DNA of 64,000 nucleotides, taken from contig OX328097.1 in the NCBI GenBank assembly GCA_946811185.2, positions 59,363,063-59,427,062 of the forward strand, written 5' to 3'. Of the stretch, positions 1-64,000 are shown one piece after another. This DNA comes from Hippopus hippopus. Lineage: Eukaryota; Mollusca; Bivalvia; Cardiida; Cardiidae. The notes below the pieces were generated by a model. The model searched no databases. It was not told the DNA's origin and saw nothing but the letters and a program-made list of their open reading frames with translations. The translations under genes and the position numbers were made by a program. Within the stretch, counting starts at the first letter, position 1. Each line of letters opens with the position of its first letter.

Positions 1-4
1 GTGT

Positions 5-150
5 GGTCGGGCCATATGTTAACCGCTGGCAGAAAAAAAGATTTTCAAAATCAGGCAAAAAGTAAACAAAAGACACAGCTACCTGGCAGGTTTTAACCCA
101 GTTTTGAAATTAATTTTTCTGCCAGTCAGCGGCTAACACTTGGACCTACC
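5..150. repeat. Family H hairpin MITE, copy 1
   Basis: The ends are imperfect inverted repeats: GGTCGGGCCATATGTTA at the left against the reverse complement of CTAACACTTGGACCTACC at the right, with CTGGCAGAAAAA and TTTTTCTGCCAG just inside. A second copy lies at 4292-4435. There is no coding capacity, so this is a short non-autonomous hairpin element. Confidence 0.6.
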
Positions 151-164
151 GTACAATGACAGAT

Positions 165-420
165 TGTCATCTCCACATTAATTTCCATACTTTTAAATGG
201 TACGATATAAATTCAAATTTATTTAAACATCCGCTTTGTTTACATTTGGCTTTTATTGTCACTTTAACTATTGGTTGTAATCTATGCAACCTTGCGACTG
301 TCAGGGGCAACGTTTGGCATGACGATACAAGAATGATTATAATTTGACGAAATTAAGATGAAATTGGTTAAAAACTGGCTGAAAAAGAGTATATATGTAT
401 CTTTAAGGGCAAATTATCGA
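165..420 (+). repeat. Family G interspersed repeat fragment
   Basis: This segment contains the block around GTCAGGGGCAACGTTTGG followed by an AACTGGCTGAAAA segment. The same blocks recur at 15260-15505 and 31125-31315 in the same orientation, and at 53490-54200 and 57955-58350 inverted. The class is not identified and no protein is visible. Confidence 0.5.
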
Positions 421-589
421 ATATGCACTCAACCACTTTAAAAACTGAACACTATTCATGAAGCATATTGCACTTCATTTAGTGGGCAATATCTAATTAT
501 TTGGAAGAAAAAACTGGTACACGAATGATGTGTTAAGTGTGATTCAAATTTAGCCTGTATGCACGAAACCTTTGCGCATGTGCGAGATT

Positions 590-1640
590 GTATCAACTGC
601 AACAAGTCTCGAAATGTCTCAGTAGCGCGTGGTTCTCCTTGTGAGTTTATGCAAGCCTGGCAATGCCTTCGCACTGACAGAAATACAGCACGAATTTCTT
701 CTCGAGGTATGCATTGCCATTCCTGAATGAGTTGCAACTGATTCACCTCAGCTGGTGGGGGATAACGTTCATAGACTCGACGTCCATGTTCGTCCCAAAC
801 ATACTCTATCGGATCAATATCTGGAGAGATCGATGGCCAGTCAATACCGTTCATGTGATTGATGCGCAAAAAGTCTGCAGTAAGCCTAGCTGTACAGGGT
901 CCCGCGTTATCGTGCTGGAAACCGCCGTTGGGAAAATAACGTCACACGAAGGGCCAAAGGACCTCATCGCCTTACTGCTGGGCGGACATTCAAGTCTGTT
1001 CGATGAGGTCACACCAGCCTATACAAGGACACTAGTGCTGCAGACTGACCTTTCTCGAAACTTTCTGCAGCCCAATCGGTCACGCTCCATGACACATTAC
1101 TCAGCGAAGCGCTCTCCTCGTCGACGCCTAAGACGTTTTCACCCATCTGCCATGCTCACATTGAACCTTTACATTAGGTCACTGGTTTCGAACAGACCCT
1201 AAAAGTCGTCTTGCCCACTGGAGACGCTGTGCACGATGCCAAAATGTTAGAATAGCCTCGGTATGGAAGATGTGTCTGGATCTGTCACTCCTTGAGACGA
1301 CGCCGTATAGTCTCTGGATGGATTATACGCCTAAAAAAGCAATTTAAACCTTACCATCTAACAGTTCAAACACAGACAAGTGCCAGAGTCTCAAAGTTAT
1401 CCGTCCTACCTTTGCCGTCCTATGACTTGTCTTGCAGTTAATGATGCAGTGAGGACCTGTTTCTCAGGAGCCACGTTCGAATAAAGTTGTCCTGCCGTCT
1501 TGTCGTCACTCTGGATAGTCCTGATCTAGGACGGTCTTGCTCGTCCCAGGTTGCCGCATACGGACCAAAAGTCTGGTTATGCTTGATGGATAAAAGAAGA
1601 CGCGTCTAGCAACACGGCCTATGCTGACGTTGGCGTGACC
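590..1640 (-). pseudogene. Decayed Tc1/mariner-type transposase
   Basis: Read on the minus strand, the last ~140 codons (456-869) give a good Tc1-family C-terminus: SPDIDPIEYVWDEHGRRV, which carries the last acidic residue of the DDE/D triad, followed by RRHCQACINSQGEP. Upstream in another frame lies QHDNAGP, the second catalytic Asp region, and near 1500-1540 RPRSGLSRVTTRRQDNF, the second helix-turn-helix region. These pieces lie in order but are separated by stops and frame changes, so the gene is dead. Tc1 transposases are usually about 340 aa, which fits the ~1 kb span. Clear terminal repeats were not found, so the limits are approximate. A 162-codon frame on the opposite strand (714-1202) is antisense and not a gene. 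Confidence 0.85.
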
Positions 1641-2370
1641 CATTTCTTATACCTGATTCCTTTCATTTTCGTTAAGTCTTGCAACCTCGTTACACACGAT
1701 TCGACATAATTAAATGTTTTATCGCACAGGCAATCGATAGACAACGAATAGTAAAAATCAATGGAATATCGTTCGCGTCTACAAGCGCGAGTCATTTTTG
1801 CGCAAACCACATTTTGTGGAATTGTCGTTACGCTTCAATGAGCAAAGAGACAAAACTTGTACACATAAAGTAACTTGGATTAACCCTTTAAATATTGCCT
1901 TTGTACAAACTATGAGTATCCAAAAAAAAAATGTTGCGTTTTAATGTGGTTGAGTGTAATTGGAATATTATAATAGTCTGCACTCACGTGTGGTCGAATC
2001 AGGTCGAGTCACGTGTGCATCTAAGGAGGTGCATCTATACTGTCCACAAAAACTGCATTTAATCGGGCTTATCAGCCTAGGGGTTACATTCCACGCTCTT
2101 ACATCCTCATATATTCATAGCTTAATCATATACAAATGACCCCACCATACACAGTATTAGAAGTAATTGGATATAATTAGAATCTCGCGATACAACGATT
2201 GTTTTTGAAACATCAGCAGATTACTCTGCCTTCAGTCTGAATTCAGATTTTTAACCGGGCGATGTTGTCATATCTGGCAGGTTTGTTAGCTAACTATACA
2301 TTTGTCACGGTCTTAAGACTTAGCCTCGTTTTCCAGTTCAGTCTAATTCAACATGCGTGTTTTTAAAGCA
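1641..2370. other. No recognisable feature
   Basis: This stretch is AT-rich. No long ORF, RNA gene or repeat family was recognised. Confidence 0.5.
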
Positions 2371-2535
2371 CGGTTAATCCTTAGGTTGCTAAGCGCAACT
2401 TGGGGTGCCTTTGCGGACAGTGTAGATAAAGATCAGACTGCACAAAACGCGCAGTCAGATCTTTCATGCACACTGTCTAATACGGTATTTTCATTTCGGT
2501 GAAATCAACTTTGAAATCGCAATATTCAGTTTTCT
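2371..2535 (+). repeat. Family B palindromic repeat, partial
   Basis: It starts TTAATCCTTAGGTTGCTAAG and holds the GTGTAGATAAAGATCAGACT half of the palindromic core. The right-hand part is diverged. Confidence 0.65.
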
Positions 2536-2589
2536 CTTTTTTTTAATTATTGAGTGGAAATTTCCTTTTCTTTTCTTTTATTTAGCAGT

Positions 2590-2818
2590 TTAACTCTTTA
2601 CCACACAATCTCTAGTTTTAACGACCCTGAGAAAGAAGCCTTTTGAAAACATTGAGGGAAAAGGAGAAAATGCTGGTAACCAGCATTTTCTCCTTTTCCC
2701 ACAATGTTTTCTACCCTATCAAATACAGAAATCACCATTTAAACAACATTTAATTTTTCGTCTGCAAATGCTTTCAATTTGGACAAGTCTACATTTTTGT
2801 CGTTTGGTAAGGAGTTAA
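2590..2818 (+). repeat. Family A palindromic MITE, near full length
   Basis: This 229-bp copy has TTAACTCTTTACCACAC at the left end and GGTAAGGAGTTAA at the right. A long palindrome centred on GCTGGTAACCAGC has GGAGAAAAT and ATTTTCTCC arms. TTAA at both tips suggests a TTAA or TA target. It is non-coding. Confidence 0.8.
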
Positions 2819-2918
2819 GTGTTAATCTTTAACAGAAGACAACGTTTTTGACTCGTCTGTCTTGAAATTTTTTTAAGACGATTCAATAAAATGTGACTCA
2901 ATTCCTGACAGAATTTGT

Positions 2919-3035
2919 CTCTGAAAGGGCAGAAAACATTTTGGGAACAGGAGAAAAATGCTGGTAAGTAATATTTTCCACTATTTCCAAGATTTTTTCA
3001 AAAGCCTTCTTCTACAACATGGGGGTACTTCATGA
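2919..3035 (-). repeat. Family A, truncated copy
   Basis: It has the AGAAAACATTTTGGGAACAGG arm and a diverged second arm ending in CAAAAGCCTTCTTC. The distal half is missing. Confidence 0.55.
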
Positions 3036-4291
3036 AGGATTAACATACTGTCGATTCAGTCTACTTATTCTCTAATGAAAAAGTTAAAAAAAAAAGGCCA
3101 CTTTTCCCTAAAAACTCATCCCGTCTTTTTTTTTAATGCCCCGTCCCGAAAGAATTATAGCGCAGCATATAGACGTGACGTTGTCTGTCCGTACGTCCGT
3201 CCGTGCTTCCACTGTTTCGTTACACATCGTAGAGCTTCTATCGGGTCGTTTTGCCGATAATCTTATCTAAAATCTTTGTTTCGTCTGTTTTAAAAATTGT
3301 TGTAAATAATATTAAAAGCAATTATCATAAATCTGCGGATATCTCCAAGTTTAATCTTTAAAGTTAAACCTTTCCATGCTTGAGCTATATAGCATCACAA
3401 GCGGGGGAAACATTCATTGGCCTTTCAGAGCAGCAAGCTTAGTCCTCCACAGGCTTAAAAAATAAAAAATTCTAAAAATATGAGAATGGACCAACTCTGA
3501 ATAATTCACAGCAGTAACTTATGGTCGTTTACCCTTTTTCGAAAATTGTAGTCCGTTTCGAACGCGCGGAATTCAAAGGAGAGTCAGTGTCTTTTTATCA
3601 GACGTAAAAATTCTCGACTTACGGGTTAGATAACACTTCACTGATTTATTGGGTTGTTGAATTCGAAACAGCCCTCCAAGTGGGGAAAACCAGGACGATC
3701 GATGCTGGTAGCTATAGGGCGAAACGGTTCCAGTTTAGTTATCCACCTGCCTCTTTTTTGCTTGTTTTGAAGATCAACTCTTTACTAGACGATAACATGC
3801 TTTGTACAAAATTTAATTGGACGTATTTGCAGGTGACAAAATAAATGAGCCATGCTCTGGCATAAGGTGGCTTAATATATCTCCTTGACGCATCATACCA
3901 ATCAAGCCATTACATAACTATTTATCCATAATAGTCACTTTTTTAACAACCGACTTAATCATGAGATATACTTGTCCTTTGACATACAGAAAATTCACCA
4001 ATAGCGAAAAGTTTCGCAAAAAGCCGTTTGTATGAGGTAATGAGAAACTAATTGATTAATTAGAACTAGTTTCCTTGAATTACGACCGTACAAGTTTATT
4101 TTTCATCTCGGCGGAATATTTTGTTAACCGTACTTCGACCTGCACTTCCGGTTTTCACCGTTACATTGACAATCAGAAAAATCTGTTTAAAGGCCTTGTA
4201 GCGGCCAGAAGTAAACAATGCAGGTATTAAATTGCTTTTAAACCATCTCTTTTAAAAGAATGGTTAGAAAGATGATAATTTGTTATTGAAT
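3036..4291. other. No recognisable feature
   Basis: This is AT-rich non-coding sequence. Only short chance ORFs are present, and no repeat family was recognised. Confidence 0.5.
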
Positions 4292-4435
4292 GGTCGGTTC
4301 ATGTGTCAATCGCCGGCAAAAAAATAAAGTTTAAAATCAGGTAAAATGTAAAAAAAAATATATATAGCGACATGTCAACTTTTTAACCTAGTTTTAAATG
4401 TTTTTTTCTGCCAGCGACTGAAACTTGGAATGACC
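4292..4435. repeat. Family H hairpin MITE, copy 2
   Basis: It has GGTCGGTTCATGTGTCAATC at the left and its imperfect inverse ending AACTTGGAATGACC at the right. It aligns end to end with the copy at 5-150. Confidence 0.6.
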
Positions 4436-4551
4436 TTACAATAACAGCTTGTCATCGTCACAAAAATGTCCGTAAGTTACGTAATTGTATGATTTATACC
4501 AAGATGTATTCTAACTCTCACGCTGTTTATTTTTGGACGCTTCTGGGCCTT

Positions 4552-5344
4552 TAACCCTTACGCTGCTAAGCGTGAATCGCTGACCTATTGCGGAAACCGT
4601 AGATCAAGATCAGACTGCATAGAACGTGCAGTCTGATCTTGAATCTACACTGTCTGATTGGAAGATATACTTCCTCCAAAAATGCCTCTGAAATAGGAAA
4701 ATTTGGGTTTTTACTATAGACTTGAAAGTTTTATTTGTTTTAGTTAACAGGATAAGGGTTAAAATCGTTACCATTTCGATGATAAAAACATTCATGATTA
4801 TATTTCAGCTCTTACTGAACTATAAACCCTTCTCCTGCTAAATAAGTGAAATGAAATTTTTAAGCTAATAGTAAAAACCCAAATTTTGCCATTTCAAATG
4901 TATTTTTTGGGGGAAAATATCTTCTAGTCGGACAGTGTAGATCCAAGATCAGACTGCACGTTCCGTGCAGTCTGATCTTGATCTACACTGTCCGCAAAAG
5001 GTCTTTGAGTCGCGCTTAGCAGCCAAAGGGTTAAATTTGTTAGCATCTTGACTTGATCAGCTAAAAACTTACCTATAATGAAACTATGTCAGCCTCGAGA
5101 TAACTTAAAAATAGGAATATTTAACATTAACCCATTGGCCGCTAAGTGCGACTCACTGACCTTTTGCGAACAGTGTAGATAAAGATCAGACTGCACAGAA
5201 TGTGCAGTCCGATCTTGGATCTACACTGTCTGATAAGGAGTCTATATTGTTCCCCAAAACATAATTCTGAAATAGCAATATTTGGGCTTTCTTTCGATCG
5301 AATTGGAAATTTCATTTTAGTTATTTAACAGGATAAGAGTTAAA
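4552..5344. repeat. Three family B copies in a cluster
   Basis: Copies lie at 4552-4761 (+), 4826-5033 (-) and 5129-5344 (+). Each has a TAACCC.. end with a CTGCTAAG-type segment, a palindromic core built on GATCAGACTGCA and TGCAGTCTGATC, and a GGATAAGGGTTAA-like end. The middle copy is inverted relative to its neighbours. Confidence 0.8.
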
Positions 5345-5817
5345 TTGCAACAGAATTGATAGTGATCAGTAAGAAAGCATCCTGGAGACAAATCGGAGGG
5401 TGCATTTATTTGCAGATAAAATTGTTTTAAGAAAGATAACGATTGTAATTTACTTTCAAGAGCCGATGCATGCCGTGGAGACTTAATAAGCATTTCAGCG
5501 ATAATGCCGTCTTTATACCCACTACCCCATGAAAGACATTTGCAGTAAAAGATTATAAAAACATTTTTTTTAGCATCAGCAATTAGAATGGAATATGGTT
5601 TGATACAATAATATACGTGAAAAAATTATCGCAACCATTGTTCTCAGCAAAACATTTTTTCCCGGTGCTTTGCCCTCGAGGTCCGATTTGAGTACCTTAC
5701 AAGCAGCAGGCTAAAACCTATTAAAATCTTAACATTTCGGACAATATTCGCATAAGGGTCGATACAGGGTTTGATACAAGGAAACACGCGAGGCAAAGGA
5801 GAAAGTGCTAGTATCGA
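5345..5817. other. No recognisable feature
   Basis: AT-rich sequence with chance ORFs only. Confidence 0.5.
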
Positions 5818-6000
5818 GGTACCTAGGTCCGTATGTACCAATCATTCTAATTTCACTCCATTTCTAATTCTATATTTGGAAAGTAACGTAACTAAACCAT
5901 TTGGTTGTGTTACTTTCAAATTTAGAAAATTCTTGAGATTAAGACTAAGAATGTTCTTAAAACTTGTTGGTGAAAACGGAGTCCAGATGTATCGGCCAAT
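5818..6000 (+). repeat. Family F hairpin repeat
   Basis: The arms GGAAAGTAACGTAACTAAAC and GTTGTGTTACTTTC surround a short centre. The outer ends resemble TCCGTATNNACCAA and its inverse TTGGTGAAAACGGA. Confidence 0.6.
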
Positions 6001-6189
6001 GGGATTGGGTGGGCTTGGAAAACAGAAAAACACAACAGCTCTTGCATTGTCGCTGGAGGTCTCTTGTTTGCTTCGAGAATAACATTGAAATTGTTACATC
6101 TAAAGCCTTCTTACAGACTGAAAATGGACAGGTTTACTGCTGCCAAGAGTGAAAAAAAAGCTGATGCAATTTTGAAGTCCTTTTGCCGG

Positions 6190-6280
6190 AAAAAAAATAT
6201 TACATCATCGGACAGTGTAGATTCAAGATCAGATTGCACGTTCCGTGCAGTCTGATCTTGGATCTATACTGCATACAGAA
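6190..6280 (+). repeat. Family B core fragment
   Basis: Only the palindromic core remains (GATTGCACGTTCCGTGCAGTC and flanks). The distal arms are lost. Confidence 0.65.
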
Positions 6281-6663
6281 TAAATGCATACAGAGCATTT
6301 ATACAGAGTTACGCTTTGATTTTTTGTTGATGTATACCAAACGTCGGTGGTTAGCTCTGTTCTACGCATGACTCAGTGGAAAATGGCGGGCAAAGTAATT
6401 ATTGATGTTTTATTCATATTCACAGATATTTTGATAAGATGTCTGTTTTCTAAATCTTTTGATCACCGGGAAGATGCTCCAGTCTCGGGTTAAGCCCAGA
6501 TTTTTTTTCTTTTTAACATTCCTTCATGATAAGAAAAGCCTCAGTCTATATCCCCTGTAACGAAGTTTGTACCCTTAAACTTAAAAGATCTATAATTCAG
6601 TGCCATGTATAATCAGTACATTGCAGCCCTCGTCTGTTCGGACAGTTGGTAAATTTGGAGAAT

Positions 6664-6715
6664 TTGCTGCTGCTGCTGCTGCTGTTGTTGTTGTTGTTGT
6701 TGCTGCTGCTGCTGT
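6664..6715. repeat. Trinucleotide microsatellite (CTG/TTG)n
   Basis: About 17 CTG and TTG units. The run opens a minus-strand frame rich in glutamine codons (6613-6828), but nothing around it looks coding. Confidence 0.9.
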
Positions 6716-6911
6716 TTGATTCTCGTTTGTTCATCGTCGCCAAGGGTTGTCAATGCAGGTGACGTCCCCAGATGGCCGATAGTTATGTTACGGGAAACAA
6801 TGCGAGATGCAGCACGAAACCATCGCAAGGTCCCTTTGGTTTGTTGACGTTTTCAGTGAATAGTAACGGTATCTGTGGTGCATGTTTAATCCGAGTGACT
6901 ATTAGTAAGTT

Positions 6912-7015
6912 TTAGTTGGCCAACCGCGGGAATCGAACCAACACACTCAAGTGTTCCTAATGCTTGTCGCTGACAAGTCTCACGCTCTACCTCTCAAGCT
7001 TTTCGACTGACCAGA
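6912..7015 (-). repeat. tRNA-derived SINE head fragment
   Basis: On the minus strand there is a box A-like GGTAGAGCGTGAGACTTGTC and, further on, a box B-like GGTTCGATTCCCGCGG. The body of the SINE is absent. Confidence 0.5.
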
Positions 7016-7769
7016 CGATTACATCCTTTTCCAAATGTTTTCAGAAGCCTCTTTCCCTAAGAACGTTAAAACAAGAAAATGTATGGTTATGGGTCAACAG
7101 CCAAATCTGTTTTTTTAAGCTTGGATAGGAAACGACGCTATTGAGATATTTAGGTTATTCAGTGCAGTCTGTGAACCTACCTTTGTGGTCTAAGTCTATG
7201 TCAGGGGTAATGCCAATATTTATCTGAAACAAACAGAAGCTTCTAATACATGAACTGTATCGAGTGTTACATGACCTGTAAATTACGTAGGTCTCAGTGA
7301 CTTTTCTGTGAATATAATTACCTGGGCAGGAATTCAAAATGTCGAATAAGGCCTAATTTTTCTCTGAAGATACTTTTGTATCTGTAAAGAAACAGCCGGC
7401 TGATTTTAGCCATTTAGATACGCTGTAGCCTGCAATTGTGACATTCTTAATATTGAATTTAAAACATCTTATCTGAATCTCCCCCAGAAACAAAGTTGGA
7501 GCAGACGACTTTAGAAAAGAACAATCACCGTAAAAAAATGTATGATCAAAATGGATTAAGAAATATACACATTTGAAAAGATTGTAGCGCGTTAACGGGA
7601 GAGAAATTCCATTAAAAATACGAAAATACGAGTTATTCAATTTCATCTTATACATGACTTTGTTATCAGCAATTGCACAGACAGGATCGAGTTAAGTAAA
7701 ATTAAAGAAAACTGTTATTTACGCTATTTTAAAATTAACTCAACTTTTTCCAAACAATTCCATTAACTG
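7016..7769. other. No recognisable feature
   Basis: AT-rich. Minus-strand frames here (100 aa at 7353-7655) have no family features and are probably chance. Confidence 0.45.
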
Positions 7770-7911
7770 AGATGTTGTGGTAGCCATCATTTTCTCCTTT
7801 TTCCAAGATATTTTCTATCCTTGATAGGCAAGCCTCGTTTTTTGAGCTATATTTAATTTGTCTCTGTAAATATAGTCGGGTAAAACAAATATCGTTTGGT
7901 AAAGAGTTACG
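7770..7911 (-). repeat. Family A, degenerate copy
   Basis: It has ATCATTTTCTCCTTTTTCC followed by a diverged arm and CGTTTGGTAAAGAGTTAC. One palindrome arm is lost. Confidence 0.5.
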
Positions 7912-8504
7912 GTAAAAGAAAAGGGAAGACGGGGTAAGACACGAAATAAGTAAGTTCTGTAGTACGAAAAAAACTTCTAAACAATCAGACAAGTATATAA
8001 AGATGAGCACACCGTAAGGGATGATGCCCCCACTTACAGACAACAGTACACCCTAATGATAACAGACCATGAAAGCTAAAACGATCATCTATCTTTTTCT
8101 CTCTCTATTATCTGTATCTATATATAAAGCAGTCTCTATTCCGCCGAGTTCTGGGGATTTTCTAAACCCTCTAAAATCGAAAGTATTAGCGTTAAGCCTA
8201 GATGTTTGTATTTTACACTAATTATATAACACGTTCTACAGCTTATTTCACTCTTATGTTGATTGTGAAATAATTGTAAAGAATTCTGGACGCTGTGTGA
8301 TTTCCTTTATGATATTGTAATATGATTACATGTGCTTTATTATACTGTGATCTTTTTTGGAATAGTGTCTGTTTTAAGGGATTTACATAAGGACTAGACA
8401 TTTAACAGGTAAGTAAGATGATCATTTCAAGCATTTATTCTAACTGTCTTTTTGCTTCTTTCGGCTTCAATGTTGGATTTAGGGCTCTTTTTCTATATAA
8501 TGGT
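7912..8504. other. No recognisable feature
   Basis: AT-rich with a short CT-rich/TATATA stretch near 8090-8125. No gene seen. Confidence 0.5.
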
Positions 8505-8575
8505 GCTTAAAGATCTAGATTAGACTCTATGCAGTGTGCAGTCGGATCATTGATCTTTAATGACTGATATTTTAA
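8505..8575. repeat. Family B core, heavily diverged
   Basis: GCAGTGTGCAGTCGGATCAT and the flanking GATCT motifs are all that is left. Confidence 0.35.
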
Positions 8576-8679
8576 AGACATTCTAATTTTAAAACACCTT
8601 GAAATTTGGGTATGTTCGTGTCGTCAGGCTTAATTATACCGAGCGAAAATACCGTGAATTCAGAAATTACGAGAGTCCT

Positions 8680-8872
8680 GATGTCCGTATTCTCCATTCT
8701 TAAGAACATTCTTAGTCTTATACCCCAGAATTTTCTACATATGAAAGAAACACAACTTCTGATCGGCTAAACCATTTGAAATCAGAAATTGTGTTACTTT
8801 CATGTTTAGAAAATCTCAGATATAAAAACTAAGAATGCTCTTAGGAATGGTTGGTGAATAAGGTTCCTGATA
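8680..8872 (+). repeat. Family F hairpin repeat
   Basis: The arms AAGAAACACAACTTCTGATT and AATCAGAAATTGTGTTACTT flank GGCTAAACCATTTG. The outer arms TTCTTAAGAACATTCTTAG-like and its inverse are also present. Confidence 0.65.
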
Positions 8873-8887
8873 CTGTTTTGCTTTCAA

Positions 8888-9112
8888 TTCTTTACCAAAT
8901 TATTCCGTAGAGTTACGACCCTGAGAGAAGAAAAGGTTTTTGAAAGCACTGTGAAAGAAGAAGAAAATGATGGTAACCACAGGGTTTTCAATGACCGATC
9001 AGAAAATTTGAGCCAAAGTTAAATCGTCGTCTGCAAGTCTCCTTCTCCCACAGCGTTTTCAAAAGGCATTTTCCCTGGGGTCATTAACACCCGAGACTGC
9101 GTAGTAAAGGGT
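8888..9112 (+). repeat. Family A, diverged copy
   Basis: It starts TTCTTTACCAAATTATTCC and ends GCGTAGTAAAGGG. The palindrome centre is partly rearranged. Confidence 0.55.
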
Positions 9113-9457
9113 CAAAGCGATAACCCTACTACAATCCAAATGTGTTCCTTACCTACAATTTTTTGTATTTTCTGGGTTTTTTTTTTATTCTTTTCTGTTG
9201 GTCTAAGATTGAAAAAAAAAAGCAATGGACGATTTTACTATAAATTCCGAAACACTTTTAGCTGGAACTCTAAAACTCCAATGTAAAGCTTCGTATCATT
9301 AGACTTTTTCTCCGCAAAAAGCAACGAAACAAAGTGAATGATGTGAAACACCCAAGTTTCTACTTCAAGGTTGTTTAAGGCAACCGTAAGTCGAAAAATA
9401 TATCAGCATGCGGTGTCGATCTAGAACCAAGGACCGTTCTAACTAACCATTCTTAAA

Positions 9458-9669
9458 CTCTTATCTTGCCAAATAAGTGAAATGCAACTTTCAAGCCGAT
9501 AGAAAAAAAACCCCAAACTTTGCTATTTGAAAGATATTTTTCGGGGGAAATATATCTCATTATCGGACAGTGCAGATTCAAGATCAGACTGCACGTTCTG
9601 TGCAGTCTGATCTTGATCTACACTGTCTGCAAAAACTCCGTAAGTCGCACTTATTACTCTTAGGGTTAA
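9458..9669 (-). repeat. Family B, full copy
   Basis: It begins TCTTATCTTGCCAAATAAGT, holds the core GATCAGACTGCACGTTCTGT, and ends CTCTTAGGGTTAA. Confidence 0.75.
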
Positions 9670-9679
9670 CAACATTCAC

Positions 9680-10090
9680 TTTCTACTTCTCAAGAGATTC
9701 CAAATTTCAAAGTAATGCAGTTCTGACTGGCTAAACCTAGTGGCATATTCCATAAAAATTGCTTTACTTTCTAAATGGCTTGCAACACGCGAAAAGGGGC
9801 TTTCGGACATTTGCGTAAAGTGTCGTCTCGGATCAGCCTGCGCAGTCCGCGCAGACTAATCCGAGACGGCACTTTACGACTACATTAGATTTTGTCCTAC
9901 AGCAGACTTACGCAAAACAGAAAAATACTTAAAAACGGAAGTTTCGTTTCGGATTAGCCTGCGCGGACTGTGCAGGCTGATCCGAGACGACACTTTACGC
10001 AAATGTCCGAATGCCCCTTTTTCGCGTGTTGCAGGCCAAATATGAAATAAGAGAAAGAATGGAACTTAGAACGGTTGGTGAATACGGGCC
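9680..10090. repeat. Family F copy split by a family C insertion
   Basis: F-type sequence (AAAGTAATGCAGTTCTGACT, then GCTTTACTTTCTAAAT) stops at 9776 and resumes at 10038 with AAATATGAAATAAGAG and a GGTTGGTGAATACGGGCCC end. The interruption is the family C element at 9777-10037, which must be younger than this F copy. Confidence 0.65.
9777..10037. repeat. Family C foldback element, copy 1
   Basis: The ends are inverted repeats: GGCTTGCAACACGCGAAAAG and its complement CTTTTTCGCGTGTTGCAGGCC. Just inside, each half carries its own smaller palindrome containing CTGCGCAGTCCGCGCAG-like sequence. It is non-coding. Confidence 0.8.
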
Positions 10091-10211
10091 CAGACTGCAT
10101 GGTTTGTGTAGTCTAATCTTGACCCATCTATGTCTATACACACAGCTGCAGATTTTGCAAAGTAACAAGAGTGTAGGCTAGAAGATAATTTTCTTGATCA
10201 AAGAGTAATTC

Positions 10212-10392
10212 CGGATCCGTATTCACTAACCATTCTTATGAACATTCTCAGTCTTATTCTCAAGAATGTTCTTAATTTGAAAGTAACACAACTTCTGATT
10301 GGCTAAACCAACTGGTTTAGCCAACCAGATGTTGTGTTACTTTCTAAATCTAGAATTCGACTTAGAATGACGTTAAGACTGGTTTGCGAATA
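10212..10392. repeat. Family F hairpin repeat, well preserved
   Basis: The long inverted arms GAAAGTAACACAACTTCTGA and TGTTGTGTTACTTTC surround a centre of AACCAACTGGTTTAGCC. The outer ends are CCGTATTCACTAACCATTC and GGTTTGCGAATACAG. Confidence 0.75.
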
Positions 10393-11059
10393 CAGACCCT
10401 GCTTAGAGTTTCATAGTTACGTGAGATTTGGTAGCTCATTGGATAAAACTGATGGTTGAACATAACATAGGTTTCAAGAGGGGATTTGAATTCGAAACTC
10501 TTATCTAGATTTCTGATATAAGACTGAGGGCTGAAGAGATATCAGACTAGCAGACAAGGTGTAAATTGTCATGGTTATGGCCAACAACATTTCTAAAAGT
10601 CTTAAAAGTCAAAGATAAAAATGCCTGGGAATGTAAAAAAAAAAAGGAAAGAACAAAATTTCTCTTCATTTTATATCTAAATAAATTGCATCTTTTTATC
10701 TTTGACACTACATTAAAGATAATATTAAATGTAGTAGATTGTTGCATGGTTACATAAAGCATCTCGTTATACCAGAGTTAGAGGCAATTTTTCCTGATTT
10801 TTAAAACCAATGCTATGTAGCCCGGACTCTTTATTTTATACTCAAAATCTAGGGGTTTTCTTTAAACACATGATGTCCTGAAACACGTTTGCATCGAATA
10901 AGTTGAAAATTTCCGTCAAAATAGTTATTTCATGTTGTTTCTAACAGCATGTATTTAAAAAAAAAAACAATGGCTTCAATGTTAAGTGCTACGAAAAGGC
11001 TCTTGCCACAGTGTTCTTTAAATTCAGTCTGCTGCAAGCTGAAAATAAAAACCGTTTCA
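10393..11059. other. No recognisable feature
   Basis: AT-rich. Overlapping short frames on both strands near 10547-10762 look like chance. Confidence 0.45.
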
Positions 11060-11333
11060 AAGAGGTAAAAAGGTTCAGCCGGTACCCACACGACTCGAAA
11101 CCAAAAGGTCGCTGGTTCGATGATGATAGTCACAGGACGAAATCCTCTCTCACCACTGAACATGGTTTCGACGAATTTTATGTGAGAAAGCTGCCAGTGG
11201 CTTGGACAGGATGTTGTGCGAAGTACTGGTTAAAGAAAGCACACGAAAACATAGATGAGTGCACTGGTCGTAATGGTATAACTGAAATAATGCTGAAACT
11301 GGCGTTCAACACCAAACAAATAAGCAATTCTTA
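11060..11333 (+). repeat. tRNA-derived SINE, mollusc type
   Basis: The head has GTCGCTGGTTCGATGATGAT (box B-like). The body has GCCAGTGGCTTGGACAGGAT and TTGTGCGAAGTACTGGTTAA. The tail ACTGAAATAATGCTGAAACT ends CAACACCAAACAAATAAGC. The same body and tail are seen at 54985-55320. The 107-codon frame that runs through it is not a gene. Confidence 0.75.
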
Positions 11334-11712
11334 GACTGAAATAAAAAGAATTCTTTATTAACAATTAAATCTGCATTCCTCTACAATTGTAAACTATCAT
11401 TTCAACAAAAGCAGATATAATATGGGCGAACGGAAGATAACATCCACTCAAGAATTCCATGATGAATCTCCAGTACTCTCGGGTGTCGTCTGCTTCCGAA
11501 AATAGTCTGTATTTTAGCTCTGAAGTGGGATCTTTGTTGGAAAACGATGACTGGTATTACAAAAAGATTTGAAATAGAGCTCTACTAGCAGTTTTCCAGT
11601 TTCATTTGGAATTCATTCTTTTTTACAGATTACACTTTAAAAACATGGATCGTGTTAAATGTAGATAACCAACATAAAATAAGGGTGAATGCAGAAATGC
11701 CAAAAAATATGG

Positions 11713-11936
11713 GTCAAACTCTGTGAAAAGATGGTTAATGTATCTGAAAAAAAAATCGAAATTTTTTGCTATTGGCCTATTTCCTGCTTGTCAAAAGAAC
11801 AATTTACTTCATAATTCAGTCGCTTATCGTACAAAATGTATTTTATGGATCCATAATTATGTGATGACTTGCATGGTATAATGGATCACCGAGATATTTT
11901 TCATCCATCTTTTCCAAGAGCAGCACTCAGTTTATG
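11713..11936 (+). repeat. Family D, diverged copy
   Basis: It has AACTCTGTGAAAAGATGG, then TTTTATGGATCCATAATTAT and GTGATGACTTGCATGGTATA in the family order. The central CG-rich palindrome is lost. Confidence 0.6.
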
Positions 11937-12099
11937 GCCCACTAAAATAGTATTTTCTGCAGGCTGCTGGCATTGGAGTTCCCAAAGATAAGTAAGTTGT
12001 CCTCAATGTGATGGCGGAACACGTTTACTCTTATTGCAGAGACCACTACACCACCGAAGGTTTAAACCTTTCAAAGATAAAAGTCTTTTAGACTTGTCG

Positions 12100-12300
12100 A
12101 AAGCAAAAACATTTGCAGCGGACATTTACGTGTGACTAAATGATGAGATTTCTCTATTAAAAGGGTATAACACATTATGGGAAAGGTGAAACAACTGGTT
12201 ACTTGCATTTTCCCTTTTTCCAACAATATTTTCAAAAGCCTTTTTCCTCGGGGGATCATTTAAACACACGGTTCTAGATATACGTTTAATATTAACCCCT
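12100..12300 (-). repeat. Family A, diverged copy
   Basis: Minus-oriented: AAGCAAAAACATTTGCAGCG, one GGAAAATGCAAGTAACC-type arm and its partner are present, with AAAAGCCTTTTTCCTCGGGG at the end. Confidence 0.6.
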
Positions 12301-13491
12301 GTCCACACATCACGCACCCCGCTATGCTTCTGTAATTGATGTGGTTGCAGAAAGGCATACAGCGACAAACCAAATTGATCTGTGATTTACCTGAGGAAGT
12401 ATTTGACACATTATACAACGATTTCCAAAAACGACATGTCCTTTTAATGACTATATTTAGACATCAAGTTTATGCGGCTGGGTTGGCCAATCAAATTTTG
12501 TATGAGGTTTATCCATGTGATAGTGATTTTATCATTTGATTGGTAAGCTATTTTTAAATGATAGTAAATTTATCATGTAATTACCCAAGCGTCTGGTGCT
12601 GCAGTTGTTGCTATATAGGTTTATAGACTCTGTCTAGGAGCACATGACTTTTTTGTCTGTGACACTTCATTATGATATTTTTATGTAGTAGAAAGTTGCA
12701 TGGATACATTAAGCACCTTAAATACTCTAGAAGTAATAATGTAAGCCATCCGAAAAGCCCATTCGAAATTTCAATGATAGTCAAAAGGAGAGCTACACGT
12801 ATTGAAATTTACGCCAGTGGAATTCATACAAAGAAAATGAAATGTTTTGGACAAAAGTGCAACATCACTTTTGATTGCTCTTGACCTTTTACTTATGATT
12901 ACTATAATGGTTGTAGCTGTGTTTGTTTGCTTGTTGTGGTATATAACACCGTTTTTGAACAGCATGTCAGTTATATCACGATGCTGGCACTCTAGTCTGT
13001 GCACTCTCAGTGTTTTTCTTTTTTGGCCAGCACAAAGCTCTTGCACGGCCACTTGCTGTTTACCCTCCTCAAGAATCGAAATGATGATCGATAGTTATAA
13101 GCACATTTGACAAAAAATACGTGTACATGTACATAGTTTTCGTGTGTACTGAGATACTAGTATCATACCACAAAATATAATTCTAAAGTTATTTCAAAGT
13201 AATCAAAATTCAATCAAGAAAGAAATATTCTTACACAAGAATGGGTGTATCGTAACGTTTATTTCTCCTCGGGGGTGAGGGCCCTTAGAAAAGGTATCAG
13301 GTGACGGAAAATTATGATATTGTTTGATAATATTTATCACCCCTCAACTCCCAGTTTTGTGCGACCATAAAACTAACATCCGTTTGTTCTTCAGCAGCTG
13401 GGCTCTTAAAATAGAAATACACAACAACTGTTAGAAATCTTATCATTTCTCCCATCCTTGAGCTATTAATTTGCTATACACGAGAATAGGT
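12301..13491. other. No confidently recognised feature
   Basis: Short ORFs on both strands (12336-12539, 12672-12884, 12847-13110) overlap one another and show no family signature. No repeat family is recognised. Confidence 0.4.
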
Positions 13492-13700
13492 GTATCCTTC
13501 GGAGAGTGTAGACAAAGATCAGACTGCACACATGTTTCGCTCCTTTTTAAATGGTTTTAGTTTTTATCGTCTATAAATTCGGCAGGGTTTGGGATAAAAT
13601 TCAGAGCAAAAAACTGCATGATTTGCAAACGGTATAGATCAAGACTAGACAGTGCAGAATATCTAGGGTGATCTTCAAAGTACACAGTCTAGGAGGTTAC
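13492..13700 (+). repeat. Family B, diverged copy
   Basis: GAGTGTAGACAAAGATCAGA and a later GATCTTCAAAGTACACAGTC are the recognisable core halves. They are separated by unrelated sequence. Confidence 0.4.
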
Positions 13701-13839
13701 GAATGATTTCGGACAAACGGCGTTAGAATCTGTTGCATAATTGTACTTAAAATAACCTTTCGTTTATATGTTAACAACTTAATCATCGTAACTAATAAAT
13801 GCTCAGGAATGTACAAATGATTTTAACTTGTTAACCAAC

Positions 13840-14060
13840 AGCAAATCTTAAAATCCTCCATCTTCAAAGCATTTGCAGACGACAATTTAAAGATGGCTAA
13901 AAGTAGAAATTGACTTTAAAAGAATGGAAAACACTGGGAAAAGGAAAAACTGGTTGTTACCAGCTCTGTCTCCTTTCCCGACCCCAACGTTTCCAACATC
14001 TCCTTTCCATAAGTCGTTAAAACACGAGGTAACACGTTTAATAAGTGTACAGCGAAGCTT
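13840..14060 (-). repeat. Family A, diverged copy
   Basis: It has AAAGCATTTGCAGACGACAA, AGAATGGAAAACACTGGG and a rearranged palindrome centre, then CATAAGTCGTTAAAACACG. Confidence 0.55.
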
Positions 14061-14684
14061 AAACCGTCAATAAGCCGTTGCAGAGTGTTAACGAAGATCA
14101 GGATGCAAAAATTTGCAGCCTGATCTAATTCTTTACTCTTCCGAAAGACACATAAATACATCTGACAACAGTGGGGCAAAATGAGAAATTGCTGATTAGA
14201 GAAAGTGCAAATATATTTTTTGCGTTCTTAAGAAAGCCTCTATTCATAGTGTTGATCAAAAGCCCTTGTGTTCTTTTTTGTAATAAACTTCGCTCTCCCT
14301 TACCGATCATGTAACAACTAGGTTACAGAGGGCGAAATTTGCCGAAATATTTATAAACGATCGGTTCCAAGCAATTTCTCCTTATGTCAAAATGTTTATC
14401 AGAGTGACCTTAATATGCAGGTCGACAAAAGTAGTCAGTGGGTAATAGTGGGTAATAGTTACTAAGTAAGATGGGAACTTCTCGAAATGTATTGGGCGTT
14501 GTTAGGCGTTGTTCAATTAATCATTATCTTGGTAAAATATAACGTATTGAAATTCTAATAAAATCAAAGTACTGAAAATACTGATAACGAACTTTGCTGA
14601 GTTGAGAAGAATTTTGCGACTCTCGACCTTATTATCAACTCCAAGTTGATGAGGCATGTACAGTATTTTTACCTTCCTAGCCAT
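14061..14684. other. No recognisable feature
   Basis: A TCAGTGGGTAATAGTGGG-type short direct repeat lies near 14437-14460. Otherwise featureless. A weak family B core remnant may be present near 14090-14140. Confidence 0.4.
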
Positions 14685-14850
14685 ACCGTGTTTTAACGAC
14701 CTTGATGAAGAAGCGTTTAAAAAAATATTGTGGTAAAAGGAGAAAATGCTGGTTACCAGCATTTTCTCCTTTTACCACAATGTTTTCAAAAATCCTCCTC
14801 CTCAGAGTCATTTAGACACGGAGTTGTTTTGTAAAGGGTTAACTACTCGG
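14685..14850 (+). repeat. Family A, with a matched arm variant
   Basis: The palindrome reads ATTGTGGTAAAAGGAGAAAA on the left and TTTTCTCCTTTTACCACAAT on the right. Both arms carry the same departure (GGTAAAA rather than GGGAAAA) from the usual sequence. Confidence 0.75.
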
Positions 14851-15259
14851 CCACGGAGATCCCCTCAAAACGCTAAGGTATGATCCATAAAGTATCCAAT
14901 CAGAAGAGCTATGACTGCCTTTCACCAGTCTCAATCACCCTTAAATCTTATTTCTGAAACATTCCTCTCATTCACTGGGCATTGTAGAGTATTTTTCTCT
15001 GGTTGCAAACTGAAGTTAAGTAAGAAACTTATGTTGAATTCCGTGAATTCCGTCAAAATATCTAGTTTTTAATCGCGGCAGTACGTCACAGCCACGCTTA
15101 TGTGGCACTAACCTCCTATCGACACTTGTAACAACAGTAGACGATTAAAGATAATCCTTACAGCCAGAGAAATGTTAAAATCTCATAGACTGAGAATAGT
15201 TCAGAATCTAGTCATCTGTGTAAACATCGATAAATTACCGATACATGTATATGATGAAA
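14851..15259. other. No recognisable feature
   Basis: No gene or repeat recognised. Confidence 0.45.
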
Positions 15260-15505
15260 GGGATTAATTCATTAATCGGAAATCTTCTATTTAAAACCGG
15301 AACGGTCACAATAATGATTTCTTTGATGGCCTAAAGAAAATGAAACGCATTTTCTGTCATAATCTATGCAACTTTGAAACCGTCAGGGGCAACATTTGGT
15401 ATGAAGATACAAGAATAATTATAGTTTGATAAAATAAAGATGAATTTTGTTTTAAAAAACTGGCTGAAAACGAGAAAAGATGTATCTATAAAGTCTTACG
15501 GTACA
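15260..15505 (+). repeat. Family G copy
   Basis: It contains CCGTCAGGGGCAACATTTGG, AAGATACAAGAATAATTATA and AACTGGCTGAAAACGAG in the family order. Confidence 0.55.
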
Positions 15506-16106
15506 CTTTTCGACATCTAGATAAGTAATGACCACTAAGAAGCAGATGAGAAAATATTGTCACAAAGGGAGAACGCTCATGGTGAAATAATTCTTCTCCG
15601 ACAACGTTTTCCAGCATCTTCATCTACTGAAGCATGATCAATTTACGAGTATAATGAAGGATGAACATTAGTATAGAAAAAAGCCGGTGATTCTTTTCGA
15701 CCACCTGGAGAGAATATCAAAGTTTTACCTCCATACCTCCACTCGTGAAAAATTTAAATGTTTGTTGAAGAGAAAAAGCACCTGTCTATAGAACTGTATT
15801 GCCAAAAAAAAAAAAGGAAGCGACCATATTGATATATCGTTATCGGACTGAATAAAAGTAACTATGGCGTTTGTAGATTAGGTATATGGTACATTCGGCA
15901 AACATCGGGTGATCGAGTGAGATATAGTTACGGAATCATCCAAGTTGCGACGAGTGGCATGTGGCAATACTAGCCACATACATTCTACTTTCCTAAGCAT
16001 TTACTTTATGGAATGAAAAAAAAAAACTTTATAAAGAACTTTGTGTAATGCTTCGATTTTTTGTGTTATTTCAACCAAATAAAAGACTGGCTCATTTTTT
16101 CCACAC
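15506..16106. other. No recognisable feature
   Basis: A-rich runs at 15804-15816 and 16017-16026. No gene seen. Confidence 0.45.
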
Positions 16107-16487
16107 AGTGTTAATCCTTTCTCACACAGTCACGAATATTTAGGACGACCCTAAGAAAAAGCTTTCGAAAATGTTATTGGAAAAGGGGAAAATGCTTTGA
16201 ATTTGGATAAATATAAATTTTGTCGTCTGGTAAAGAATTAAGTCGGACGCTTTACTTCCATTAACCCTTTACCACACGACCAATTTTAGACCTGTCCGAA
16301 TTGAAAGCATTGGCAGATGACAGTTTCAATGTGGCTCATATGAAATGATTTTTCTTTGATAGGGTAGAAAACATTGTGGGAAAAGGAGAAAATGCTGGTA
16401 ACCAGCATTTTCTCCTTTTCCCACAATGTTTTCAAAAGCCTTCTCTATTAGGGGTGTTAAAGGTCGTCATTGTGTGGTAAAGGGTTA
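16107..16487. repeat. Two adjacent family A copies
   Basis: 16107-16250 is a plus-oriented copy that lost its second palindrome arm. 16262-16487 is an inverted full copy with a complete palindrome around GCTGGTAACCAGC and ends TTAACCCTTTACCACACGAC and GTGTGGTAAAGGGTTAA. Confidence 0.75.
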
Positions 16488-17271
16488 AGGGAATAGTTTT
16501 AGAAACATATTGTTGAAGCAATTCCATATTGTACCTCTTTAAACTCATTTTAAACTTTCTCTTATAAATCTGAGTGATTAGAACTGTTCCCACACTAGCT
16601 ATCAAGTAAATTCTGGTTAAATACTGCTGACCGGATCTGGATATTCTTTAGATGCAGATTTACCTTTTGAGGTATTTATCTCACTTTTTACTGATACTAA
16701 CTCATCCGTCCTTCAAGGTTTTAAGTTACGGAGATTTCAGTGTAAATAAAAATGTTTTGTATTCATTTTTAAAAAAAATCGATATAACGAGAGGAGGAAA
16801 TCGATACTATTAATAACTCTCAGCCACACGACTCTTTCCAAGACGGAAAAAAATAGACTTTTTCATATTTACAGTATATGTGTTTTGCAGACTACGAATC
16901 AATTGCATCTCAAATGATTGAATTTTTCTTTGAAAGAGCAAAAAAAAAATGTAAATAAAGGTAAAAAGTAATAATGCTGGTTTTCAAAAGTCCTCTTCCT
17001 CTGCTGTAAAAATAAGAAATAGCTTTGCATAGGGTTTAGCCCAGAGCAGACGAGAACAGATGTTTCATTTCAGGTATGACGGGTTCCCTATTTAATCCTT
17101 TCTGAAATCTCTTACATCTAAACGAATTAGTAAACCCGTCTATCAACCTTTTAGCTGCAATAAACATAGGATCTAGCATTACGCTTGATTTGTTAATCGT
17201 TCCGCGTAATATTTCTGGGTGCCATTTGACGCAATTGCCTTTGAAAGCTGTTAGTTTTCTTATTCTTTCCA
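16488..17271. other. No confidently recognised feature
   Basis: Mostly AT-rich. A degraded family A remnant is possible around 16900-17040. Confidence 0.4.
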
Positions 17272-17510
17272 GGTAGGAGTCCTGCGTAGATCAGTGGTTA
17301 ATGTTTTTGCGATAACAAATCGTGGGTCTTTGATTCAATTCTCACCCGTAGCATTAGTTTTTCGTTGGAGTATTTTTGAAGGAGGCATTTCAGAGCCCTA
17401 TCACAGTACTCGTGAAACCCAAGAAGCACATGTATGAGTGAACTCCCGCTGTAATCGGACTGAAATAATGCTGATAGCGGTGTTCAATTCATAATCAACC
17501 AACTTTCTAC
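17272..17510 (+). repeat. tRNA-derived SINE, diverged
   Basis: GTAGATCAGTGGTTAATG resembles box A and TTTGATTCAATTCTCACCC resembles box B. The tail GGACTGAAATAATGCTGATA with TGTTCAATTCATAATCAACC matches the other SINE copies. Confidence 0.6.
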
Positions 17511-17559
17511 GGCTAAACTGTACCTTTCCGCGCGCTTTACATGACTTTCCTAATGTTGC

Positions 17560-18085
17560 AGATGAGGACAGTTTAAGCCAAGATCAGGCAGCGCATAACG
17601 TGCCGTGTGATTCTTTATCTACACTGTCTGAAGCTTTATAAGACACCCTGGCCAAACCAAGAAACTTTTGTAAATCAAAGGGCTGAAGGTAACGAGAACA
17701 AATGTCTTTTGTTTCATGCAGCAAAAATACATGTACATTTCAGCTGTGAACTTTGATGAAAATCTGACACTGGAAACATCTTTGTTTCGCTCGGAAAAAA
17801 AACTGTTATAAAATCATAGTAAACTGTATAGGAAAGTGTTAAAAATAAACAAAACAACATGGGTATACCCTCTTTATCTTTGGACATTTGTTGTAGTGGA
17901 TTTGTTATCTCTGCAATCCAGTGCAATGCGTACATATTTCCATGGAACGTAAATCTCTTTAAATTAACCACTAAAGCACTGAACATGGATTTATAGCATA
18001 TTGTAGACAGTGCAGATCAAGATTAGACTGTACAGAACGTGCAGTCTGATCTACGATCTACACCATCCGCTACTCTGGAAGAAAT
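17560..18085. repeat. Two family B core fragments
   Basis: 17560-17632 and 18003-18070 keep the GATCAAGATTAGACTGTACA- and GTGCAGTCTGATCTACGATC-like halves. The rest is lost. Confidence 0.5.
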
Positions 18086-18589
18086 TCTGACACTAAAAAA
18101 AAACATATTTTTCTTTAAAAGTGCGCAGTAATAGATCTACTTGAACTCTTTCACTGTAAATGGCGACTTAGAGACTTTTTTAACTAAACGTGCATTTTTC
18201 TGATCTTGAATTCACACCATCCGTTACCTATTGCTCACCTACGACCGAAATGCATTTTTCTGATCTTGAATTCTTCCATGGCAGTGGTGGAAAACCTACT
18301 TTCAAAGCCCGAAAAAAAAAGGTCGAATTCATAGAGTTAGACCTTGGCAGCCGAAGAGTTTAAAAAGCAAAAATGGCTGCAAGAAGGAAAAGGTTTACAT
18401 TTTCCAGATACACATCAGCCAATGAAAACCAAGCACAAATAACACATCATCAACATGGCTTCCATAAAATACCGCCATGTGCATTTGGGCGACGATTTGT
18501 TAGTTTTAAGTGATCTGGCTTCCGGTTATTTATGAGCTTCATGTCGTTTGATGTCTTAGACGGTGTTTACGTTTGTCCTTCCAAGCACT
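18086..18589. other. No recognisable gene; short direct repeat
   Basis: The string GCATTTTTCTGATCTTGAAT occurs twice, at about 18192 and 18251. Nothing coding was recognised. Confidence 0.4.
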
Positions 18590-18800
18590 GCCTTAACTCT
18601 GCGTTAACGGCAAATTTCAGACTCGTCCAAATTAAAAGCTCAACGTTGCAGACCAATACTTAAATGTTACTCAAATGGTAAAAATATTCTTTTTTTAAAA
18701 GAATGGAAAACACTGTGGAAAATGGAGAAAATGCCTTTAACCAAAATTTTCTCCTATACCCGTAATTTTTTTCAACCCTTTCTGCCTAAGGGGTGATTCA
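18590..18800 (-). repeat. Family A, diverged copy
   Basis: GACTCGTCCAAATTAAAAGC, GAATGGAAAACACTGTGG and a diverged second arm AATTTTCTCCTATACCCG are in family order. Confidence 0.6.
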
Positions 18801-19156
18801 CCACCTTAAGTTCATTCTCAGTCTAATACCCTAACCACTCTCATTCCCATCTTGAACTGTACTTTCAACACTACACCGATCAAATAACGTTAGTAGAAAA
18901 GTGAAAAAATTGTTCCAGATTAATAAAACAGATCTGAACATATGACCATGAACATCAACTGGCAAGAGCACCGCATGCGGGGTACATGCAAGTACTTGAT
19001 TTTCAGTGAAAATTTTAAGAAAAGAAATGGGCATAACTTCGTAAAGAAATTACTGTGATGGTTATCTGTCCCTTTTGTATGAGTTCCATTTTTGGCGGTT
19101 AAGAGCTTGCACAAGTTTGTAGTAAATATCTTCAGTAATAATAGAGATATTACAAA

Positions 19157-19260
19157 ATGTCAAAGTTTTCGCTCGACGACGAGGCAGACGACGATGACAC
19201 CAGGACTATGACAGTAACTCGTCGTTTACTCGAAAACAGCCGCGTTAAAGATGAATCGTG
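19157..19260 (+). CDS. Possible first coding exon of a host gene
   Basis: From the ATG at 19157 a frame reads MSKFSLDDEADDDDTRTMTV and then TRRLLENSRVKDES. The open sequence runs up to a GTAAAT donor-like site at 19261, with a stop (TAA) immediately after if unspliced. It is acidic, non-repetitive and richer in CG than its surroundings, and the ATG context is AAAATGT. I do not recognise the protein and cannot point to a second exon. It could equally be a chance frame. Confidence 0.25.
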
Positions 19261-19689
19261 GTAAATAATAGCTGTTTCTGCTAGTCAATTTTGTGACTAG
19301 TAAAGTGAACTAAACGAATCAAAGATAGATAAATGGCTAGAGGGAAACAATCTTGTGATGAAAAATGAGTTATTTCCCTTCGATCATCTTAACTAGTTCG
19401 TCGGCGATGAGCACGACAGTTACGGTCATATTTTAGACGCAAAGAGATGTCGTTCAGAATTACGGAAGAAGTCCAGCCAAGGATAAAAAACCAAACATGC
19501 GATTCAGGAGACGATAATTATAAAGATTTCTTCATTTGTCACCATTCCTCATACCATCAGTAACTTTCAGTGAATTCTGTTGAGGACCATGGCAGAATGA
19601 TTTCCGTAATGAGTGGGTATACAGTTTCAGGAGGGTATATGTGATGCTCAGAAAAAAGAAGTCTGTATGCAATTACAAGGAATAGTTAT
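19261..19689. other. No recognisable feature
   Basis: If the preceding entry is an exon, this would be the start of its first intron. Nothing else was seen. Confidence 0.4.
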
Positions 19690-22600
19690 CCCTTTTTCAC
19701 ACAATCCTCAGTTTGAAAAACCCTGAAAGAGAAAGCTTTAGAAAACACTGTAAAAAATGAAGAAAATGCTGGTATCCGGCATTTTCTCCTTTTCCCACAA
19801 TGTTTTCTTCCCAATCAAAGGCAATCTCCGTTATTTGAACCACTTTTAAATTGTAATCTACAAATGCTTTGAATTTTGACAAGTCTAAAATTTTGTTACG
19901 GTTGTGGTAAAATGTTGAAGCCCAAGTAAAATCTGCAACCAGTATCACTTTTAGTTCTGTAAATAATGTGCATCCAAATTAGACATTTCATTCTTTGGCA
20001 TCTGATCTTGATTCACAGTGTTTATAAACTATTGTCTACTTTATATAGCATTAATGGATTGAAACTCTTTTACTTTTTACCAAACAGTCCCAGGTTTTAT
20101 CGACCCTGAGGAAATAGCCTTAAGAAAACCTTGTAAATAAAGAAGAAGATGCTGGTATCCAGCATTTTCTTCTTTTACCACAAGGTTTTCCACACTTTCT
20201 TTGACAATTATCATCATTTTAACTGAATTTTTTATGTTGTCTTCAAGTGTTTCAATTTTGACAAGTTTAAAATCGAGTAGCTTGGCAAAGAGCTCAGGGT
20301 TGCTATGAAGACAAGAGCCATATCAACAATGTAGTTCTAGACTTGTTACTGTATCTTCATATTCTAAGACTAGCCATTTAACTGGCTAACTCTGAATGTC
20401 TTGAAGACAAGTGTAGAGATATAATTATGATTTAATTTCGAATGGTCGGTAAATACTGTCCCAAACATCTAAAGTTTTAACCCTTTACCACACTATCCGA
20501 CTTTGAATGACCCCGAGGAAAAAGCCTTTTGAAAACCTTGTGGGAAAAGGAGAAAATGCTGGTTACAGCATTTTCTCCTTTTCCCATTATGTTTTCTACC
20601 CTTTCAAATACAAACTTCATACTTTGAGTTACCATACATCTAATCTGTTGTCTGCAAATCCTTTGAGTTTGGACAAGTGTAAAATTTGGTTGTTTGGTAA
20701 AGAGTTAACAGTAAAAAGGCAAGGATGAACAAATAAGTTAAACCATACACTGTTTGATGACATGAAACTTATTTTCAATTTTATATAGTTACATTTTCAG
20801 TTGTATATAATTACATGTATTACTATGCTACATAAAAGTTGAGCAAAACGGTTTATCTAGCTTTCACTGACACACTTTAACTGTACTTTAAACTCTTCAC
20901 TGAATAATAGAATTTTAGACTTGGCCACATTTATTGATAAAGCATCTGCACACAACAAAATGTGGATTAACTCTTTACCATATGACAAAATTTTAGACTA
21001 GTCCAATCTCAAAGCCCTTACAGATGACAAATTGAGTGGCTCAAATCATGGAATTAGTCTGTGAAAGCTTAGAAAACATTGTAGAAAAGGGAGAAAGTGC
21101 TGGTTACCAGCATTTTCTCCTTTTCCCACCATGTTTTCAAAATCCACCTCCAGTCTGAGTCATTAAAATTCAGGATTGTGTAGTTAGGGGTTAATTTGTA
21201 GGATTTGTCTTAAATAGGGTAGAAAACATTGTTGGAAGGGCAGAAAGTGATGGTAACCCTCATTTCCTTTATATTCCACAATATTTTCAAAAGTCTTCTT
21301 CCTAAAAGTTTTTTAACCTTTTGTCACATAACCCCAAGTTTTAACAACACTGAAGAAGCAAACTTTTGAAAACGCTGAGGGAAAAGGAGAAAATGCTGCT
21401 AACCAACATTTTCTCCTTTTCCCTCAGTATTTTCTACCTTATCAAAGACAGAAATCATTATTTGAGATACATTTATCTGGTCGCCTGCAAATGCTTTCAA
21501 TTTGGTAGAGGCCAAAATTTTGATTGTTTGCATATTTATATTCTGACAAAAAGCCTTATGCTCATAGTCATTTTTTTTCAAGGATCTGCTGCAAATTTCT
21601 TAAAATAGGTGACAGTTTTATCATTCTACAAAGTACAAACCTGAGTATTGGTATCTAAAGTTTAGCCAGCAATTTACCTTCTCATGAAATGCAGGTACAT
21701 TTACAGACAAAATATTTGAAATGAATTAAATGATTAGATTTGCTTTTGACAGGATAGAAAGCATGGGAAAAGAAGAAAATGATGGTTACTGGTTTAACAG
21801 CATTTTCTTCTTTTCCTATGATGTTTTCAAAAACTTTCTCCCCTAGCGTTGTTAAAATGTGTTTGTTTGGGAATTTAAGGCTGCTTTGTCCAGCATTTGT
21901 CAAAAATTTACCAACCATGTAGATCCAAGATCATACTGCACTTGCTTTGCAGACAGATGGTGGTCTACACGGTCTGCAAAAGCAAGCAGTGCCTGGTGCT
22001 CTGATAGTTATTAAATGCTTACATACAAAATTATCTAACATGAGTTTTGAAAACTTCCTGCAAAAATCTACTTCAGACCATACTGCACAACTTTTAACAT
22101 CTCTTCCTGAAAGATAAAACAAAAATTATGTTTTATACAATTATGTGATCTACAAGTGGATTGTTTTAAAGTATGTCACCTATTTTCTGAAGTGCGGCTG
22201 ATTTTTTTTTCAAATCATCTTTACCACACAATCCCGACTTTTAACGACCCTGAGAAAGAAAGCTTATGAAAACATTGTGTGAAATGGAGAAAATGCTGGT
22301 AACCAGCTTTTTCTCCTTTTCCCACAATGTTTTCTACCCTTCCCAAATTGAATTTCAATTTTTAATTCACATTTATTTTGTCATCTGCAGATGCTTTCAA
22401 TTTAGACTAGTCAAAAATTTTGTAGTTTGGTAAAAATTTAAAAAGGTATGCTCTAGAAGACAAAGAAAATTTAACTGTCTACCAAACAACCCTGATTCTC
22501 AACAACCTTTAGAGGGAAAGCTTTGGAAAACATTGATAACCCGCATACAACTTATGTAATTTTGATTACAAACTGAATGTTGCATAAATGAAGGATTTTC

Positions 22601-23783
22601 TCTTTGAAAGGTTTGGAAAATTTTTTTGGGAAAAGGAGAAAATGTTGGTTACCAGCATATCCTCCTTTTCCAACAATGTTTCCTTGAGGTTTCTTCCCCA
22701 GGGCTGTTGAAATATGGGATTGTTTAGTAGTTAAATTACAACAGAAATCAATAGGTCCTTTAGTATGATAAAAGACGCAGCATATATTAACCCTTTACAA
22801 CACAATTTCAAGTTTTGACGACAAAAAGAAAACATTTGAATACATCGCGGGAAAAGGAGAAAATGCTTGTAATCAGGATTTTCTCCTTTTGCCACAATAT
22901 TTTTATCCTTTTCACAGACAAAAAGCATAATTCCAGCCACACCTAAATTGTCATATGCAAAACCTTTCAATTTGGACGACTAAAGGTATTTGTCTTTTGG
23001 TAAAGATTTAACCCTGTGAGCTGGTGTATTATTCTTTGCCATTCTGGAGGAAAATTTACCAGTACATCTCATGGTATTCTTTACAAGCCTTTCCCACATA
23101 ATCATTGTAGAAAATCAAAGGACTGAAAGTCCTGAAAAGCGGATTTGTTGAACAGTTTTAAGCTACTGTATGATTTGATGTAACGAAAATTATTTTTTTT
23201 ATCATATGTAATACAAGTACAATTTGTAAGTAATTAGTAGAGTAAGCAAGGTCAATGGGAGTCAAAGTTGTTCTACCAAGTGTGCTGCACAGCAGCTGTT
23301 ATTTTACTACTTATTAGAGTATTAATTTGATCCAACAATTTGATGTTTTTTTTCTGCTAGTATTATATTTAGGACTGTAAACATGCATAGGACTGGAAAA
23401 CAAAACAAAAAAAAAAAACAAGATAGATTTATAAGTGAAAGTTATTTGACAAATATATAGAATACTTCAGTTGTTGATTTGTTGATGAGTAAGATTTAAA
23501 AAACTATACAAAATAGGATGATGATATATAATGATATTTCTGTATAAACACGTTGTTAACCCTTTACCACACAATGACGACTTTTGACACCCTTGACAGA
23601 GACGGCTTTTGAAAACATTGTGGGAAAAGGAGAAAATGCTGGTAACCAGCATTTTCTCCTTTTCCCACAATGTTTTCTACCCTATCAAAGAAAAATCATT
23701 TCACATGATCCACATTGAAACTGTCCTCTGCAAATGCTTTCAATTGGGACAGGTCTAAAATTGGTCGTGTGGTAAAGGGTTAA
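19690..23783. repeat. Cluster of about eleven family A palindromic MITEs
   Basis: Copies lie at about 19690-19920, 20073-20298, 20474-20707, 20966-21194 (-), 21220-21310 (part), 21313-21535, 21700-21880, 22215-22440, 22477-22735, 22785-23012 and 23556-23783. The last is close to a consensus: TTAACCCTTTACCACAC at one end, GTGTGGTAAAGGGTTAA at the other, and a perfect 67-nt palindrome at 23611-23677 with a single unpaired central base. Between the copies is AT-rich sequence with no gene. A family F remnant lies at about 20340-20460. Confidence 0.85.
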
Positions 23784-24449
23784 GGTCTACAGTTGTCAAT
23801 CGGCTCCAGCAATCATGATCAAATTTGATCAAAGAGTACAATATATTGCTACTTACACATGTATGCAATATGAAATTTTTGTGCCTTCTTGTTGAACTTC
23901 TTACCAGAGGACAAGATTTTTGACTCCCCCAAATTAAAACCAACTATTCAGATTTTCATACCCTCAACAAACTCAAAAATGACTTACTGAATTATAGCTG
24001 GAAAATCATAAGTAAAGAAGAAAGATAAGATTTAGAAAAAAAATATCTGAATTGTTATTTCCTTAATGCACTACTCAGCCTCTTTGGGTATTTCATGCCA
24101 CAGTGTTGGAAAGCTTTGAGGGAATGGTACTTAATCAACAACATGCGCCATCAGCAAGGATTTATATATTCAAATCAGTATCAAGACATCATATCTGGTG
24201 TAATAAAAATAAACAGAGTGACCTATTGCTAAAGTAGCCTACAATTCCATTATCAAACACCCAAAATTGCATCATTTTACTGAATTTAACCATACACTTT
24301 ATTGAAAAGAAATATATACCTGGTAGTATTTATTGGCCTTTTACGGAATAACTTGACTTGTGGCAAAAAAAAGAAATTAAATAGCTTGCTGTTTAGAGCA
24401 TAAACAAACAATTCAATAGATATGGAGCCCTCAGATTATGTGGTTTGTA
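23784..24449. other. No recognisable feature
   Basis: AT-rich, intron-like. No ORF with family features. Confidence 0.45.
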
Positions 24450-24575
24450 TTTGTAAAGGGTAGAAAAAATTCTGGAAGAAAGAAAAGAAATACTGATGTC
24501 TTGTTTTCCAACACTGTTTTCATAAGCCCTATTACACAGTACTCATAAAACATAGGATTTATTGTGTGTTACAGG
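24450..24575 (+). repeat. Family A, degraded fragment
   Basis: AAAGGGTAGAAAAAATTCTGG, then TTTTCCAACACTGTTTTCAT and a GTGTTACAGGG end remain. Confidence 0.4.
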
Positions 24576-24724
24576 GCTAAAAAAAAAAAGAAAAATGCTC
24601 AAAAATTCTCCCAATTTAACTTTGTATGATACAAAATTCAAGGGTCAAATATAGGTCATGTTTGGACAAACCGTACAGTATTTTGAATACTGATTACATG
24701 TATATGTAACAGTTCTGTTAAATA

Positions 24725-24800
24725 GCCCCAGAGGCTGGGATTGAACCTAGAACCTTCAGGTCCAAACTCCGTAGGCAAACGCTCTAGAACATTGCTACAA
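24725..24800 (-). repeat. tRNA-related SINE head fragment
   Basis: On the minus strand GTTTGCCTACGGAGTTTGG and GGTTCAATCCCAGCCTCTGG resemble a tRNA D-arm region and box B. The SINE body was not found. Confidence 0.4.
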
Positions 24801-24972
24801 AAGCTAGCTCTATAGCAAGACCTTACACAAACACAAGCTATACATTTATATCAATCTGTGGGATAGACCAGTATACAACATATGGATCCATGTCAGGTTT
24901 CCTTGGCATCTGACAACTGGATCTGGAGAAAATTTTGATTGGGGTTTATTTTAACACTTTACTGAACACTCA

Positions 24973-25187
24973 TGTTAACCCTTAGACTGCTAAGCATGTC
25001 TCACTGACCTTTTGCAGACAGTGTAGATCAAGATCAGACTGCACAGAACGTGCTGTCTGATCTTTGATCCACACTGTCCGATAAGGAGATATTTATCATC
25101 CTCAAAATTACCTTAAATAGCAACCTTTGGGATTTTACTATCGATTTGAAAGTATCATTTGAGTTATTCAGCAGGACAAGGGTTAAT
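24973..25187 (+). repeat. Family B, full copy
   Basis: TTAACCCTTAGACTGCTAAG start, GATCAGACTGCACAGAACG core, GGACAAGGGTTAA end. Confidence 0.8.
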
Positions 25188-25189
25188 AA

Positions 25190-25385
25190 CCCTGAAGGAA
25201 ATAGGCAATTGAAAGCATCATGGGACATGGACGAAATTCTGGTAGACTGTATTTTCTCCTGTTCCAACATTGTTTTCATTCATAAGAGTGAAATTCAGCT
25301 CATTTGTATCAGTTTCTGAATTGTTGTCTGCAGATACATTTAAAGAGCCTAAACCTTGTCATATGGAGAAGGAATGAATAATGAA
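25190..25385 (+). repeat. Family A, diverged copy
   Basis: AACCCTGAAGGAAATAGGC, GGACATGGACGAAATTCTGG and TTGTCTGCAGATACATTTAA are in family order. It directly abuts the preceding family B copy. Confidence 0.55.
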
Positions 25386-25499
25386 ATAGTATCCATTTAA
25401 TTACCATTTTTGATTAAAAAACAAAAAGGAATTTAAGCATAGATGGTTGACATAGACTAATCTGAACAATCTTACAAAAATTAACTCCCCTCTAAATGT

Positions 25500-25712
25500 G
25501 GATCTGGGGTCCTGCATGGCTTACTAGTAAAGTTTAGGACTTGTTACCTGATGGCCATATGTTTTTCTGTGGGAGTGTCCTTAGGCAAGACACTTCAGAG
25601 CCCTAGCCTAGTACTGCTGAAACCCAGACATACATAAATAAGCTAGTTGTAGCAGTTACATGACTGAAATAATGTTGAAAGCGACATTAAATGCCATTCA
25701 ATTAATCAAATG
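25500..25712 (+). repeat. tRNA-derived SINE, diverged
   Basis: It contains GGCAAGACACTTCAGAGCCC and the tail TGACTGAAATAATGTTGAAA followed by CATTAAATGCCATTCAATT. Confidence 0.6.
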
Positions 25713-26489
25713 TGGCTCTAACATTGGCCACCCACAAGGTTAACCTGTATCTGGTATTTCTGTCAGGCTAACAAAATGTAGCTCTTAAGTTTTTGAAAAC
25801 ACTGGTAGACAAACAGATCTTTTTTTTTCATTCTTACCAAAGTCATTTTGTCCCCATTCCATAACACCATAAAGGATACAATGTGTTTTAACTAAGGTAA
25901 GTGTGGCTATATTATTCCATTTTGAAGGATGTTCAGAAAAAACTTTTGAAACAACTTATCCAACTGGCTGAGCTTTATTTGGCTGTACTAAAAATCAAGG
26001 GTTTTCAGAAGGACTAGTAATGGTGGTTTTTGTCTGAAATTATGCCTTAAGTCAGATTGAAAATATCAACAGCTCACTCTAGGATTTGTAAACATGTGAG
26101 CTTAAATAAATACACTAAACATGATGACTATATTTTCCTTTACCATAGCATTTTAAGCATTTCTAAAATCATTATTAATCATCATTATGCAAGACTCTTT
26201 TGAAATATTGAAAATTCTGTACTCAGATATCAAGGTTTTGACTTTTAAAACTGCATTTTACAAGCCTAGTCAGACTATAAACACAACACTTTCTAAACTT
26301 TCATATAGTGGGTATAATCATATAGACTGCAAACAATTCAAATCTAAAATAGTGTGCCTATAGGAGTGGGATTTTACTATGTTAGGTGGTCTGATCTTAA
26401 TCTACTCTTGCTACAAAGGAAACAAACTGTCCTCATTCTGAAGTATTAAGCATGTATTGTTTTGAAACTAGTATGATTTAGTTTAAACC
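25713..26489. other. No recognisable feature
   Basis: AT-rich, no gene or repeat recognised. Confidence 0.45.
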
Positions 26490-26705
26490 CTTACAAAACA
26501 ATCCCCGACTGAACGACCCTGAGGAAGAAGGCTTTTAAAAAGAATTTGGGAATATGAGAAAGTGCTGGTAACCAGCATTTTTCCTTTTCCCACAATGTCT
26601 CCAGACCTTCCAAAAAAAATTCATATTTTGAGTCACATTGATTCTGTTATCAGCAAATGCTTTCCACTAGGACAAGTCTCAAATTTTGTTGTGTTGTAAA
26701 AAAAC
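26490..26705 (+). repeat. Family A, diverged copy
   Basis: CCCTTACAAAACAATCCCCG start, AGTGCTGGTAACCAGCATTT palindrome centre, TTTTGTTGTGTTGTAAA end. Confidence 0.65.
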
Positions 26706-27937
26706 ACTGGAGTCCTCTCAGGGAAATAGAAGCAATGGCTTTTTTTATGTAATTTCTTACTGAAAGCACATTGTCCTTTCCATGACTCTAACACCTAGGA
26801 ATCCCTTCAAGGGTTCTTCCTTATTACTACACAACTTGAAACTATTAATTTCAAAATGAAATATAAAATCAAACTAGACACAACAATTTGATTGTTCAGA
26901 TACAATGATTTCTTCTTTCTTTTAAAAAGAAAATTCTTGGTTTTATTCCTACCTAAAAAAATGTTATGAAATAGTCTGAAAGGTGAAAACTAAATGGTAT
27001 GTTTAGTATTTTCTAAGATTTAGGCCATGTGTAACTCATGAGTATTGAATATACCTTCCTTCTGGAAGATAAATGAAAATTCACCTTGTATCATAATAAA
27101 GACACAAGTCAAAAAATGATGATTTCACAAAAGAAAAGTAAGGTTAACTCATGCACTGACACAAAACATGAAACTGATTGTAACTACCTTCAAGAATAAT
27201 TTGATGTTTGAATGATTTCTGGTGGTTACTTTAATTTCAACACTGTTTCAGTCTTAGAGTGACAACAACCCATTTATTTGTGTACAGCTTGGGTTTTACT
27301 AGGGCTAGGCTGATTCTACGCAGTGTCTTGTCAGTAGGCACTCCTACAAAATCCTGCCAACTAGGTGAGGATAAAAAATCCGGGATAACTCAACCGACAC
27401 CTTCACCAATCAGCCACAGTCTCACAGAAACTCACTAAATAAATGAACAGGATTACGTCATTTCACCACTATATTGGTGCAAATATAAAAAAAAAAACAC
27501 AGGCTGTATAGGTTCAAGCTTAGACCTCATATTCTGCACCGTCTGAACTTAGATTATCATTCACAGTTTCAAAAAAAAAATAAAAATGTAGATTTCTTTT
27601 TGAAGTTTTGAGCCATGTCTTTGTGAATTTGAGTCATATTACATAACTGAACCACTGCAGGGACATGTGCAAAAAATAAAAACATGATGTAGCATGGTAA
27701 AATACTTGAAATTCAATATTAACACTGGTAAAACAGCTATTCATTACCTCCAATGCAGTTTTGAGTGAATCCATTTCCATGTTCTGAAGAATAGAATTAA
27801 AATCATCACTCATCACTTGGAAGAACATATTCCAGATATTATTTGCTTTTTGATATCTGCAAATCCCTGCCCTAGGTACAGCTGAAGCAGTCAGAATTGA
27901 CCAAGATCACACTCAGTGTGACAAGTTTCTTTGCAAA
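26706..27937. other. No recognisable feature
   Basis: AT-rich, intron-like sequence. No exon could be supported. Confidence 0.45.
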
Positions 27938-28148
27938 GTAAAAATTGACCTATACATAACTAAAATGAAATTTTCAAGTCGATAGTACAAATCCAAATAT
28001 TTCTATTTCAAAGTTATTTTTGGAGGAAAAATACCTCCTTACTGGGCAGTATAGATCAAAGATCAGACTGTGCCTTTGGTGCAATCTGATCTTGATCTGC
28101 ACTGTCTGCAAAAGGTCCTTGGGTAGCACTTAGCAGCCTAAGGGTTAA
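27938..28148 (-). repeat. Family B, full copy
   Basis: It holds CAAAGATCAGACTGTGCCTT and GCAATCTGATCTTGATCTGC, ending GCAGCCTAAGGGTTAA. Confidence 0.7.
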
Positions 28149-29374
28149 AGGAATTGGTCCCTCTATAAAACTATAGGCATACTTTCATTCTGAGGTTTGA
28201 ATTACTTGCTGTTTACATGAAGCACAGTTACTGTCTCTAGAATGGGTTGAGCAGCAGTTCATCATAAATATGTACTTTATTAAATAAAGTACATATACTT
28301 CAATCCCCAAGCATAAAAAATATATCAAAGAATTTAAATCTACATGTCCAAATAGTAAGAGGTATAGATCTAGACTAAGATGTATTCCTGTGGACCCTTT
28401 ATCAAACATGTCTGAAAATTTTGCATTCTTAATTCTTTTGCATGAAAGCAGGGATCGTATATACACATATAAGATCCCTGATGAAAGGTAAAAAAATAAA
28501 ATTCAAGCATATTAGAAGGATTATGAATGGACTTTTACACCTTGAAGATAATTGAGTATCTGAGGCTTAAAGTCCAGGTTGTTAGGTTAAGTTAGTGGAT
28601 GTGCAGTTCACTGAGAAGGACACGATTTCCCCTCGAAAATCCTCAGTATAAATTCAAGTCACGAGTTCGTACTTGATCGGGGCCGTTTGTAAACGCAGGA
28701 TTTCTTTATGTCCCATCGATAACTGGAGAGAAATTTTGGATGCAGTCTTGCATAAATCAAACGTCAAATATATTATATTTTTAATAGACTACACGATTTT
28801 TATTTTTTTAAACGTTTCATTGAAATGTTTCAAACAATTCGGAAATTCATCGATAGTGGTAGGGCCTAACTAACGAGGTGCCGAATCGACTTTATGGGTT
28901 CTGTGCATTCGTTATCGAAAGGGTTTTAAATCATTTACGGCCAAATTCTAGCTAGCTATCTTAAGATATTTGATAAAATACAAAGTTTAAAAATGTATTT
29001 CACTAAGAAATTATTGCTTAATCTCCTTGTTTATTTCAACAGCGGACGACACAAGTTGTGAATGGACATTTCTTAAATGAAAATGGGGGCAGTCTGTGTA
29101 AACAATGTTCATACGCATTAATGGCAATATTTAATGAAAAAAAAAAACTTTAAGTATTTAGATCTAGAGTATTTCAAACTGACAATTTTTGTAGTTTTGA
29201 CGAAATTGCGATAAAGAAATCAAATATAATTTGTAATATTTGTTCAAAGTCAGAGCTGAATATCATTTGTAGATCTGCGTTGTTCGTCCCTACGCAAGCC
29301 ATGCAAAACTGAAAGTGAGCGCGCATGAGTCGTTACGCATGATGTATTTGGTTCCGGCCAAAACGATCACAGTA
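28149..29374. other. No recognisable feature
   Basis: AT-rich. A short inverted repeat (TATGTACTTTATT / AATAAAGTACATA) lies near 28267-28294. No gene supported. Confidence 0.45.
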
Positions 29375-29402
29375 AGCGGATTTACTATATAGTAAATCCG
29401 CT
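29375..29402. repeat. Perfect 28-bp palindrome
   Basis: AGCGGATTTACTAT is followed directly by its exact reverse complement, with no spacer. It belongs to none of the repeat families seen elsewhere in the window. Confidence 0.9.
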
Positions 29403-29544
29403 AAAAAGTATTCAGTGGTGAGAGAGGAATGAATTTTGTTACAATGACTATCATAAATCTTCAGAAAGAATTTGGCTGAGTTTTGGAATCAAAGATTGGA
29501 CGCCTTGGTTTCTAACCGTTGCATGTTACCAAATGAACTATTAA

Positions 29545-29615
29545 TCCCTTACCAAATGACAAAACTTTAGACCTGACCAAATTGAAAGCATTTGCAGACG
29601 ACAAATTACATCTTG
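29545..29615 (-). repeat. Family A end fragment
   Basis: CCCTTACCAAATGACAAAAC, GACCAAATTGAAAGCATTTG and CAGACGACAAATTACA represent the right end of the element only. Confidence 0.6.
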
Positions 29616-30205
29616 CTCAAAAGATTACAAGTTGTTCACCTCCACCTATGACTTGAGTATTAGATCTAGTCTTATTGGCTATATCAAGCTGTTCCTGTCT
29701 ACCGCTTAGTTTCTGTTTTTTGAATAAATACGTACAAATTAACAAACCTGCGGCAGACTCCAAAAGGGGTCCGCTCCAATACTAACGTTTCAAAATATTT
29801 GGGTCGAACTTGACTGATGACGAATTGACGCTTCAGAAACCTCCATTTCAACACTGTTTATCTAAAAGAAAAGACGACTACATTAAATTCGCCCTAAATT
29901 ATCCAAAAGGCACATTACAGGAACCAAAAGTCTACATTATGTGGTAATTTACAAGAACTGATAGGTCCTAGATGGCGATTTCCGTACTGTATGCTACAAT
30001 CTATAAATAGATCTTCACAGTAGCTAAAAATAGAAGCGTACGTTATGCGTATCCATACCGCTAAGGTATAATTATCATTATGCGGGAATAAATGAAAGGC
30101 GGAAAGATATTTTTAAAAAAAGACATGGATTTTAAAAATTCTATAAAGTAAACGACTATTGATAATTAGGGGAGAAATTTGAATGGTTAAGGGAAAAAAA
30201 AAAAT
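29616..30205. other. No recognisable gene
   Basis: AT-rich flank of the tRNA gene. The A-run at 30192-30204 reads as a T-run on the minus strand and would end Pol III transcription of the tRNA. Confidence 0.5.
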
Positions 30206-30278
30206 CGCCCAACGTGGGGCTCGAACCCACGACCCCGAGATTAAGAGTCTCGTGCTCTACCGACTGAGCTAGCCGGGC
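30206..30278 (-). tRNA. tRNA-Lys, anticodon CTT
   Basis: The 73-nt minus-strand sequence folds as a complete cloverleaf. The acceptor stem pairs GCCCGGC with GTTGGGC (two G-U pairs), followed by a G discriminator. The D arm is GCTCAGTCGGTAGAGC. The anticodon loop ACTCTTAATC presents CTT. The T arm is GTGGGTTCGAGCCCCAC. Internal promoter boxes A (TAGCTCAGTCGG) and B (GGTTCGAGCCC) are intact, there is no intron, and a T-run follows directly at 30192-30205. It closely resembles the standard metazoan tRNA-Lys(CTT) and is probably functional. Confidence 0.97.
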
Positions 30279-30717
30279 AGATGTATGTAGGGATGCAAAA
30301 TAAATTACATAAACTTTAATTCATGTAAGTATAAGTAGATCGCTTTCATTTTTGCAGTTTACTATTATTAATCATTATATTTTATCCACTAATTCCAATT
30401 TCACCAATAATTCTTCCTTCCACCAAATTATTAACTTAAAAAGGATTAGGAAAGTCAGTGGAAATAAAAACAACGTTTTCCCGCCAAACCACCCCTCGCT
30501 CTTTGGGATAAATATTAGATCGCTTACCGGACGATATAATAACTGAATTATTAAAAGAGTAGTCTAAATCTACAGAGGTTTTAGCGAAAGAGATCAGCAG
30601 TAGGAATATTTTCACAGAAATTGGTCGCAGTTAGACCAGCAGCTTCTCAGATGACCGAAGTTGACGTTTATGTAGATCTACCGACACACGCGGCGAAAAG
30701 GGAAAAGGGAGATTGTA

Positions 30718-30994
30718 AACAATGCATCTGCAAAAAGTAGGAAGAACTAGATTCTGTATCAACTCAGGATAGCCTGCGCAGTCCGTGCTGGCAGACCTGA
30801 TCAACACTTTTTGCTATTTTCTGCGTGTTAAAGGACCAGTCTATGTAATGATTCAGCCGGTTGCTGACAACATGGATTTTATGAATCCATAATAAACCTT
30901 TATAATGACTTGCTTGGCAACTGGCCCAACAGGCCTAGGCTTATACAACCTGGAGATGTATTAAACCCCTTTTGCCAAAGCGTTGCTCATTTTC
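30718..30994 (+). repeat. Family D, diverged copy
   Basis: AATGCATCTGCAAAAAGTAG, AGCCTGCGCAGTCCGTGCTG and TTAAACCCCTTTTGCCAAAG are in family order. Confidence 0.65.
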
Positions 30995-31124
30995 CGTTTT
31001 TCATTTCAGATGTAATGTTTGAAGGCACACCCATGACATGACGTATTTCGAAATGGAACAAGCTGACCCCACTTAAAAAGTAAGTAGATCTAGATCTAGT
31101 AGATGAAACTGATCGTCTTATTTT

Positions 31125-31315
31125 ATTCTACAGCATTGAAGGCCGGAAGAAGATGAAATGCATTTTTGTCCGTCGTAATCTGTGTGCAATGTTGCAACCA
31201 CCAGGGGCAACATTTTGCATGAAAATACAAGAATGGTAATAATTCCATGAAATAAAGATGAAATGGGTTAAAAACTGGCTGAAAATGAGTGTGATGTATC
31301 TTTCAGGGTTGAAGA
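31125..31315 (+). repeat. Family G copy
   Basis: It contains CAACCACCAGGGGCAACATT and AAAAACTGGCTGAAAATGAG. Confidence 0.55.
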
Positions 31316-31381
31316 CAGAATATATTTGAGCGGAGCCCTCAGAAAAGGGCGTTTAATACATCTTTGTAATGCATAACATAT

Positions 31382-31642
31382 GGCCTGCAACACGCGAAAA
31401 GGGGCATTCGGACATTTGCATAAAGTGTCGTCTCGGATCAGCCTGCGCAGTCCGCGCAGGCTGATCCGAAACAACACTTTCCGTTTTTATGTAATTTTCT
31501 GTTTTGTGCAAGTATGTTGTAGCACAAAATCTAATGTAATCGTAAAGTGCCGGCGCGGATTAGCCTGCGCGGACTGCGCAGGCTGATCCAAGACGACACT
31601 TTACGCAAATGTCCGAATGCCCCTTTTCGCGTGTTGCAAGCC
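31382..31642. repeat. Family C foldback element, copy 2
   Basis: Ends GGCCTGCAACACGCGAAAAG and CTTTTCGCGTGTTGCAAGCC. Both inner palindromes (CTGCGCAGTCCGCGCAGG and CTGCGCGGACTGCGCAGG) are intact. Confidence 0.85.
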
Positions 31643-31699
31643 AATTATATCAAGCGAGTCGGTGCATAAAATCGACACTTCTGTCTTAATAGCCGACTG

Positions 31700-31833
31700 A
31701 ATTCTGGGTGGAGTGCTCCGTTGACATGCAGAAAATTGCCTTTACCCAAAAGTTCCGATCCCGGTCAGTCCGTGCGGATTGCGCAGGTTGACATGATACT
31801 TTTTGCAGATGCAGTAAACCATTTTTTCAAATC
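31700..31833 (-). repeat. Family D half copy
   Basis: In inverted orientation it has GACATGCAGAAAATTGCC, GTCAGTCCGTGCGGATTG and ACTTTTTGCAGATGCAGT. The other half is missing. Confidence 0.6.
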
Positions 31834-31849
31834 ATGGCTTAAAGGTGGG

Positions 31850-32095
31850 GGGGGGGGGGTGTTTTAGTAATGGTCTCGATCCACGCTGGAGGTACTGGTG
31901 ACGTGGGAGTGTTCTTGGGCAAGGCCAGCAGGTGCAGAGCCCCGGGGTAGCACTAATAAACAAAAGAAATACGTACTGAGTGAACAGTCGTGAAATGATT
32001 GTACTTGTGGGAGAGGTGCTGAACACTATTGTTCTAAACAGTTCACGTAACCAGTTTTCGAAGTGAGTATCGTAAGAAATTACCATTAATTAAAC
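31850..32095 (+). repeat. tRNA-derived SINE, diverged, with a G-run
   Basis: GTGTTCTTGGGCAAGGCCAG, CAGAGCCCCGGGGTAGCACT and GTGAAATGATTGTACTTG follow the body order of the other SINE copies. A run of about ten G lies at its left edge (31848-31858). Confidence 0.5.
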
Positions 32096-32275
32096 ACTTT
32101 ACCTAACAGTCCCGAGTTCTAATGACCCTGACGAAGCATTTGATCCTTTTCACACAACATTTTCTACTTCCAAAGAAAAACCCTATCATCTAAGCCAAAT
32201 TATATTTGCTATCTGTACTAATGACTATTCAATTCAACGTGGATAAATCTAACACTTTGTTACCTGGTAAAGAGT
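32090..32275 (+). repeat. Family A with internal deletion
   Basis: AACACTTTACCTAACAGTCC, GACCCTGACGAAGCATTTG and TTGTTACCTGGTAAAGAGTT are present. The palindrome is deleted. Confidence 0.55.
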
Positions 32276-32454
32276 TATATTTGCCGATTTGGGCTTATTT
32301 GCTTTTTGGCAAACAGCACACAAACTGTTTAAATCTTTTTTTGAAATTCTACAACGACTTTGAAATAAACAGCGAGGAGATATTTACATCAAACGTCATG
32401 TCTATTTCACAGTAAGCTATAAATTCAGCCGGATGCTTTTATCAACCCTGAAAC

Positions 32455-32620
32455 GTCTACCAGAAATAATCTTGCTTTTGCGGACAGTGCAGATTTAGAT
32501 CAGATGGCATAAAATGCAATAGGATCTTCGATCTGCACTGTCCATTTAGGCGAGGTATTCCTGTCATATCAAGAACACATTAAAAAATACCATTAGATTC
32601 AAAACATTCGCTTATCTTGA
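32455..32620 (+). repeat. Family B, diverged copy
   Basis: TTGCGGACAGTGCAGATTTA and GATCTTCGATCTGCACTGTC mark the two core arms. Confidence 0.55.
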
Positions 32621-32828
32621 TTGTAAATGCCCACTAAATATCTAATAATAACTCATGGGGTAAGGGTTTGTTGAAAACACAAAGTTTACATCCAGTCTCA
32701 ATTTTGGTTATTTTCTGTATAAACATATTAAATTGGAAACAATGTGGAGTTTTGAAGGAAGCTGTCTGCAGACAACGAGTCCCTGAACTCCATTTCCTCT
32801 TAAAAACAACCAACTTCATAGCTTAGAT

Positions 32829-33101
32829 ATGAGCCAGGCTCTGTGAAAAGAAGGTTAATGCATCTGTAAAAGGTATCGACGCACGTCCTGCGCAACAGTC
32901 CGCGCAGGCTGACGTGGATCGAGACATTTTGCTATTGGTAAATTTTCTGCACGTCCAAGAACCATTCTACCTTTTGATTCAGCCAATTTTCACAGAAAAT
33001 GGATACATGTATTATGGATCCATAATTTTGTGATGACTTGATTGATTTAATGAATCACGGAGATGCGTTAAATCCCCGTTTGCAAGAGCGCCGCTCATAT
33101 T
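32829..33101 (+). repeat. Family D, full copy
   Basis: It starts ATGAGCCAGGCTCTGTGAAA and ends CAAGAGCGCCGCTCATAT. It includes the CCGCGCAGGCTGACGTGG palindrome arm and TATGGATCCATAATTTTGTG. Confidence 0.75.
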
Positions 33102-33112
33102 ATATACATGTA

Positions 33113-33374
33113 TGAGCCATGCTCTGTGAAAAGGGGACTTAATACGTCTGCGAAAAGTATCGACCCAGGAAAGCCTGCGTAGTCCGCGCAGGCTGACCTG
33201 GGCCGAAACTTTTCGCTTTTGGTCAGTTTTCTGTATGTCAACGGACCCGTCTACCTCATGATTCTGTTGATTGCTAGACAAAATGGATTTTACGGATCCA
33301 TGATCATGGCTTGCTAGGTATCCTGCACCACGGAGATGCATTAAGCCCCTTTTTGTCAGAACATGGCTCATATT
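33113..33374 (+). repeat. Family D, full copy
   Basis: GAGCCATGCTCTGTGAAAAG at the left and AACATGGCTCAT at the right form the terminal inverted repeat. The internal palindrome is CCTGCGTAGTCCGCGCAGG. Confidence 0.8.
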
Positions 33375-33399
33375 TAAATGCCATGGTATGAGTTAAAAA

Positions 33400-33480
33400 G
33401 TCGCCGAGCCTGATATAGCTGAATCGGTAACATACAGGGCTTAAAACCCCAGCGGTCGCTGGTGTGATTCCTAGCTCGGC
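33400..33480 (+). repeat. tRNA-derived SINE head fragment
   Basis: GATATAGCTGAATCGGTAAC (box A-like) and GGTGTGATTCCTAGCTCGGC (box B-like) are in tRNA order. The body is replaced by a microsatellite. Confidence 0.5.
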
Positions 33481-33522
33481 AGAATTATTTTCGACCATTT
33501 GTTATAATCATTGCGCCGGGAT

Positions 33523-33657
<135 letters not shown>

Positions 33658-33777
33658 CATTGTTTCGACCATTCGACCATGTTATGTTGGAGAAAGAAGC
33701 CAGTAGCTATGAAAGAATGTTAGGCAAAATACTGGTAAAAGAAACAGTCTAGGAAAGCGTGTTTAGGCGCTCTGTTT

Positions 33778-34007
33778 AAAACCCTTTGCCACAGAATTCC
33801 GGCTTTAAACAACCTCGAAGGGAAAGGCTTTTCAGAACATTATGGGAAAAGGAGAAAATGTTGGTAATGAAAAATTTGTCCTTTTCCCTGAGTCTTTTCT
33901 ACCCTTTAATTGTAAACCCTCCGGTATAAGTCACATTTAAAATGTCGTTTGCGAATACTTTCAATTTGGACAAGTCTTAAATTTTGTCGTGTGTCAAAGG
34001 ATCAATA
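33778..34007 (+). repeat. Family A, full-length copy
   Basis: AAACCCTTTGCCACAGAATT start, GGGAAAAGGAGAAAATGTTG arm with a diverged partner, GTCGTGTGTCAAAGGATCAA end. Confidence 0.7.
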
Positions 34008-34105
34008 CAAGCACCGATACCAGTAAAGTAAAGACGAGAAATCTAACCGTCTAAGTGCTCTGCAAGGTTTCCCAGTAGTTTGTGCTTAGCACAAGTGAGG
34101 CTTTT

Positions 34106-34362
34106 TTGCTCTTTGAAAAGGGGGCTTAATGCATCTGCAAAAAATATCGACCCAGGTCAGCCTGCGCAGACTGACCTGGGCCGAAACGTTTCGCTATTGG
34201 TCAATTTTCTACATGTCAAAGGACCATACTACCCAGGATTCAGTAGGTTGTTAGAGAAAATCGATATAGTGGATCCATACCGAGAAAATCGTAATAATGA
34301 TGACTTGCTTGGTATAATGCATCACGGAGATGTATTAAGCCCCCTTTTGCCAGAGCATGGCA
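34106..34362 (+). repeat. Family D copy
   Basis: GCTCTTTGAAAAGGGGGCTT, the palindrome CCCAGGTCAGCCTGCGCAGA with GACTGACCTGGG, and a CCAGAGCATGGC end. Its CTTAATGCATCTGCAAAA segment is the sequence into which the 14.5-kb element inserted in another copy. Confidence 0.75.
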
Positions 34363-34735
34363 CAATTGTTTTGTTCAAGACCCGGCAGATTCATACTAAA
34401 GTCAATACAGTAGATGCAATAATGGCTTCCCTATTTCAGATCAGGATTTACCGGGTAGTATGACAAATGGATTACAAATGTTAAGATTTCGAAACAATAT
34501 AGTGAGGACTAGAGTTTCTTTCATTTTCATACAGAGTAAAATCATCGTTCTTCTTCTGATGGTGGCAAAATATGCTTTTCCAGGAGGTTAATACCACCGG
34601 GGAAAAGTCATGACGTAAAACAGTATTCTTTGTGAAAAGGTCTTATCCATTGGGTTCAAGTGATCACGAATTTGTAGGGTAGGCCATCAATACTGGTCAC
34701 TTGACTTCCAGTAACACGATTTATTTCCCTTATAT
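34363..34735. other. No recognisable feature
   Basis: No gene or repeat recognised. Confidence 0.45.
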
Positions 34736-34985
34736 GGCTTGCAACACGGTAAAAGGGGCATTCGGACATTTGCGTAAAGTGTCGTCTCGGATCAGCCTGC
34801 GCAGTCCGCGCAGGCTAATCCGAGACGGCACTTTACGACTACATTAGATTTTGTCCTTCAGAAAACAGAAAATTACATAAAAACGGAAAATGTCGTTTCG
34901 GATTAGCCTGCGCGGACTGCGCAGGCTGATCCGAGACGACACTTTACCCAAATGTCCGAATGCCCCTTTTCGCGTGTTGCATGCC
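34736..34985. repeat. Family C foldback element, copy 3
   Basis: GGCTTGCAACACGGTAAAAG at the left, CTTTTCGCGTGTTGCATGCC at the right, flanked by TATAT and ATATA. Both internal palindromes are present. Confidence 0.85.
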
Positions 34986-35133
34986 ATATAGAGTGCTGGA
35001 ACGACCAAATTTGGCTTGAGCTACGAGTAACACTGAACAACGGTTTCAACGTGTATGTTCCTGCGAAAAGATTTTTCTCCAAACTCATTTGTATGCAAAA
35101 TAGAGCAAATTAAATGCCAACGATAATCGAGTA

Positions 35134-35161
35134 ATGGTCTGTGATAAGGTGGTGTGATGCA
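35134..35161 (+). repeat. Family D, left fragment split by the 14.5-kb insertion
   Basis: GGTCTGTGATAAGGTGGTGT followed by GATGCA aligns with the family D start (GCTCTGTGAAAAGGGGGCTT then AATGCA). The continuation is found at 49701 on the far side of the element. Confidence 0.75.
35156..35161. other. Target-site duplication GATGCA, left
   Basis: The six bases next to the left tip of the element are repeated exactly at 49701-49706. Six base pairs is the duplication size reported for Polinton/Maverick integration. Confidence 0.9.
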
Positions 35162-35170
35162 AGTAGTATA

Positions 35171-35223
35171 GGAGGGTCGTCTGTACCCCTGCCAGGCCAG
35201 GGCAGGGGTCTAGACGACCCTCC
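35171..35223. repeat. Terminal hairpin, left tip
   Basis: The 23-nt arms starting GGAGGGTCGTCT and ending AGACGACCCTCC enclose a 7-nt AGGCCAG loop, with mismatches at two adjacent positions (GT against AG). It lies 9 bp from the tip. Such a fold could act in protein-primed initiation or integrase binding, but this is inference. Confidence 0.85.
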
Positions 35224-35286
35224 CTGAGTTCCGTACATCACCACCCCTGAAAAGAAATTTGTCCTATTCTACCACCCTGAAAGAAT

Positions 35287-35487
35287 TTATCCCTTGCAAA
35301 AGTTCACAAAAGGTCCGAAAAGTTGCGAGTAAGCGATAAAGTCCGAGATTCCGCATGAAAATGTTACTATAAATAGAATCATAGCATTCAAAATGGCGGC
35401 CTTGTGACTGACAGTCTGGGTAAAAATCCACCCAAAGAGACTACCCTGAGTGGATTTTTCTGCAAAAAAGGCAAAAGGGGGGAGCAT
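35287..35487 (-). CDS. 66-aa ORF in left terminal repeat, doubtful
   Basis: This is the same 66-aa frame as at 49375-49575 in the right arm. It is hydrophobic in its second half (LNAMILFIVTFSCGISDFIA could span a membrane) and starts at the edge of the minisatellite. No promoter cassette or 3' stem-loop is tied to it, and conservation between arms is explained by the inverted repeat itself. It may simply be open sequence in a region used for replication or transposition. Confidence 0.25.
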   Translation of the reverse strand: MLPPFAFFAEKSTQGSLFGWIFTQTVSHKAAILNAMILFIVTFSCGISDFIAYSQLFGPFVNFCKG

Positions 35488-36275
35488 TGAGTTGGACTTA
35501 GTTTTTTACCCTATGGATGATTTTTTTCTCTTTCTAATTGTCTGGACATTGAGTTGGACTTAGTCTATTTACCCTATGAATGATTTTCTCTCTTTCTAAA
35601 AGCCTGACCACTGAGTTGGACTTAGACTTTTTTCTACATCTCTATGAATGATTTCTCTTTTCTAAAAGGAATTTATCCCTATATCACTGAGTTGGACTTA
35701 GTTTTTTACCCTATGGATGATTTTTTTCTCTTTCTAAATGTCTGGACATTCAGTTGGACTTAGTCTTTTTCTGCAATTATGAATGATTTTCTCTCTAAAA
35801 GACTGAGCGCTGAGTTGGACTTAGCTTTTTTCACCCTATGAATGAATTCTCTTTTCTATTTGTCTAATCATTGAGTTGAACTTAGACTTTTTTTACCCAT
35901 ATGCTATTAGGATTGCTTTATTGTTTTACTTCTATCCACTACTTGACCTTTAAGTGGTTTCTCTCTAAAAGCCTGGCCATTGAGTTGGACTTAGACTTTT
36001 TTCTGCATCTCTATGTATGGTTTCTCTTTTCTAAAAGGAATTTATCCCTATATCACTGAGTTGGACTTAGCTTTTTCTTCATCTATGTATGATTTTTTCT
36101 TTTTAAATGTCCGAGCACTGAGTTGGGACTTAGTTTTTTCACCCTATGAATGATTTTCTCTCTTTCTAAAAGGATGACCATTGAGTTTGACTTAGTCTTT
36201 TTCTGCAATTATGAATGATTTTTTCTTTCTAAAAGACTGAGCATTGGGTTGGACTTAGTCTTTTTCTGAGTTTTT
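35488..36275. repeat. Minisatellite, about 12 units of ~60 bp, left arm
   Basis: Each unit begins near GAGTTGGACTTAG, continues with a T-run and a CTATGAATGATTTTCTC-like segment, and ends TCTAAAAG or similar. The right terminal repeat has about four units (49160-49385) and an internal array has about five (47275-47600). The copy-number difference accounts for the unequal arm lengths. Confidence 0.9.
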
Positions 36276-36399
36276 TTACTCTTTGCAGTATAACTCTCTG
36301 GAGTATAACTCTTTTGGAGTGCAACTCTTCTAAAAGAAGTTTGACAATTTGAAGAAATGACAATTTTGAAGAAAGATAGAACTTTCGTGGTAGCTGGTT

Positions 36400-36733
36400 A
36401 GTCCTGAAAAGGACTGTTGGGTTAGCTCTGAAAAGAGCTGTGACAATTTGAAGAAATGACAACTTGAAGATAGAACTTTCGTCTGACAGCTTGAAGGTAG
36501 AACTTTCGTCTGACATCTTGAGGATAGATCTTTCGTGGTAATGGTTAGTCCTGAAAAGGACTGTTGGGTTAGCTCTGAAAAGAGCTGTGGCAATTTGAAG
36601 AAATGACAACTTGAAGATAGAACTTTCGTCTGTCAGCTTGAAGGTAGAACTTTCGTCTGACATCTTGAAGATAGATCTTTCGTGGTAATGGTTAGTCCTG
36701 AAAAGGACTGTTGGGTTAGCTCTGAAAAGAGCT
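36400..36733 (-). repeat. 147-bp tandem repeat with paired histone-type stem-loops, left arm
   Basis: Three stem-loop pairs at 36400/36424, 36547/36571 and 36694/36718 are spaced exactly 147 bp apart. On the minus strand each pair reads AGCTCTTTTCAGAGCT then AGTCCTTTTCAGGACT. The segments between contain repeated ACGAAAGTTCTATCTTCAAG blocks. Because 147 is a multiple of three, frames stay open across the array; the 218-codon frame at 36229-36885 is a by-product. Confidence 0.9.
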
Positions 36734-36920
36734 GTGACAATTTGAAGAAATGACAACTTGAAGATAGAACTTTCGTCTGACAGCTTGAAGATAGAACTTT
36801 CGTCTGACAGTTTGAAGGTAGAACTTTCGTCTGACAATTTGAAGAAATGACAATTTGAAGAAAAGATAGAACTTACGTCTGACAATTTGAAGAAAGGTAG
36901 ATCTTCCGTGGTAGATGGTT

Positions 36921-36961
36921 AGCCCTGAAAAGGGCTGTTGGGGTGGTCCTAAAAAAGGACC
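36921..36961 (-). promoter_or_regulatory. Two histone-type 3' stem-loops, left arm
   Basis: On the minus strand GGTCCT-TTTTT-AGGACC (36945-36961) is followed by ACCCC, then AGCCCTTTTCAGGGCT (36921-36936) is followed by AACCATC and an ACGGAAGATC tract. They lie downstream of the truncated copy of the 75-aa gene. Confidence 0.8.
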
Positions 36962-36980
36962 TGGTTTGGAGGTTGTGTTT

Positions 36981-37088
36981 TTAAGCACAACCTCCAACCT
37001 TCCTGCACGCCGGACAGCTACTTGCAGCCCTCCTCTTCAGCCTTTTTAGTTGCTGCTCGTCCAAGGCGAAGTCCAACGAGAACGGTGG
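36981..37088 (-). pseudogene. 5'-truncated copy of the 75-aa gene
   Basis: It encodes the last ~35 codons of the right-arm gene, including the CPACRKVGGCA end, with only a synonymous difference noticed. The promoter cassette that follows at 37089 joins directly to mid-gene sequence. Compared with the right arm, 169 bp (48174-48342: leader, ATG and first ~40 codons) are missing, with CC shared at the junction, which suggests a microhomology deletion. Confidence 0.85.
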
Positions 37089-37250
37089 TTTTATAACTTT
37101 TCAGACGAATTGAACTAGTTGACCCATGACGTCATTTTCTCCTATGTTTTTCCCGCGTCGGCGTTTCATGCTGTTTTGGCTCCAAAATTAATGTTATCCA
37201 ATCAGAATTATCGTTGTTTTTCTAATACTAAATGTTTTATTGTTGACCAA
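37089..37250 (-). promoter_or_regulatory. P1 promoter cassette, left arm (orphan)
   Basis: On the minus strand, in order: CCAAT box as ATTGG (37198-37202), E2F-type GCGGGAAA (37149-37156), CRE TGACGTCA (37127-37134), GGGTCAACTAGTTCAAT, and TATAAAA (about 37090-37096). It is nearly identical to the cassettes upstream of the 68-, 104- and 75-aa genes, but here it faces the truncated gene. A partial tandem duplication of its upstream part lies at about 37250-37350. Confidence 0.85.
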
Positions 37251-37487
37251 CCCGCGTCGGTGTTTCATGCTATTTTGGCTCCAAATTAATGTTGTCCAAT
37301 CAGAATCAACGTTTTATTTCTAATACTAAATGTTTTATTGTTGACCAACCCGTGGCTTTGTTGCATTTTTTTGTTGTTCGGGGGTTAGAAAAAACTAGAG
37401 TTTGACTATTCTACGACTTTTTTGATTGTAAATCTTTTGAGTTTTTTGACAATTTTAAAAAAGATAGAACTTTCGTGTTAGATGGTT

Positions 37488-37503
37488 AGCGCTGAAAAGA
37501 GCT
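37488..37503 (-). promoter_or_regulatory. Histone-type stem-loop, one mismatch
   Basis: On the minus strand AGCTCTTTTCAGCGCT, followed by AACCATCTAACACGAAAG. One stem pair is lost (T opposite C). It lies after the broken copy of the 88-aa gene, so relaxation is plausible. Confidence 0.75.
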
Positions 37504-37535
37504 GTTTTGTTTTGGAGGCTATGTTTTTTCCACTT

Positions 37536-37767
37536 CTAATGGCAACACCCGAAATTCACTTGGCAAATGACTAAGATGATGTCAGGCGTTGTCTTTAAAA
37601 ATAGTTGAAGTAATCTTTCGCTGAGATCTTTTGTAGGGCTATGTTATAGGTTGTAGTTGGTTTTGTTCCTCCTCTCCTACGAAGTGAGTGTTTAGTTGTA
37701 ATAACTGTTGACCTGCATTTAGATATTCTTAGAGAGTCTCACGTAGTTGATAATTTATCTCCTCCAT
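37536..37767 (-). pseudogene. Broken copy of the 88-aa gene
   Basis: The start MEEINYQLRETL matches MEEVNHQLREAL of the intact gene at 46129, then a CAA-to-TAA change stops it after 12 codons. Homology continues to the matching stop position at 37536, but the copy is about 35 bp shorter. It retains its own P2 promoter and a mismatched stem-loop. Confidence 0.85.
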
Positions 37768-37960
37768 ATTGATACTGCTTCCGAATATTGACACTGCTTC
37801 CGAAGTGCTCGTTAGCTGAGAGCCAAAAAATGGTGAATGTATGAAAATAACGCTGGGCTTTATACGTTTACAGAGGCTTGAAATTTTTAAAGAGCTCGGG
37901 TCTGGCAGAAACCACATACATTTTTTCCATGCTGCGTTTCATGCTAATATAGCAAAAAAA
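37768..37960 (-). promoter_or_regulatory. P2 promoter cassette, copy at the broken gene
   Basis: On the minus strand it contains GAGCTCTTTAAAAATTTCAA, then TATAAAGC (37857-37864), then a GCGTTATTTTCATAC start region and a leader with CTCAGCTAACGAGCACTTCG. It is shared with the cassettes at 38922-39066 and 45950-46128. Confidence 0.8.
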
Positions 37961-38043
37961 GTTATGAGACGATGTATGGAAAAAATGTAGACAGAACAAG
38001 TCTTTGGGAAAAACAGAATGAAGAGCTCTATTGTTTTTGAACT

Positions 38044-38049
38044 TTTATT
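38044..38049 (-). terminator. AATAAA poly(A) signal for the 220-aa gene
   Basis: TTTATT on the plus strand lies about 210 bp beyond the stop of the 220-aa gene, with no histone-type stem-loop between. The mirror position in the right arm (45827-45843) serves the polymerase/218-aa side. Confidence 0.55.
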
Positions 38050-38059
38050 TTTTGAAAAG

Positions 38060-38230
38060 AACTAAACAATGAAACATTTTTTTTTTGCAAAGCATCATAA
38101 AAAATTTCTTGACAATGAAAAAATTTCTTGACAATGAAAAAATCACAAGGAAACATTTTTTACAATACAGCATAAAAACAGAATTAATCGCAAAAACAGT
38201 ATATAACAAATTTTTTACAATGCAAATTTC
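38060..38230. repeat. Short A/T-rich direct repeats, left
   Basis: TTCTTGACAATGAAAAAA occurs twice in tandem with related CAATG-containing units. This is the inverted, shorter counterpart of 45533-45815. Confidence 0.7.
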
Positions 38231-38258
38231 GCAAATACCACGAGTTTCATATTTGTTT

Positions 38259-38921
38259 TCATATTCCTACCGTTTTGTTGTTTTTTCTTGGTTGTTTTCG
38301 CTCTGTCTTTGGTTTTTTCGGGATCTTGAAATCAACGTGATTATCAATGTTTTTCCCGTATTTACCCTGGCCTGTCAATATTGGTGTAGTCGGTCTTTGA
38401 TCAACTCGCTGTTTCTTGTGGAGATGGCTAGCATCTTCCTCAGATTTCCGTTTTGTTGTTTTTCTTGGTTGTTTTTCCTCTGGTTGTTTTTTCTTTGGTT
38501 GATTTTTCTTCACAACACTTACGATAGAGTCCACTAACTTGTGAAGATTGGATTTATCAAAGTCGAACTCCACAGGGATCTTCACAGGAGTTGTTGAAAT
38601 GCACTGATCCTGTTGACGTAGTACCTCGATATTTCTACTGAGCTGCTCAGTACTTGTGCTTAAAGTTTTAATTTCCTCCAAATGTCTGTTTAAAGTCTCC
38701 AGCTGATCTATGATTCGGATCATCATGCTATCTTGTTTCAAATTTAGCTGCTTTACCTCTTCATAAATGTTGTCAAACACCGTCGCTGGAATGATAGTTG
38801 TCGAATTTAACTCCGGTGGTGGATTGGTGATTGTCGAATTTATAACTGATGAAAGAACGTCTCCATTGTTTTCCACTGGTGGAAAATCGTCCAAGTTGAT
38901 TTCATCTAAGTTGTGCTTCAT
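38259..38921 (-). CDS. 220-aa coiled-coil protein with basic tail, unknown function
   Basis: The start ATG (38919-38921) sits directly after the P2 leader. Residues 1-45 are acidic and polar. Residues ~50-110 have heptad spacing of I/L (FDNIYEEVKQLNLKQ, LETLNRHLEEIKTL), suggesting a coiled coil. Residues ~140-220 are very basic with several KK/KR clusters (KKKQPEEKQPRKTTKRK) that could be nuclear-localisation and DNA-binding segments. No catalytic motif is visible. Position beside the replication genes and the basic tail would suit a DNA-binding, terminal-protein-like or virion-core role, but this is a guess. The 3' end lies 8 bp from the inverted-arm boundary. An AATAAA at 38044-38049 probably ends the transcript. 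Confidence 0.8.
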   Translation of the reverse strand: MKHNLDEINLDDFPPVENNGDVLSSVINSTITNPPPELNSTTIIPATVFDNIYEEVKQLNLKQDSMMIRIIDQLETLNRHLEEIKTLSTSTEQLSRNIEVLRQQDQCISTTPVKIPVEFDFDKSNLHKLVDSIVSVVKKNQPKKKQPEEKQPRKTTKRKSEEDASHLHKKQRVDQRPTTPILTGQGKYGKNIDNHVDFKIPKKPKTERKQPRKNNKTVGI

Positions 38922-39066
38922 ATTGAAACTGCCTCTGAATATTGATACTGCTTGCGAAGTGATCGTTAGCTGAGAATCAAAGAAATGGTGTTTGGTATGA
39001 AATAACGCTGCGTTTTTATACGTTTACAGAGGATTGAAATTTTTAAAGAGCTCGGACCTGACGGAA
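38922..39066 (-). promoter_or_regulatory. P2 promoter cassette of the 220-aa gene
   Basis: On the minus strand: GGTCCGAGCTCTTTAAAAAT, then TATAAAAACG (39013-39020), a GCAGCGTTATTTCATACC start region and a leader with TCAGCTAACGATCACTTCGC running to the ATG. Promoter and leader match the 88-aa gene over ~140 bp although the encoded proteins differ. Confidence 0.8.
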
Positions 39067-39124
39067 AACACCAGGATTGAACTGTGTGACACCGAATTAG
39101 GAGTGGTAAAAAACACCAATATAA

Positions 39125-39269
39125 CCATCGATTTAATTGGGCAATGTTAATGAAACGCCGACGCGGGAAAAAACATAGGAGAAAATGACGTCATGGGTCA
39201 ACTAGTTCAATCCTCCTGTAAAGCTATAAAGCTCAGTGATATTTTACATAAAATCATATTTGTTCCAGA
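39125..39269 (+). promoter_or_regulatory. P1 promoter cassette of the 68-aa gene
   Basis: In order: ATTGG (39136-39140), E2F-type GCGGGAAA (39163-39170), CRE TGACGTCA (39186-39193), GGGTCAACTAGTTCAATC, and CTATAAA (39224-39230). The ATG follows 40 bp after the TATA box. Confidence 0.88.
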
Positions 39270-39476
39270 ATGGTTCGAATTCTTGTATGCCCTCACTGTG
39301 CAAGCAGATGTCTGATAGAGTGTGGAAAATGTTTTACCATACTTGAGTATCTTGGACAGAAACATAACTGTCCAGATACAGATGAAGGATTTTACGATGA
39401 TGATGAAGGTTCATCGACTTGTTGCGAACACTGTGGGTGCGAAATCATCCCGGTGGATCGGACGGAGGAGTCGTAG
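39270..39476 (+). CDS. 68-aa cysteine-rich, probable zinc-binding protein
   Basis: The ATG lies 40 bp after the TATA box of a P1 cassette, and the gene ends 31 bp before a histone-type stem-loop at 39508. The protein has CPHC at residue ~7, CLIECGKC at ~14-21, a lone C at ~34, an acidic stretch (DTDEGFYDDDEGSS) and a CCEHCGC cluster at ~51-57. Pairs of CxxC suggest a zinc ribbon or double zinc site. No family was recognised. It is the only small promoter-plus-stem-loop gene inside the core block. Confidence 0.82.
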   Translation: MVRILVCPHCASRCLIECGKCFTILEYLGQKHNCPDTDEGFYDDDEGSSTCCEHCGCEIIPVDRTEES

Positions 39477-39507
39477 GGCTGAATATCAATGTGAGATCCT
39501 TTTAAAA

Positions 39508-39523
39508 AGCCCTTTTCAGGGCT
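39508..39523 (+). promoter_or_regulatory. Histone-type 3' stem-loop of the 68-aa gene
   Basis: AGCCCTTTTCAGGGCT: six paired bases, TTTC loop, preceded by AAAA and followed by AACCATC and then ACGAAAGATC. This is the arrangement of a replication-dependent histone mRNA end. No AATAAA lies between the stop codon and the stem-loop. Confidence 0.88.
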
Positions 39524-39631
39524 AACCATCTATACGAAAGATCTTTCTTTCTTCAAAATTGTCAAAAGTAAAAAAAGACTTACAGTCACAACTAGAAAAA
39601 GTCAAAAGTAAGAAGTAATTATTTTATATTT

Positions 39632-39637
39632 TTTATT
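39632..39637 (-). terminator. AATAAA poly(A) signal for the 280-aa gene
   Basis: TTTATT on the plus strand lies about 150 bp beyond the stop of the minus-strand 280-aa gene. No stem-loop lies in between on this strand. Confidence 0.5.
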
Positions 39638-39786
39638 TCAAAAAAGAACTTATGTACAATGAAAAAATCAAATCATGAACTGTAAAAACAAAAAAAATGA
39701 ATGAACTGTAAAGACAAAAAAATGAATGAAAAAATCAAGTCAGTCTTTTTGTTTAAATTCAATATTGTGTCGAAATCTTTTTTCAC

Positions 39787-40629
39787 TCAGTAAGTTTTTC
39801 TTTTTTTCTTTGGGATGTCAGATTCACATTTGGTTTTACGTTTTCTTTTCCTATCGTTGTTTTTTAATACCACATCTGGACAGATTTTATCCTCGTGTTT
39901 TGTTGATTTGTAAAAGAAACAGTTCTTTGTTACTCGTTTTTTCTTCTTTTCGTTGTTTTGCTGTTTTTCCTCTCCGTACGAACAACCCGCTTCTGCAGAA
40001 AAATCGTTGTTTTTTAGATCCGAAGTTTGTTGTTTTCTTAGATTTTTTCGTAATGTCTCTAAATCATCTGCTATTTTGCAGATTTCTGAATCGTTGATAT
40101 CCGTCGTGTCGCTCTGCATGTCTACGGTCTGAGTTTCAACCGATGACGATGTAGCTTGTGGTGAACTTTTTTTCCATGTATTTCCACTGCAGAATGAATT
40201 TAGTGTGCCGACGAATTTTATATCTTTGAGACCATCAACGTTGTAAAACGATAGTAAAATCTCAATGTCGTGACTGTGCGGATTCACGTAGACAAAAACA
40301 ATTGTTCCTAGCTGATTTTCTTTTTCTGGACATTCTTTGGCCCAATGTCCTGCTTCGTTGCATGTGAAACAAATATTTGTTCTCTCGCCATTCGTACCAT
40401 ATCGTTTGTCAATCGTCGCTTGATCCAAAACTCTGTAGCTGGTAGTACGGTAAACATCTTTTTCTTCTAAATGTTGCTGGGATAAAAATGATCCCACATA
40501 GTTTCCGATATGTTTAACATTATACTTTGATGGTATATTGCTGATCTCATAATCGTGGGTGTATGGATTAACATACAGATACACCCTCTTTCTAAGTGGT
40601 GATGTATTTTGCAGCTTTAACTCGCTCAT
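39787..40629 (-). CDS. 280-aa zinc-knuckle protein with internal duplication
   Basis: Two related segments occur: RVYLYVNPYTHDYEI (~residues 15-29) continuing to YNVKHIGNYVGSFL, and IVFVYVNPHSHDIEI (~109-123) continuing to VDGLKDIKFVGTLNSF. Each is followed by a CCHC-type knuckle. The first is perfect (CFTCNEAGHWAKEC, CX2CX4HX4C). The second (CFFYKSTKHEDKIC) has Tyr for the second Cys. The tail is strongly basic (RKRKRKTKCESDIPKKKRK). CCHC knuckles bind single-stranded nucleic acid in retroviral Gag and many transposon proteins, so a nucleic-acid chaperone or single-strand binding role near a protein-primed polymerase is reasonable. It shares a divergent promoter with the polymerase gene and has TATAAATA 70 bp upstream of its ATG. 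Confidence 0.85.
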   Translation of the reverse strand: MSELKLQNTSPLRKRVYLYVNPYTHDYEISNIPSKYNVKHIGNYVGSFLSQQHLEEKDVYRTTSYRVLDQATIDKRYGTNGERTNICFTCNEAGHWAKECPEKENQLGTIVFVYVNPHSHDIEILLSFYNVDGLKDIKFVGTLNSFCSGNTWKKSSPQATSSSVETQTVDMQSDTTDINDSEICKIADDLETLRKNLRKQQTSDLKNNDFSAEAGCSYGEEKQQNNEKKKKRVTKNCFFYKSTKHEDKICPDVVLKNNDRKRKRKTKCESDIPKKKRKTY

Positions 40630-40787
40630 ATTTTTTTATCAGCTGTACTGTTTGAGATTGAGTAGGAGAATGATTAGATTTTCACAACTATCGTCTCTAT
40701 TTATACACTGTTACAACGGAGAGGCTATATAAATTGTCAGTTTTTTCTCACTTCTGCATTATTGTCTTTTCACTCAGAGCTAAAACG
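40630..40787. promoter_or_regulatory. Bidirectional promoter between zinc-knuckle and polymerase genes
   Basis: Two opposed TATA boxes: TATAAATA on the minus strand (40698-40705) and TATATAAA on the plus strand (40726-40733), with only 20 bp between. They lie 69 and 55 bp from the respective ATGs. Neither the P1 nor the P2 cassette is present, so the replication genes are controlled separately. Confidence 0.75.
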
Positions 40788-41663
40788 ATGGGTAAAAAAA
40801 AAAGAATAATAACCTACTCAGACAGCGAAAGTGACGATGAGGTGTTTCCACCAACAAAAAAGAAAAAAACTAGACCTTTGAAAGAAGAAAGTGACGATGA
40901 GATATTTCCAGCAATAAAAAAGAAAAAAACTAAACCGTTGAAAGAAGAAAATGACAGCGACGATGAAAGTATCAACTCTAACTTAGACATGAAAAGTCTA
41001 TATGATTTAACAGAAAAGGGAAATAAGAAGTCAAGAAAATTTAAAACAGAATCACATGTGCTGATGCTGAGTTTTAAGAAATTTGAAGAATTAACACCTC
41101 AGAGACTACTTGGATTATTTGACGATGTTACCCATGAAATCATTCGAAAGTTAAATGCTAACCCTACGGACATGATTAGAATTACCATCAATCATCCTTC
41201 GTTGGAAATAGGAATCCATATTCCTTTTTTAGCTGCAGACCAGTTACAAGGTGAAACTATGCTGAATGAAATTGAACGAGTTTTACAATCGAATACAGAT
41301 TTCGTCTTGAACGATGGATTAATGACATTTGACATTACACATACAATACCACCAAGTGGTAGCGGAAAACAAAAATATAGATCGTCAGAATTAGATTCGA
41401 AGATTTTTGCCCAGAAGAAGCAATCTATTATACAAATTGGTAATCATGACCAACTATGTTTTGCAAGAGCTGTTGTTATGGGAATTTGCTACAGTGAACG
41501 TGAAAACACCGAAGTATGGAATAGAAAATGGCGTCGTATTTGTCGTTCAAAACACCTTTTTCAAAAGACTGAAGCTGAGAAATTGTTAAATGAAGCTGGA
41601 GTTTCACCAAACCAGTCTGTAGGAATTGATGAATACAAAAAAAATTCAAACATTCTTGTATGA
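40788..41663 (+). CDS. N-terminal part of the PolB polyprotein (291 aa), out of frame with the rest
   Basis: The ATG at 40788 (context AACGATGG, 55 bp after TATATAAA) is preferred over an upstream TTG. The first ~65 residues hold two acidic-basic repeats (SDSESDDEVFPPTKKKK, ESDDEIFPAIKKKK) that look like nuclear-localisation segments. Residues ~75-235 are not recognised. Then IGNHDQLCFARAVVMG and a following W..R..R...Q..EAEKLL..AGV segment correspond to a region usually found upstream of the exonuclease domain in metazoan Polinton polymerases. The frame ends shortly after GIDEYKK at an A8 run (41637-41644). The polymerase continues in another frame, overlapping by 35 bp. One extra A, or a programmed shift, would explain the split. 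Confidence 0.82.
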   Translation: MGKKKRIITYSDSESDDEVFPPTKKKKTRPLKEESDDEIFPAIKKKKTKPLKEENDSDDESINSNLDMKSLYDLTEKGNKKSRKFKTESHVLMLSFKKFEELTPQRLLGLFDDVTHEIIRKLNANPTDMIRITINHPSLEIGIHIPFLAADQLQGETMLNEIERVLQSNTDFVLNDGLMTFDITHTIPPSGSGKQKYRSSELDSKIFAQKKQSIIQIGNHDQLCFARAVVMGICYSERENTEVWNRKWRRICRSKHLFQKTEAEKLLNEAGVSPNQSVGIDEYKKNSNILV

Positions 41664-44600
41664 AAAAGGCTATGTCATTAAAGTTCACCAACAGCATTCA
41701 AAAGTGGAAAAAATATTTAAACATCCAGAAGTGAAAGCCAATAGTAAGATTATACATTTGTACTTTCATCAAAACCATTATGACTACATCAAATCTATCA
41801 AAGGTTTTCTTAGTTGTGGATATTATTGTGAGTTCTGTGATGTGGGTTACTCTAACCGAGAAAATCATGCTTGTTCAAATATCTGCAAAGGTTGTTATCG
41901 CAAAGGAAAATGTCCATCAGAATCAAAAGAATATGTTTGCAGTTATTGCAATAGACGGTTTTTTAGTGCTGAATGCTTTGAAAATCACAGAAATGTACAA
42001 GGTAAAGAAAAGAAATCCATTTGTGTATTAGTAAAACTCTGCTCGAAATGCGGTGCACAATATCATGACAGAAAGAAAAATCATGTTTGCAATGGAAAGA
42101 AAAGATGTCATATCTGTAAGAGAATTGTTAACTTTTCTCATCAATGCTATATTCAACCTTACCAAAGTAAGTTGAACCATGACAGCGATGACGAGACGAG
42201 TTCTTCTGTAGTCAAAAAACCACAGTTTTTCTTTGATTTTGAATGCAAACAAGACACAGGCGTACACATCCCGAATTATTGTATCGCACACAGAGCGTGT
42301 GATGTATGTATCGATAAATCACTTGATTTTCATTGTTCTACATGCAGTGAATTTGAAGAGGGCCGGGAAGTTATTTTTCAAGGTGAAGAAACTTTGAGTA
42401 AATTTTGCAACTGGCTCTTTTCAAAACATCATAAAGGGGTTACGGCTATTGCCCATAATTTCAAAGGCTATGACGGTCAGTTCATTCTTGACTATATTGT
42501 CAAAGTTGGGTTAAAACTTCCAAAATTGATCATGAATGGAAACAATATTATGAAGTTAGAACTGAATGGTGTACGTCTGATCGATTCTTTCAATTTCATG
42601 AGTTTTGGTTTGGCAAAATTTCCACCCACCTTTGGTCTTCAAGAAATGAAAAAAGGTTACTTTCCTCACTGGGCAAATACAGATGAATTTTGGAGTTACA
42701 TTGGACCCTACTTGGATATGACTTATTACAAACCCGACTCAATGTCTGAAGAGGCTAGGTCAAAATTCATAGTTTGGTATAATGACAAAGTTCGAAATGG
42801 TGAGGAATTCAATTTTCAGAAGGAGATGGAATTGTACTGTAGGTCAGATGTTGATATCCTCAGACGAGGGTGTGCTGAATTCAGAAAGCTGTTTATCGAA
42901 CAGGGTGGTATTTGTCCATTTTTAGAGGCGATTACCATCGCAGATGCCTGTAACAAGGTGTGGCGAAGCAAATATTTACCAGAAAATCAAATAGCTATCA
43001 TTTCAAGTAAAGACTCATCCAGACGTCGCTTTTCTATGAAAGCGATACGATGGGTTCAAAGCGTTGCTCAGGAAAAAGGTATTATTATTCAGCATGCAAA
43101 AAATGGTGGTGAAGCTCAAATCGGGAAATATAGTGTAGATGGTTTTCACCGTCAATCAAACACTGTTTATGAATTTCTTGGGGATTTGTATCATGGTTGT
43201 CCTGTATGCTATACAGATCGAAAACAGATCAATCCTATTAATGGAAAACCCATGTCTGAATTGTACGAACGTACTTTTGAACGTATAGCAGATATCGAAG
43301 AAATGGGATATAATGTAGTGTACATTTGGGAACACGAATTTGATGCTAAGATGAAGGATAAAGAGTACAAAAAACTCATTGAAAAGTTATATCCACATTG
43401 GGACCCTATCGATCCGAGGGATGGTTTGTCCGGGGGAAGATGTAATGCAATAAAAATTGGATATGATGTTGATGAAAAAACCAAAAAGGAAATCAAGTAC
43501 ATCGATATCTGTTCTCTATACCCTTATGTTTGTAAACACAAATCCTACCCTGTAGGTCAGCCAAAAATTTTGTCTGCTGAGAATATTGATATGAACAATA
43601 TTCGGCAATATGAGGGATTAATCAAGTGTAAAGTTCTACCTCCAACTGATTTGTTTCACCCCGTTCTCCCAGTTCACTGTAACAACAAAATGATGTTTCC
43701 ACTCTGTATGAAATGTGCAGAAGAAAGCTCAAACATTTGTAGACATGGTAAAGAAGAGAGGGCTTTGGTCGGAACTTGGGTTACTTTTGAATTATTCAAG
43801 GCTCTTGACTGCGGTTATCGATTATTGCAAGTGTATGAAATTTGGCATTTCAATTCTGTGTCAGATCAGTTCTTTAAACATTATGTGGACAATTTCTTGA
43901 AAATTAAGCAAGAAGCCAGTGGTTATCCAGATTGGTGTCAATCAGACTCAGAAAAAGATCAGTTCGTTTGTGAATATGAGAAGGCGGAAGGTGTTCGTCT
44001 TGATCCAAGTTGTATTCAAAGAAATCCTGGGAGAAGATCATTTGCTAAGATTATGTTGAACTGTCTTTGGGGAAAATTAGCTCAGCGTGAAAAAATGACC
44101 CAGACGGAATACATCAGTGATCCGTCTAAATATTTTGAATTAGTCACCAATCCCAAGATCATTGTAAAGCATGTAGAAATCTTTGACGAGAACTGTTCAT
44201 TCATCTTGGTTAACTATGAATCAAAGTTGGAACATATTGACACCCACGCTACAGCCAATGTGGTAGTAGGTTCTTACGTAACAGCTTATGCAAGGTTGGA
44301 ATTGTACAGCGTTCTTGAAAAGTTAAAAGATAGAGTTCTGTATTTCGATACAGATAGTTGTATGTACATTCACGACCCTGAATTATGGAATCCTCCTATT
44401 ATTAACAGCCGGTTAGGAAAATGGACTGATGAAGAGCCTGCTTGTAAAATTACTCAATTCAGAGGACTTGGACCTAAGAATTATGCTTACAAAATGAAAA
44501 CAAAAGATGGAAAAGAGATAAGCAAATGTAAAGTAAAGGGGATTACTCTGGATTACAATACAAAACAGGTGCTAAATTTCGATACATATTCGAAATGTGC

Positions 44601-44775
44601 TTTGGATCGCACAATAGAAATCAAAATTCAGTATGATTGTAGAATTAAAAGACACAGAGATAGAACGGTTACCAGTGAACCACAAACAAAAACGTTTCGT
44701 TCTGTATACACCAAGAGAGTTATTGTAAATGGTACTGATACTGTACCCTATGGTTATAAAAGTTTGAGAAAATAA
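41629..44775 (+). CDS. polB: Protein-primed family B DNA polymerase (Polinton type), main ORF
   Basis: Residue numbers count from the in-frame TTG codon at 41626, one codon before the first ATG; the true start is probably in the upstream frame. Residues ~65-175 hold many CxxC/H pairs (CEFC, CKGC, CSYC, CSKC, CHIC). The 3'-5' exonuclease has FDFE (D204, E206), AHNFKGYD (D283) and YCRSDVD (Y404, D408). Residues ~494-560 (VDGF..YEFLGDLYHGCP) resemble the nuclease-like insertion common in these proteins. GGR (~603) may be the YxGG-type motif. The polymerase has motif A DICSLYP (D627), motif B KIMLNCLWGK (K808), motif C YFDTDS (D908, D910) and KNY (951-953). All catalytic residues are present. It copies linear DNA from a protein primer bound at the inverted-repeat ends. 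No AATAAA or stem-loop follows before the 218-aa gene. Confidence 0.95.
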   Translation: MNTKKIQTFLYEKGYVIKVHQQHSKVEKIFKHPEVKANSKIIHLYFHQNHYDYIKSIKGFLSCGYYCEFCDVGYSNRENHACSNICKGCYRKGKCPSESKEYVCSYCNRRFFSAECFENHRNVQGKEKKSICVLVKLCSKCGAQYHDRKKNHVCNGKKRCHICKRIVNFSHQCYIQPYQSKLNHDSDDETSSSVVKKPQFFFDFECKQDTGVHIPNYCIAHRACDVCIDKSLDFHCSTCSEFEEGREVIFQGEETLSKFCNWLFSKHHKGVTAIAHNFKGYDGQFILDYIVKVGLKLPKLIMNGNNIMKLELNGVRLIDSFNFMSFGLAKFPPTFGLQEMKKGYFPHWANTDEFWSYIGPYLDMTYYKPDSMSEEARSKFIVWYNDKVRNGEEFNFQKEMELYCRSDVDILRRGCAEFRKLFIEQGGICPFLEAITIADACNKVWRSKYLPENQIAIISSKDSSRRRFSMKAIRWVQSVAQEKGIIIQHAKNGGEAQIGKYSVDGFHRQSNTVYEFLGDLYHGCPVCYTDRKQINPINGKPMSELYERTFERIADIEEMGYNVVYIWEHEFDAKMKDKEYKKLIEKLYPHWDPIDPRDGLSGGRCNAIKIGYDVDEKTKKEIKYIDICSLYPYVCKHKSYPVGQPKILSAENIDMNNIRQYEGLIKCKVLPPTDLFHPVLPVHCNNKMMFPLCMKCAEESSNICRHGKEERALVGTWVTFELFKALDCGYRLLQVYEIWHFNSVSDQFFKHYVDNFLKIKQEASGYPDWCQSDSEKDQFVCEYEKAEGVRLDPSCIQRNPGRRSFAKIMLNCLWGKLAQREKMTQTEYISDPSKYFELVTNPKIIVKHVEIFDENCSFILVNYESKLEHIDTHATANVVVGSYVTAYARLELYSVLEKLKDRVLYFDTDSCMYIHDPELWNPPIINSRLGKWTDEEPACKITQFRGLGPKNYAYKMKTKDGKEISKCKVKGITLDYNTKQVLNFDTYSKCALDRTIEIKIQYDCRIKRHRDRTVTSEPQTKTFRSVYTKRVIVNGTDTVPYGYKSLRK

Positions 44776-44856
44776 TTTCATATCACATTGTTGTGTACCA
44801 ATCAGTCAAAGTAAGTCGGGGAAAAAATATTACCCATTGGTCAAAAAATAACAATC

Positions 44857-45513
44857 ATGTTACCGTTACCAATAGAACTACGTGAAAAAATTTATGGAGA
44901 ATTTGTTCAGCAGCATACGCTTGATAAACGAACACAGCTTAATATTAAATTTTTCTGTGTGAAAATTTGGATCAAAAAAATGTTTAAATGGGGTGCAAAA
45001 GGAGAAAAGTCATACAAAGTGTATGGCATATTCAACTTTATAGCGATGATGGTGGACGATTCGGGTTTTGATCTCGATCTCAAGACTCATTTAGCAGATA
45101 GCTGCTTGAAAGACAATGTTATTAGTAAACTGTTTCGATCCACAAGTCGATGGACATTTTTTATCATAGGAAGAACAGAAGAAAGTTTTCTTAACGTTGT
45201 GAAAATGAAATCAGTTCTATTTGACTTTTACTTACGGTACAAAAAAGGATCTGTTCATGATTCCTACGGAGAAACAATGGAAACCATGTCAGGGTATATT
45301 CTATTTGATAGAGATGTTACAGAAGAAGTAGTGAATTCAGCTCTTTCAACAAAAGACGCTTATAGACATGTTGCTCCATTCATAGGACTACGAGATTTCG
45401 ACGATATGGACAGTGAGTATACAATGTTTTTGGGGTATGACCAATTGCATAAAGACATTACGGAATATGAAAACAAATGTGAATCTCGTGGTATTTGCGA
45501 ATTTGCATTGTAA
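44857..45513 (+). CDS. 218-aa protein, unknown, F-box-like start
   Basis: It begins 81 bp after the polymerase stop on the same strand with no TATA box, and may share the polymerase transcript or use a weak promoter. The first 20 residues (MLPLPIELREKIYGEFVQQH) recall the LPxEL...I start of an F-box, but the rest of that fold is not convincing. The remainder mixes hydrophobic and charged residues (WTFFIIGRTEESFLNVVKMK, YILFDRDVTEEVV) and ends CESRGICEFAL, without repeats or Cys clusters. No catalytic triad is recognisable. Its last ~10 codons and 3' flank also occur inverted at the inner end of the left arm (38220-38251). AATAAA signals at 45827-45843 probably end the transcript. Confidence 0.8.
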   Translation: MLPLPIELREKIYGEFVQQHTLDKRTQLNIKFFCVKIWIKKMFKWGAKGEKSYKVYGIFNFIAMMVDDSGFDLDLKTHLADSCLKDNVISKLFRSTSRWTFFIIGRTEESFLNVVKMKSVLFDFYLRYKKGSVHDSYGETMETMSGYILFDRDVTEEVVNSALSTKDAYRHVAPFIGLRDFDDMDSEYTMFLGYDQLHKDITEYENKCESRGICEFAL

Positions 45514-45532
45514 AAAATTTGTTGTATACTGT

Positions 45533-45815
45533 TTTTTGCGAATAATTCATTGTGAAAAAATAATTCAGTGTGATTTTTTTCATTGTGATTAATTCATTGT
45601 AAATAATTCATTGCAAAAAAAATATTTCAGTGTGATTTTTTCATTGTGATTAATTCATTGTAAATAATTCATTGTTAAGAAATTTTTTCAGTGTGATTTT
45701 TTTCATTGTTAAGAAAATGTTTTTTATGCTGTATTGTAAAAATGTTTCCTTGTGATTTTTTCATTGTCAAGAAATTTTTTTAAGATGCATTGCAAAAAAT
45801 GTTTCATTGTTTAGT
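45533..45815. repeat. AT-rich tandem repeats after the 218-aa gene
   Basis: Units built from AATTCATTGT, CAGTGTGATTTTTTCATTG and related strings repeat about four times at ~70-75 bp spacing. No gene is present. The left arm holds a shorter inverted version. Confidence 0.8.
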
Positions 45816-45826
45816 TCTGTTCGGTA

Positions 45827-45843
45827 AATAAAAGTTCAATAAA
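45827..45843 (+). terminator. Two AATAAA poly(A) signals
   Basis: AATAAA at 45827-45832 and 45838-45843, in a repeated AATAAAAGTTCA. They follow the polymerase/218-aa block. There is no histone-type stem-loop between the 218-aa stop and these signals. Confidence 0.6.
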
Positions 45844-45949
45844 TAAAAGTTCAAAAAAACAATAGAGCTCTTCATTCTGTTTTTTCCCCAAAGACTTGTT
45901 CTGTCTACATTTTTTCCATACAGCGTCTCATAACTTTTTTTTGCTATAT

Positions 45950-46128
45950 TAGCATGAAACGTAGCATGGAAAAAATGTATGTGCTTTCTGCCAGGTCCGA
46001 GCTCTTTAAAAATTTCAATCCTCCTTAAACGTATAAAACTCGGCGTTATTTTCATACAATCACCATTTCTTGATTCTCAGCTAACGATCACTTCGAAAGC
46101 AGTGTCAATATTCGGAAGCAATATCAAT
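45950..46128 (+). promoter_or_regulatory. P2 promoter cassette of the 88-aa gene
   Basis: GGTCCGAGCTCTTTAAAAAT, then TATAAAA (46032-46038), a CGGCGTTATTTTCATACA start region and a leader with CTCAGCTAACGATCACTTCG up to the ATG at 46129. Confidence 0.82.
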
Positions 46129-46395
46129 ATGGAGGAGGTAAATCATCAACTACGTGAGGCTCTCCAAGAGTATCTAAATGCCGGGCAGCAGTTATTGCAA
46201 CTAACCACTCATCTCGTAGGAGAGGAGGAACAAAACCAACTACAACGTATAACACAGCCATACAAAGATCTCGGCGAAAGATTAGTTCAACTATTATTAA
46301 AGACAACACCGGATATCATTTTGGTTGATATCGAATTTGGGAGGAAGATTACAGCATGTCCTATTTGCCAAGCGAATTTCGGGTGTTGCCATTAG
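46129..46395 (+). CDS. 88-aa helical protein with C-terminal Cys motif
   Basis: The ATG at 46129 (context ATCAATATGG) starts MEEVNHQLREALQEYLNAGQ. The frame is also open upstream through the promoter, but that part is leader. Residues 1-65 are rich in L/Q with heptad-like spacing, suggesting a coiled coil or helical bundle. The end is TACPICQANFGCCH, a compact C-x2-C..CC-H group that may hold zinc. The 75-aa protein ends similarly (CPACRKVGGCA). The stop is 33 bp before a histone-type stem-loop at 46429. A copy in the left arm is broken by a nonsense change. Function unknown. Confidence 0.8.
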   Translation: MEEVNHQLREALQEYLNAGQQLLQLTTHLVGEEEQNQLQRITQPYKDLGERLVQLLLKTTPDIILVDIEFGRKITACPICQANFGCCH

Positions 46396-46428
46396 AAGTG
46401 GAAAAAACACAGCCTCCAAAAACAAAAC

Positions 46429-46444
46429 AGCCCTTTTCAGGGCT
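46429..46444 (+). promoter_or_regulatory. Histone-type 3' stem-loop of the 88-aa gene
   Basis: AGCCCTTTTCAGGGCT, preceded by AAAAC and followed by ACCCATC, which includes the canonical ACCCA at histone mRNA ends. The tract ACCACGAAAGTTC follows 8 bp later, at the usual place of the purine-rich histone downstream element. Confidence 0.92.
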
Positions 46445-46614
46445 ACCCATCTACCACGAAAGTTCTATCTTTTTTTCAAATTGTCAAAACTCAAAAGATT
46501 TACAATCAAAAAAAGTCATAGAATAGTCAAACTCTAGTTTTTCTATCCCCGAACAAGAAAAAATGCAACAAAACCACGGGTTGGTCGACAATAAAACATT
46601 TAGTATTAGAAATA

Positions 46615-46778
46615 AAACGGTGATTCTGATTGGATAACATTAATTTTGGAGCCAAAACAGCATGAAACGCCAACGCGGGAAAAACATAGGAGAAAATGAC
46701 GTCATGGGTCAACTAGTTCAATCCGTCTGAAAAGCTATAAATCTCGGCGATTTATTTTCCATACATTTCATTTTCACA
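46615..46778 (+). promoter_or_regulatory. P1 promoter cassette of the 104-aa gene
   Basis: ATTGG (46629-46633), E2F-type GCGGGAAA (46675-46682), CRE TGACGTCA (46697-46704), GGGTCAACTAGTTCAATC, CTATAAA (46735-46741). The ATG follows 37 bp after the TATA box. Confidence 0.88.
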
Positions 46779-47093
46779 ATGGCTACGATAGCACCACTTC
46801 TTGGTACTTGGATGGATGCTGAGCGAAAGTTAATAAGAGCAAGGAGGCAAATCGTCTTACTTAAACAACGCTTAGCTGGAGTGAGAAGACGATACGAGAG
46901 GGCTGAGCTTGCTAATAACAGGGTGTTCTGTTATAACCTTCGGATGAAGGAACTCATTATTGAGGGCATGCTTGAGATGTATTTTCAGTATGTTATTTCA
47001 AAAACTGAGCAGGTGACCCGTCTTTTCCGCGCGCAAATCGCCGCTGAAAGGAGTGAGTCAGACAGCGAATCGACTGATGCTGATACTGAATAA
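46779..47093 (+). CDS. 104-aa coiled-coil protein with acidic end
   Basis: The ATG (context TCACAATGG) lies 37 bp after the TATA box of a P1 cassette. Residues ~12-50 are strongly basic and helical (ERKLIRARRQIVLLKQRLAG, then VRRRYERAE), with leucine spacing of a coiled coil. Residues ~60-90 are hydrophobic-helical (EGMLEMYFQYVISKTEQV). The last 15 residues are acidic and Ser-rich (ERSESDSESTDADTE). The arginine-rich helix could be a bZIP-like basic region, but no true bZIP signature is seen. No copy exists in the left arm. A histone-type stem-loop lies 33 bp after the stop. Confidence 0.8.
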   Translation: MATIAPLLGTWMDAERKLIRARRQIVLLKQRLAGVRRRYERAELANNRVFCYNLRMKELIIEGMLEMYFQYVISKTEQVTRLFRAQIAAERSESDSESTDADTE

Positions 47094-47126
47094 ACATTTT
47101 CAAAAAATCAGCTCTTCTCAAAAAAC

Positions 47127-47142
47127 AGCCCTTTTCAGGGCT
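47127..47142 (+). promoter_or_regulatory. Histone-type 3' stem-loop of the 104-aa gene
   Basis: AGCCCTTTTCAGGGCT, preceded by AAAAAC and followed by AACCATC and ACGAAAGATC. Confidence 0.9.
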
Positions 47143-47274
47143 AACCATCTACCACGAAAGATCTATCTTTCTTCAAATTGTCATTTCTTCAAATTGTCAA
47201 ACTTCTTTCTTTTTAGAAGAGTTACACTCCAAAAAGAGTTACACTCCAGAGAGTTACGCTGAAAAGAGCAAAAA

Positions 47275-47600
47275 ACTCAGAAAAAAGACTAAGTCCAACT
47301 CAATGGTCAGACAATTAGAAAGAAAAAATCATCCATAGATGTAGAAAAAACTAAGCCCACCTCAGTGCTCAGACATTTAGAAAGAAAAAATCATACATAG
47401 GTGAAGAAAAAACTAAGTCCAACTCAATGCTTAGACATTTAGAAAGAGAATTCATTCATAGATGCAGAAAAAGACTAAGCCCAACTCAGTGCTCAGACAT
47501 TTAGAAAGAGAAATCGTCCATAGATGTTGAAAAAAGTCTAAGTTTAACTCAGCGATATAGGGACAAATTCCATTTAGAGAGAAAAAACCATTCATAGGAT
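47275..47600. repeat. Internal minisatellite array, about 5 units
   Basis: Units starting near ACTAAGTCCAACTCAATG match the arrays of both terminal repeats in the plus-strand sense. The segment before it (GAAGAGTTACACTCC..) also matches the right terminal repeat, so a direct duplication of repeat sequence separates the 104- and 46-aa genes. Confidence 0.85.
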
Positions 47601-47624
47601 GAAAAAAAATAAAAAAGTGATCCA

Positions 47625-47706
47625 TTACACATATAAAACACTAAACTCTTGATTATTTTTCTCATTCACCATTAACTTTTCGTAAAACCTGAACCAGGAT
47701 CCCACA
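47625..47706 (+). promoter_or_regulatory. TATA promoter of the 46-aa gene
   Basis: CATATAAAACAC at 47629-47640 lies about 70 bp before the ATG. Neither the P1 nor the P2 cassette is present here. Confidence 0.5.
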
Positions 47707-47847
47707 ATGTTTGGATTAACATTTTTTCTCTTATTGCTCTTCTGGTTAGAAGAAAGAGAACGTTTCAGATATATCAGACATGAAATTGAGCATCTGATGC
47801 AAATGCTAGATAAAATGGAATCAATCAAAAGAAAGAGAGGAGGATAA
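47707..47847 (+). CDS. 46-aa membrane-anchored microprotein
   Basis: The ATG in CCCACAATGT opens MFGLTFFLLLLFWLEERERF, a hydrophobic N-terminal segment of ~13 residues that could insert in a membrane. A charged helix with I/L/M spacing follows (RHEIEHLMQMLDKMESI), ending in KRKRGG. A TATA-like CATATAAAA lies ~70 bp upstream and a stem-loop related to the histone type lies 27 bp downstream (47874). That spacing matches the other small genes and supports it being real despite its size. Function unknown; small single-pass proteins of this form are common in viruses. It has no copy in the left arm. Confidence 0.6.
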   Translation: MFGLTFFLLLLFWLEERERFRYIRHEIEHLMQMLDKMESIKRKRGG

Positions 47848-47873
47848 AAAAGTGCATTCTGTACAAAAAAAGC

Positions 47874-47889
47874 AACCCTTTTCAGGGCT
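47874..47889 (+). promoter_or_regulatory. Histone-type stem-loop, one mismatch, 46-aa gene
   Basis: AACCCTTTTCAGGGCT: the loop and four stem pairs nearest it fit, but the second pair is A opposite C. It is followed by AGCTATC and then AAACATCTTTC, so the downstream tract is weaker than elsewhere. Confidence 0.65.
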
Positions 47890-48054
47890 AGCTATCTTAA
47901 ATAAACATCTTTCTTTTCATTTTGTCAGAAGACTCATAATCAAAAAAAGTCATAGGTTAGTTAAACTCTAGTTTTTTCTAACCCGAACAAGAAAATGTAA
48001 CAAAACCACGGATTGGTCAAAAATAAAACATTTAGTATTAGAAAAACAACGGTG

Positions 48055-48222
48055 AATCTGATTGGATAACATTAATTTGGAGCCAAAACAGCATGAAACG
48101 CCGACGCGGGAAAAACATAGGAGAAAATGACGTCATGGGTCAACTAGTTCAATCCGTCTGAAAAGTTATAAAACCCAGCGGCATTTCCCGCACATCATTC
48201 ATTCTCTTCAAGTTGCTGCAAC
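48055..48222 (+). promoter_or_regulatory. P1 promoter cassette of the 75-aa gene
   Basis: ATTGG (48061-48065), E2F-type GCGGGAAA (48106-48113), CRE TGACGTCA (48128-48135), GGGTCAACTAGTTCAATC, TATAAAA (48167-48173). The leader also contains CATTTCCCGC, a second E2F-like site, at about 48183-48192. Confidence 0.88.
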
Positions 48223-48450
48223 ATGGAGTGTGCGTTGAGAGACATGAGTTTTTCCAAACTTGCACAGCTGGCATCCAAAGAAAAAAAGAAGAAGAAGGAG
48301 TTCGTCGTGCCCCAGACCGAGTGCTGGGATAGTGACAACGAGCCACCGTTCTCGTTGGACTTCGCCTTGGACGAGCAGCAACTAAAAAGGCTGAAGAGGA
48401 GGGCTGCAAGTAGCTGTCCGGCGTGCAGAAAGGTTGGAGGTTGTGCTTAA
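48223..48450 (+). CDS. 75-aa protein with C-terminal CPxC motif, spans the terminal-repeat edge
   Basis: The ATG at 48223 lies ~50 bp after the TATA box of a P1 cassette. Residues ~20-27 are a lysine run (KEKKKKKEF). Residues ~34-48 are acidic/hydrophobic (CWDSDNEPPFSLDFAL), ~50-60 basic (QQLKRLKRR), and the end is SSCPACRKVGGCA. The CPxC-x4-GC ending recalls the 88-aa protein. The right terminal repeat starts within codon ~41, so only the 3' half is duplicated in the left arm. The stop codon lies in the loop of a hairpin (48430-48465), and histone-type stem-loops follow at 48470 and 48495. No known family recognised. Confidence 0.78.
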   Translation: MECALRDMSFSKLAQLASKEKKKKKEFVVPQTECWDSDNEPPFSLDFALDEQQLKRLKRRAASSCPACRKVGGCA

Positions 48451-48465
48451 AAACACAACCTCCAA
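48430..48465 (+). promoter_or_regulatory. Hairpin around the stop codon of the 75-aa gene
   Basis: GGAGGTTGTG pairs with CACAACCTCC around a CTTAAAAA loop, and the TAA stop is in the loop. It is present in both arms. Its role is unknown. Confidence 0.7.
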
Positions 48466-48469
48466 ACCA

Positions 48470-48510
48470 GGTCCTTTTTTAGGACCACCCCAACAGCCCT
48501 TTTCAGGGCT
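48470..48510 (+). promoter_or_regulatory. Two histone-type 3' stem-loops of the 75-aa gene
   Basis: GGTCCT-TTTTT-AGGACC (48470-48486; five-base loop, ACCCC after it), then AGCCCTTTTCAGGGCT (48495-48510; AACCATC after it, then ACGGAAGATC). The first has the G-C closing pair of canonical histone stem-loops. Confidence 0.85.
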
Positions 48511-48697
48511 AACCATCTACCACGGAAGATCTACCTTTCTTCAAATTGTCAGACGTAAGTTCTATCTTTTCTTCAAATTGTCATTTCTTCAAATTGTCAG
48601 ACGAAAGTTCTACCTTCAAACTGTCGGACGAAAGTTCTATCTTCAAGCTGTCAGACGAAAGTTCTATCTTCAAGTTGTCATTTCTTCAAATTGTCAC

Positions 48698-49031
48698 AGC
48701 TCTTTTCAGAGCTAACCCAACAGTCCTTTTCAGGACTAACCATTACCACGAAAGATCTATCTTCAAGATGTCAGACGAAAGTTCTACCTTCAAGCTGACA
48801 GACGAAAGTTCTATCTTCAAGCTGTCATTTCTTCAAATTGCCACAGCTCTTTTCAGAGCTAACCCAACAGTCCTTTTCAGGACTAACCATTACCACGAAA
48901 GATCTATCCTCAAGATGTCAGACGAAAGTTCTACCTTCAAGCTGTCAGACGAAAGTTCTATCTTCAAGTTGTCATTTCTTCAAATTGTCACAGCTCTTTT
49001 CAGAGCTAACCCAACAGTCCTTTTCAGGACT
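48698..49031 (+). repeat. 147-bp tandem repeat with paired stem-loops, right arm
   Basis: Pairs at 48698/48722, 48845/48869 and 48992/49016 are spaced 147 bp. Each pair is AGCTCTTTTCAGAGCT then AGTCCTTTTCAGGACT, each followed by AACCC or AACCA, with ACGAAAG tracts after. The 225-codon frame over this region (48546-49223) comes from the repeat length being divisible by three. Confidence 0.9.
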
Positions 49032-49159
49032 AACCAGCTACCACGAAAGTTCTATCTTTCTTCAAAATTGTCATTTCTTCAAATTGTCAAACTTCTTTTA
49101 GAAGAGTTGCACTCCAAAAGAGTTATACTCCAGAGAGTTATACTGCAAAGAGTAAAAAA

Positions 49160-49385
49160 AACTCAGAAAAAGACTAAGTCCAACCCAGTGCTCAGTCTTT
49201 TAGAAAGAAAAAATCATTCATAATTGCAGAAAAAGACTAAGTCCAACTCAATGGTCATCCTTTTAGAAAGAGAGAAAATCATTCATAGGGTAAAAAGACT
49301 AAGTCCAACTCAATGTCCAGACATTTAGAAAGAGAAAAAAATCATCCATAGGGTAAAAAACTAAGTCCAACTCAATGCTCCCCCC
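49160..49385. repeat. Minisatellite, about 4 units, right arm
   Basis: ACTAAGTCCAACTCAATG-type units at about 49168, 49233, 49297 and 49361. These match the ~12-unit array of the left arm. Confidence 0.9.
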
Positions 49386-49575
49386 TTTTGCCTTTTTTGC
49401 AGAAAAATCCACTCAGGGTAGTCTCTTTGGGTGGATTTTTACCCAGACTGTCAGTCACAAGGCCGCCATTTTGAATGCTATGATTCTATTTATAGTAACA
49501 TTTTCATGCGGAATCTCGGACTTTATCGCTTACTCGCAACTTTTCGGACCTTTTGTGAACTTTTGCAAGGGATAA
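49375..49575 (+). CDS. 66-aa ORF in right terminal repeat, doubtful
   Basis: Identical to the frame at 35287-35487. It contains a hydrophobic stretch (LNAMILFIVTF) and ends FGPFVNFCKG. No supporting promoter or 3' signal is nearby. Confidence 0.25.
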   Translation: MLPPFAFFAEKSTQGSLFGWIFTQTVSHKAAILNAMILFIVTFSCGISDFIAYSQLFGPFVNFCKG

Positions 49576-49638
49576 ATTCTTTCAGGGTGGTAGAATAGGA
49601 CAAATTTCTTTTCAGGGGTGGTGATGTACGGCACTCAG

Positions 49639-49691
49639 GGAGGGTCGTCTAGACCCCTGCCCTGGCCTGGCAGGGGTACAGACGACCCTCC
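49639..49691. repeat. Terminal hairpin, right tip
   Basis: Mirror copy of the left hairpin, with 23-nt arms, a 7-nt loop and the same two mismatched positions, 9 bp from the tip. Confidence 0.85.
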
Positions 49692-49700
49692 TATACTACT

Positions 49701-49706
49701 GATGCA
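49701..49706. other. Target-site duplication GATGCA, right
   Basis: Exact repeat of 35156-35161. It continues into family D sequence (TCTGCAAAAGGTACCGATC). Confidence 0.9.
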
Positions 49707-49890
49707 TCTGCAAAAGGTACCGATCTGTGTCAGCTTGGGAAGGCAGCCATGAATCTGTACATTTTGCTATTGATGAATTTTCTGTCTGGCAAAAGGACCA
49801 TTCTACCTCATCATTCAGCCGGCTTCAGCATAAAACTGTTCTGTATCATGCAACGACTTGCTTGACAAAATGCTAGTCCTATTTATAAGC
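49701..49890 (+). repeat. Family D, right fragment split by the insertion
   Basis: GCATCTGCAAAAGGTACCGA, TTTTGCTATTGATGAATTTT and AGGACCATTCTACCTCATCA continue the copy begun at 35134. Confidence 0.75.
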
Positions 49891-50232
49891 CCCTACTATG
49901 TTTTTTTTAAAAAACGAAATTTTGTTCGGCAGGTTCTACTTTGATTATTGAAACAGATTTTCTAAATAATCTGTAGTCAGTTCTAGTTTGTTATGGAACC
50001 GTATGCAATGATTGAAAGTTAGGCGCCGACTCTGTCTGCAATTAGACATGATAGTATTTTGATTGAATTCTGAATGGATGGCTATGATTTATTAAAACAG
50101 CGGCTAAATATTTTCTAATTTAATTGTTCCTAAAGGTAAATAAAGTTTTTTTATCCAGTAATACCGGTTTTAGAGAGATCGAAAGAAAATGCAAGTGTGA
50201 AATGTCCGATACATAATGTTGATGGTAAATAA

Positions 50233-50461
50233 GCATGAGCCGTGCTCTGGCTAAAGGGGACTTAATACATCTGCGAAAACTATCGACCCAGGTCAGCCTG
50301 CGCAATCCGCGCAGGCAGACCTGGGCCGAAAGTTTTCGCTATTGGTCAATTTTCTATATCCCCCAAGGACTAGTCTATTATGGATAATTATGTGATGGCT
50401 TGCTTGGTATCATGCATACGGAGATGCATTAAGCCCCCTTTTGCCAGAGCATGGCTCGCAT
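50233..50461 (+). repeat. Family D, full copy
   Basis: ATGAGCCGTGCTCTGGCTAA to CAGAGCATGGCTCGCAT, with the palindrome GCGCAATCCGCGC and GACCTGGGCCGAAAGTTTTC. Confidence 0.8.
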
Positions 50462-50462
50462 G

Positions 50463-50540
50463 TATACGTGTAAATATTTGGACTAGGTAAAACGCCTGAC
50501 GAAGATCCATTAAACCCCACTTTCCCAGAATGCAGCTCAT
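50463..50540 (+). repeat. Family D end fragment
   Basis: GAAGATCCATTAAACCCCAC and CCCAGAATGCAGCTCATATG only. Confidence 0.5.
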
Positions 50541-50564
50541 ATGTATTCAATACAAGTAGGCATT

Positions 50565-50872
50565 AGGGTGTCAGCTAAAATGACATCACTTTATACAAAT
50601 ACAAGGATCGAATCCCAGCTCAGACACAATTATTTAGAGAATATGTAGTGACAGTCATATCCCAGACAGGCTTCATTCCTCTCTCACCGCTGAACAATTT
50701 ATTCCGGGATCGGCAATGTTTATGTGGGAAAGCAGGCGGTGATTTTGGAGAGAGTGTTTTGTGAAGTAGTTTTAAACGAAACTGCAGAAGACACCTGAAT
50801 GTGTGTACTTCCTCTGTGATACGACTGAAATAATGTTCAAAACGATGTCAATCACCAGATAAACAAACAAAT
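50565..50872 (+). repeat. tRNA-derived SINE, full-length type
   Basis: GGATCGAATCCCAGCTC (box B-like, ~50605), body ATTCCTCTCTCACCGCTGAA and TTGTGAAGTAGTTTTAAACG, tail ACGACTGAAATAATGTTCAA. Confidence 0.7.
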
Positions 50873-50907
50873 TCTGTGCTTGTTTTTTTTTTTCGGACAG
50901 AACTGTT

Positions 50908-50980
50908 CCAAAACGACTTACTTTGTATGATGCAATGCGAAGATGCGTTAAACCCCCTTTTTTCAGAGCGCCGCTCATAT
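50908..50980 (+). repeat. Family D end fragment
   Basis: GATGCGTTAAACCCCCTTTT and CAGAGCGCCGCTCATAT at the end of the SINE. Confidence 0.5.
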
Positions 50981-51189
50981 CCAAAACTACATGCAAGGCA
51001 TTCCCAATGTAGCCATGTTATCATAAAGATAAAGGCAATTACTAGTTACTGCTGAATTCAAGGCATACCGAGTCTAGCTCTGTTATCGTAAAAAAAAAAG
51101 GGAATTATTACCAAAACATTGTAATTTCTCCCAGGATTCGCTGAACCCTCAGTCCATTTATTTAACCCGGTTCGGCATTCTTGATAGTT

Positions 51190-51250
51190 AAACCTTTACC
51201 AAACGATAAAAAGTTAGACTGGTTGAAATTGAAAGCATTTGCAGAAGACT
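51190..51250 (-). repeat. Family A end fragment
   Basis: ACCTTTACCAAACGATAAAA and GAAATTGAAAGCATTTGCAG only. Confidence 0.5.
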
Positions 51251-51394
51251 AAATAAATGCGAAGAAAACATTTTGGGCATACTGCATGTATACGAGCATA
51301 GCGGAGCGAAGATGTATGGTAGTTGACAGTGATTTATTAGTTTGCGATGTCTTGAACGGTACTTACTGATCAACCCTTCCGTATTTTTGTCCTA

Positions 51395-51560
51395 ATCTGC
51401 TTCTAAATCTGGTTTAGCCAATCAGAAATTGTGTCACCTTGAAATTTTAGCAAAGTCTTCAAAATTACATATAGCGTTAGATTGCAGAATAGTTCATATA
51501 TACATTCCATGAAATTGCATTATTAGTCTAAATTTAGATTTAGAAAGTAACAGTAAATGG
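51395..51560. repeat. Family F, diverged copy
   Basis: GGTTTAGCCAATCAGAAATT followed by a GTGTCACCTTGAAATTT arm. The other arm is degraded. Confidence 0.4.
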
Positions 51561-51724
51561 CGATGAGGGCAAGACTAACAACGGCCATTAAAATAAACTT
51601 AAGTTACCTTTCACATAGAATTCAAAATAAGGCCTTTACGGAAACTCGGTTACTTCCCTTCGAAGATTATCTCCCTTGTGGAAATCCCCATTTCCGGGTA
51701 CTACGATCATAACAATCATAGTGG

Positions 51725-51875
51725 CTCGGCACATGATGATTGTGCTACTTTGTGCTGAAAGAGAACATTTCGATAAAAAATCCGAATAGATCTATCTGTA
51801 TATAAATATTTGTATACAGATATTCGTATTTTTTATCGAAATGTTGCCTTTAAACACAAATTATCATGTGCCGAG
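51725..51875. repeat. Long hairpin element, 151 bp
   Basis: CTCGGCACATGAT at the left is matched by ATCATGTGCCGAG at the right. Further in, AACATTTCGATAAAAAAT pairs with ATTTTTTATCGAAATGTT, and the centre has ATCTGTATA / TATACAGAT. This single copy is a MITE-like foldback not seen elsewhere in the window. Confidence 0.85.
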
Positions 51876-52674
51876 TCCCTGTGATAACAATGACCGAGCA
51901 AAAGAATAAAGAAATCATTCGTGATTTTCGTCATCCAGTTAACTTTCCAGAATCGCAATACCTCGCTCCTAAAAATTATTACTCGTAGATAAGTAACATG
52001 TATGACCTGCTGCTCTGTATCACACACTGTTGGCAAACGTAACGGATTTGTTCAATAAAATTCTGTTGAATTTCTCGGAAAATGGTAAAAAAAGACGCTT
52101 AAACTTGTTGCAGTTAAGATAACGCCAAAAAATCTGCAGTGTCGGTAGTTGCATCAACTATCACTTTCGAAAGACACAAAAAATGTTATTACTGACCAAA
52201 ACGAAGCCCCGCGATAGAAATAACAGATTTTTCGCAGACTTCCTTGGTTTTACCATGGATCATAAAATATACGATCCCTGGTTTTATAGGACAAGGAATT
52301 AAAAAGGAAAAAAAAAACCAATGAATTTCGACATGCAGTTAAAACAGTGACCTATAACATTGCATATGAGAACAGAATGTGTTCGGACAGGAAACAGACA
52401 TCATTTGGCGTCGAATTTAAAATAGACTTACCCTCTGTAACAATTTTTTAATAACTCCAAATTCTATATTTACAAATGATCAGTATAAGATTGAAAAGGT
52501 CTCCCTTCACAAAATACTTATATTCCATCATCTTTTTTAGTTAAAAAGACATGTCAAAATTATTCTTCATTTAAATGTGTAAAGGGTTAATTTGGTGTGT
52601 TCCTTTGATCTAGGTATCGCACTGCCGGCGACCGAAGAGCTGTGATGTACAAATTAACGCGCACGTGTCACATT
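51876..52674. other. No recognisable feature
   Basis: AT-rich, no gene supported. Confidence 0.45.
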
Positions 52675-52903
52675 AACCCTTTACCAAACGACAAAATTTT
52701 AAGCTAGTGTAAACTGAATGCGTTTGCAAACAATGAGGTAATGTTGCTCGAATTATGGATTTTTATTTCTTTGAAAAAGTAGAGACCTTGTGGGAAAGGG
52801 AGAAAAGTTTGTTCATCAGCATTTTTTCTTTTCCCCTTATAATTCCGTAAACCATCTTCCTCGGGGTCGTTAAAACCCGGGTATTGTTTGGTAAAGGATT
52901 AAA
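52675..52903 (-). repeat. Family A copy
   Basis: TTAACCCTTTACCAAACGAC start, AGACCTTGTGGGAAAGGGAG arm with diverged partner, TTGTTTGGTAAAGGATTAA end. Confidence 0.75.
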
Positions 52904-53187
52904 CAGAATCTTCTTAACTGTTTTTGATCTCAATTCACCGTTATGTTGTTTATTTGTGGATAGATTTGAAATTTAACACAAAATACAGGGTATCTTCACT
53001 TTTAATCTCTACTTCCATATATTGCTTCCGTGCTTGTGTAGTCCTCGGAAGTAGAAGTTGCGCTTGTGCGCATGCGTAATCGAAGAGTACGCAAGGGGAG
53101 GCTACCTAGTTTCCGGAAAGGCCTATATGATGAAGCTGTGCTGGAGAAAGCTTGGGACGCTTAATCATTGAATGAAATATTTTCTTT

Positions 53188-53399
53188 AACTCTTAGGCTG
53201 CTAAGCGCGACTCAACGACCTTTTGCGGACAGTGTAGATCAAGATCAGACTGAACAGAACGTGCAGTCTGATCTTGGATCTTCATTGTCCGGTAAAGAGA
53301 TGTTTTTTCCCCCAAAAAATACCTTTGCAATAGCAATATTTGGGTTTTCACTATCGATCTGAAAGTTTCATTTCACTTATTTAGCAGGATAAGGGTTAA
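53188..53399 (+). repeat. Family B, full copy
   Basis: TTAACTCTTAGGCTGCTAAG start, AGATCAGACTGAACAGAACG core, GGATAAGGGTTAA end. Confidence 0.8.
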
Positions 53400-53489
53400 A
53401 AATTAAGCTTTTGAACATTTTTTTCTTTAATTCCTTAACACGAATTACTACAGAAATACGAGCAAAAAATATGTAAACGGATACCTCAA

Positions 53490-54200
53490 ACAGTTGAACA
53501 TACAGCTTTACTCGTTTTCATCCAGTTTTTAACTGTTTTTTTTTTTTTTAATTTTATGAAACTATAATCTCTCTTGTATCTTCATGCCAAATATTGCCCC
53601 TGATGGTTGCAAGGTTGCACAGATTACGGCAGATAGAAAATGCGGCATTTCATTCTATTGCGGCTAGCCATAGACATAACAACCACAGTTTCCGGTTTAA
53701 ATCGAACACAATTCCCCCCACTCGTCACAACTCGTCCGATTCCGTACCTACATCTAACCTCGTCTGTATAACGGTTGTTTCCATTTGAACTGAGAATCAC
53801 GTAATCTTATACATGGCGGCGCCACTGTCTGTCGTTTAGCAACGACATAAACAACCTCGATGAAGTTATTCACATCTATCTATCTGTCGGTGAAAACTTC
53901 AATCGCAATTGATAAACCACGTTAAAAATGAATGTACGAACTGTTTGTCAACAGAAATATAGTTAGAAAAATCTCGATAGAAAATTGAGACTTAAGTTTA
54001 CCGTGTAAGTGCATATCAAGCTACCAGATACAGCCGAGGGACTTGATGGCTCCCACCTTCCGAGGTATGCCGAATGACAAATCCCTACAGTTTCTTTACC
54101 CCATACACCTTATTACACAATTGACTAGATTATATCACCGTCAAGTTTTAATAGCGTTTGTTTACTCTCTGGCTGTAAAGATGTCTCTTTAAGTCATGTA
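53490..54200 (-). repeat. Family G, long inverted copy
   Basis: It has CCAAATATTGCCCCTGATGG, AGGTTGCACAGATTACGGCA and, further on, CAAATCCCTACAGTTTCTTT and CTCTGGCTGTAAAGATGTCT. The same order occurs at 57955-58350. Confidence 0.6.
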
Positions 54201-54569
54201 TTCGAATTATCGCTATTTTGAATCATCGAGATTGTATCGTGTAAAAAGTATCAAACAGTGCCTTTTCCGATATTTTACAGTATGTACATAATATCACCTA
54301 AATCTAGTGCGTTAACCTCTGCTTTTCAAGGCAGGTCGGTAGAAGATAAACTTTATTTATTGATTTAGACATGCCGTTAATCCACTGAATGAACGTTATT
54401 TGTAACGTAACACTACCATAACACAATACTAGGGCGTTGACCCGGCAATTTTCTTACCTTTTCTCGGGATACTGAAACGAGAGAGACATATGGAGACAGA
54501 CAGACAGACAGAGAGATCATACAGAAAGACAGGAACTGGCTGCCCCATATATGTAGGTTACATTTGCGG
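54201..54569. other. No recognisable gene; short CAGA repeat
   Basis: GACAGACAGACAGAGAGA near 54495-54515. Otherwise nothing recognised. Confidence 0.5.
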
Positions 54570-54820
54570 CTCTCTGTGAAAAGGTGATTTAATGTATTTC
54601 CGTAATGCACTGTACCAAGCATGATTATGATCGTACATCCATAAAATCTGTTTTGTCAAACAATAGACTGATTAATGAGGCAGACTCGTCCCCCGGCATT
54701 CACTTTTTTATTATAAGCAAAAAGCTTTGACCAGATCAATCTGCGCGGACAGCTTAGGCTGACAGTCGATACTCTCTCTTTACATGTACATTAAACCACT
54801 TTTTCACAAAGCATGGCTTA
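54570..54820 (-). repeat. Family D, diverged copy
   Basis: GGCTCTCTGTGAAAAGGTGA, CCATAAAATCTGTTTTGTCA, ATCTGCGCGGACAGCTTAGG and CTTTTTCACAAAGCATGGCT in inverted family order. Confidence 0.65.
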
Positions 54821-54984
54821 ATTATTTTTGTACACTCCAAAGAGGGTTGTTGCTGTTCTGTAATGGTATCATATGCTTTCAACAGTATAAAACTCAAAAT
54901 CTTGGCTTCAAATAATGTTTAACAAATGTACTCTAATCGAAGAGCACTGCCCCTTTAATTATCTTAAACAGCTACTTGTAAGTG

Positions 54985-55320
54985 AAAGCCACGAGCCCCG
55001 GTCGCACAGTCAGTAATTTACGGGAATTGAGTATATGGGGTCGCTGGTTCGAATCTCCAGCTCGGCCAATTTCTTTCCTAGGATTGATGATGGTCATTGC
55101 GACAAGATTCGTTCCTTTCTCAACGCTGATCATTGTTTTTTTTAACGGCACCTGGTAATGTGGGAAATCAGCCAGTGGCTTGAGAAGAATATTGTGCGAA
55201 GAACTAGTAAGAAAAATAAAATCTCCGAGGAAGCATGGATAGATGGAATGGCCGCTGCGAAATAACTGAAATAGTGTTGAAAACGGTGTTAAACACCAAA
55301 TAATCAATCAGTTAGTGAAA
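54985..55320 (+). repeat. tRNA-derived SINE, best-preserved copy
   Basis: Box A-like GGTCGCACAGTCAG, box B GGTTCGAATCT at 55046-55056, body CCAGTGGCTTGAGAAGAATA and TTGTGCGAAGAACTAGTAAG, tail ACTGAAATAGTGTTGAAAAC ending GTTAAACACCAAATAATCAA. The tail matches SINEs common in molluscs, as far as I recall. Confidence 0.8.
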
Positions 55321-55421
55321 GTATCAGATGTAAAATAGATAGCTCCAATTTAAATGAGGTGAGTCAGTGATCTTGTACAGAAGATCACAGCCTTGCACAC
55401 TCTACTGTACATTTACAACTT

Positions 55422-55530
55422 GTCCATGGCAATGATTTTTGATAGCTTTGAAAAACATTCTGGATAAAGGAGAAATTGATTGTAAAAAGCACCTGCTTCT
55501 TTTCCTACAATATTTTCCATGCATTCTAAA
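55422..55530 (-). repeat. Family A fragment
   Basis: GCTTTGAAAAACATTCTGG and a CTTCTTTTCCTACAATATTT arm. Confidence 0.5.
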
Positions 55531-55584
55531 GTTAACAACATTTTCCTCAGTGCAATTTTCAGTCGTATTTAAGAAGATCCTCGT

Positions 55585-55763
55585 AACCCTAATTCTGCTA
55601 AATAAGTTAAATGAAAATTTCAAGCCGATTCTTGGAATTAAATATCCCCTCAACGGACAGTGTAGATCCAAGATCAGACTGCACATTCTGTGCAGTCTGA
55701 TCTTGATCTGCACTGTCCGCAAAAGGCCAGTGAGTCGCGCTTAGCAGCTTCAGGGATAATAGA
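55585..55763 (-). repeat. Family B copy with internal deletion
   Basis: TAACCCTAATTCTGCTAAAT, AGATCAGACTGCACATTCTG, CGCTTAGCAGCTTCAGGGAT. The long arm is shortened. Confidence 0.75.
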
Positions 55764-55909
55764 CGATACAGTAAAGTGTAACGACCCACAAAGATGTGTA
55801 AAATTGAAGCAGCAGGTGCAGGAAATAGGAAATCAAGTGCACTTTAAAAGAATGGTCTTGCTATTTAAAAGAAACTGTGTCAACTAAATAAAGTTGTCTT
55901 ATTTTTTTT

Positions 55910-56152
55910 TTAGCCATTCTCTGTGAAAAAGGGGTTTAATATATCTGCAAAAAGCAGCGACGAAGTCAGCCTGCACAGTCTTTTCTGAGTCGAAACCATC
56001 AATTTAATGATTTTCAAAGGACCAGTCTACCTCAAGGTTCAGTCGGTTGTGTAACAAATGGATTTCATGAATCAATAAATATGCGATGACTTGCTTGGTA
56101 CTATGCATCTCGGAGATGCACCAAACTCCATTTCGTCAGAGTGTGGTTCAAC
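55910..56152 (+). repeat. Family D, diverged copy
   Basis: GCCATTCTCTGTGAAAAAGG, GGATTTCATGAATCAATAAA and GCGATGACTTGCTTGGTACT in order. Confidence 0.65.
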
Positions 56153-56195
56153 ACCTTGTGCTGCGGACAGAGTAGATAGATCTAGGACAGTCTAA

Positions 56196-56375
56196 TGGTT
56201 CATTCTTTAACATACGACAAAATGTTTTACATGTACAACTTGAACGCATCAGCAAACAATATGCGAAAAGGAGAAAATGCTGGTAACCAGCATTTTCTCC
56301 TTTTCATATATTGTTTTCAAAAGTCTTCTTCTTCAAAGCCGTGAAAAATCGGCATTGCTTGGTAAAGCGTTATTT
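56196..56375 (-). repeat. Family A, short copy with matched arm variant
   Basis: CAATATGCGAAAAGGAGAAA pairs with TTTCTCCTTTTCATATATTG. The arms share AT-rich outer bases not found in other copies. Confidence 0.75.
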
Positions 56376-56539
56376 CGTTGAGCAGGGATTTTTATGTATG
56401 TAAAATTCGTCCTCTTGTACCAGCTTTTTTCATAACTCCATATGATCTAGGGCCTTTATATTAGTTACAATGTGTCTTCGCTTTAAATAAGAGAGTCCAG
56501 GTGCTCGTTTTGGCAAAACTGTCGTTTTATTATTGTTGT

Positions 56540-56762
56540 CAGCTCTTTACTAGACGATAAAACATGCTGTATCAATTTTAAAGTATTTGCGGGCGATAAA
56601 ATAAATGCAGCTCGAATGCTAGCATTGATCTATAAAAGGGCAGAAAACATGGTATGAAGAGGTAAAAGTACTGGTCACCAGCATCTTTCCTTTCACCTTT
56701 TTTTTTAAATTCCTCTAATCCCTGCTTCATCATAACATAGAATTGTTTGGTAAAGGATTAGT
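56540..56762 (-). repeat. Family A, diverged copy
   Basis: CTCTTTACTAGACGATAAAA start, AAGTACTGGTCACCAGCATC centre, TTGTTTGGTAAAGGATTA end. Confidence 0.65.
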
Positions 56763-57587
56763 GAAGCCGTTCGCTGGGATTCGGCTTTACTTGCTCATGA
56801 TTGGTCCAACTTTCTTTTCTTGAAAATATATAAAAATGTCGTTTCATAATTTCATACCAATCTAGACATATGAAATAAACAGTTACCTTCAAACTTACAT
56901 GGTTTCATTCGTATTATCATGAAATACTGACTGTGGAAAACTGTAAGAGGAGTGTGCCAAGATAAACACGTCATTCGTTCTCAGTAATCATCGAGTATTG
57001 AAGAAGTATTAAAGCAGACTCGTGAACGAGTTACACAGATGTCACTAACAGTCTGTTAATGTCGTGTTATGTATTTCTTTTGCTATTATAACTCAAATAT
57101 CACTTGTAGAAGTAATCATGAATCTTCTTAAAATAAACATGTTCTTTTTTTTATTACCTATTACGATACAGATTCCCTAGGGCAGGTTTTTTGTTATTTC
57201 AGTTAGTTTGTTCCCTGTTGAAAATGAGCTTGCATAGAATTTTTAAGTGATACTTATGGTACAAGTAACAGAATCAGAAATAAGACCACTAACTTCATGG
57301 TAACGCTACAAAGTAGGAAAGCGGTATATTGAGAGTGATGGTGGTATATCGAGGAAAGTTGAGAACAATGTATACTGGTTGCCCTACTGCTTTATTCGAT
57401 TGACCAATACGATAGGAGAAAATAGACATACAACAAAGACACCATCATCATCTAACGACCATAACAATACAAGTCAGAGACCACTTTTATCATCATCTGG
57501 CGACCGAGACAAACAACCAAGACAGCATCGTCACCTGGCGGCCATGCTGCAATTGTTCATCTCTTTACACCATTTAGGAATCAAATA
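56763..57587. other. No recognisable feature
   Basis: AT-rich, with some low-complexity CATCATC. The 71-codon frame at 57379 has no family features. Confidence 0.45.
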
Positions 57588-57856
57588 TGTATGAGCCCCG
57601 CTCTGTGAAAAGTGGGCTTCATGTATATCCGTGATGAATGACACCAAGCAGTCATCATATACTTATGGATCCACAAAGTCCATTTTCTATAACAACAGGC
57701 TAGATCATGAGGTACACTGGTCCTTTGACATGCAGATAACTAACCAATAGCAAAAGTGACGACCCAGGTCAGCCTGCTTCGATACTTTTTTGCAGATGCA
57801 TTAAGCCCCTTTTTCACATAGCCATTAAGCCCCCTTTTCACATAGCACGGTTCATA
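57588..57856 (-). repeat. Family D copy with short end duplication
   Basis: TATGAGCCCCGCTCTGTGAA to GCACGGTTCATAT. The segment ATTAAGCCCCNTTTTCACATAGC occurs twice in tandem near 57800-57850. Confidence 0.7.
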
Positions 57857-57954
57857 TAGTCCCAGGTATAAAACAAATTGTACTTTTGGAAATAGTTCCA
57901 ATCCGTATGCTAGACCCGATAGTATTTCAGTCACATCGTGCTAACGGAGCATTT

Positions 57955-58350
57955 TGAGGTCTAGTATGCTTTCCGTAAAGACTTAAAGATACACCATTAC
58001 TCGTTTTCAACCAGTGTTCAGCCAGTTTTTAATCCATTTCATCCTTATTTTATGAAACTATAATCATTCTTGTGCCTTCATGCCAAATGTTGCCCCTGAC
58101 GGCTGGAAGGTTGCATAGATTACACCGGATATAGAAAACGCATTTCATGCTTTGGAGGCTTTTCCAATCTATCGCTGTTGTCGTTTCCGGTTTTAAATGA
58201 GGACAAATCCCTTGGGTTTCTTTATACCGTACACCATATTTATCGATTATTTACCCATGTTTACACAACTGACCTAAATTTGAAACATTATACACACTAT
58301 AAATTTTTAGCTGCGTTTTTTTCTCCCTGGCTGTAGAGATGTATCTGTAA
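57955..58350 (-). repeat. Family G, inverted copy
   Basis: CCAAATGTTGCCCCTGACGG, AAGGTTGCATAGATTACACC, then CTCCCTGGCTGTAGAGATGT. Confidence 0.6.
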
Positions 58351-58639
58351 GTAATGGGGCTAAATCAAGGTCGATATAAGAACAAGATTCACGTAAGATT
58401 CCGGTATCGTAGATACGTAGCGATAGCTTCTGATATAGATTGCATGAGTCAATCTCTTAAAAAGAAAACAATGTATCCCAGGCTTTATAACATGTTATTA
58501 GTATTCGTGATAGACAATACTTATATTCCTAGTTCTCCATTTTTATACATCCATAATATTATTTCATGATAATATGGCGGCGCATTGCAGTACAACAATG
58601 TATCATATAAACCATTAACCCCAAACGGAGCAAACGGAG

Positions 58640-58870
58640 TCAACCCTTTACCAAATAACACGTATTTTATTGACCCTGAAGAGATTGGCTTTTGAAAACA
58701 TTGTGGAAAAAGGAGAAAATGCTGGTGACCAGCATTTTCTCCTTTTCCCACAATGTTTAATACCCTTTTAAAGACAATTTCCATCATTTCAGCCACATCT
58801 GAGACTTCGTCTGCAAATTCAATTTCGACAAGCCTAAACTTTTGACGTTTGCTAGATTTAAAGAATTAAA
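58640..58870 (+). repeat. Family A, full copy
   Basis: CAACCCTTTACCAAATAACA start, perfect arms around GCTGGTGACCAGC, GTTTGCTAGATTTAAAGAAT end. Confidence 0.75.
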
Positions 58871-59849
58871 GGAAAATTATAGCTGATTTTTGGGACATGT
58901 ATAGGTCAAGGTCAGACTGGGGACAACCGGCAAAATACTGAAAATGAAATTTGGCTGGGAGTTTGCCATCCCACGCACAAAAATAAAATGAAAAGTTTGG
59001 CAATTTTTACCGAACTTACCTAACATTTCCCTAGAGTTACGTAGAACAAAACGTTTACTGGCTTTCAAGAAAGACGTTAGAAAAGTAAAAAAAAATAACT
59101 GAAACAAATGCTATCGAATTGCTGATAACCATTCTTGGTTAAAAAATGTACATTTTCAGAACTACTGTAGTAGTTTACTTTTTCGTCGCGGTTGAATACA
59201 ACATTTTGTTGACAGTTCTGCGTCTTATACTTCCGGCGGAAATCTACATCAGTACCAGGGTGAGGCTGGCCGTACATCCAAGCTGATCAGGGTTTCAGAA
59301 ATTTGACCTATCTGGATGTGAACCAATTGCATTAACAATGCGCAATTTCCATCTGTGCAAGAAATCGGGGTACATTATTTTAGCCTGTGTGTCGTTGGAC
59401 GATAAACAACTGAAACTGATAAAAACGCAATGTCAAGGCCTTCCTAGCCAGAATTTTTTATAAATGTGAGCGTTTGTTCCTTTAGATCTTGATCAACCTG
59501 TCTGTAACAAACACTGAAGATTGTACATGAAGCAGAAAGGGGTGAACAAATCTCGTTTGCTCTTAAGTGTTACATTTCTTCATTATAACTTAATGCAGAA
59601 CACTTCATTTGGCAACTGTGTATAACGCAAATTTAATTAACTCGAATTGTTCCGTAAAAAACATTCCAAGATACGCCAACAATGTAGATCAAAGAGCCGA
59701 ATTTACGTTCAGAATTTACACATGATCTTGATCAACACTTTCCGTAAAAGCGACAAATACTCATCGTTTACCATAGAGGATTGATCGTTTTTTTTTTTCA
59801 AACAGATTACAAAAAACGATTTCTATGATGCCTCAAAATAGGTTGTTGT
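58871..59849. other. No recognisable feature
   Basis: A possible family B remnant (AACAATGTAGATCAAAGAGC) near 59680. No gene supported. Confidence 0.4.
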
Positions 59850-60045
59850 TCATGACTCAGTGCGTTTTTAGCGTACAGTGTAGATCAAGTTCATGCTGCA
59901 CATAACGTATAGCTTGATCTATGATCTACATTGTCCAATATTGTGAGACAAAAAGACAAAAAGAGGTTTGAAATTTGAACTATTGGATGTCTTACGATTG
60001 GATGGAAATGTTCATTTATTGTACTTAGCAGCTTAAAGGTTAGCT
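59850..60045 (+). repeat. Family B, diverged copy
   Basis: TAGCGTACAGTGTAGATCAA and TAGCTTGATCTATGATCTAC are the core halves. It ends near TTAGCAGCTTAAAGGTTAG. Confidence 0.55.
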
Positions 60046-60639
60046 TCGTAAAAATACATTTCTGTCTATGGAAGACCGTGTCAGCGCTGAATATCCAGGA
60101 GAATCAACTAAGATCAAACTGAACAGATGTTCAAGCTGATCTTGGTCTACGCTTATAGCATCGGGAAAGAGAGGTCATGATACACAGGGCCTACGTCAAC
60201 GTCAGTTTGTAGCGATACTTTGATTACATCATATTTCATCTATGAATCATTTCACTGGTTCCGTAATGAATTTTTGCAGAATTTTTGACCAGTGAATTGG
60301 CTTCTTACAATTCATTTGTGCGATAGAATTTTTGCGAGTACATTTTACGTCAGTAATCAATTAAAAGAGGGTAAACGAGATCAACTTCTCATCGCTGCTA
60401 TACTTTTTTGGGACTTTGAGAAGAATTCATTTCCAGTAGAATGTAACTTTGAAAAAAGTCAGCTATGTCAGCAATACGAAACATTTTCCTGACAAAAGGG
60501 TTTCAGCCAATAATAGAGTCAGTTTTTGTTTGCATAATAAACCCTCAAAGCGCTTAATAACGAAATAAACATTCTCAGCCTGGGAAACGAACTCATATGT
60601 CGCAATCTAAATGCTGTGTTAAGGCTATAATATCTCTAC
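60046..60639. other. No recognisable feature
   Basis: No gene or repeat recognised beyond a faint family B-like fragment near 60100-60160. Confidence 0.4.
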
Positions 60640-60750
60640 CTAGCTTACAGTGTAGATCAAGATCAGACTACTGGTTTTTTGCAATCTAATCATCATTTTA
60701 CACTGTGTGCAAGAGCAACCATACTTATAATAGAAACTTTAAGCGTTAAA
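60640..60750. repeat. Family B, diverged fragment
   Basis: ACAGTGTAGATCAAGATCAG and ATTTTACACTGTGTGCAA only. Confidence 0.5.
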
Positions 60751-60972
60751 ATATGAAAATGAAATGAAATAACTGTCACTATTTTTTTTTTCTGTTGAAC
60801 ATTAAAAACATTTTGTTGCTATGGGTTTGTCCCAAAATAGAGCCAGAGAGTCGAATGAAATTTCGCAGTTCATGAATTAATGCACGGGGAGTTAATTTGT
60901 GAGTCGTATTGCCTTTATTTGGAGAGGAAGTTCGGCTCCACTTCTGATTCATGCCCAACTATTTACATGCAT

Positions 60973-61200
60973 TAACCCTTTAGCAAACGATCCCGTGTTG
61001 TCACAGCCATTGCGAGTTCGAATTTTTAAAACACTGTGGGAAAAGGAGAAAATCCTGGTAACCAGCATTTTCTCCTTTTCCTGCATTGTTTTCTTTTACT
61101 TCATAGGAAAATTCGTTTTTGAAGTCAGACGCTATTTTGTCGTCTGCAAATGCTTTCAATTTGGACGATTCTACCATTATTACTTCTGGTGAAGAGTTAA
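60973..61200 (+). repeat. Family A, full copy
   Basis: TTAACCCTTTAGCAAACGAT start, arms around CTGGTAACCAG, TTCTGGTGAAGAGTTAA end. Confidence 0.75.
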
Positions 61201-62092
61201 TGCGCGGAAAGGACGTGGCAAGGGATGTATGGATAAAAATGAGAGAAAAATTCTTTTTATTGAGAGAAATTATGACTTTATTAATGTTCCGAACTTTCAC
61301 TTTGTTCAGCTCAAAATGCCGTTCTGAATAAATAGTTTCTACGGGCGGAAAAAAAAATAATTAAACTGTTCAAAGTACTGACAGGCGCGTAACACAGCGA
61401 AGGCCTGGAAGCCTGGGTATCAACATACAAAATTTTGTACGCTAAACCTTTTCTAGGGAAAACTGGAAACTGACACAAGTTAGCTGTTGGAAGTATCCTT
61501 AGCTGCAACCGGATTACGCCTATTTTTTAAAACTCTATCGAGGCAGGCCCGTACTCTTTTTGAGAGGGCTACAGGCCCACTTTAGTGATCACCCTCTTTC
61601 ATGCGACCCACACATTAGGCAAGGGCTTTAACTTGGCAACATTCAAGACTAAACCCCTAAAGATACCGTTTGGTGTCACACTGATCACTTTTTATACAAA
61701 AAAAAGTACGAAATTGTCAACTTTGGCCACTGCTGTAAAGTCCATATCAAAGCGGACAGATTCCATTCTTTTTTCAACAAATGTATGTGAAACCCTTTAC
61801 GGAAAAAAAAAGTACCAGGCGATTTTGGAGACATCCTTTTCAAAATAAACTTGAATAAAGGTTTGATACAAGATAACGGGTTAAACTTGAAATACAGGGA
61901 GAAAACGACTTTGTTCGTATTAGAGGAAAGTATTTTTCAAAACACCGCTGATCAGTTTCTTCTTTTGCAACAATATTATCGCTCGCAGTCACTAGTCAGG
62001 TTGTAAAGTATGCTGATTATCCATGAAATTAGAATGACTTATTCTAAATTGTCTTATCAAAATTTGTTTCGTTTGAGCCGAAAGTAAGACCA
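61201..62092. other. No recognisable feature
   Basis: AT-rich. Short frames show no family features. Confidence 0.45.
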
Positions 62093-62331
62093 GTTAAATG
62101 CTTCCCCGTGATGTATTATATCAAGGAAGACGTCACATAATTAACAATCTATAAAAGCCATTTTGGTTAATAAGCAACTGAATCATGAGGTAGAAGGGTC
62201 TTTGGACATGCAGAAAGTTGAGGAAAAGCAAAAAGTTTCGACCCATGTCAGCCTGCGCTGTCCGCGCAGGCTGACATGGGTCGATACATTTTGCAGATGC
62301 ATTAAATCCCCTTTTCACAGAGTATGGCTTA
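62093..62331 (-). repeat. Family D copy
   Basis: Inverted order with a strong palindrome (GACCCATGTCAGCCTGCGCT and GCGCAGGCTGACATGGGTC) and a CAGAGTATGGCTTA end. Confidence 0.75.
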
Positions 62332-62639
62332 TTTATGTCTGGAGTTTTGAGTTACAAACATAGTTTGAATGATAGAACTTAAGTTCACAAAACTTAAAAG
62401 AAGTCAGCGAGTCCATGTTATGAGTACATTTTATTACTTACTCGATAAAAACTTTGAAAATAGACGGTTTTAATGGCGATCAAAATCAGAAAATAAAGAT
62501 TTATGTAGATAACATGAAAAAATAATATTTTATTGGAGGTTGTAAGTAGACTGGGGTAAAAGAAATGAAAATAGAACTGATGTAAAGCCTGCCTTGCTTC
62601 TTGTCCTCCTCGTCATGAACATGCACCACCAGATTAACT

Positions 62640-62810
62640 GTTTATCACTCGACAAAATGTAAATGGGATTTGTCTTTGATAATGTTAAAACATTGTGGGA
62701 AAAGGAGAAAATGCTGGTTACCAGCATTTTCTCCTTTTCCTGCATTTTTTTCGAAAGGGTTTTTGTTCAGGGATGTTAAAACACGCAACTGTTTGGTATA
62801 GGGTTAAGTG
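62640..62810 (-). repeat. Family A, left end shortened
   Basis: AACATTGTGGGAAAAGGAGA with matching TCTCCTTTTCCTGCATTTT, end GTTTGGTATAGGGTTAA. Confidence 0.7.
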
Positions 62811-63102
62811 TCCTAGTATATACTGGGGATCTTTTTTATAGGTTGCTTTATTTGGGCTTTACATCGCTTTCAAACGTATTCAGTCACATAACGGCGACAG
62901 TTCACTTTTTCATGTATTTCCTGGATTTCACAAGTAGAAGGCTTTAGTTCTGCGATGCCTTGCCTTACCTAATGACACTCCAACGTAAACAGCGCCTTCA
63001 GGAGGAGAATCGAACCAGGCACCTTGAGTACGATGCCACTGTACCTCGGTCCGCAGGGCCCCAATTCCGTTTGATGTAAGAAGTCTAAGATATATAATTC
63101 AG

Positions 63103-63388
63103 CAATCCTATGTGAAAACGGGGTTTAATTTATTTGCAAAACGTTTCGACCTAGGCCAGCCTGCGCATTCCACGCAGGCTGCATCGGTCGAAACTTTTTG
63201 CTTTTGGTCAATTTTTTGTATTTCAAAGGACCATTCTATCTCAGGATTCGGCGGTTTGTCAGACAAAATGGATTTTATGGATCCATAATTACGTGAAAAC
63301 TTGCTTGCTATCTAATTACGTGACAACTTGCTCGCTGTAGTGTATAACGGTGATGCATTAAGCCCCCTTTTGCCAAAGCATGGCTCTA
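63103..63388 (+). repeat. Family D copy
   Basis: GTGAAAACGGGGTTTAATTT, GCCTGCGCATTCCACGCAGG palindrome, CCAAAGCATGGCTCT end. A family C element follows 9 bp later. Confidence 0.75.
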
Positions 63389-63397
63389 ATATAATCT

Positions 63398-63658
63398 GGC
63401 TTGCGTCGCGCGAAAAGGAACATTCGGACATTTGCGTAAAGTGTCGTCTCGGATTAGCCTGCGCAGTCCGCGCAGGCTAATCCGAGACGGCACTTTACGA
63501 CTGCATTAGATTTTGTTCTGCAGTAGACTTGCGCAAAACAGAAAATTACATAAAAACGGAAAAGGTCGTTTCGGATTAGTTTGCGCGGACTGCGCGTGCT
63601 GATCCGGGACGACACTTTACACAAATGTCCGAATGCCTCTTTTTGCGTGTTGCAGGCC
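63398..63658. repeat. Family C foldback element, copy 4
   Basis: GGCTTGCGTCGCGCGAAAAG at the left and TTTTTGCGTGTTGCAGGCC at the right, with both internal palindromes. Confidence 0.8.
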
Positions 63659-64000
63659 ATATTGTTTCTGTATAGGTAGAGGAGCTATGTGTTCGTCAAA
63701 TAAATGCAAATAGAAGGAAGCCGGACCTGGCCTGATACCTTAGCTGGTAGTGCTTGCGAAAAGTGGCCAATGGATCCATGTTGCGAGTCCAAGTCAGCCA
63801 ACTATTTTCCCCTCCAGGAACATGAAGAAAGACAACCTGCCCTTTGTACACGAAAAATGCGTGGATAAGCATTTGGGTAAAAATCCATGGCTTTACAGCT
63901 TTGGTAATGACCATATGAAGTTACTGATCTAAAGGATTGCAGTTACTCGAGCCTTCTGATTTGACATTGCTTGTCCATTTTTTTTTTTTTTGTTCTGTAT
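63659..64000. other. No confidently recognised feature
   Basis: Two overlapping chance frames on opposite strands near 63700-63930, then a T-run. A degraded SINE head is possible around 63735-63790 (GATACCTTAGCTGGTAGTGC). Confidence 0.35.

Follow-up and report, generated by a model that had tools for sequence, protein, structure and literature searches.

Histone-type 3' end signals after small non-histone genes of a PolB element in Hippopus hippopus

We conclude with good confidence that four small non-histone genes of a PolB element in Hippopus hippopus end in the histone 3' signal of their host (a hairpin, a CGAAAG-type element and an ATTGTCA box) and carry upstream boxes like those of the host's histone genes. 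Thus, these genes are likely to be transcribed in S phase, and their mRNAs are predicted to be bound by SLBP, cut with U7 and left without poly(A). Cleavage, SLBP binding, lack of poly(A) and an S-phase peak are predictions, every RNA and timing step being read from sequence. Histone-type mRNA 3' ends had been proposed in the initial annotation, and the proposal is strongly supported: the hairpin, the CGAAAG-type element and the ATTGTCA box all recur in host histone genes with almost equal spacing, and the signal is retained by a diverged homologue and by an unrelated Polinton contig (L049).

The element and its genes

Within the window (the whole 64,000-nt stretch that was analysed), the element spans 35162-49700 (14,539 bp), and the extent first assigned to it, 36400-49031, was too small. 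It is multi-copy in the host genome. Its terminal inverted repeats (TIRs) have Polinton-type ends, AGTAGTATAGG...CCTATACTACT (AG...CT), and GATGCA flanks the element on each side as a 6-bp target duplication. A second copy (C7:48.8M) is flanked on both sides by GACAGA, so that a 6-bp duplication is present in both of the copies with both ends read. The two arms (36271-37088 and 48343-49160) show 100% complementarity.

Pfam recognised no histone family among nine element proteins, and the genes are thus non-histone (Table 1). No homologue of g104 was found in a large protein database. The frame upstream of PolB (40788-41663) is separate in the present copy.

Table 1. Features of the element, in positions of the window
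Feature	Position	Strand	Details
Left TIR region	35162..37088	minus (hairpins)	Hairpins outward-facing; 147-bp tandem repeats
Mismatched hairpin after decayed left copy of g138	37488..37503	minus	CGAAAG +13, ATTGTCA +35; host-histone model 40.3 bits
220-aa gene	38259..38921	minus	Histone-like promoter box; AATAAA at +210; hairpin absent within 1.3 kb
g68 promoter boxes	39162..39246	plus	CGCGGGAAAA, TGACGTCA, TTCAATCCTCC, TATAAA; resembles host H2B promoter
g68, Cys-rich, 68 aa	39270..39476	plus	
Hairpin after g68	39508..39523	plus	CGAAAG 39535-39540, ATTGTCA 39558-39564; host-histone model 50.4 bits, E 1.3e-8
280-aa CCHC zinc-knuckle gene	39787..40629	minus	AATAAA at +150; no hairpin
PolB	41626..44775	plus	PF03175, E 4.7e-45; no hairpin after it
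218-aa gene	44857..45513	plus	AATAAA at +314; weakly Rep-like fold
g138 promoter box	45981..46006	plus	GTGCTTTCTGCCAGGTCCGAGCTCTT, like host H1 GTGCTTTCGACCAGGTCCGCGCTCTT; score 20 vs maximum 16 in 20 single-letter shuffles
g138, 88 aa from ATG after TATA box	46129..46395	plus	138-aa open frame starts 45979
Hairpin after g138	46429..46444	plus	CGAAAG 46457-46462, ATTGTCA 46480-46486; host-histone model 50.5 bits, E 1.2e-8
g104 promoter boxes	46674..46741	plus	CGCGGGAAAA, TGACGTCA, TTCAATCC, TATAAA
g104, 104 aa	46779..47093	plus	
Hairpin after g104	47127..47142	plus	CGAAAG 47155-47160, ATTGTCA 47177-47183; 0/16 columns vary, 20 aligned rows
g49, 46 aa, contrast case	47707..47847	plus	Imperfect drifting hairpin 47874-47889; no CGAAAG; AATAAA +53 after stop
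g75 promoter boxes	48105..48175	plus	CGCGGGAAAA, TGACGTCA, TTCAATCC, TATAAA
g75, 75 aa	48223..48450	plus	
Right TIR region	48343..49700	plus (hairpins)	Hairpins outward-facing
17-nt hairpin	48470..48486	plus	GGTCCTTTTTTAGGACC; loop length differs among copies
Hairpin after g75	48495..48510	plus	CGGAAG 48523-48528, ATTGTCA 48545-48551; 0/16 columns vary, 20 rows
Three repeats	48698..49031	plus	AGCTCT and AGTCCT hairpin in each; mirrored at 36400-36733, minus strand

The 3' signal and its match to host histone genes

The element contains seventeen perfect hairpins, in which six Watson-Crick pairs enclose CTTTTCAG, and the window's other 49,463 bases contain none. When the element was dinucleotide-shuffled 300 times, such hairpins averaged 0.017 per shuffle and never exceeded one. 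Their 6-bp stem and 4-nt loop are those of the SLBP type. Two copies of the 17-nt hairpin GGTCCTTTTTTAGGACC (48470, plus; 36945, minus) and two imperfect hairpins (after g49 and after the decayed left copy of g138) bring the total to 21, so the 'at least 20' originally counted stands. Independence of these copies is ruled out by the identical TIRs and the 147-bp tandem repeats that hold the terminal hairpins, which leave about eight distinct sites. The initial annotation had also placed every hairpin on the strand that encodes its closest small gene, which holds for the intact g68, g138, g104 and g75; the terminal-repeat copies are gene-less, all of them facing outward. That every small gene bears the signal is ruled out by g49, with its broken hairpin and AATAAA. 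Compensating changes in the stem, another early claim, were borne out in eight hairpins (six distinct) from the element, the host and L049: 36 of 36 cells pair, and three of the six pairs change on both sides.

In the five host histone genes, the 3' end carries the hairpin, then an ACCA-like tail, a CGAAAG-type element near +12 and, at +29 to +33, an ATTGTCA box. After the hairpins of the four intact element genes the box lies at +35/+36, and the stop-to-hairpin distance is 31-44 nt, compared with 28-39 nt in the host genes. The downstream AMCCATC and ACGAAAG reported at the outset are present at 39508, 46429 and 47127, with ACGGAAG in place of the latter at 48495; this CGAAAG-type stretch, at the position seen in host histone genes, is a candidate HDE. 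ATTGTCA is the best 7-mer common to the five host flanks, four of which match it exactly and H2B with a single mismatch, and none of 300 shuffles did equally well. Promoter boxes are likewise held in common, g138 resembling H1 and g68 resembling H2B. The first stem pair is A-U in the element, as had been remarked, and every one of the five host genes has G-C there.

A covariance model trained solely on the five host histone 3' ends (R1; training scores 65.8-76.6 bits) placed its 13 best sites in the window all within the element (E 1.2e-8 to 0.0064; top score 50.5 bits), the best site beyond it having E 0.55. The Rfam histone 3'-end model RF00032, to which the initial annotation had looked for confirmation, finds no window site at its gathering score of 34, and 11 matches fall below it (best 28.5 bits, E 1.3e-4). 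As the scores of the five histone 3' ends of the host are themselves 30.0-35.2 bits, one of them above 34, this threshold misses true cases in Hippopus hippopus. Genome-wide, the hairpin core with AMCCAT and ATTGTCA occurs at 884 places (reversed-pattern control, 0) and its G-C form at 245 (control, 0), with 95 of the first 100 G-C matches listed lying in the histone cluster.

The RNA-binding domain of SLBP was found in the host, with two exons above the cut-off. The U7 pattern CTTTCN{0,16}ATTTSTCTAG matched 141 genome places and its reversed control 224, and thus shows no enrichment. None of 22 such places inspected by eye and folding has a U7-like 3' stem, and an Rfam scan of the first 10 gave one RF00066 match (15.9 bits, E 4.3) far under the cut-off of 34.

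Proposed expression programme and alternative readings

The proposed sequence of events is that histone-type promoter factors would turn the small genes on during host DNA replication, SLBP would bind the hairpin in the pre-mRNA, U7 snRNP would pair with the CGAAAG stretch, the cleavage complex would cut after the ACCA-like tail, and the short mRNA would be translated and would disappear once S phase ends. As the larger genes (PolB and the 218-, 220- and 280-aa genes) and the broken-hairpin g49 have AATAAA instead of the hairpin, the element may run two programmes, one tied to the period that permits its own copying. An AATAAA also follows the g138 stop by 195 nt and the stop of the small gene in L049 by 115 nt, so that read-through polyadenylation is possible; host H2A and H2B likewise carry AATAAA, 93 and 120 nt past the hairpin. 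Also against the proposal, two of the terminal-repeat hairpins tested in the present copy (48722 and 48869) do not have ATTGTCA where it would be expected.

Three perfect hairpins examined across element copies vary at 0 of 48 columns (18-20 aligned rows, some rows dropped), and the stretches adjoining them have 0.5-6% minority letters. The broken g49 hairpin varies at 5 of 16 columns and the 17-nt hairpin at 7 of 17, the latter in part from length change. The g138 ATTGTCA box looks variable in the alignment because the adjacent T-run is not equally long in every row; each of the 18 rows shown contains ATTGT. The homologue of g104 at C3:4.2M (49% amino-acid, 64% nucleotide identity) retains the hairpin core, CGAAAAG and AATTGTCAA. 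Hairpins are lost or altered in copies L016 (one mismatch at g138, absent at g104), L026 (partly deleted at g138) and L028 (not found at g75).

The hairpins and CGAAAG repeats might instead act in DNA, serving replication or integration of the element as sites for binding or as folded ends, and follow genes merely because those genes lie near the ends. Such a role would suit the many terminal-repeat copies that have no gene of their own, set in 147-bp tandem units with ACGAAAG recurring between hairpins. We nevertheless regard it as very unlikely, since sites 39508 and 46429 are far inside the element, all four intact genes have a hairpin in the coding direction closely following the stop, spacing and ATTGTCA agree with host histone genes, and the broken hairpin is accompanied by AATAAA. 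Less likely again is that the arrays mainly form a sponge, titrating SLBP or U7 snRNP off host histone mRNAs and so delaying S-phase exit: the six extra hairpins per terminal repeat and the 884 hairpin-plus-box places would fit, but the terminal repeats would have to be transcribed, and the position after stops and the histone-like promoters are left unexplained. Least probable of all is that histone 3' ends were captured from the host as unused passengers. Mobile elements are known to acquire host DNA, the likeness to host histone flanks is close, and the hairpin is gone or mutated in a few copies; yet in aligned copies the hairpins are invariant beside varying neighbours, the signal persists behind the 49%-identical homologue and in the unrelated Polinton, and stem bases change in pairs.

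Histone-style expression of the small genes is thus the reading we prefer. If the element ends its own genes in this way, it would break the rule for which PMC1924863 is cited. It would show how a parasite can time its expression to S phase with no viral regulator of its own, and poly(A)-selected data would miss the element's small-gene transcripts. We also think it likely that a virus-derived element has brought a group of its non-histone genes entirely under the host histone programme, promoter and 3' end together, and so forms the first class of animal mRNAs known to carry a histone hairpin instead of poly(A) without encoding histones; that PolB elements in more than one lineage of animals do so and thereby tie their activity to S phase; and that ATTGTCA belongs, so far unnoticed, to the processing signal of this animal group. 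Many element copies and a host histone cluster in one genome provide a series of natural variants of the signal, ATTGTCA box included.

Relatives and known systems

The Polinton contig L049 (CALIZB010000033.1) has an integrase and was binned in a Bacteroidia MAG. A histone-type signal lies 28 nt after its 89-aa zinc-finger gene and scores 35.8 bits on RF00032, above gathering. L049 is like our element in its PolB (best segment about 36% identical) and in a small gene with a histone-type 3' end and a promoter with three TGACGTCA. It differs in having an rve integrase with a chromo-like end (the latter under Pfam's cut-off) and likely capsid and protease genes, judged by position only, and in that its small gene is a C2H2 zinc finger and the ATTGTCA box is absent.

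Among 21 relatives (L031-L051), 12 scanned with RF00032 at gathering and nine with R1, L049 alone stood out. A strict hairpin scan gave no match in four of five genome contigs and 15 of 16 IMG/VR loci, many contigs being partial; the sole IMG/VR match (L043) was rejected for a flank that is not histone-like, and none of the 16 distant IMG/VR PolB loci has a convincing histone-type end. No close PolB relative or element-type hairpin was found in IMG/VR. Two G-C hairpin patterns matched six and seven loci there, with chance-like flanks and 0 of 13 reaching RF00032.

Polintons/Mavericks are marked by terminal inverted repeats, AG...CT ends and a 6-bp target duplication. The element shares all three, together with a PolB of PF03175 type, and differs in that no RVE integrase, capsid, ATPase, protease or packaging gene was recognised by Pfam among its nine proteins; a complete Polinton is therefore unsupported. 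The literature searched yielded no report of histone-type gene ends in Polintons/Mavericks. Adintoviruses, characterised in PMC11071296 as PolB-bearing animal viruses with integrase and virion genes, have PolB and a Polinton-like organisation in common with the element, in which integrase and virion genes were not found.

Replication-dependent histone genes of animals end in an RF00032 hairpin and an HDE, served by SLBP and U7 snRNP. Unlike them, the element's genes are non-histone, with an A-U first pair and an RF00032 score under gathering in the window. Like them, they have a G-C second pair, a CTTTTCAG-type core, an ACCA-like tail, a purine element at about +12 and a short stop-to-hairpin gap, and in Hippopus hippopus the ATTGTCA box and promoter boxes are common to both as well.

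Comparison with host histone gene ends

At the level of sequence, comparison with the histone genes of the host, Hippopus hippopus, decides in favour of a histone-type 3′-end signal behind small genes of the Polinton-type PolB element. Host histone genes form a repeat cluster, from which three stretches were retrieved; the first, L082, yielded all five genes. In the 3′ flanks of H1, H2A, H2B, H3 and H4, the hairpins GGCCCTTTTAAGGGCC, GGCCCTTATCAGGGCC and GGTCCTTTTCAGGACC are followed near +12 by a motif resembling CGAAAG, which deviates at one or two bases in H1, H2B, H3 and H4 and is weak in H2A, and at +29 to +33 by ATTGTCA, with a single deviating base in H2B. Behind each of the four intact hairpin-ended genes, g68, g138, g104 and g75, the element has CGAAAG (CGGAAG in g75) at +12 or +13 and ATTGTCA at +35 or +36, and a decayed left copy of g138 has them at +13 and +35. 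ATTGTCA is the top 7-mer common to the five host flanks, unequalled in 300 shuffles, and may be a so far unrecognised component of the signal for histone processing, irrespective of the element.

A covariance model built solely from the five host ends (R1) placed its top 13 sites in the 64-kb window all within the element (E 1.2e-8 to 0.0064); the 14th, also within it, had E 0.46, and the best site outside E 0.55. Within the window the element scored at most 50.5 bits, whereas the five training ends scored 65.8–76.6; 20 other element copies together held 125 sites with E ≤0.01. The Rfam histone 3′-end model, RF00032, which the initial annotation had proposed as a check, did score element sites (best 28.5 bits) but they missed its cut-off of 34. 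Host histone ends scored 30.0–35.2 with this model, which is less sensitive in this species.

Chance does not explain the element hairpins: 17 perfect CTTTTCAG hairpins, not independent sites because of terminal and tandem repeats, lie within the element and none in the rest of the window, against a shuffle mean of 0.017. Across six distinct hairpins from the element, the host and a second Polinton contig (L049), 36/36 cells pair and both sides change in three of six pairs; with so few rows (six), the pattern is no more than supporting evidence.

Gene ends in the element fall into two kinds by their polyadenylation signals. The four genes with the histone-type signal have no AATAAA within 190 nt; the small gene g49, with a mismatched hairpin and without CGAAAG, has one at +53. 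Past the larger genes the nearest AATAAA stands at +150 (280 aa), +210 (220 aa), +314 (218 aa); for PolB it falls at +1052, past the 218-aa gene, with an ATTAAA at +169.

Conservation and occurrence across the genome

The three perfect hairpins of g138, g104 and g75 (18, 20 and 20 aligned rows, window included) showed no variation in 48 columns, gaps set aside; variable columns numbered 5/16 in the imperfect g49 hairpin and 7/17 in the 17-nt hairpin after g75. Minority letters in g138 and g104 rose from 0.5–2% between stop and hairpin to 5–6% past the signal, counts that are not a formal rate test because the rows share ancestry. They were also scarce (0.5%) downstream of g49, and thus quiet stretches occur without the signal. 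A length filter left out L016, L021 and L027 (g138), L016 (g104) and L028 (g75), all element copies. In a hairpin scan, the g138 hairpin was intact in L021 and L027 and had one mismatch in L016, the g104 hairpin was absent from L016, and the g75 hairpin was not seen in L028; copy L026 has lost part of its g138 hairpin.

The element form (hairpin core, AMCCAT and ATTGTCA) occurs at 884 places in the host genome and the histone form at 245, with none for either reversed-pattern control. The one locus opened among the 884, L120, holds a further g68 copy with the signal in place. Of the 100 histone-form places at the head of the listing, the histone cluster accounts for 95 and a lone histone match adjoins one more, which leaves four. 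One of these, on C3, belongs to a g104 homologue (49% amino-acid identity over 88 residues, 64% nucleotide identity), with a hairpin 26 nt past the stop, then CGAAAAG and AATTGTCAA. Its first hairpin pair is A.C, intermediate between element A-U and host G-C. The other three are lone histone-type 3′ ends beyond the cluster.

Coordinates of the element, its genes and related host features (C-numbers, host genome sequences)
Feature	Position	Detail
Element	35162-49700	termini AGTAGTATAGG and CCTATACTACT; GATGCA flanking both sides
Terminal repeat tips	35171-35223; 49639-49691	23-bp imperfect palindrome each (GGAGGGTCGTCT...)
g68 (+)	39270-39476	hairpin end 39523
PolB frame	40788-44775	
218-aa gene	44857-45513	
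g138 (+)	46129-46395	hairpin end 46444
g104 (+)	46779-47093	hairpin end 47142
g49	47707-47847	
g75 (+)	48223-48450	hairpin end 48510
17-nt hairpin	48470-48486	
Second element copy	C7:48.8M	GACAGA on either flank
Histone cluster	C15:40.57-41.47 Mb	
Lone histone match	C15:26.49M	
g104 homologue	C3:4.21M	
Lone histone-type 3′ ends	C6:34126857; C5:51913823; C12:1939959	
SLBP RNA-binding domain	C11:6982951-6984266	
U7-like repeat family	C11:56.80M, 56.81M, 56.83M; C7:9.26M	rejected as U7

The element and its genes

The initial annotation had recognised a real hairpin-bearing element, but its range of 36400..49031 was too narrow. AG...CT termini and 6-bp duplications are characteristic of Polintons; with the second copy, the 6-bp duplication is present in 2/2 copies with both ends in hand. 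In the end regions of 12 further copies (the second included), the left end was seen in 10 and the right end in 1, the others being altered or outside the stretch retrieved. The element is present in many copies in the 1.07-Gb host genome: the best 44 of 3,950 PolB candidates scored, and the best 40 of 1,194 for g68, all have at least 97% identity.

PolB matches PF03175 (E 4.7e-45); its frame is split in two in the window copy and is a single frame of ~1,350 codons in most of the 44 scored copies. Among 120 homologues listed of 660, those named are chiefly from bivalves, plus sea cucumbers, cnidarians and insects. Other coding content comprises a 280-aa CCHC protein, 218-aa and 220-aa proteins and five small genes, and no integrase or capsid was recognised among nine element proteins scanned. 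The 218-aa protein, encoded beside PolB, has 32 unnamed homologues and a low-confidence structure model (pLDDT 60), the middle domain of which bears a weak likeness to circovirus Rep (6wdz, E 4.8e-4, rank 3), below two chains of one unrelated unknown protein. The g68, g138 and g75 proteins carry Cys pairs near their C termini (ACPICQANFGCC, SCPACRKVGGC and CCEHCGC), perhaps a common metal-binding end.

Promoters, processing and comparison with known systems

Element and host promoters share GTGCTTTC..CCAGGTCCG.GCTCTT between g138 and H1 (score 20) and ..TCAATCCTCCT..TATA between g68 and H2B (17), and the H1 box also precedes the 220-aa gene (17); the 20 single-letter shuffles of all 25 pairs peaked at 16. 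The remaining pairs scored ≤14, within the shuffle range. The promoter and 3′-end halves are not always together: the 220-aa gene has the box upstream and lacks a hairpin. Within the window, TGACGTCA is confined to the element (four copies); CGCGGGAAAA, which we take to be E2F-like, has four copies in the element and one outside it. Neither was seen in exact form in the five host histone promoters, and thus both fall outside the element–host promoter likeness.

In the histone-gene pathway, as outlined in PMC7026596, SLBP binds the hairpin, U7 snRNP binds the downstream purine element (HDE) and cleavage falls between the two. The host genome encodes an SLBP RNA-binding domain; genome pattern search, candidate folding and an Rfam scan of ten candidates found no host U7 snRNA. 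A small family of repeats in which AATTTCTCTAG follows CAAGAGCTCTTTCAGTAGG was rejected as a U7 candidate, being without a 3′ stem and without Rfam support. We predict that transcripts of the four hairpin-ended genes are cleaved, bind SLBP, carry no poly(A) and follow S-phase timing.

A histone-type end also occurs in another lineage, in L049 (CALIZB010000033.1), an 8.9-kb contig binned with bacteria (Bacteroidia MAG) that carries a eukaryotic Polinton. It encodes PolB and an rve integrase with a chromo-like end, and, judging only by position, we take further genes to encode capsid and protease. The signal at the contig end, GGCCCTTATCAGGGCC ACCCC and AAAAAAGAGA, lies 28 nt past an 89-aa C2H2 zinc-finger gene and scores 35.8 bits with RF00032 and 27.7 bits with R1 (E 0.0047). 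L049 is a single case among 5 relatives from genome_contigs and 16 distant ones from IMG/VR, many of which are partial. Other PolB relatives are filed under the MAG names Thiodiazotropha and Omnitrophica. Such contigs in bacterial MAGs are likely host DNA in bacterial bins.

In the open-access literature searched, no title or abstract start describes Polintons, adintoviruses or any other mobile elements with histone-type 3′ ends; PMC11071296, PMC7026596, PMC1924863 and PMC6303110 were also consulted. Polinton-type elements and histone 3′ ends are each known; as far as our search extends, their combination is new.
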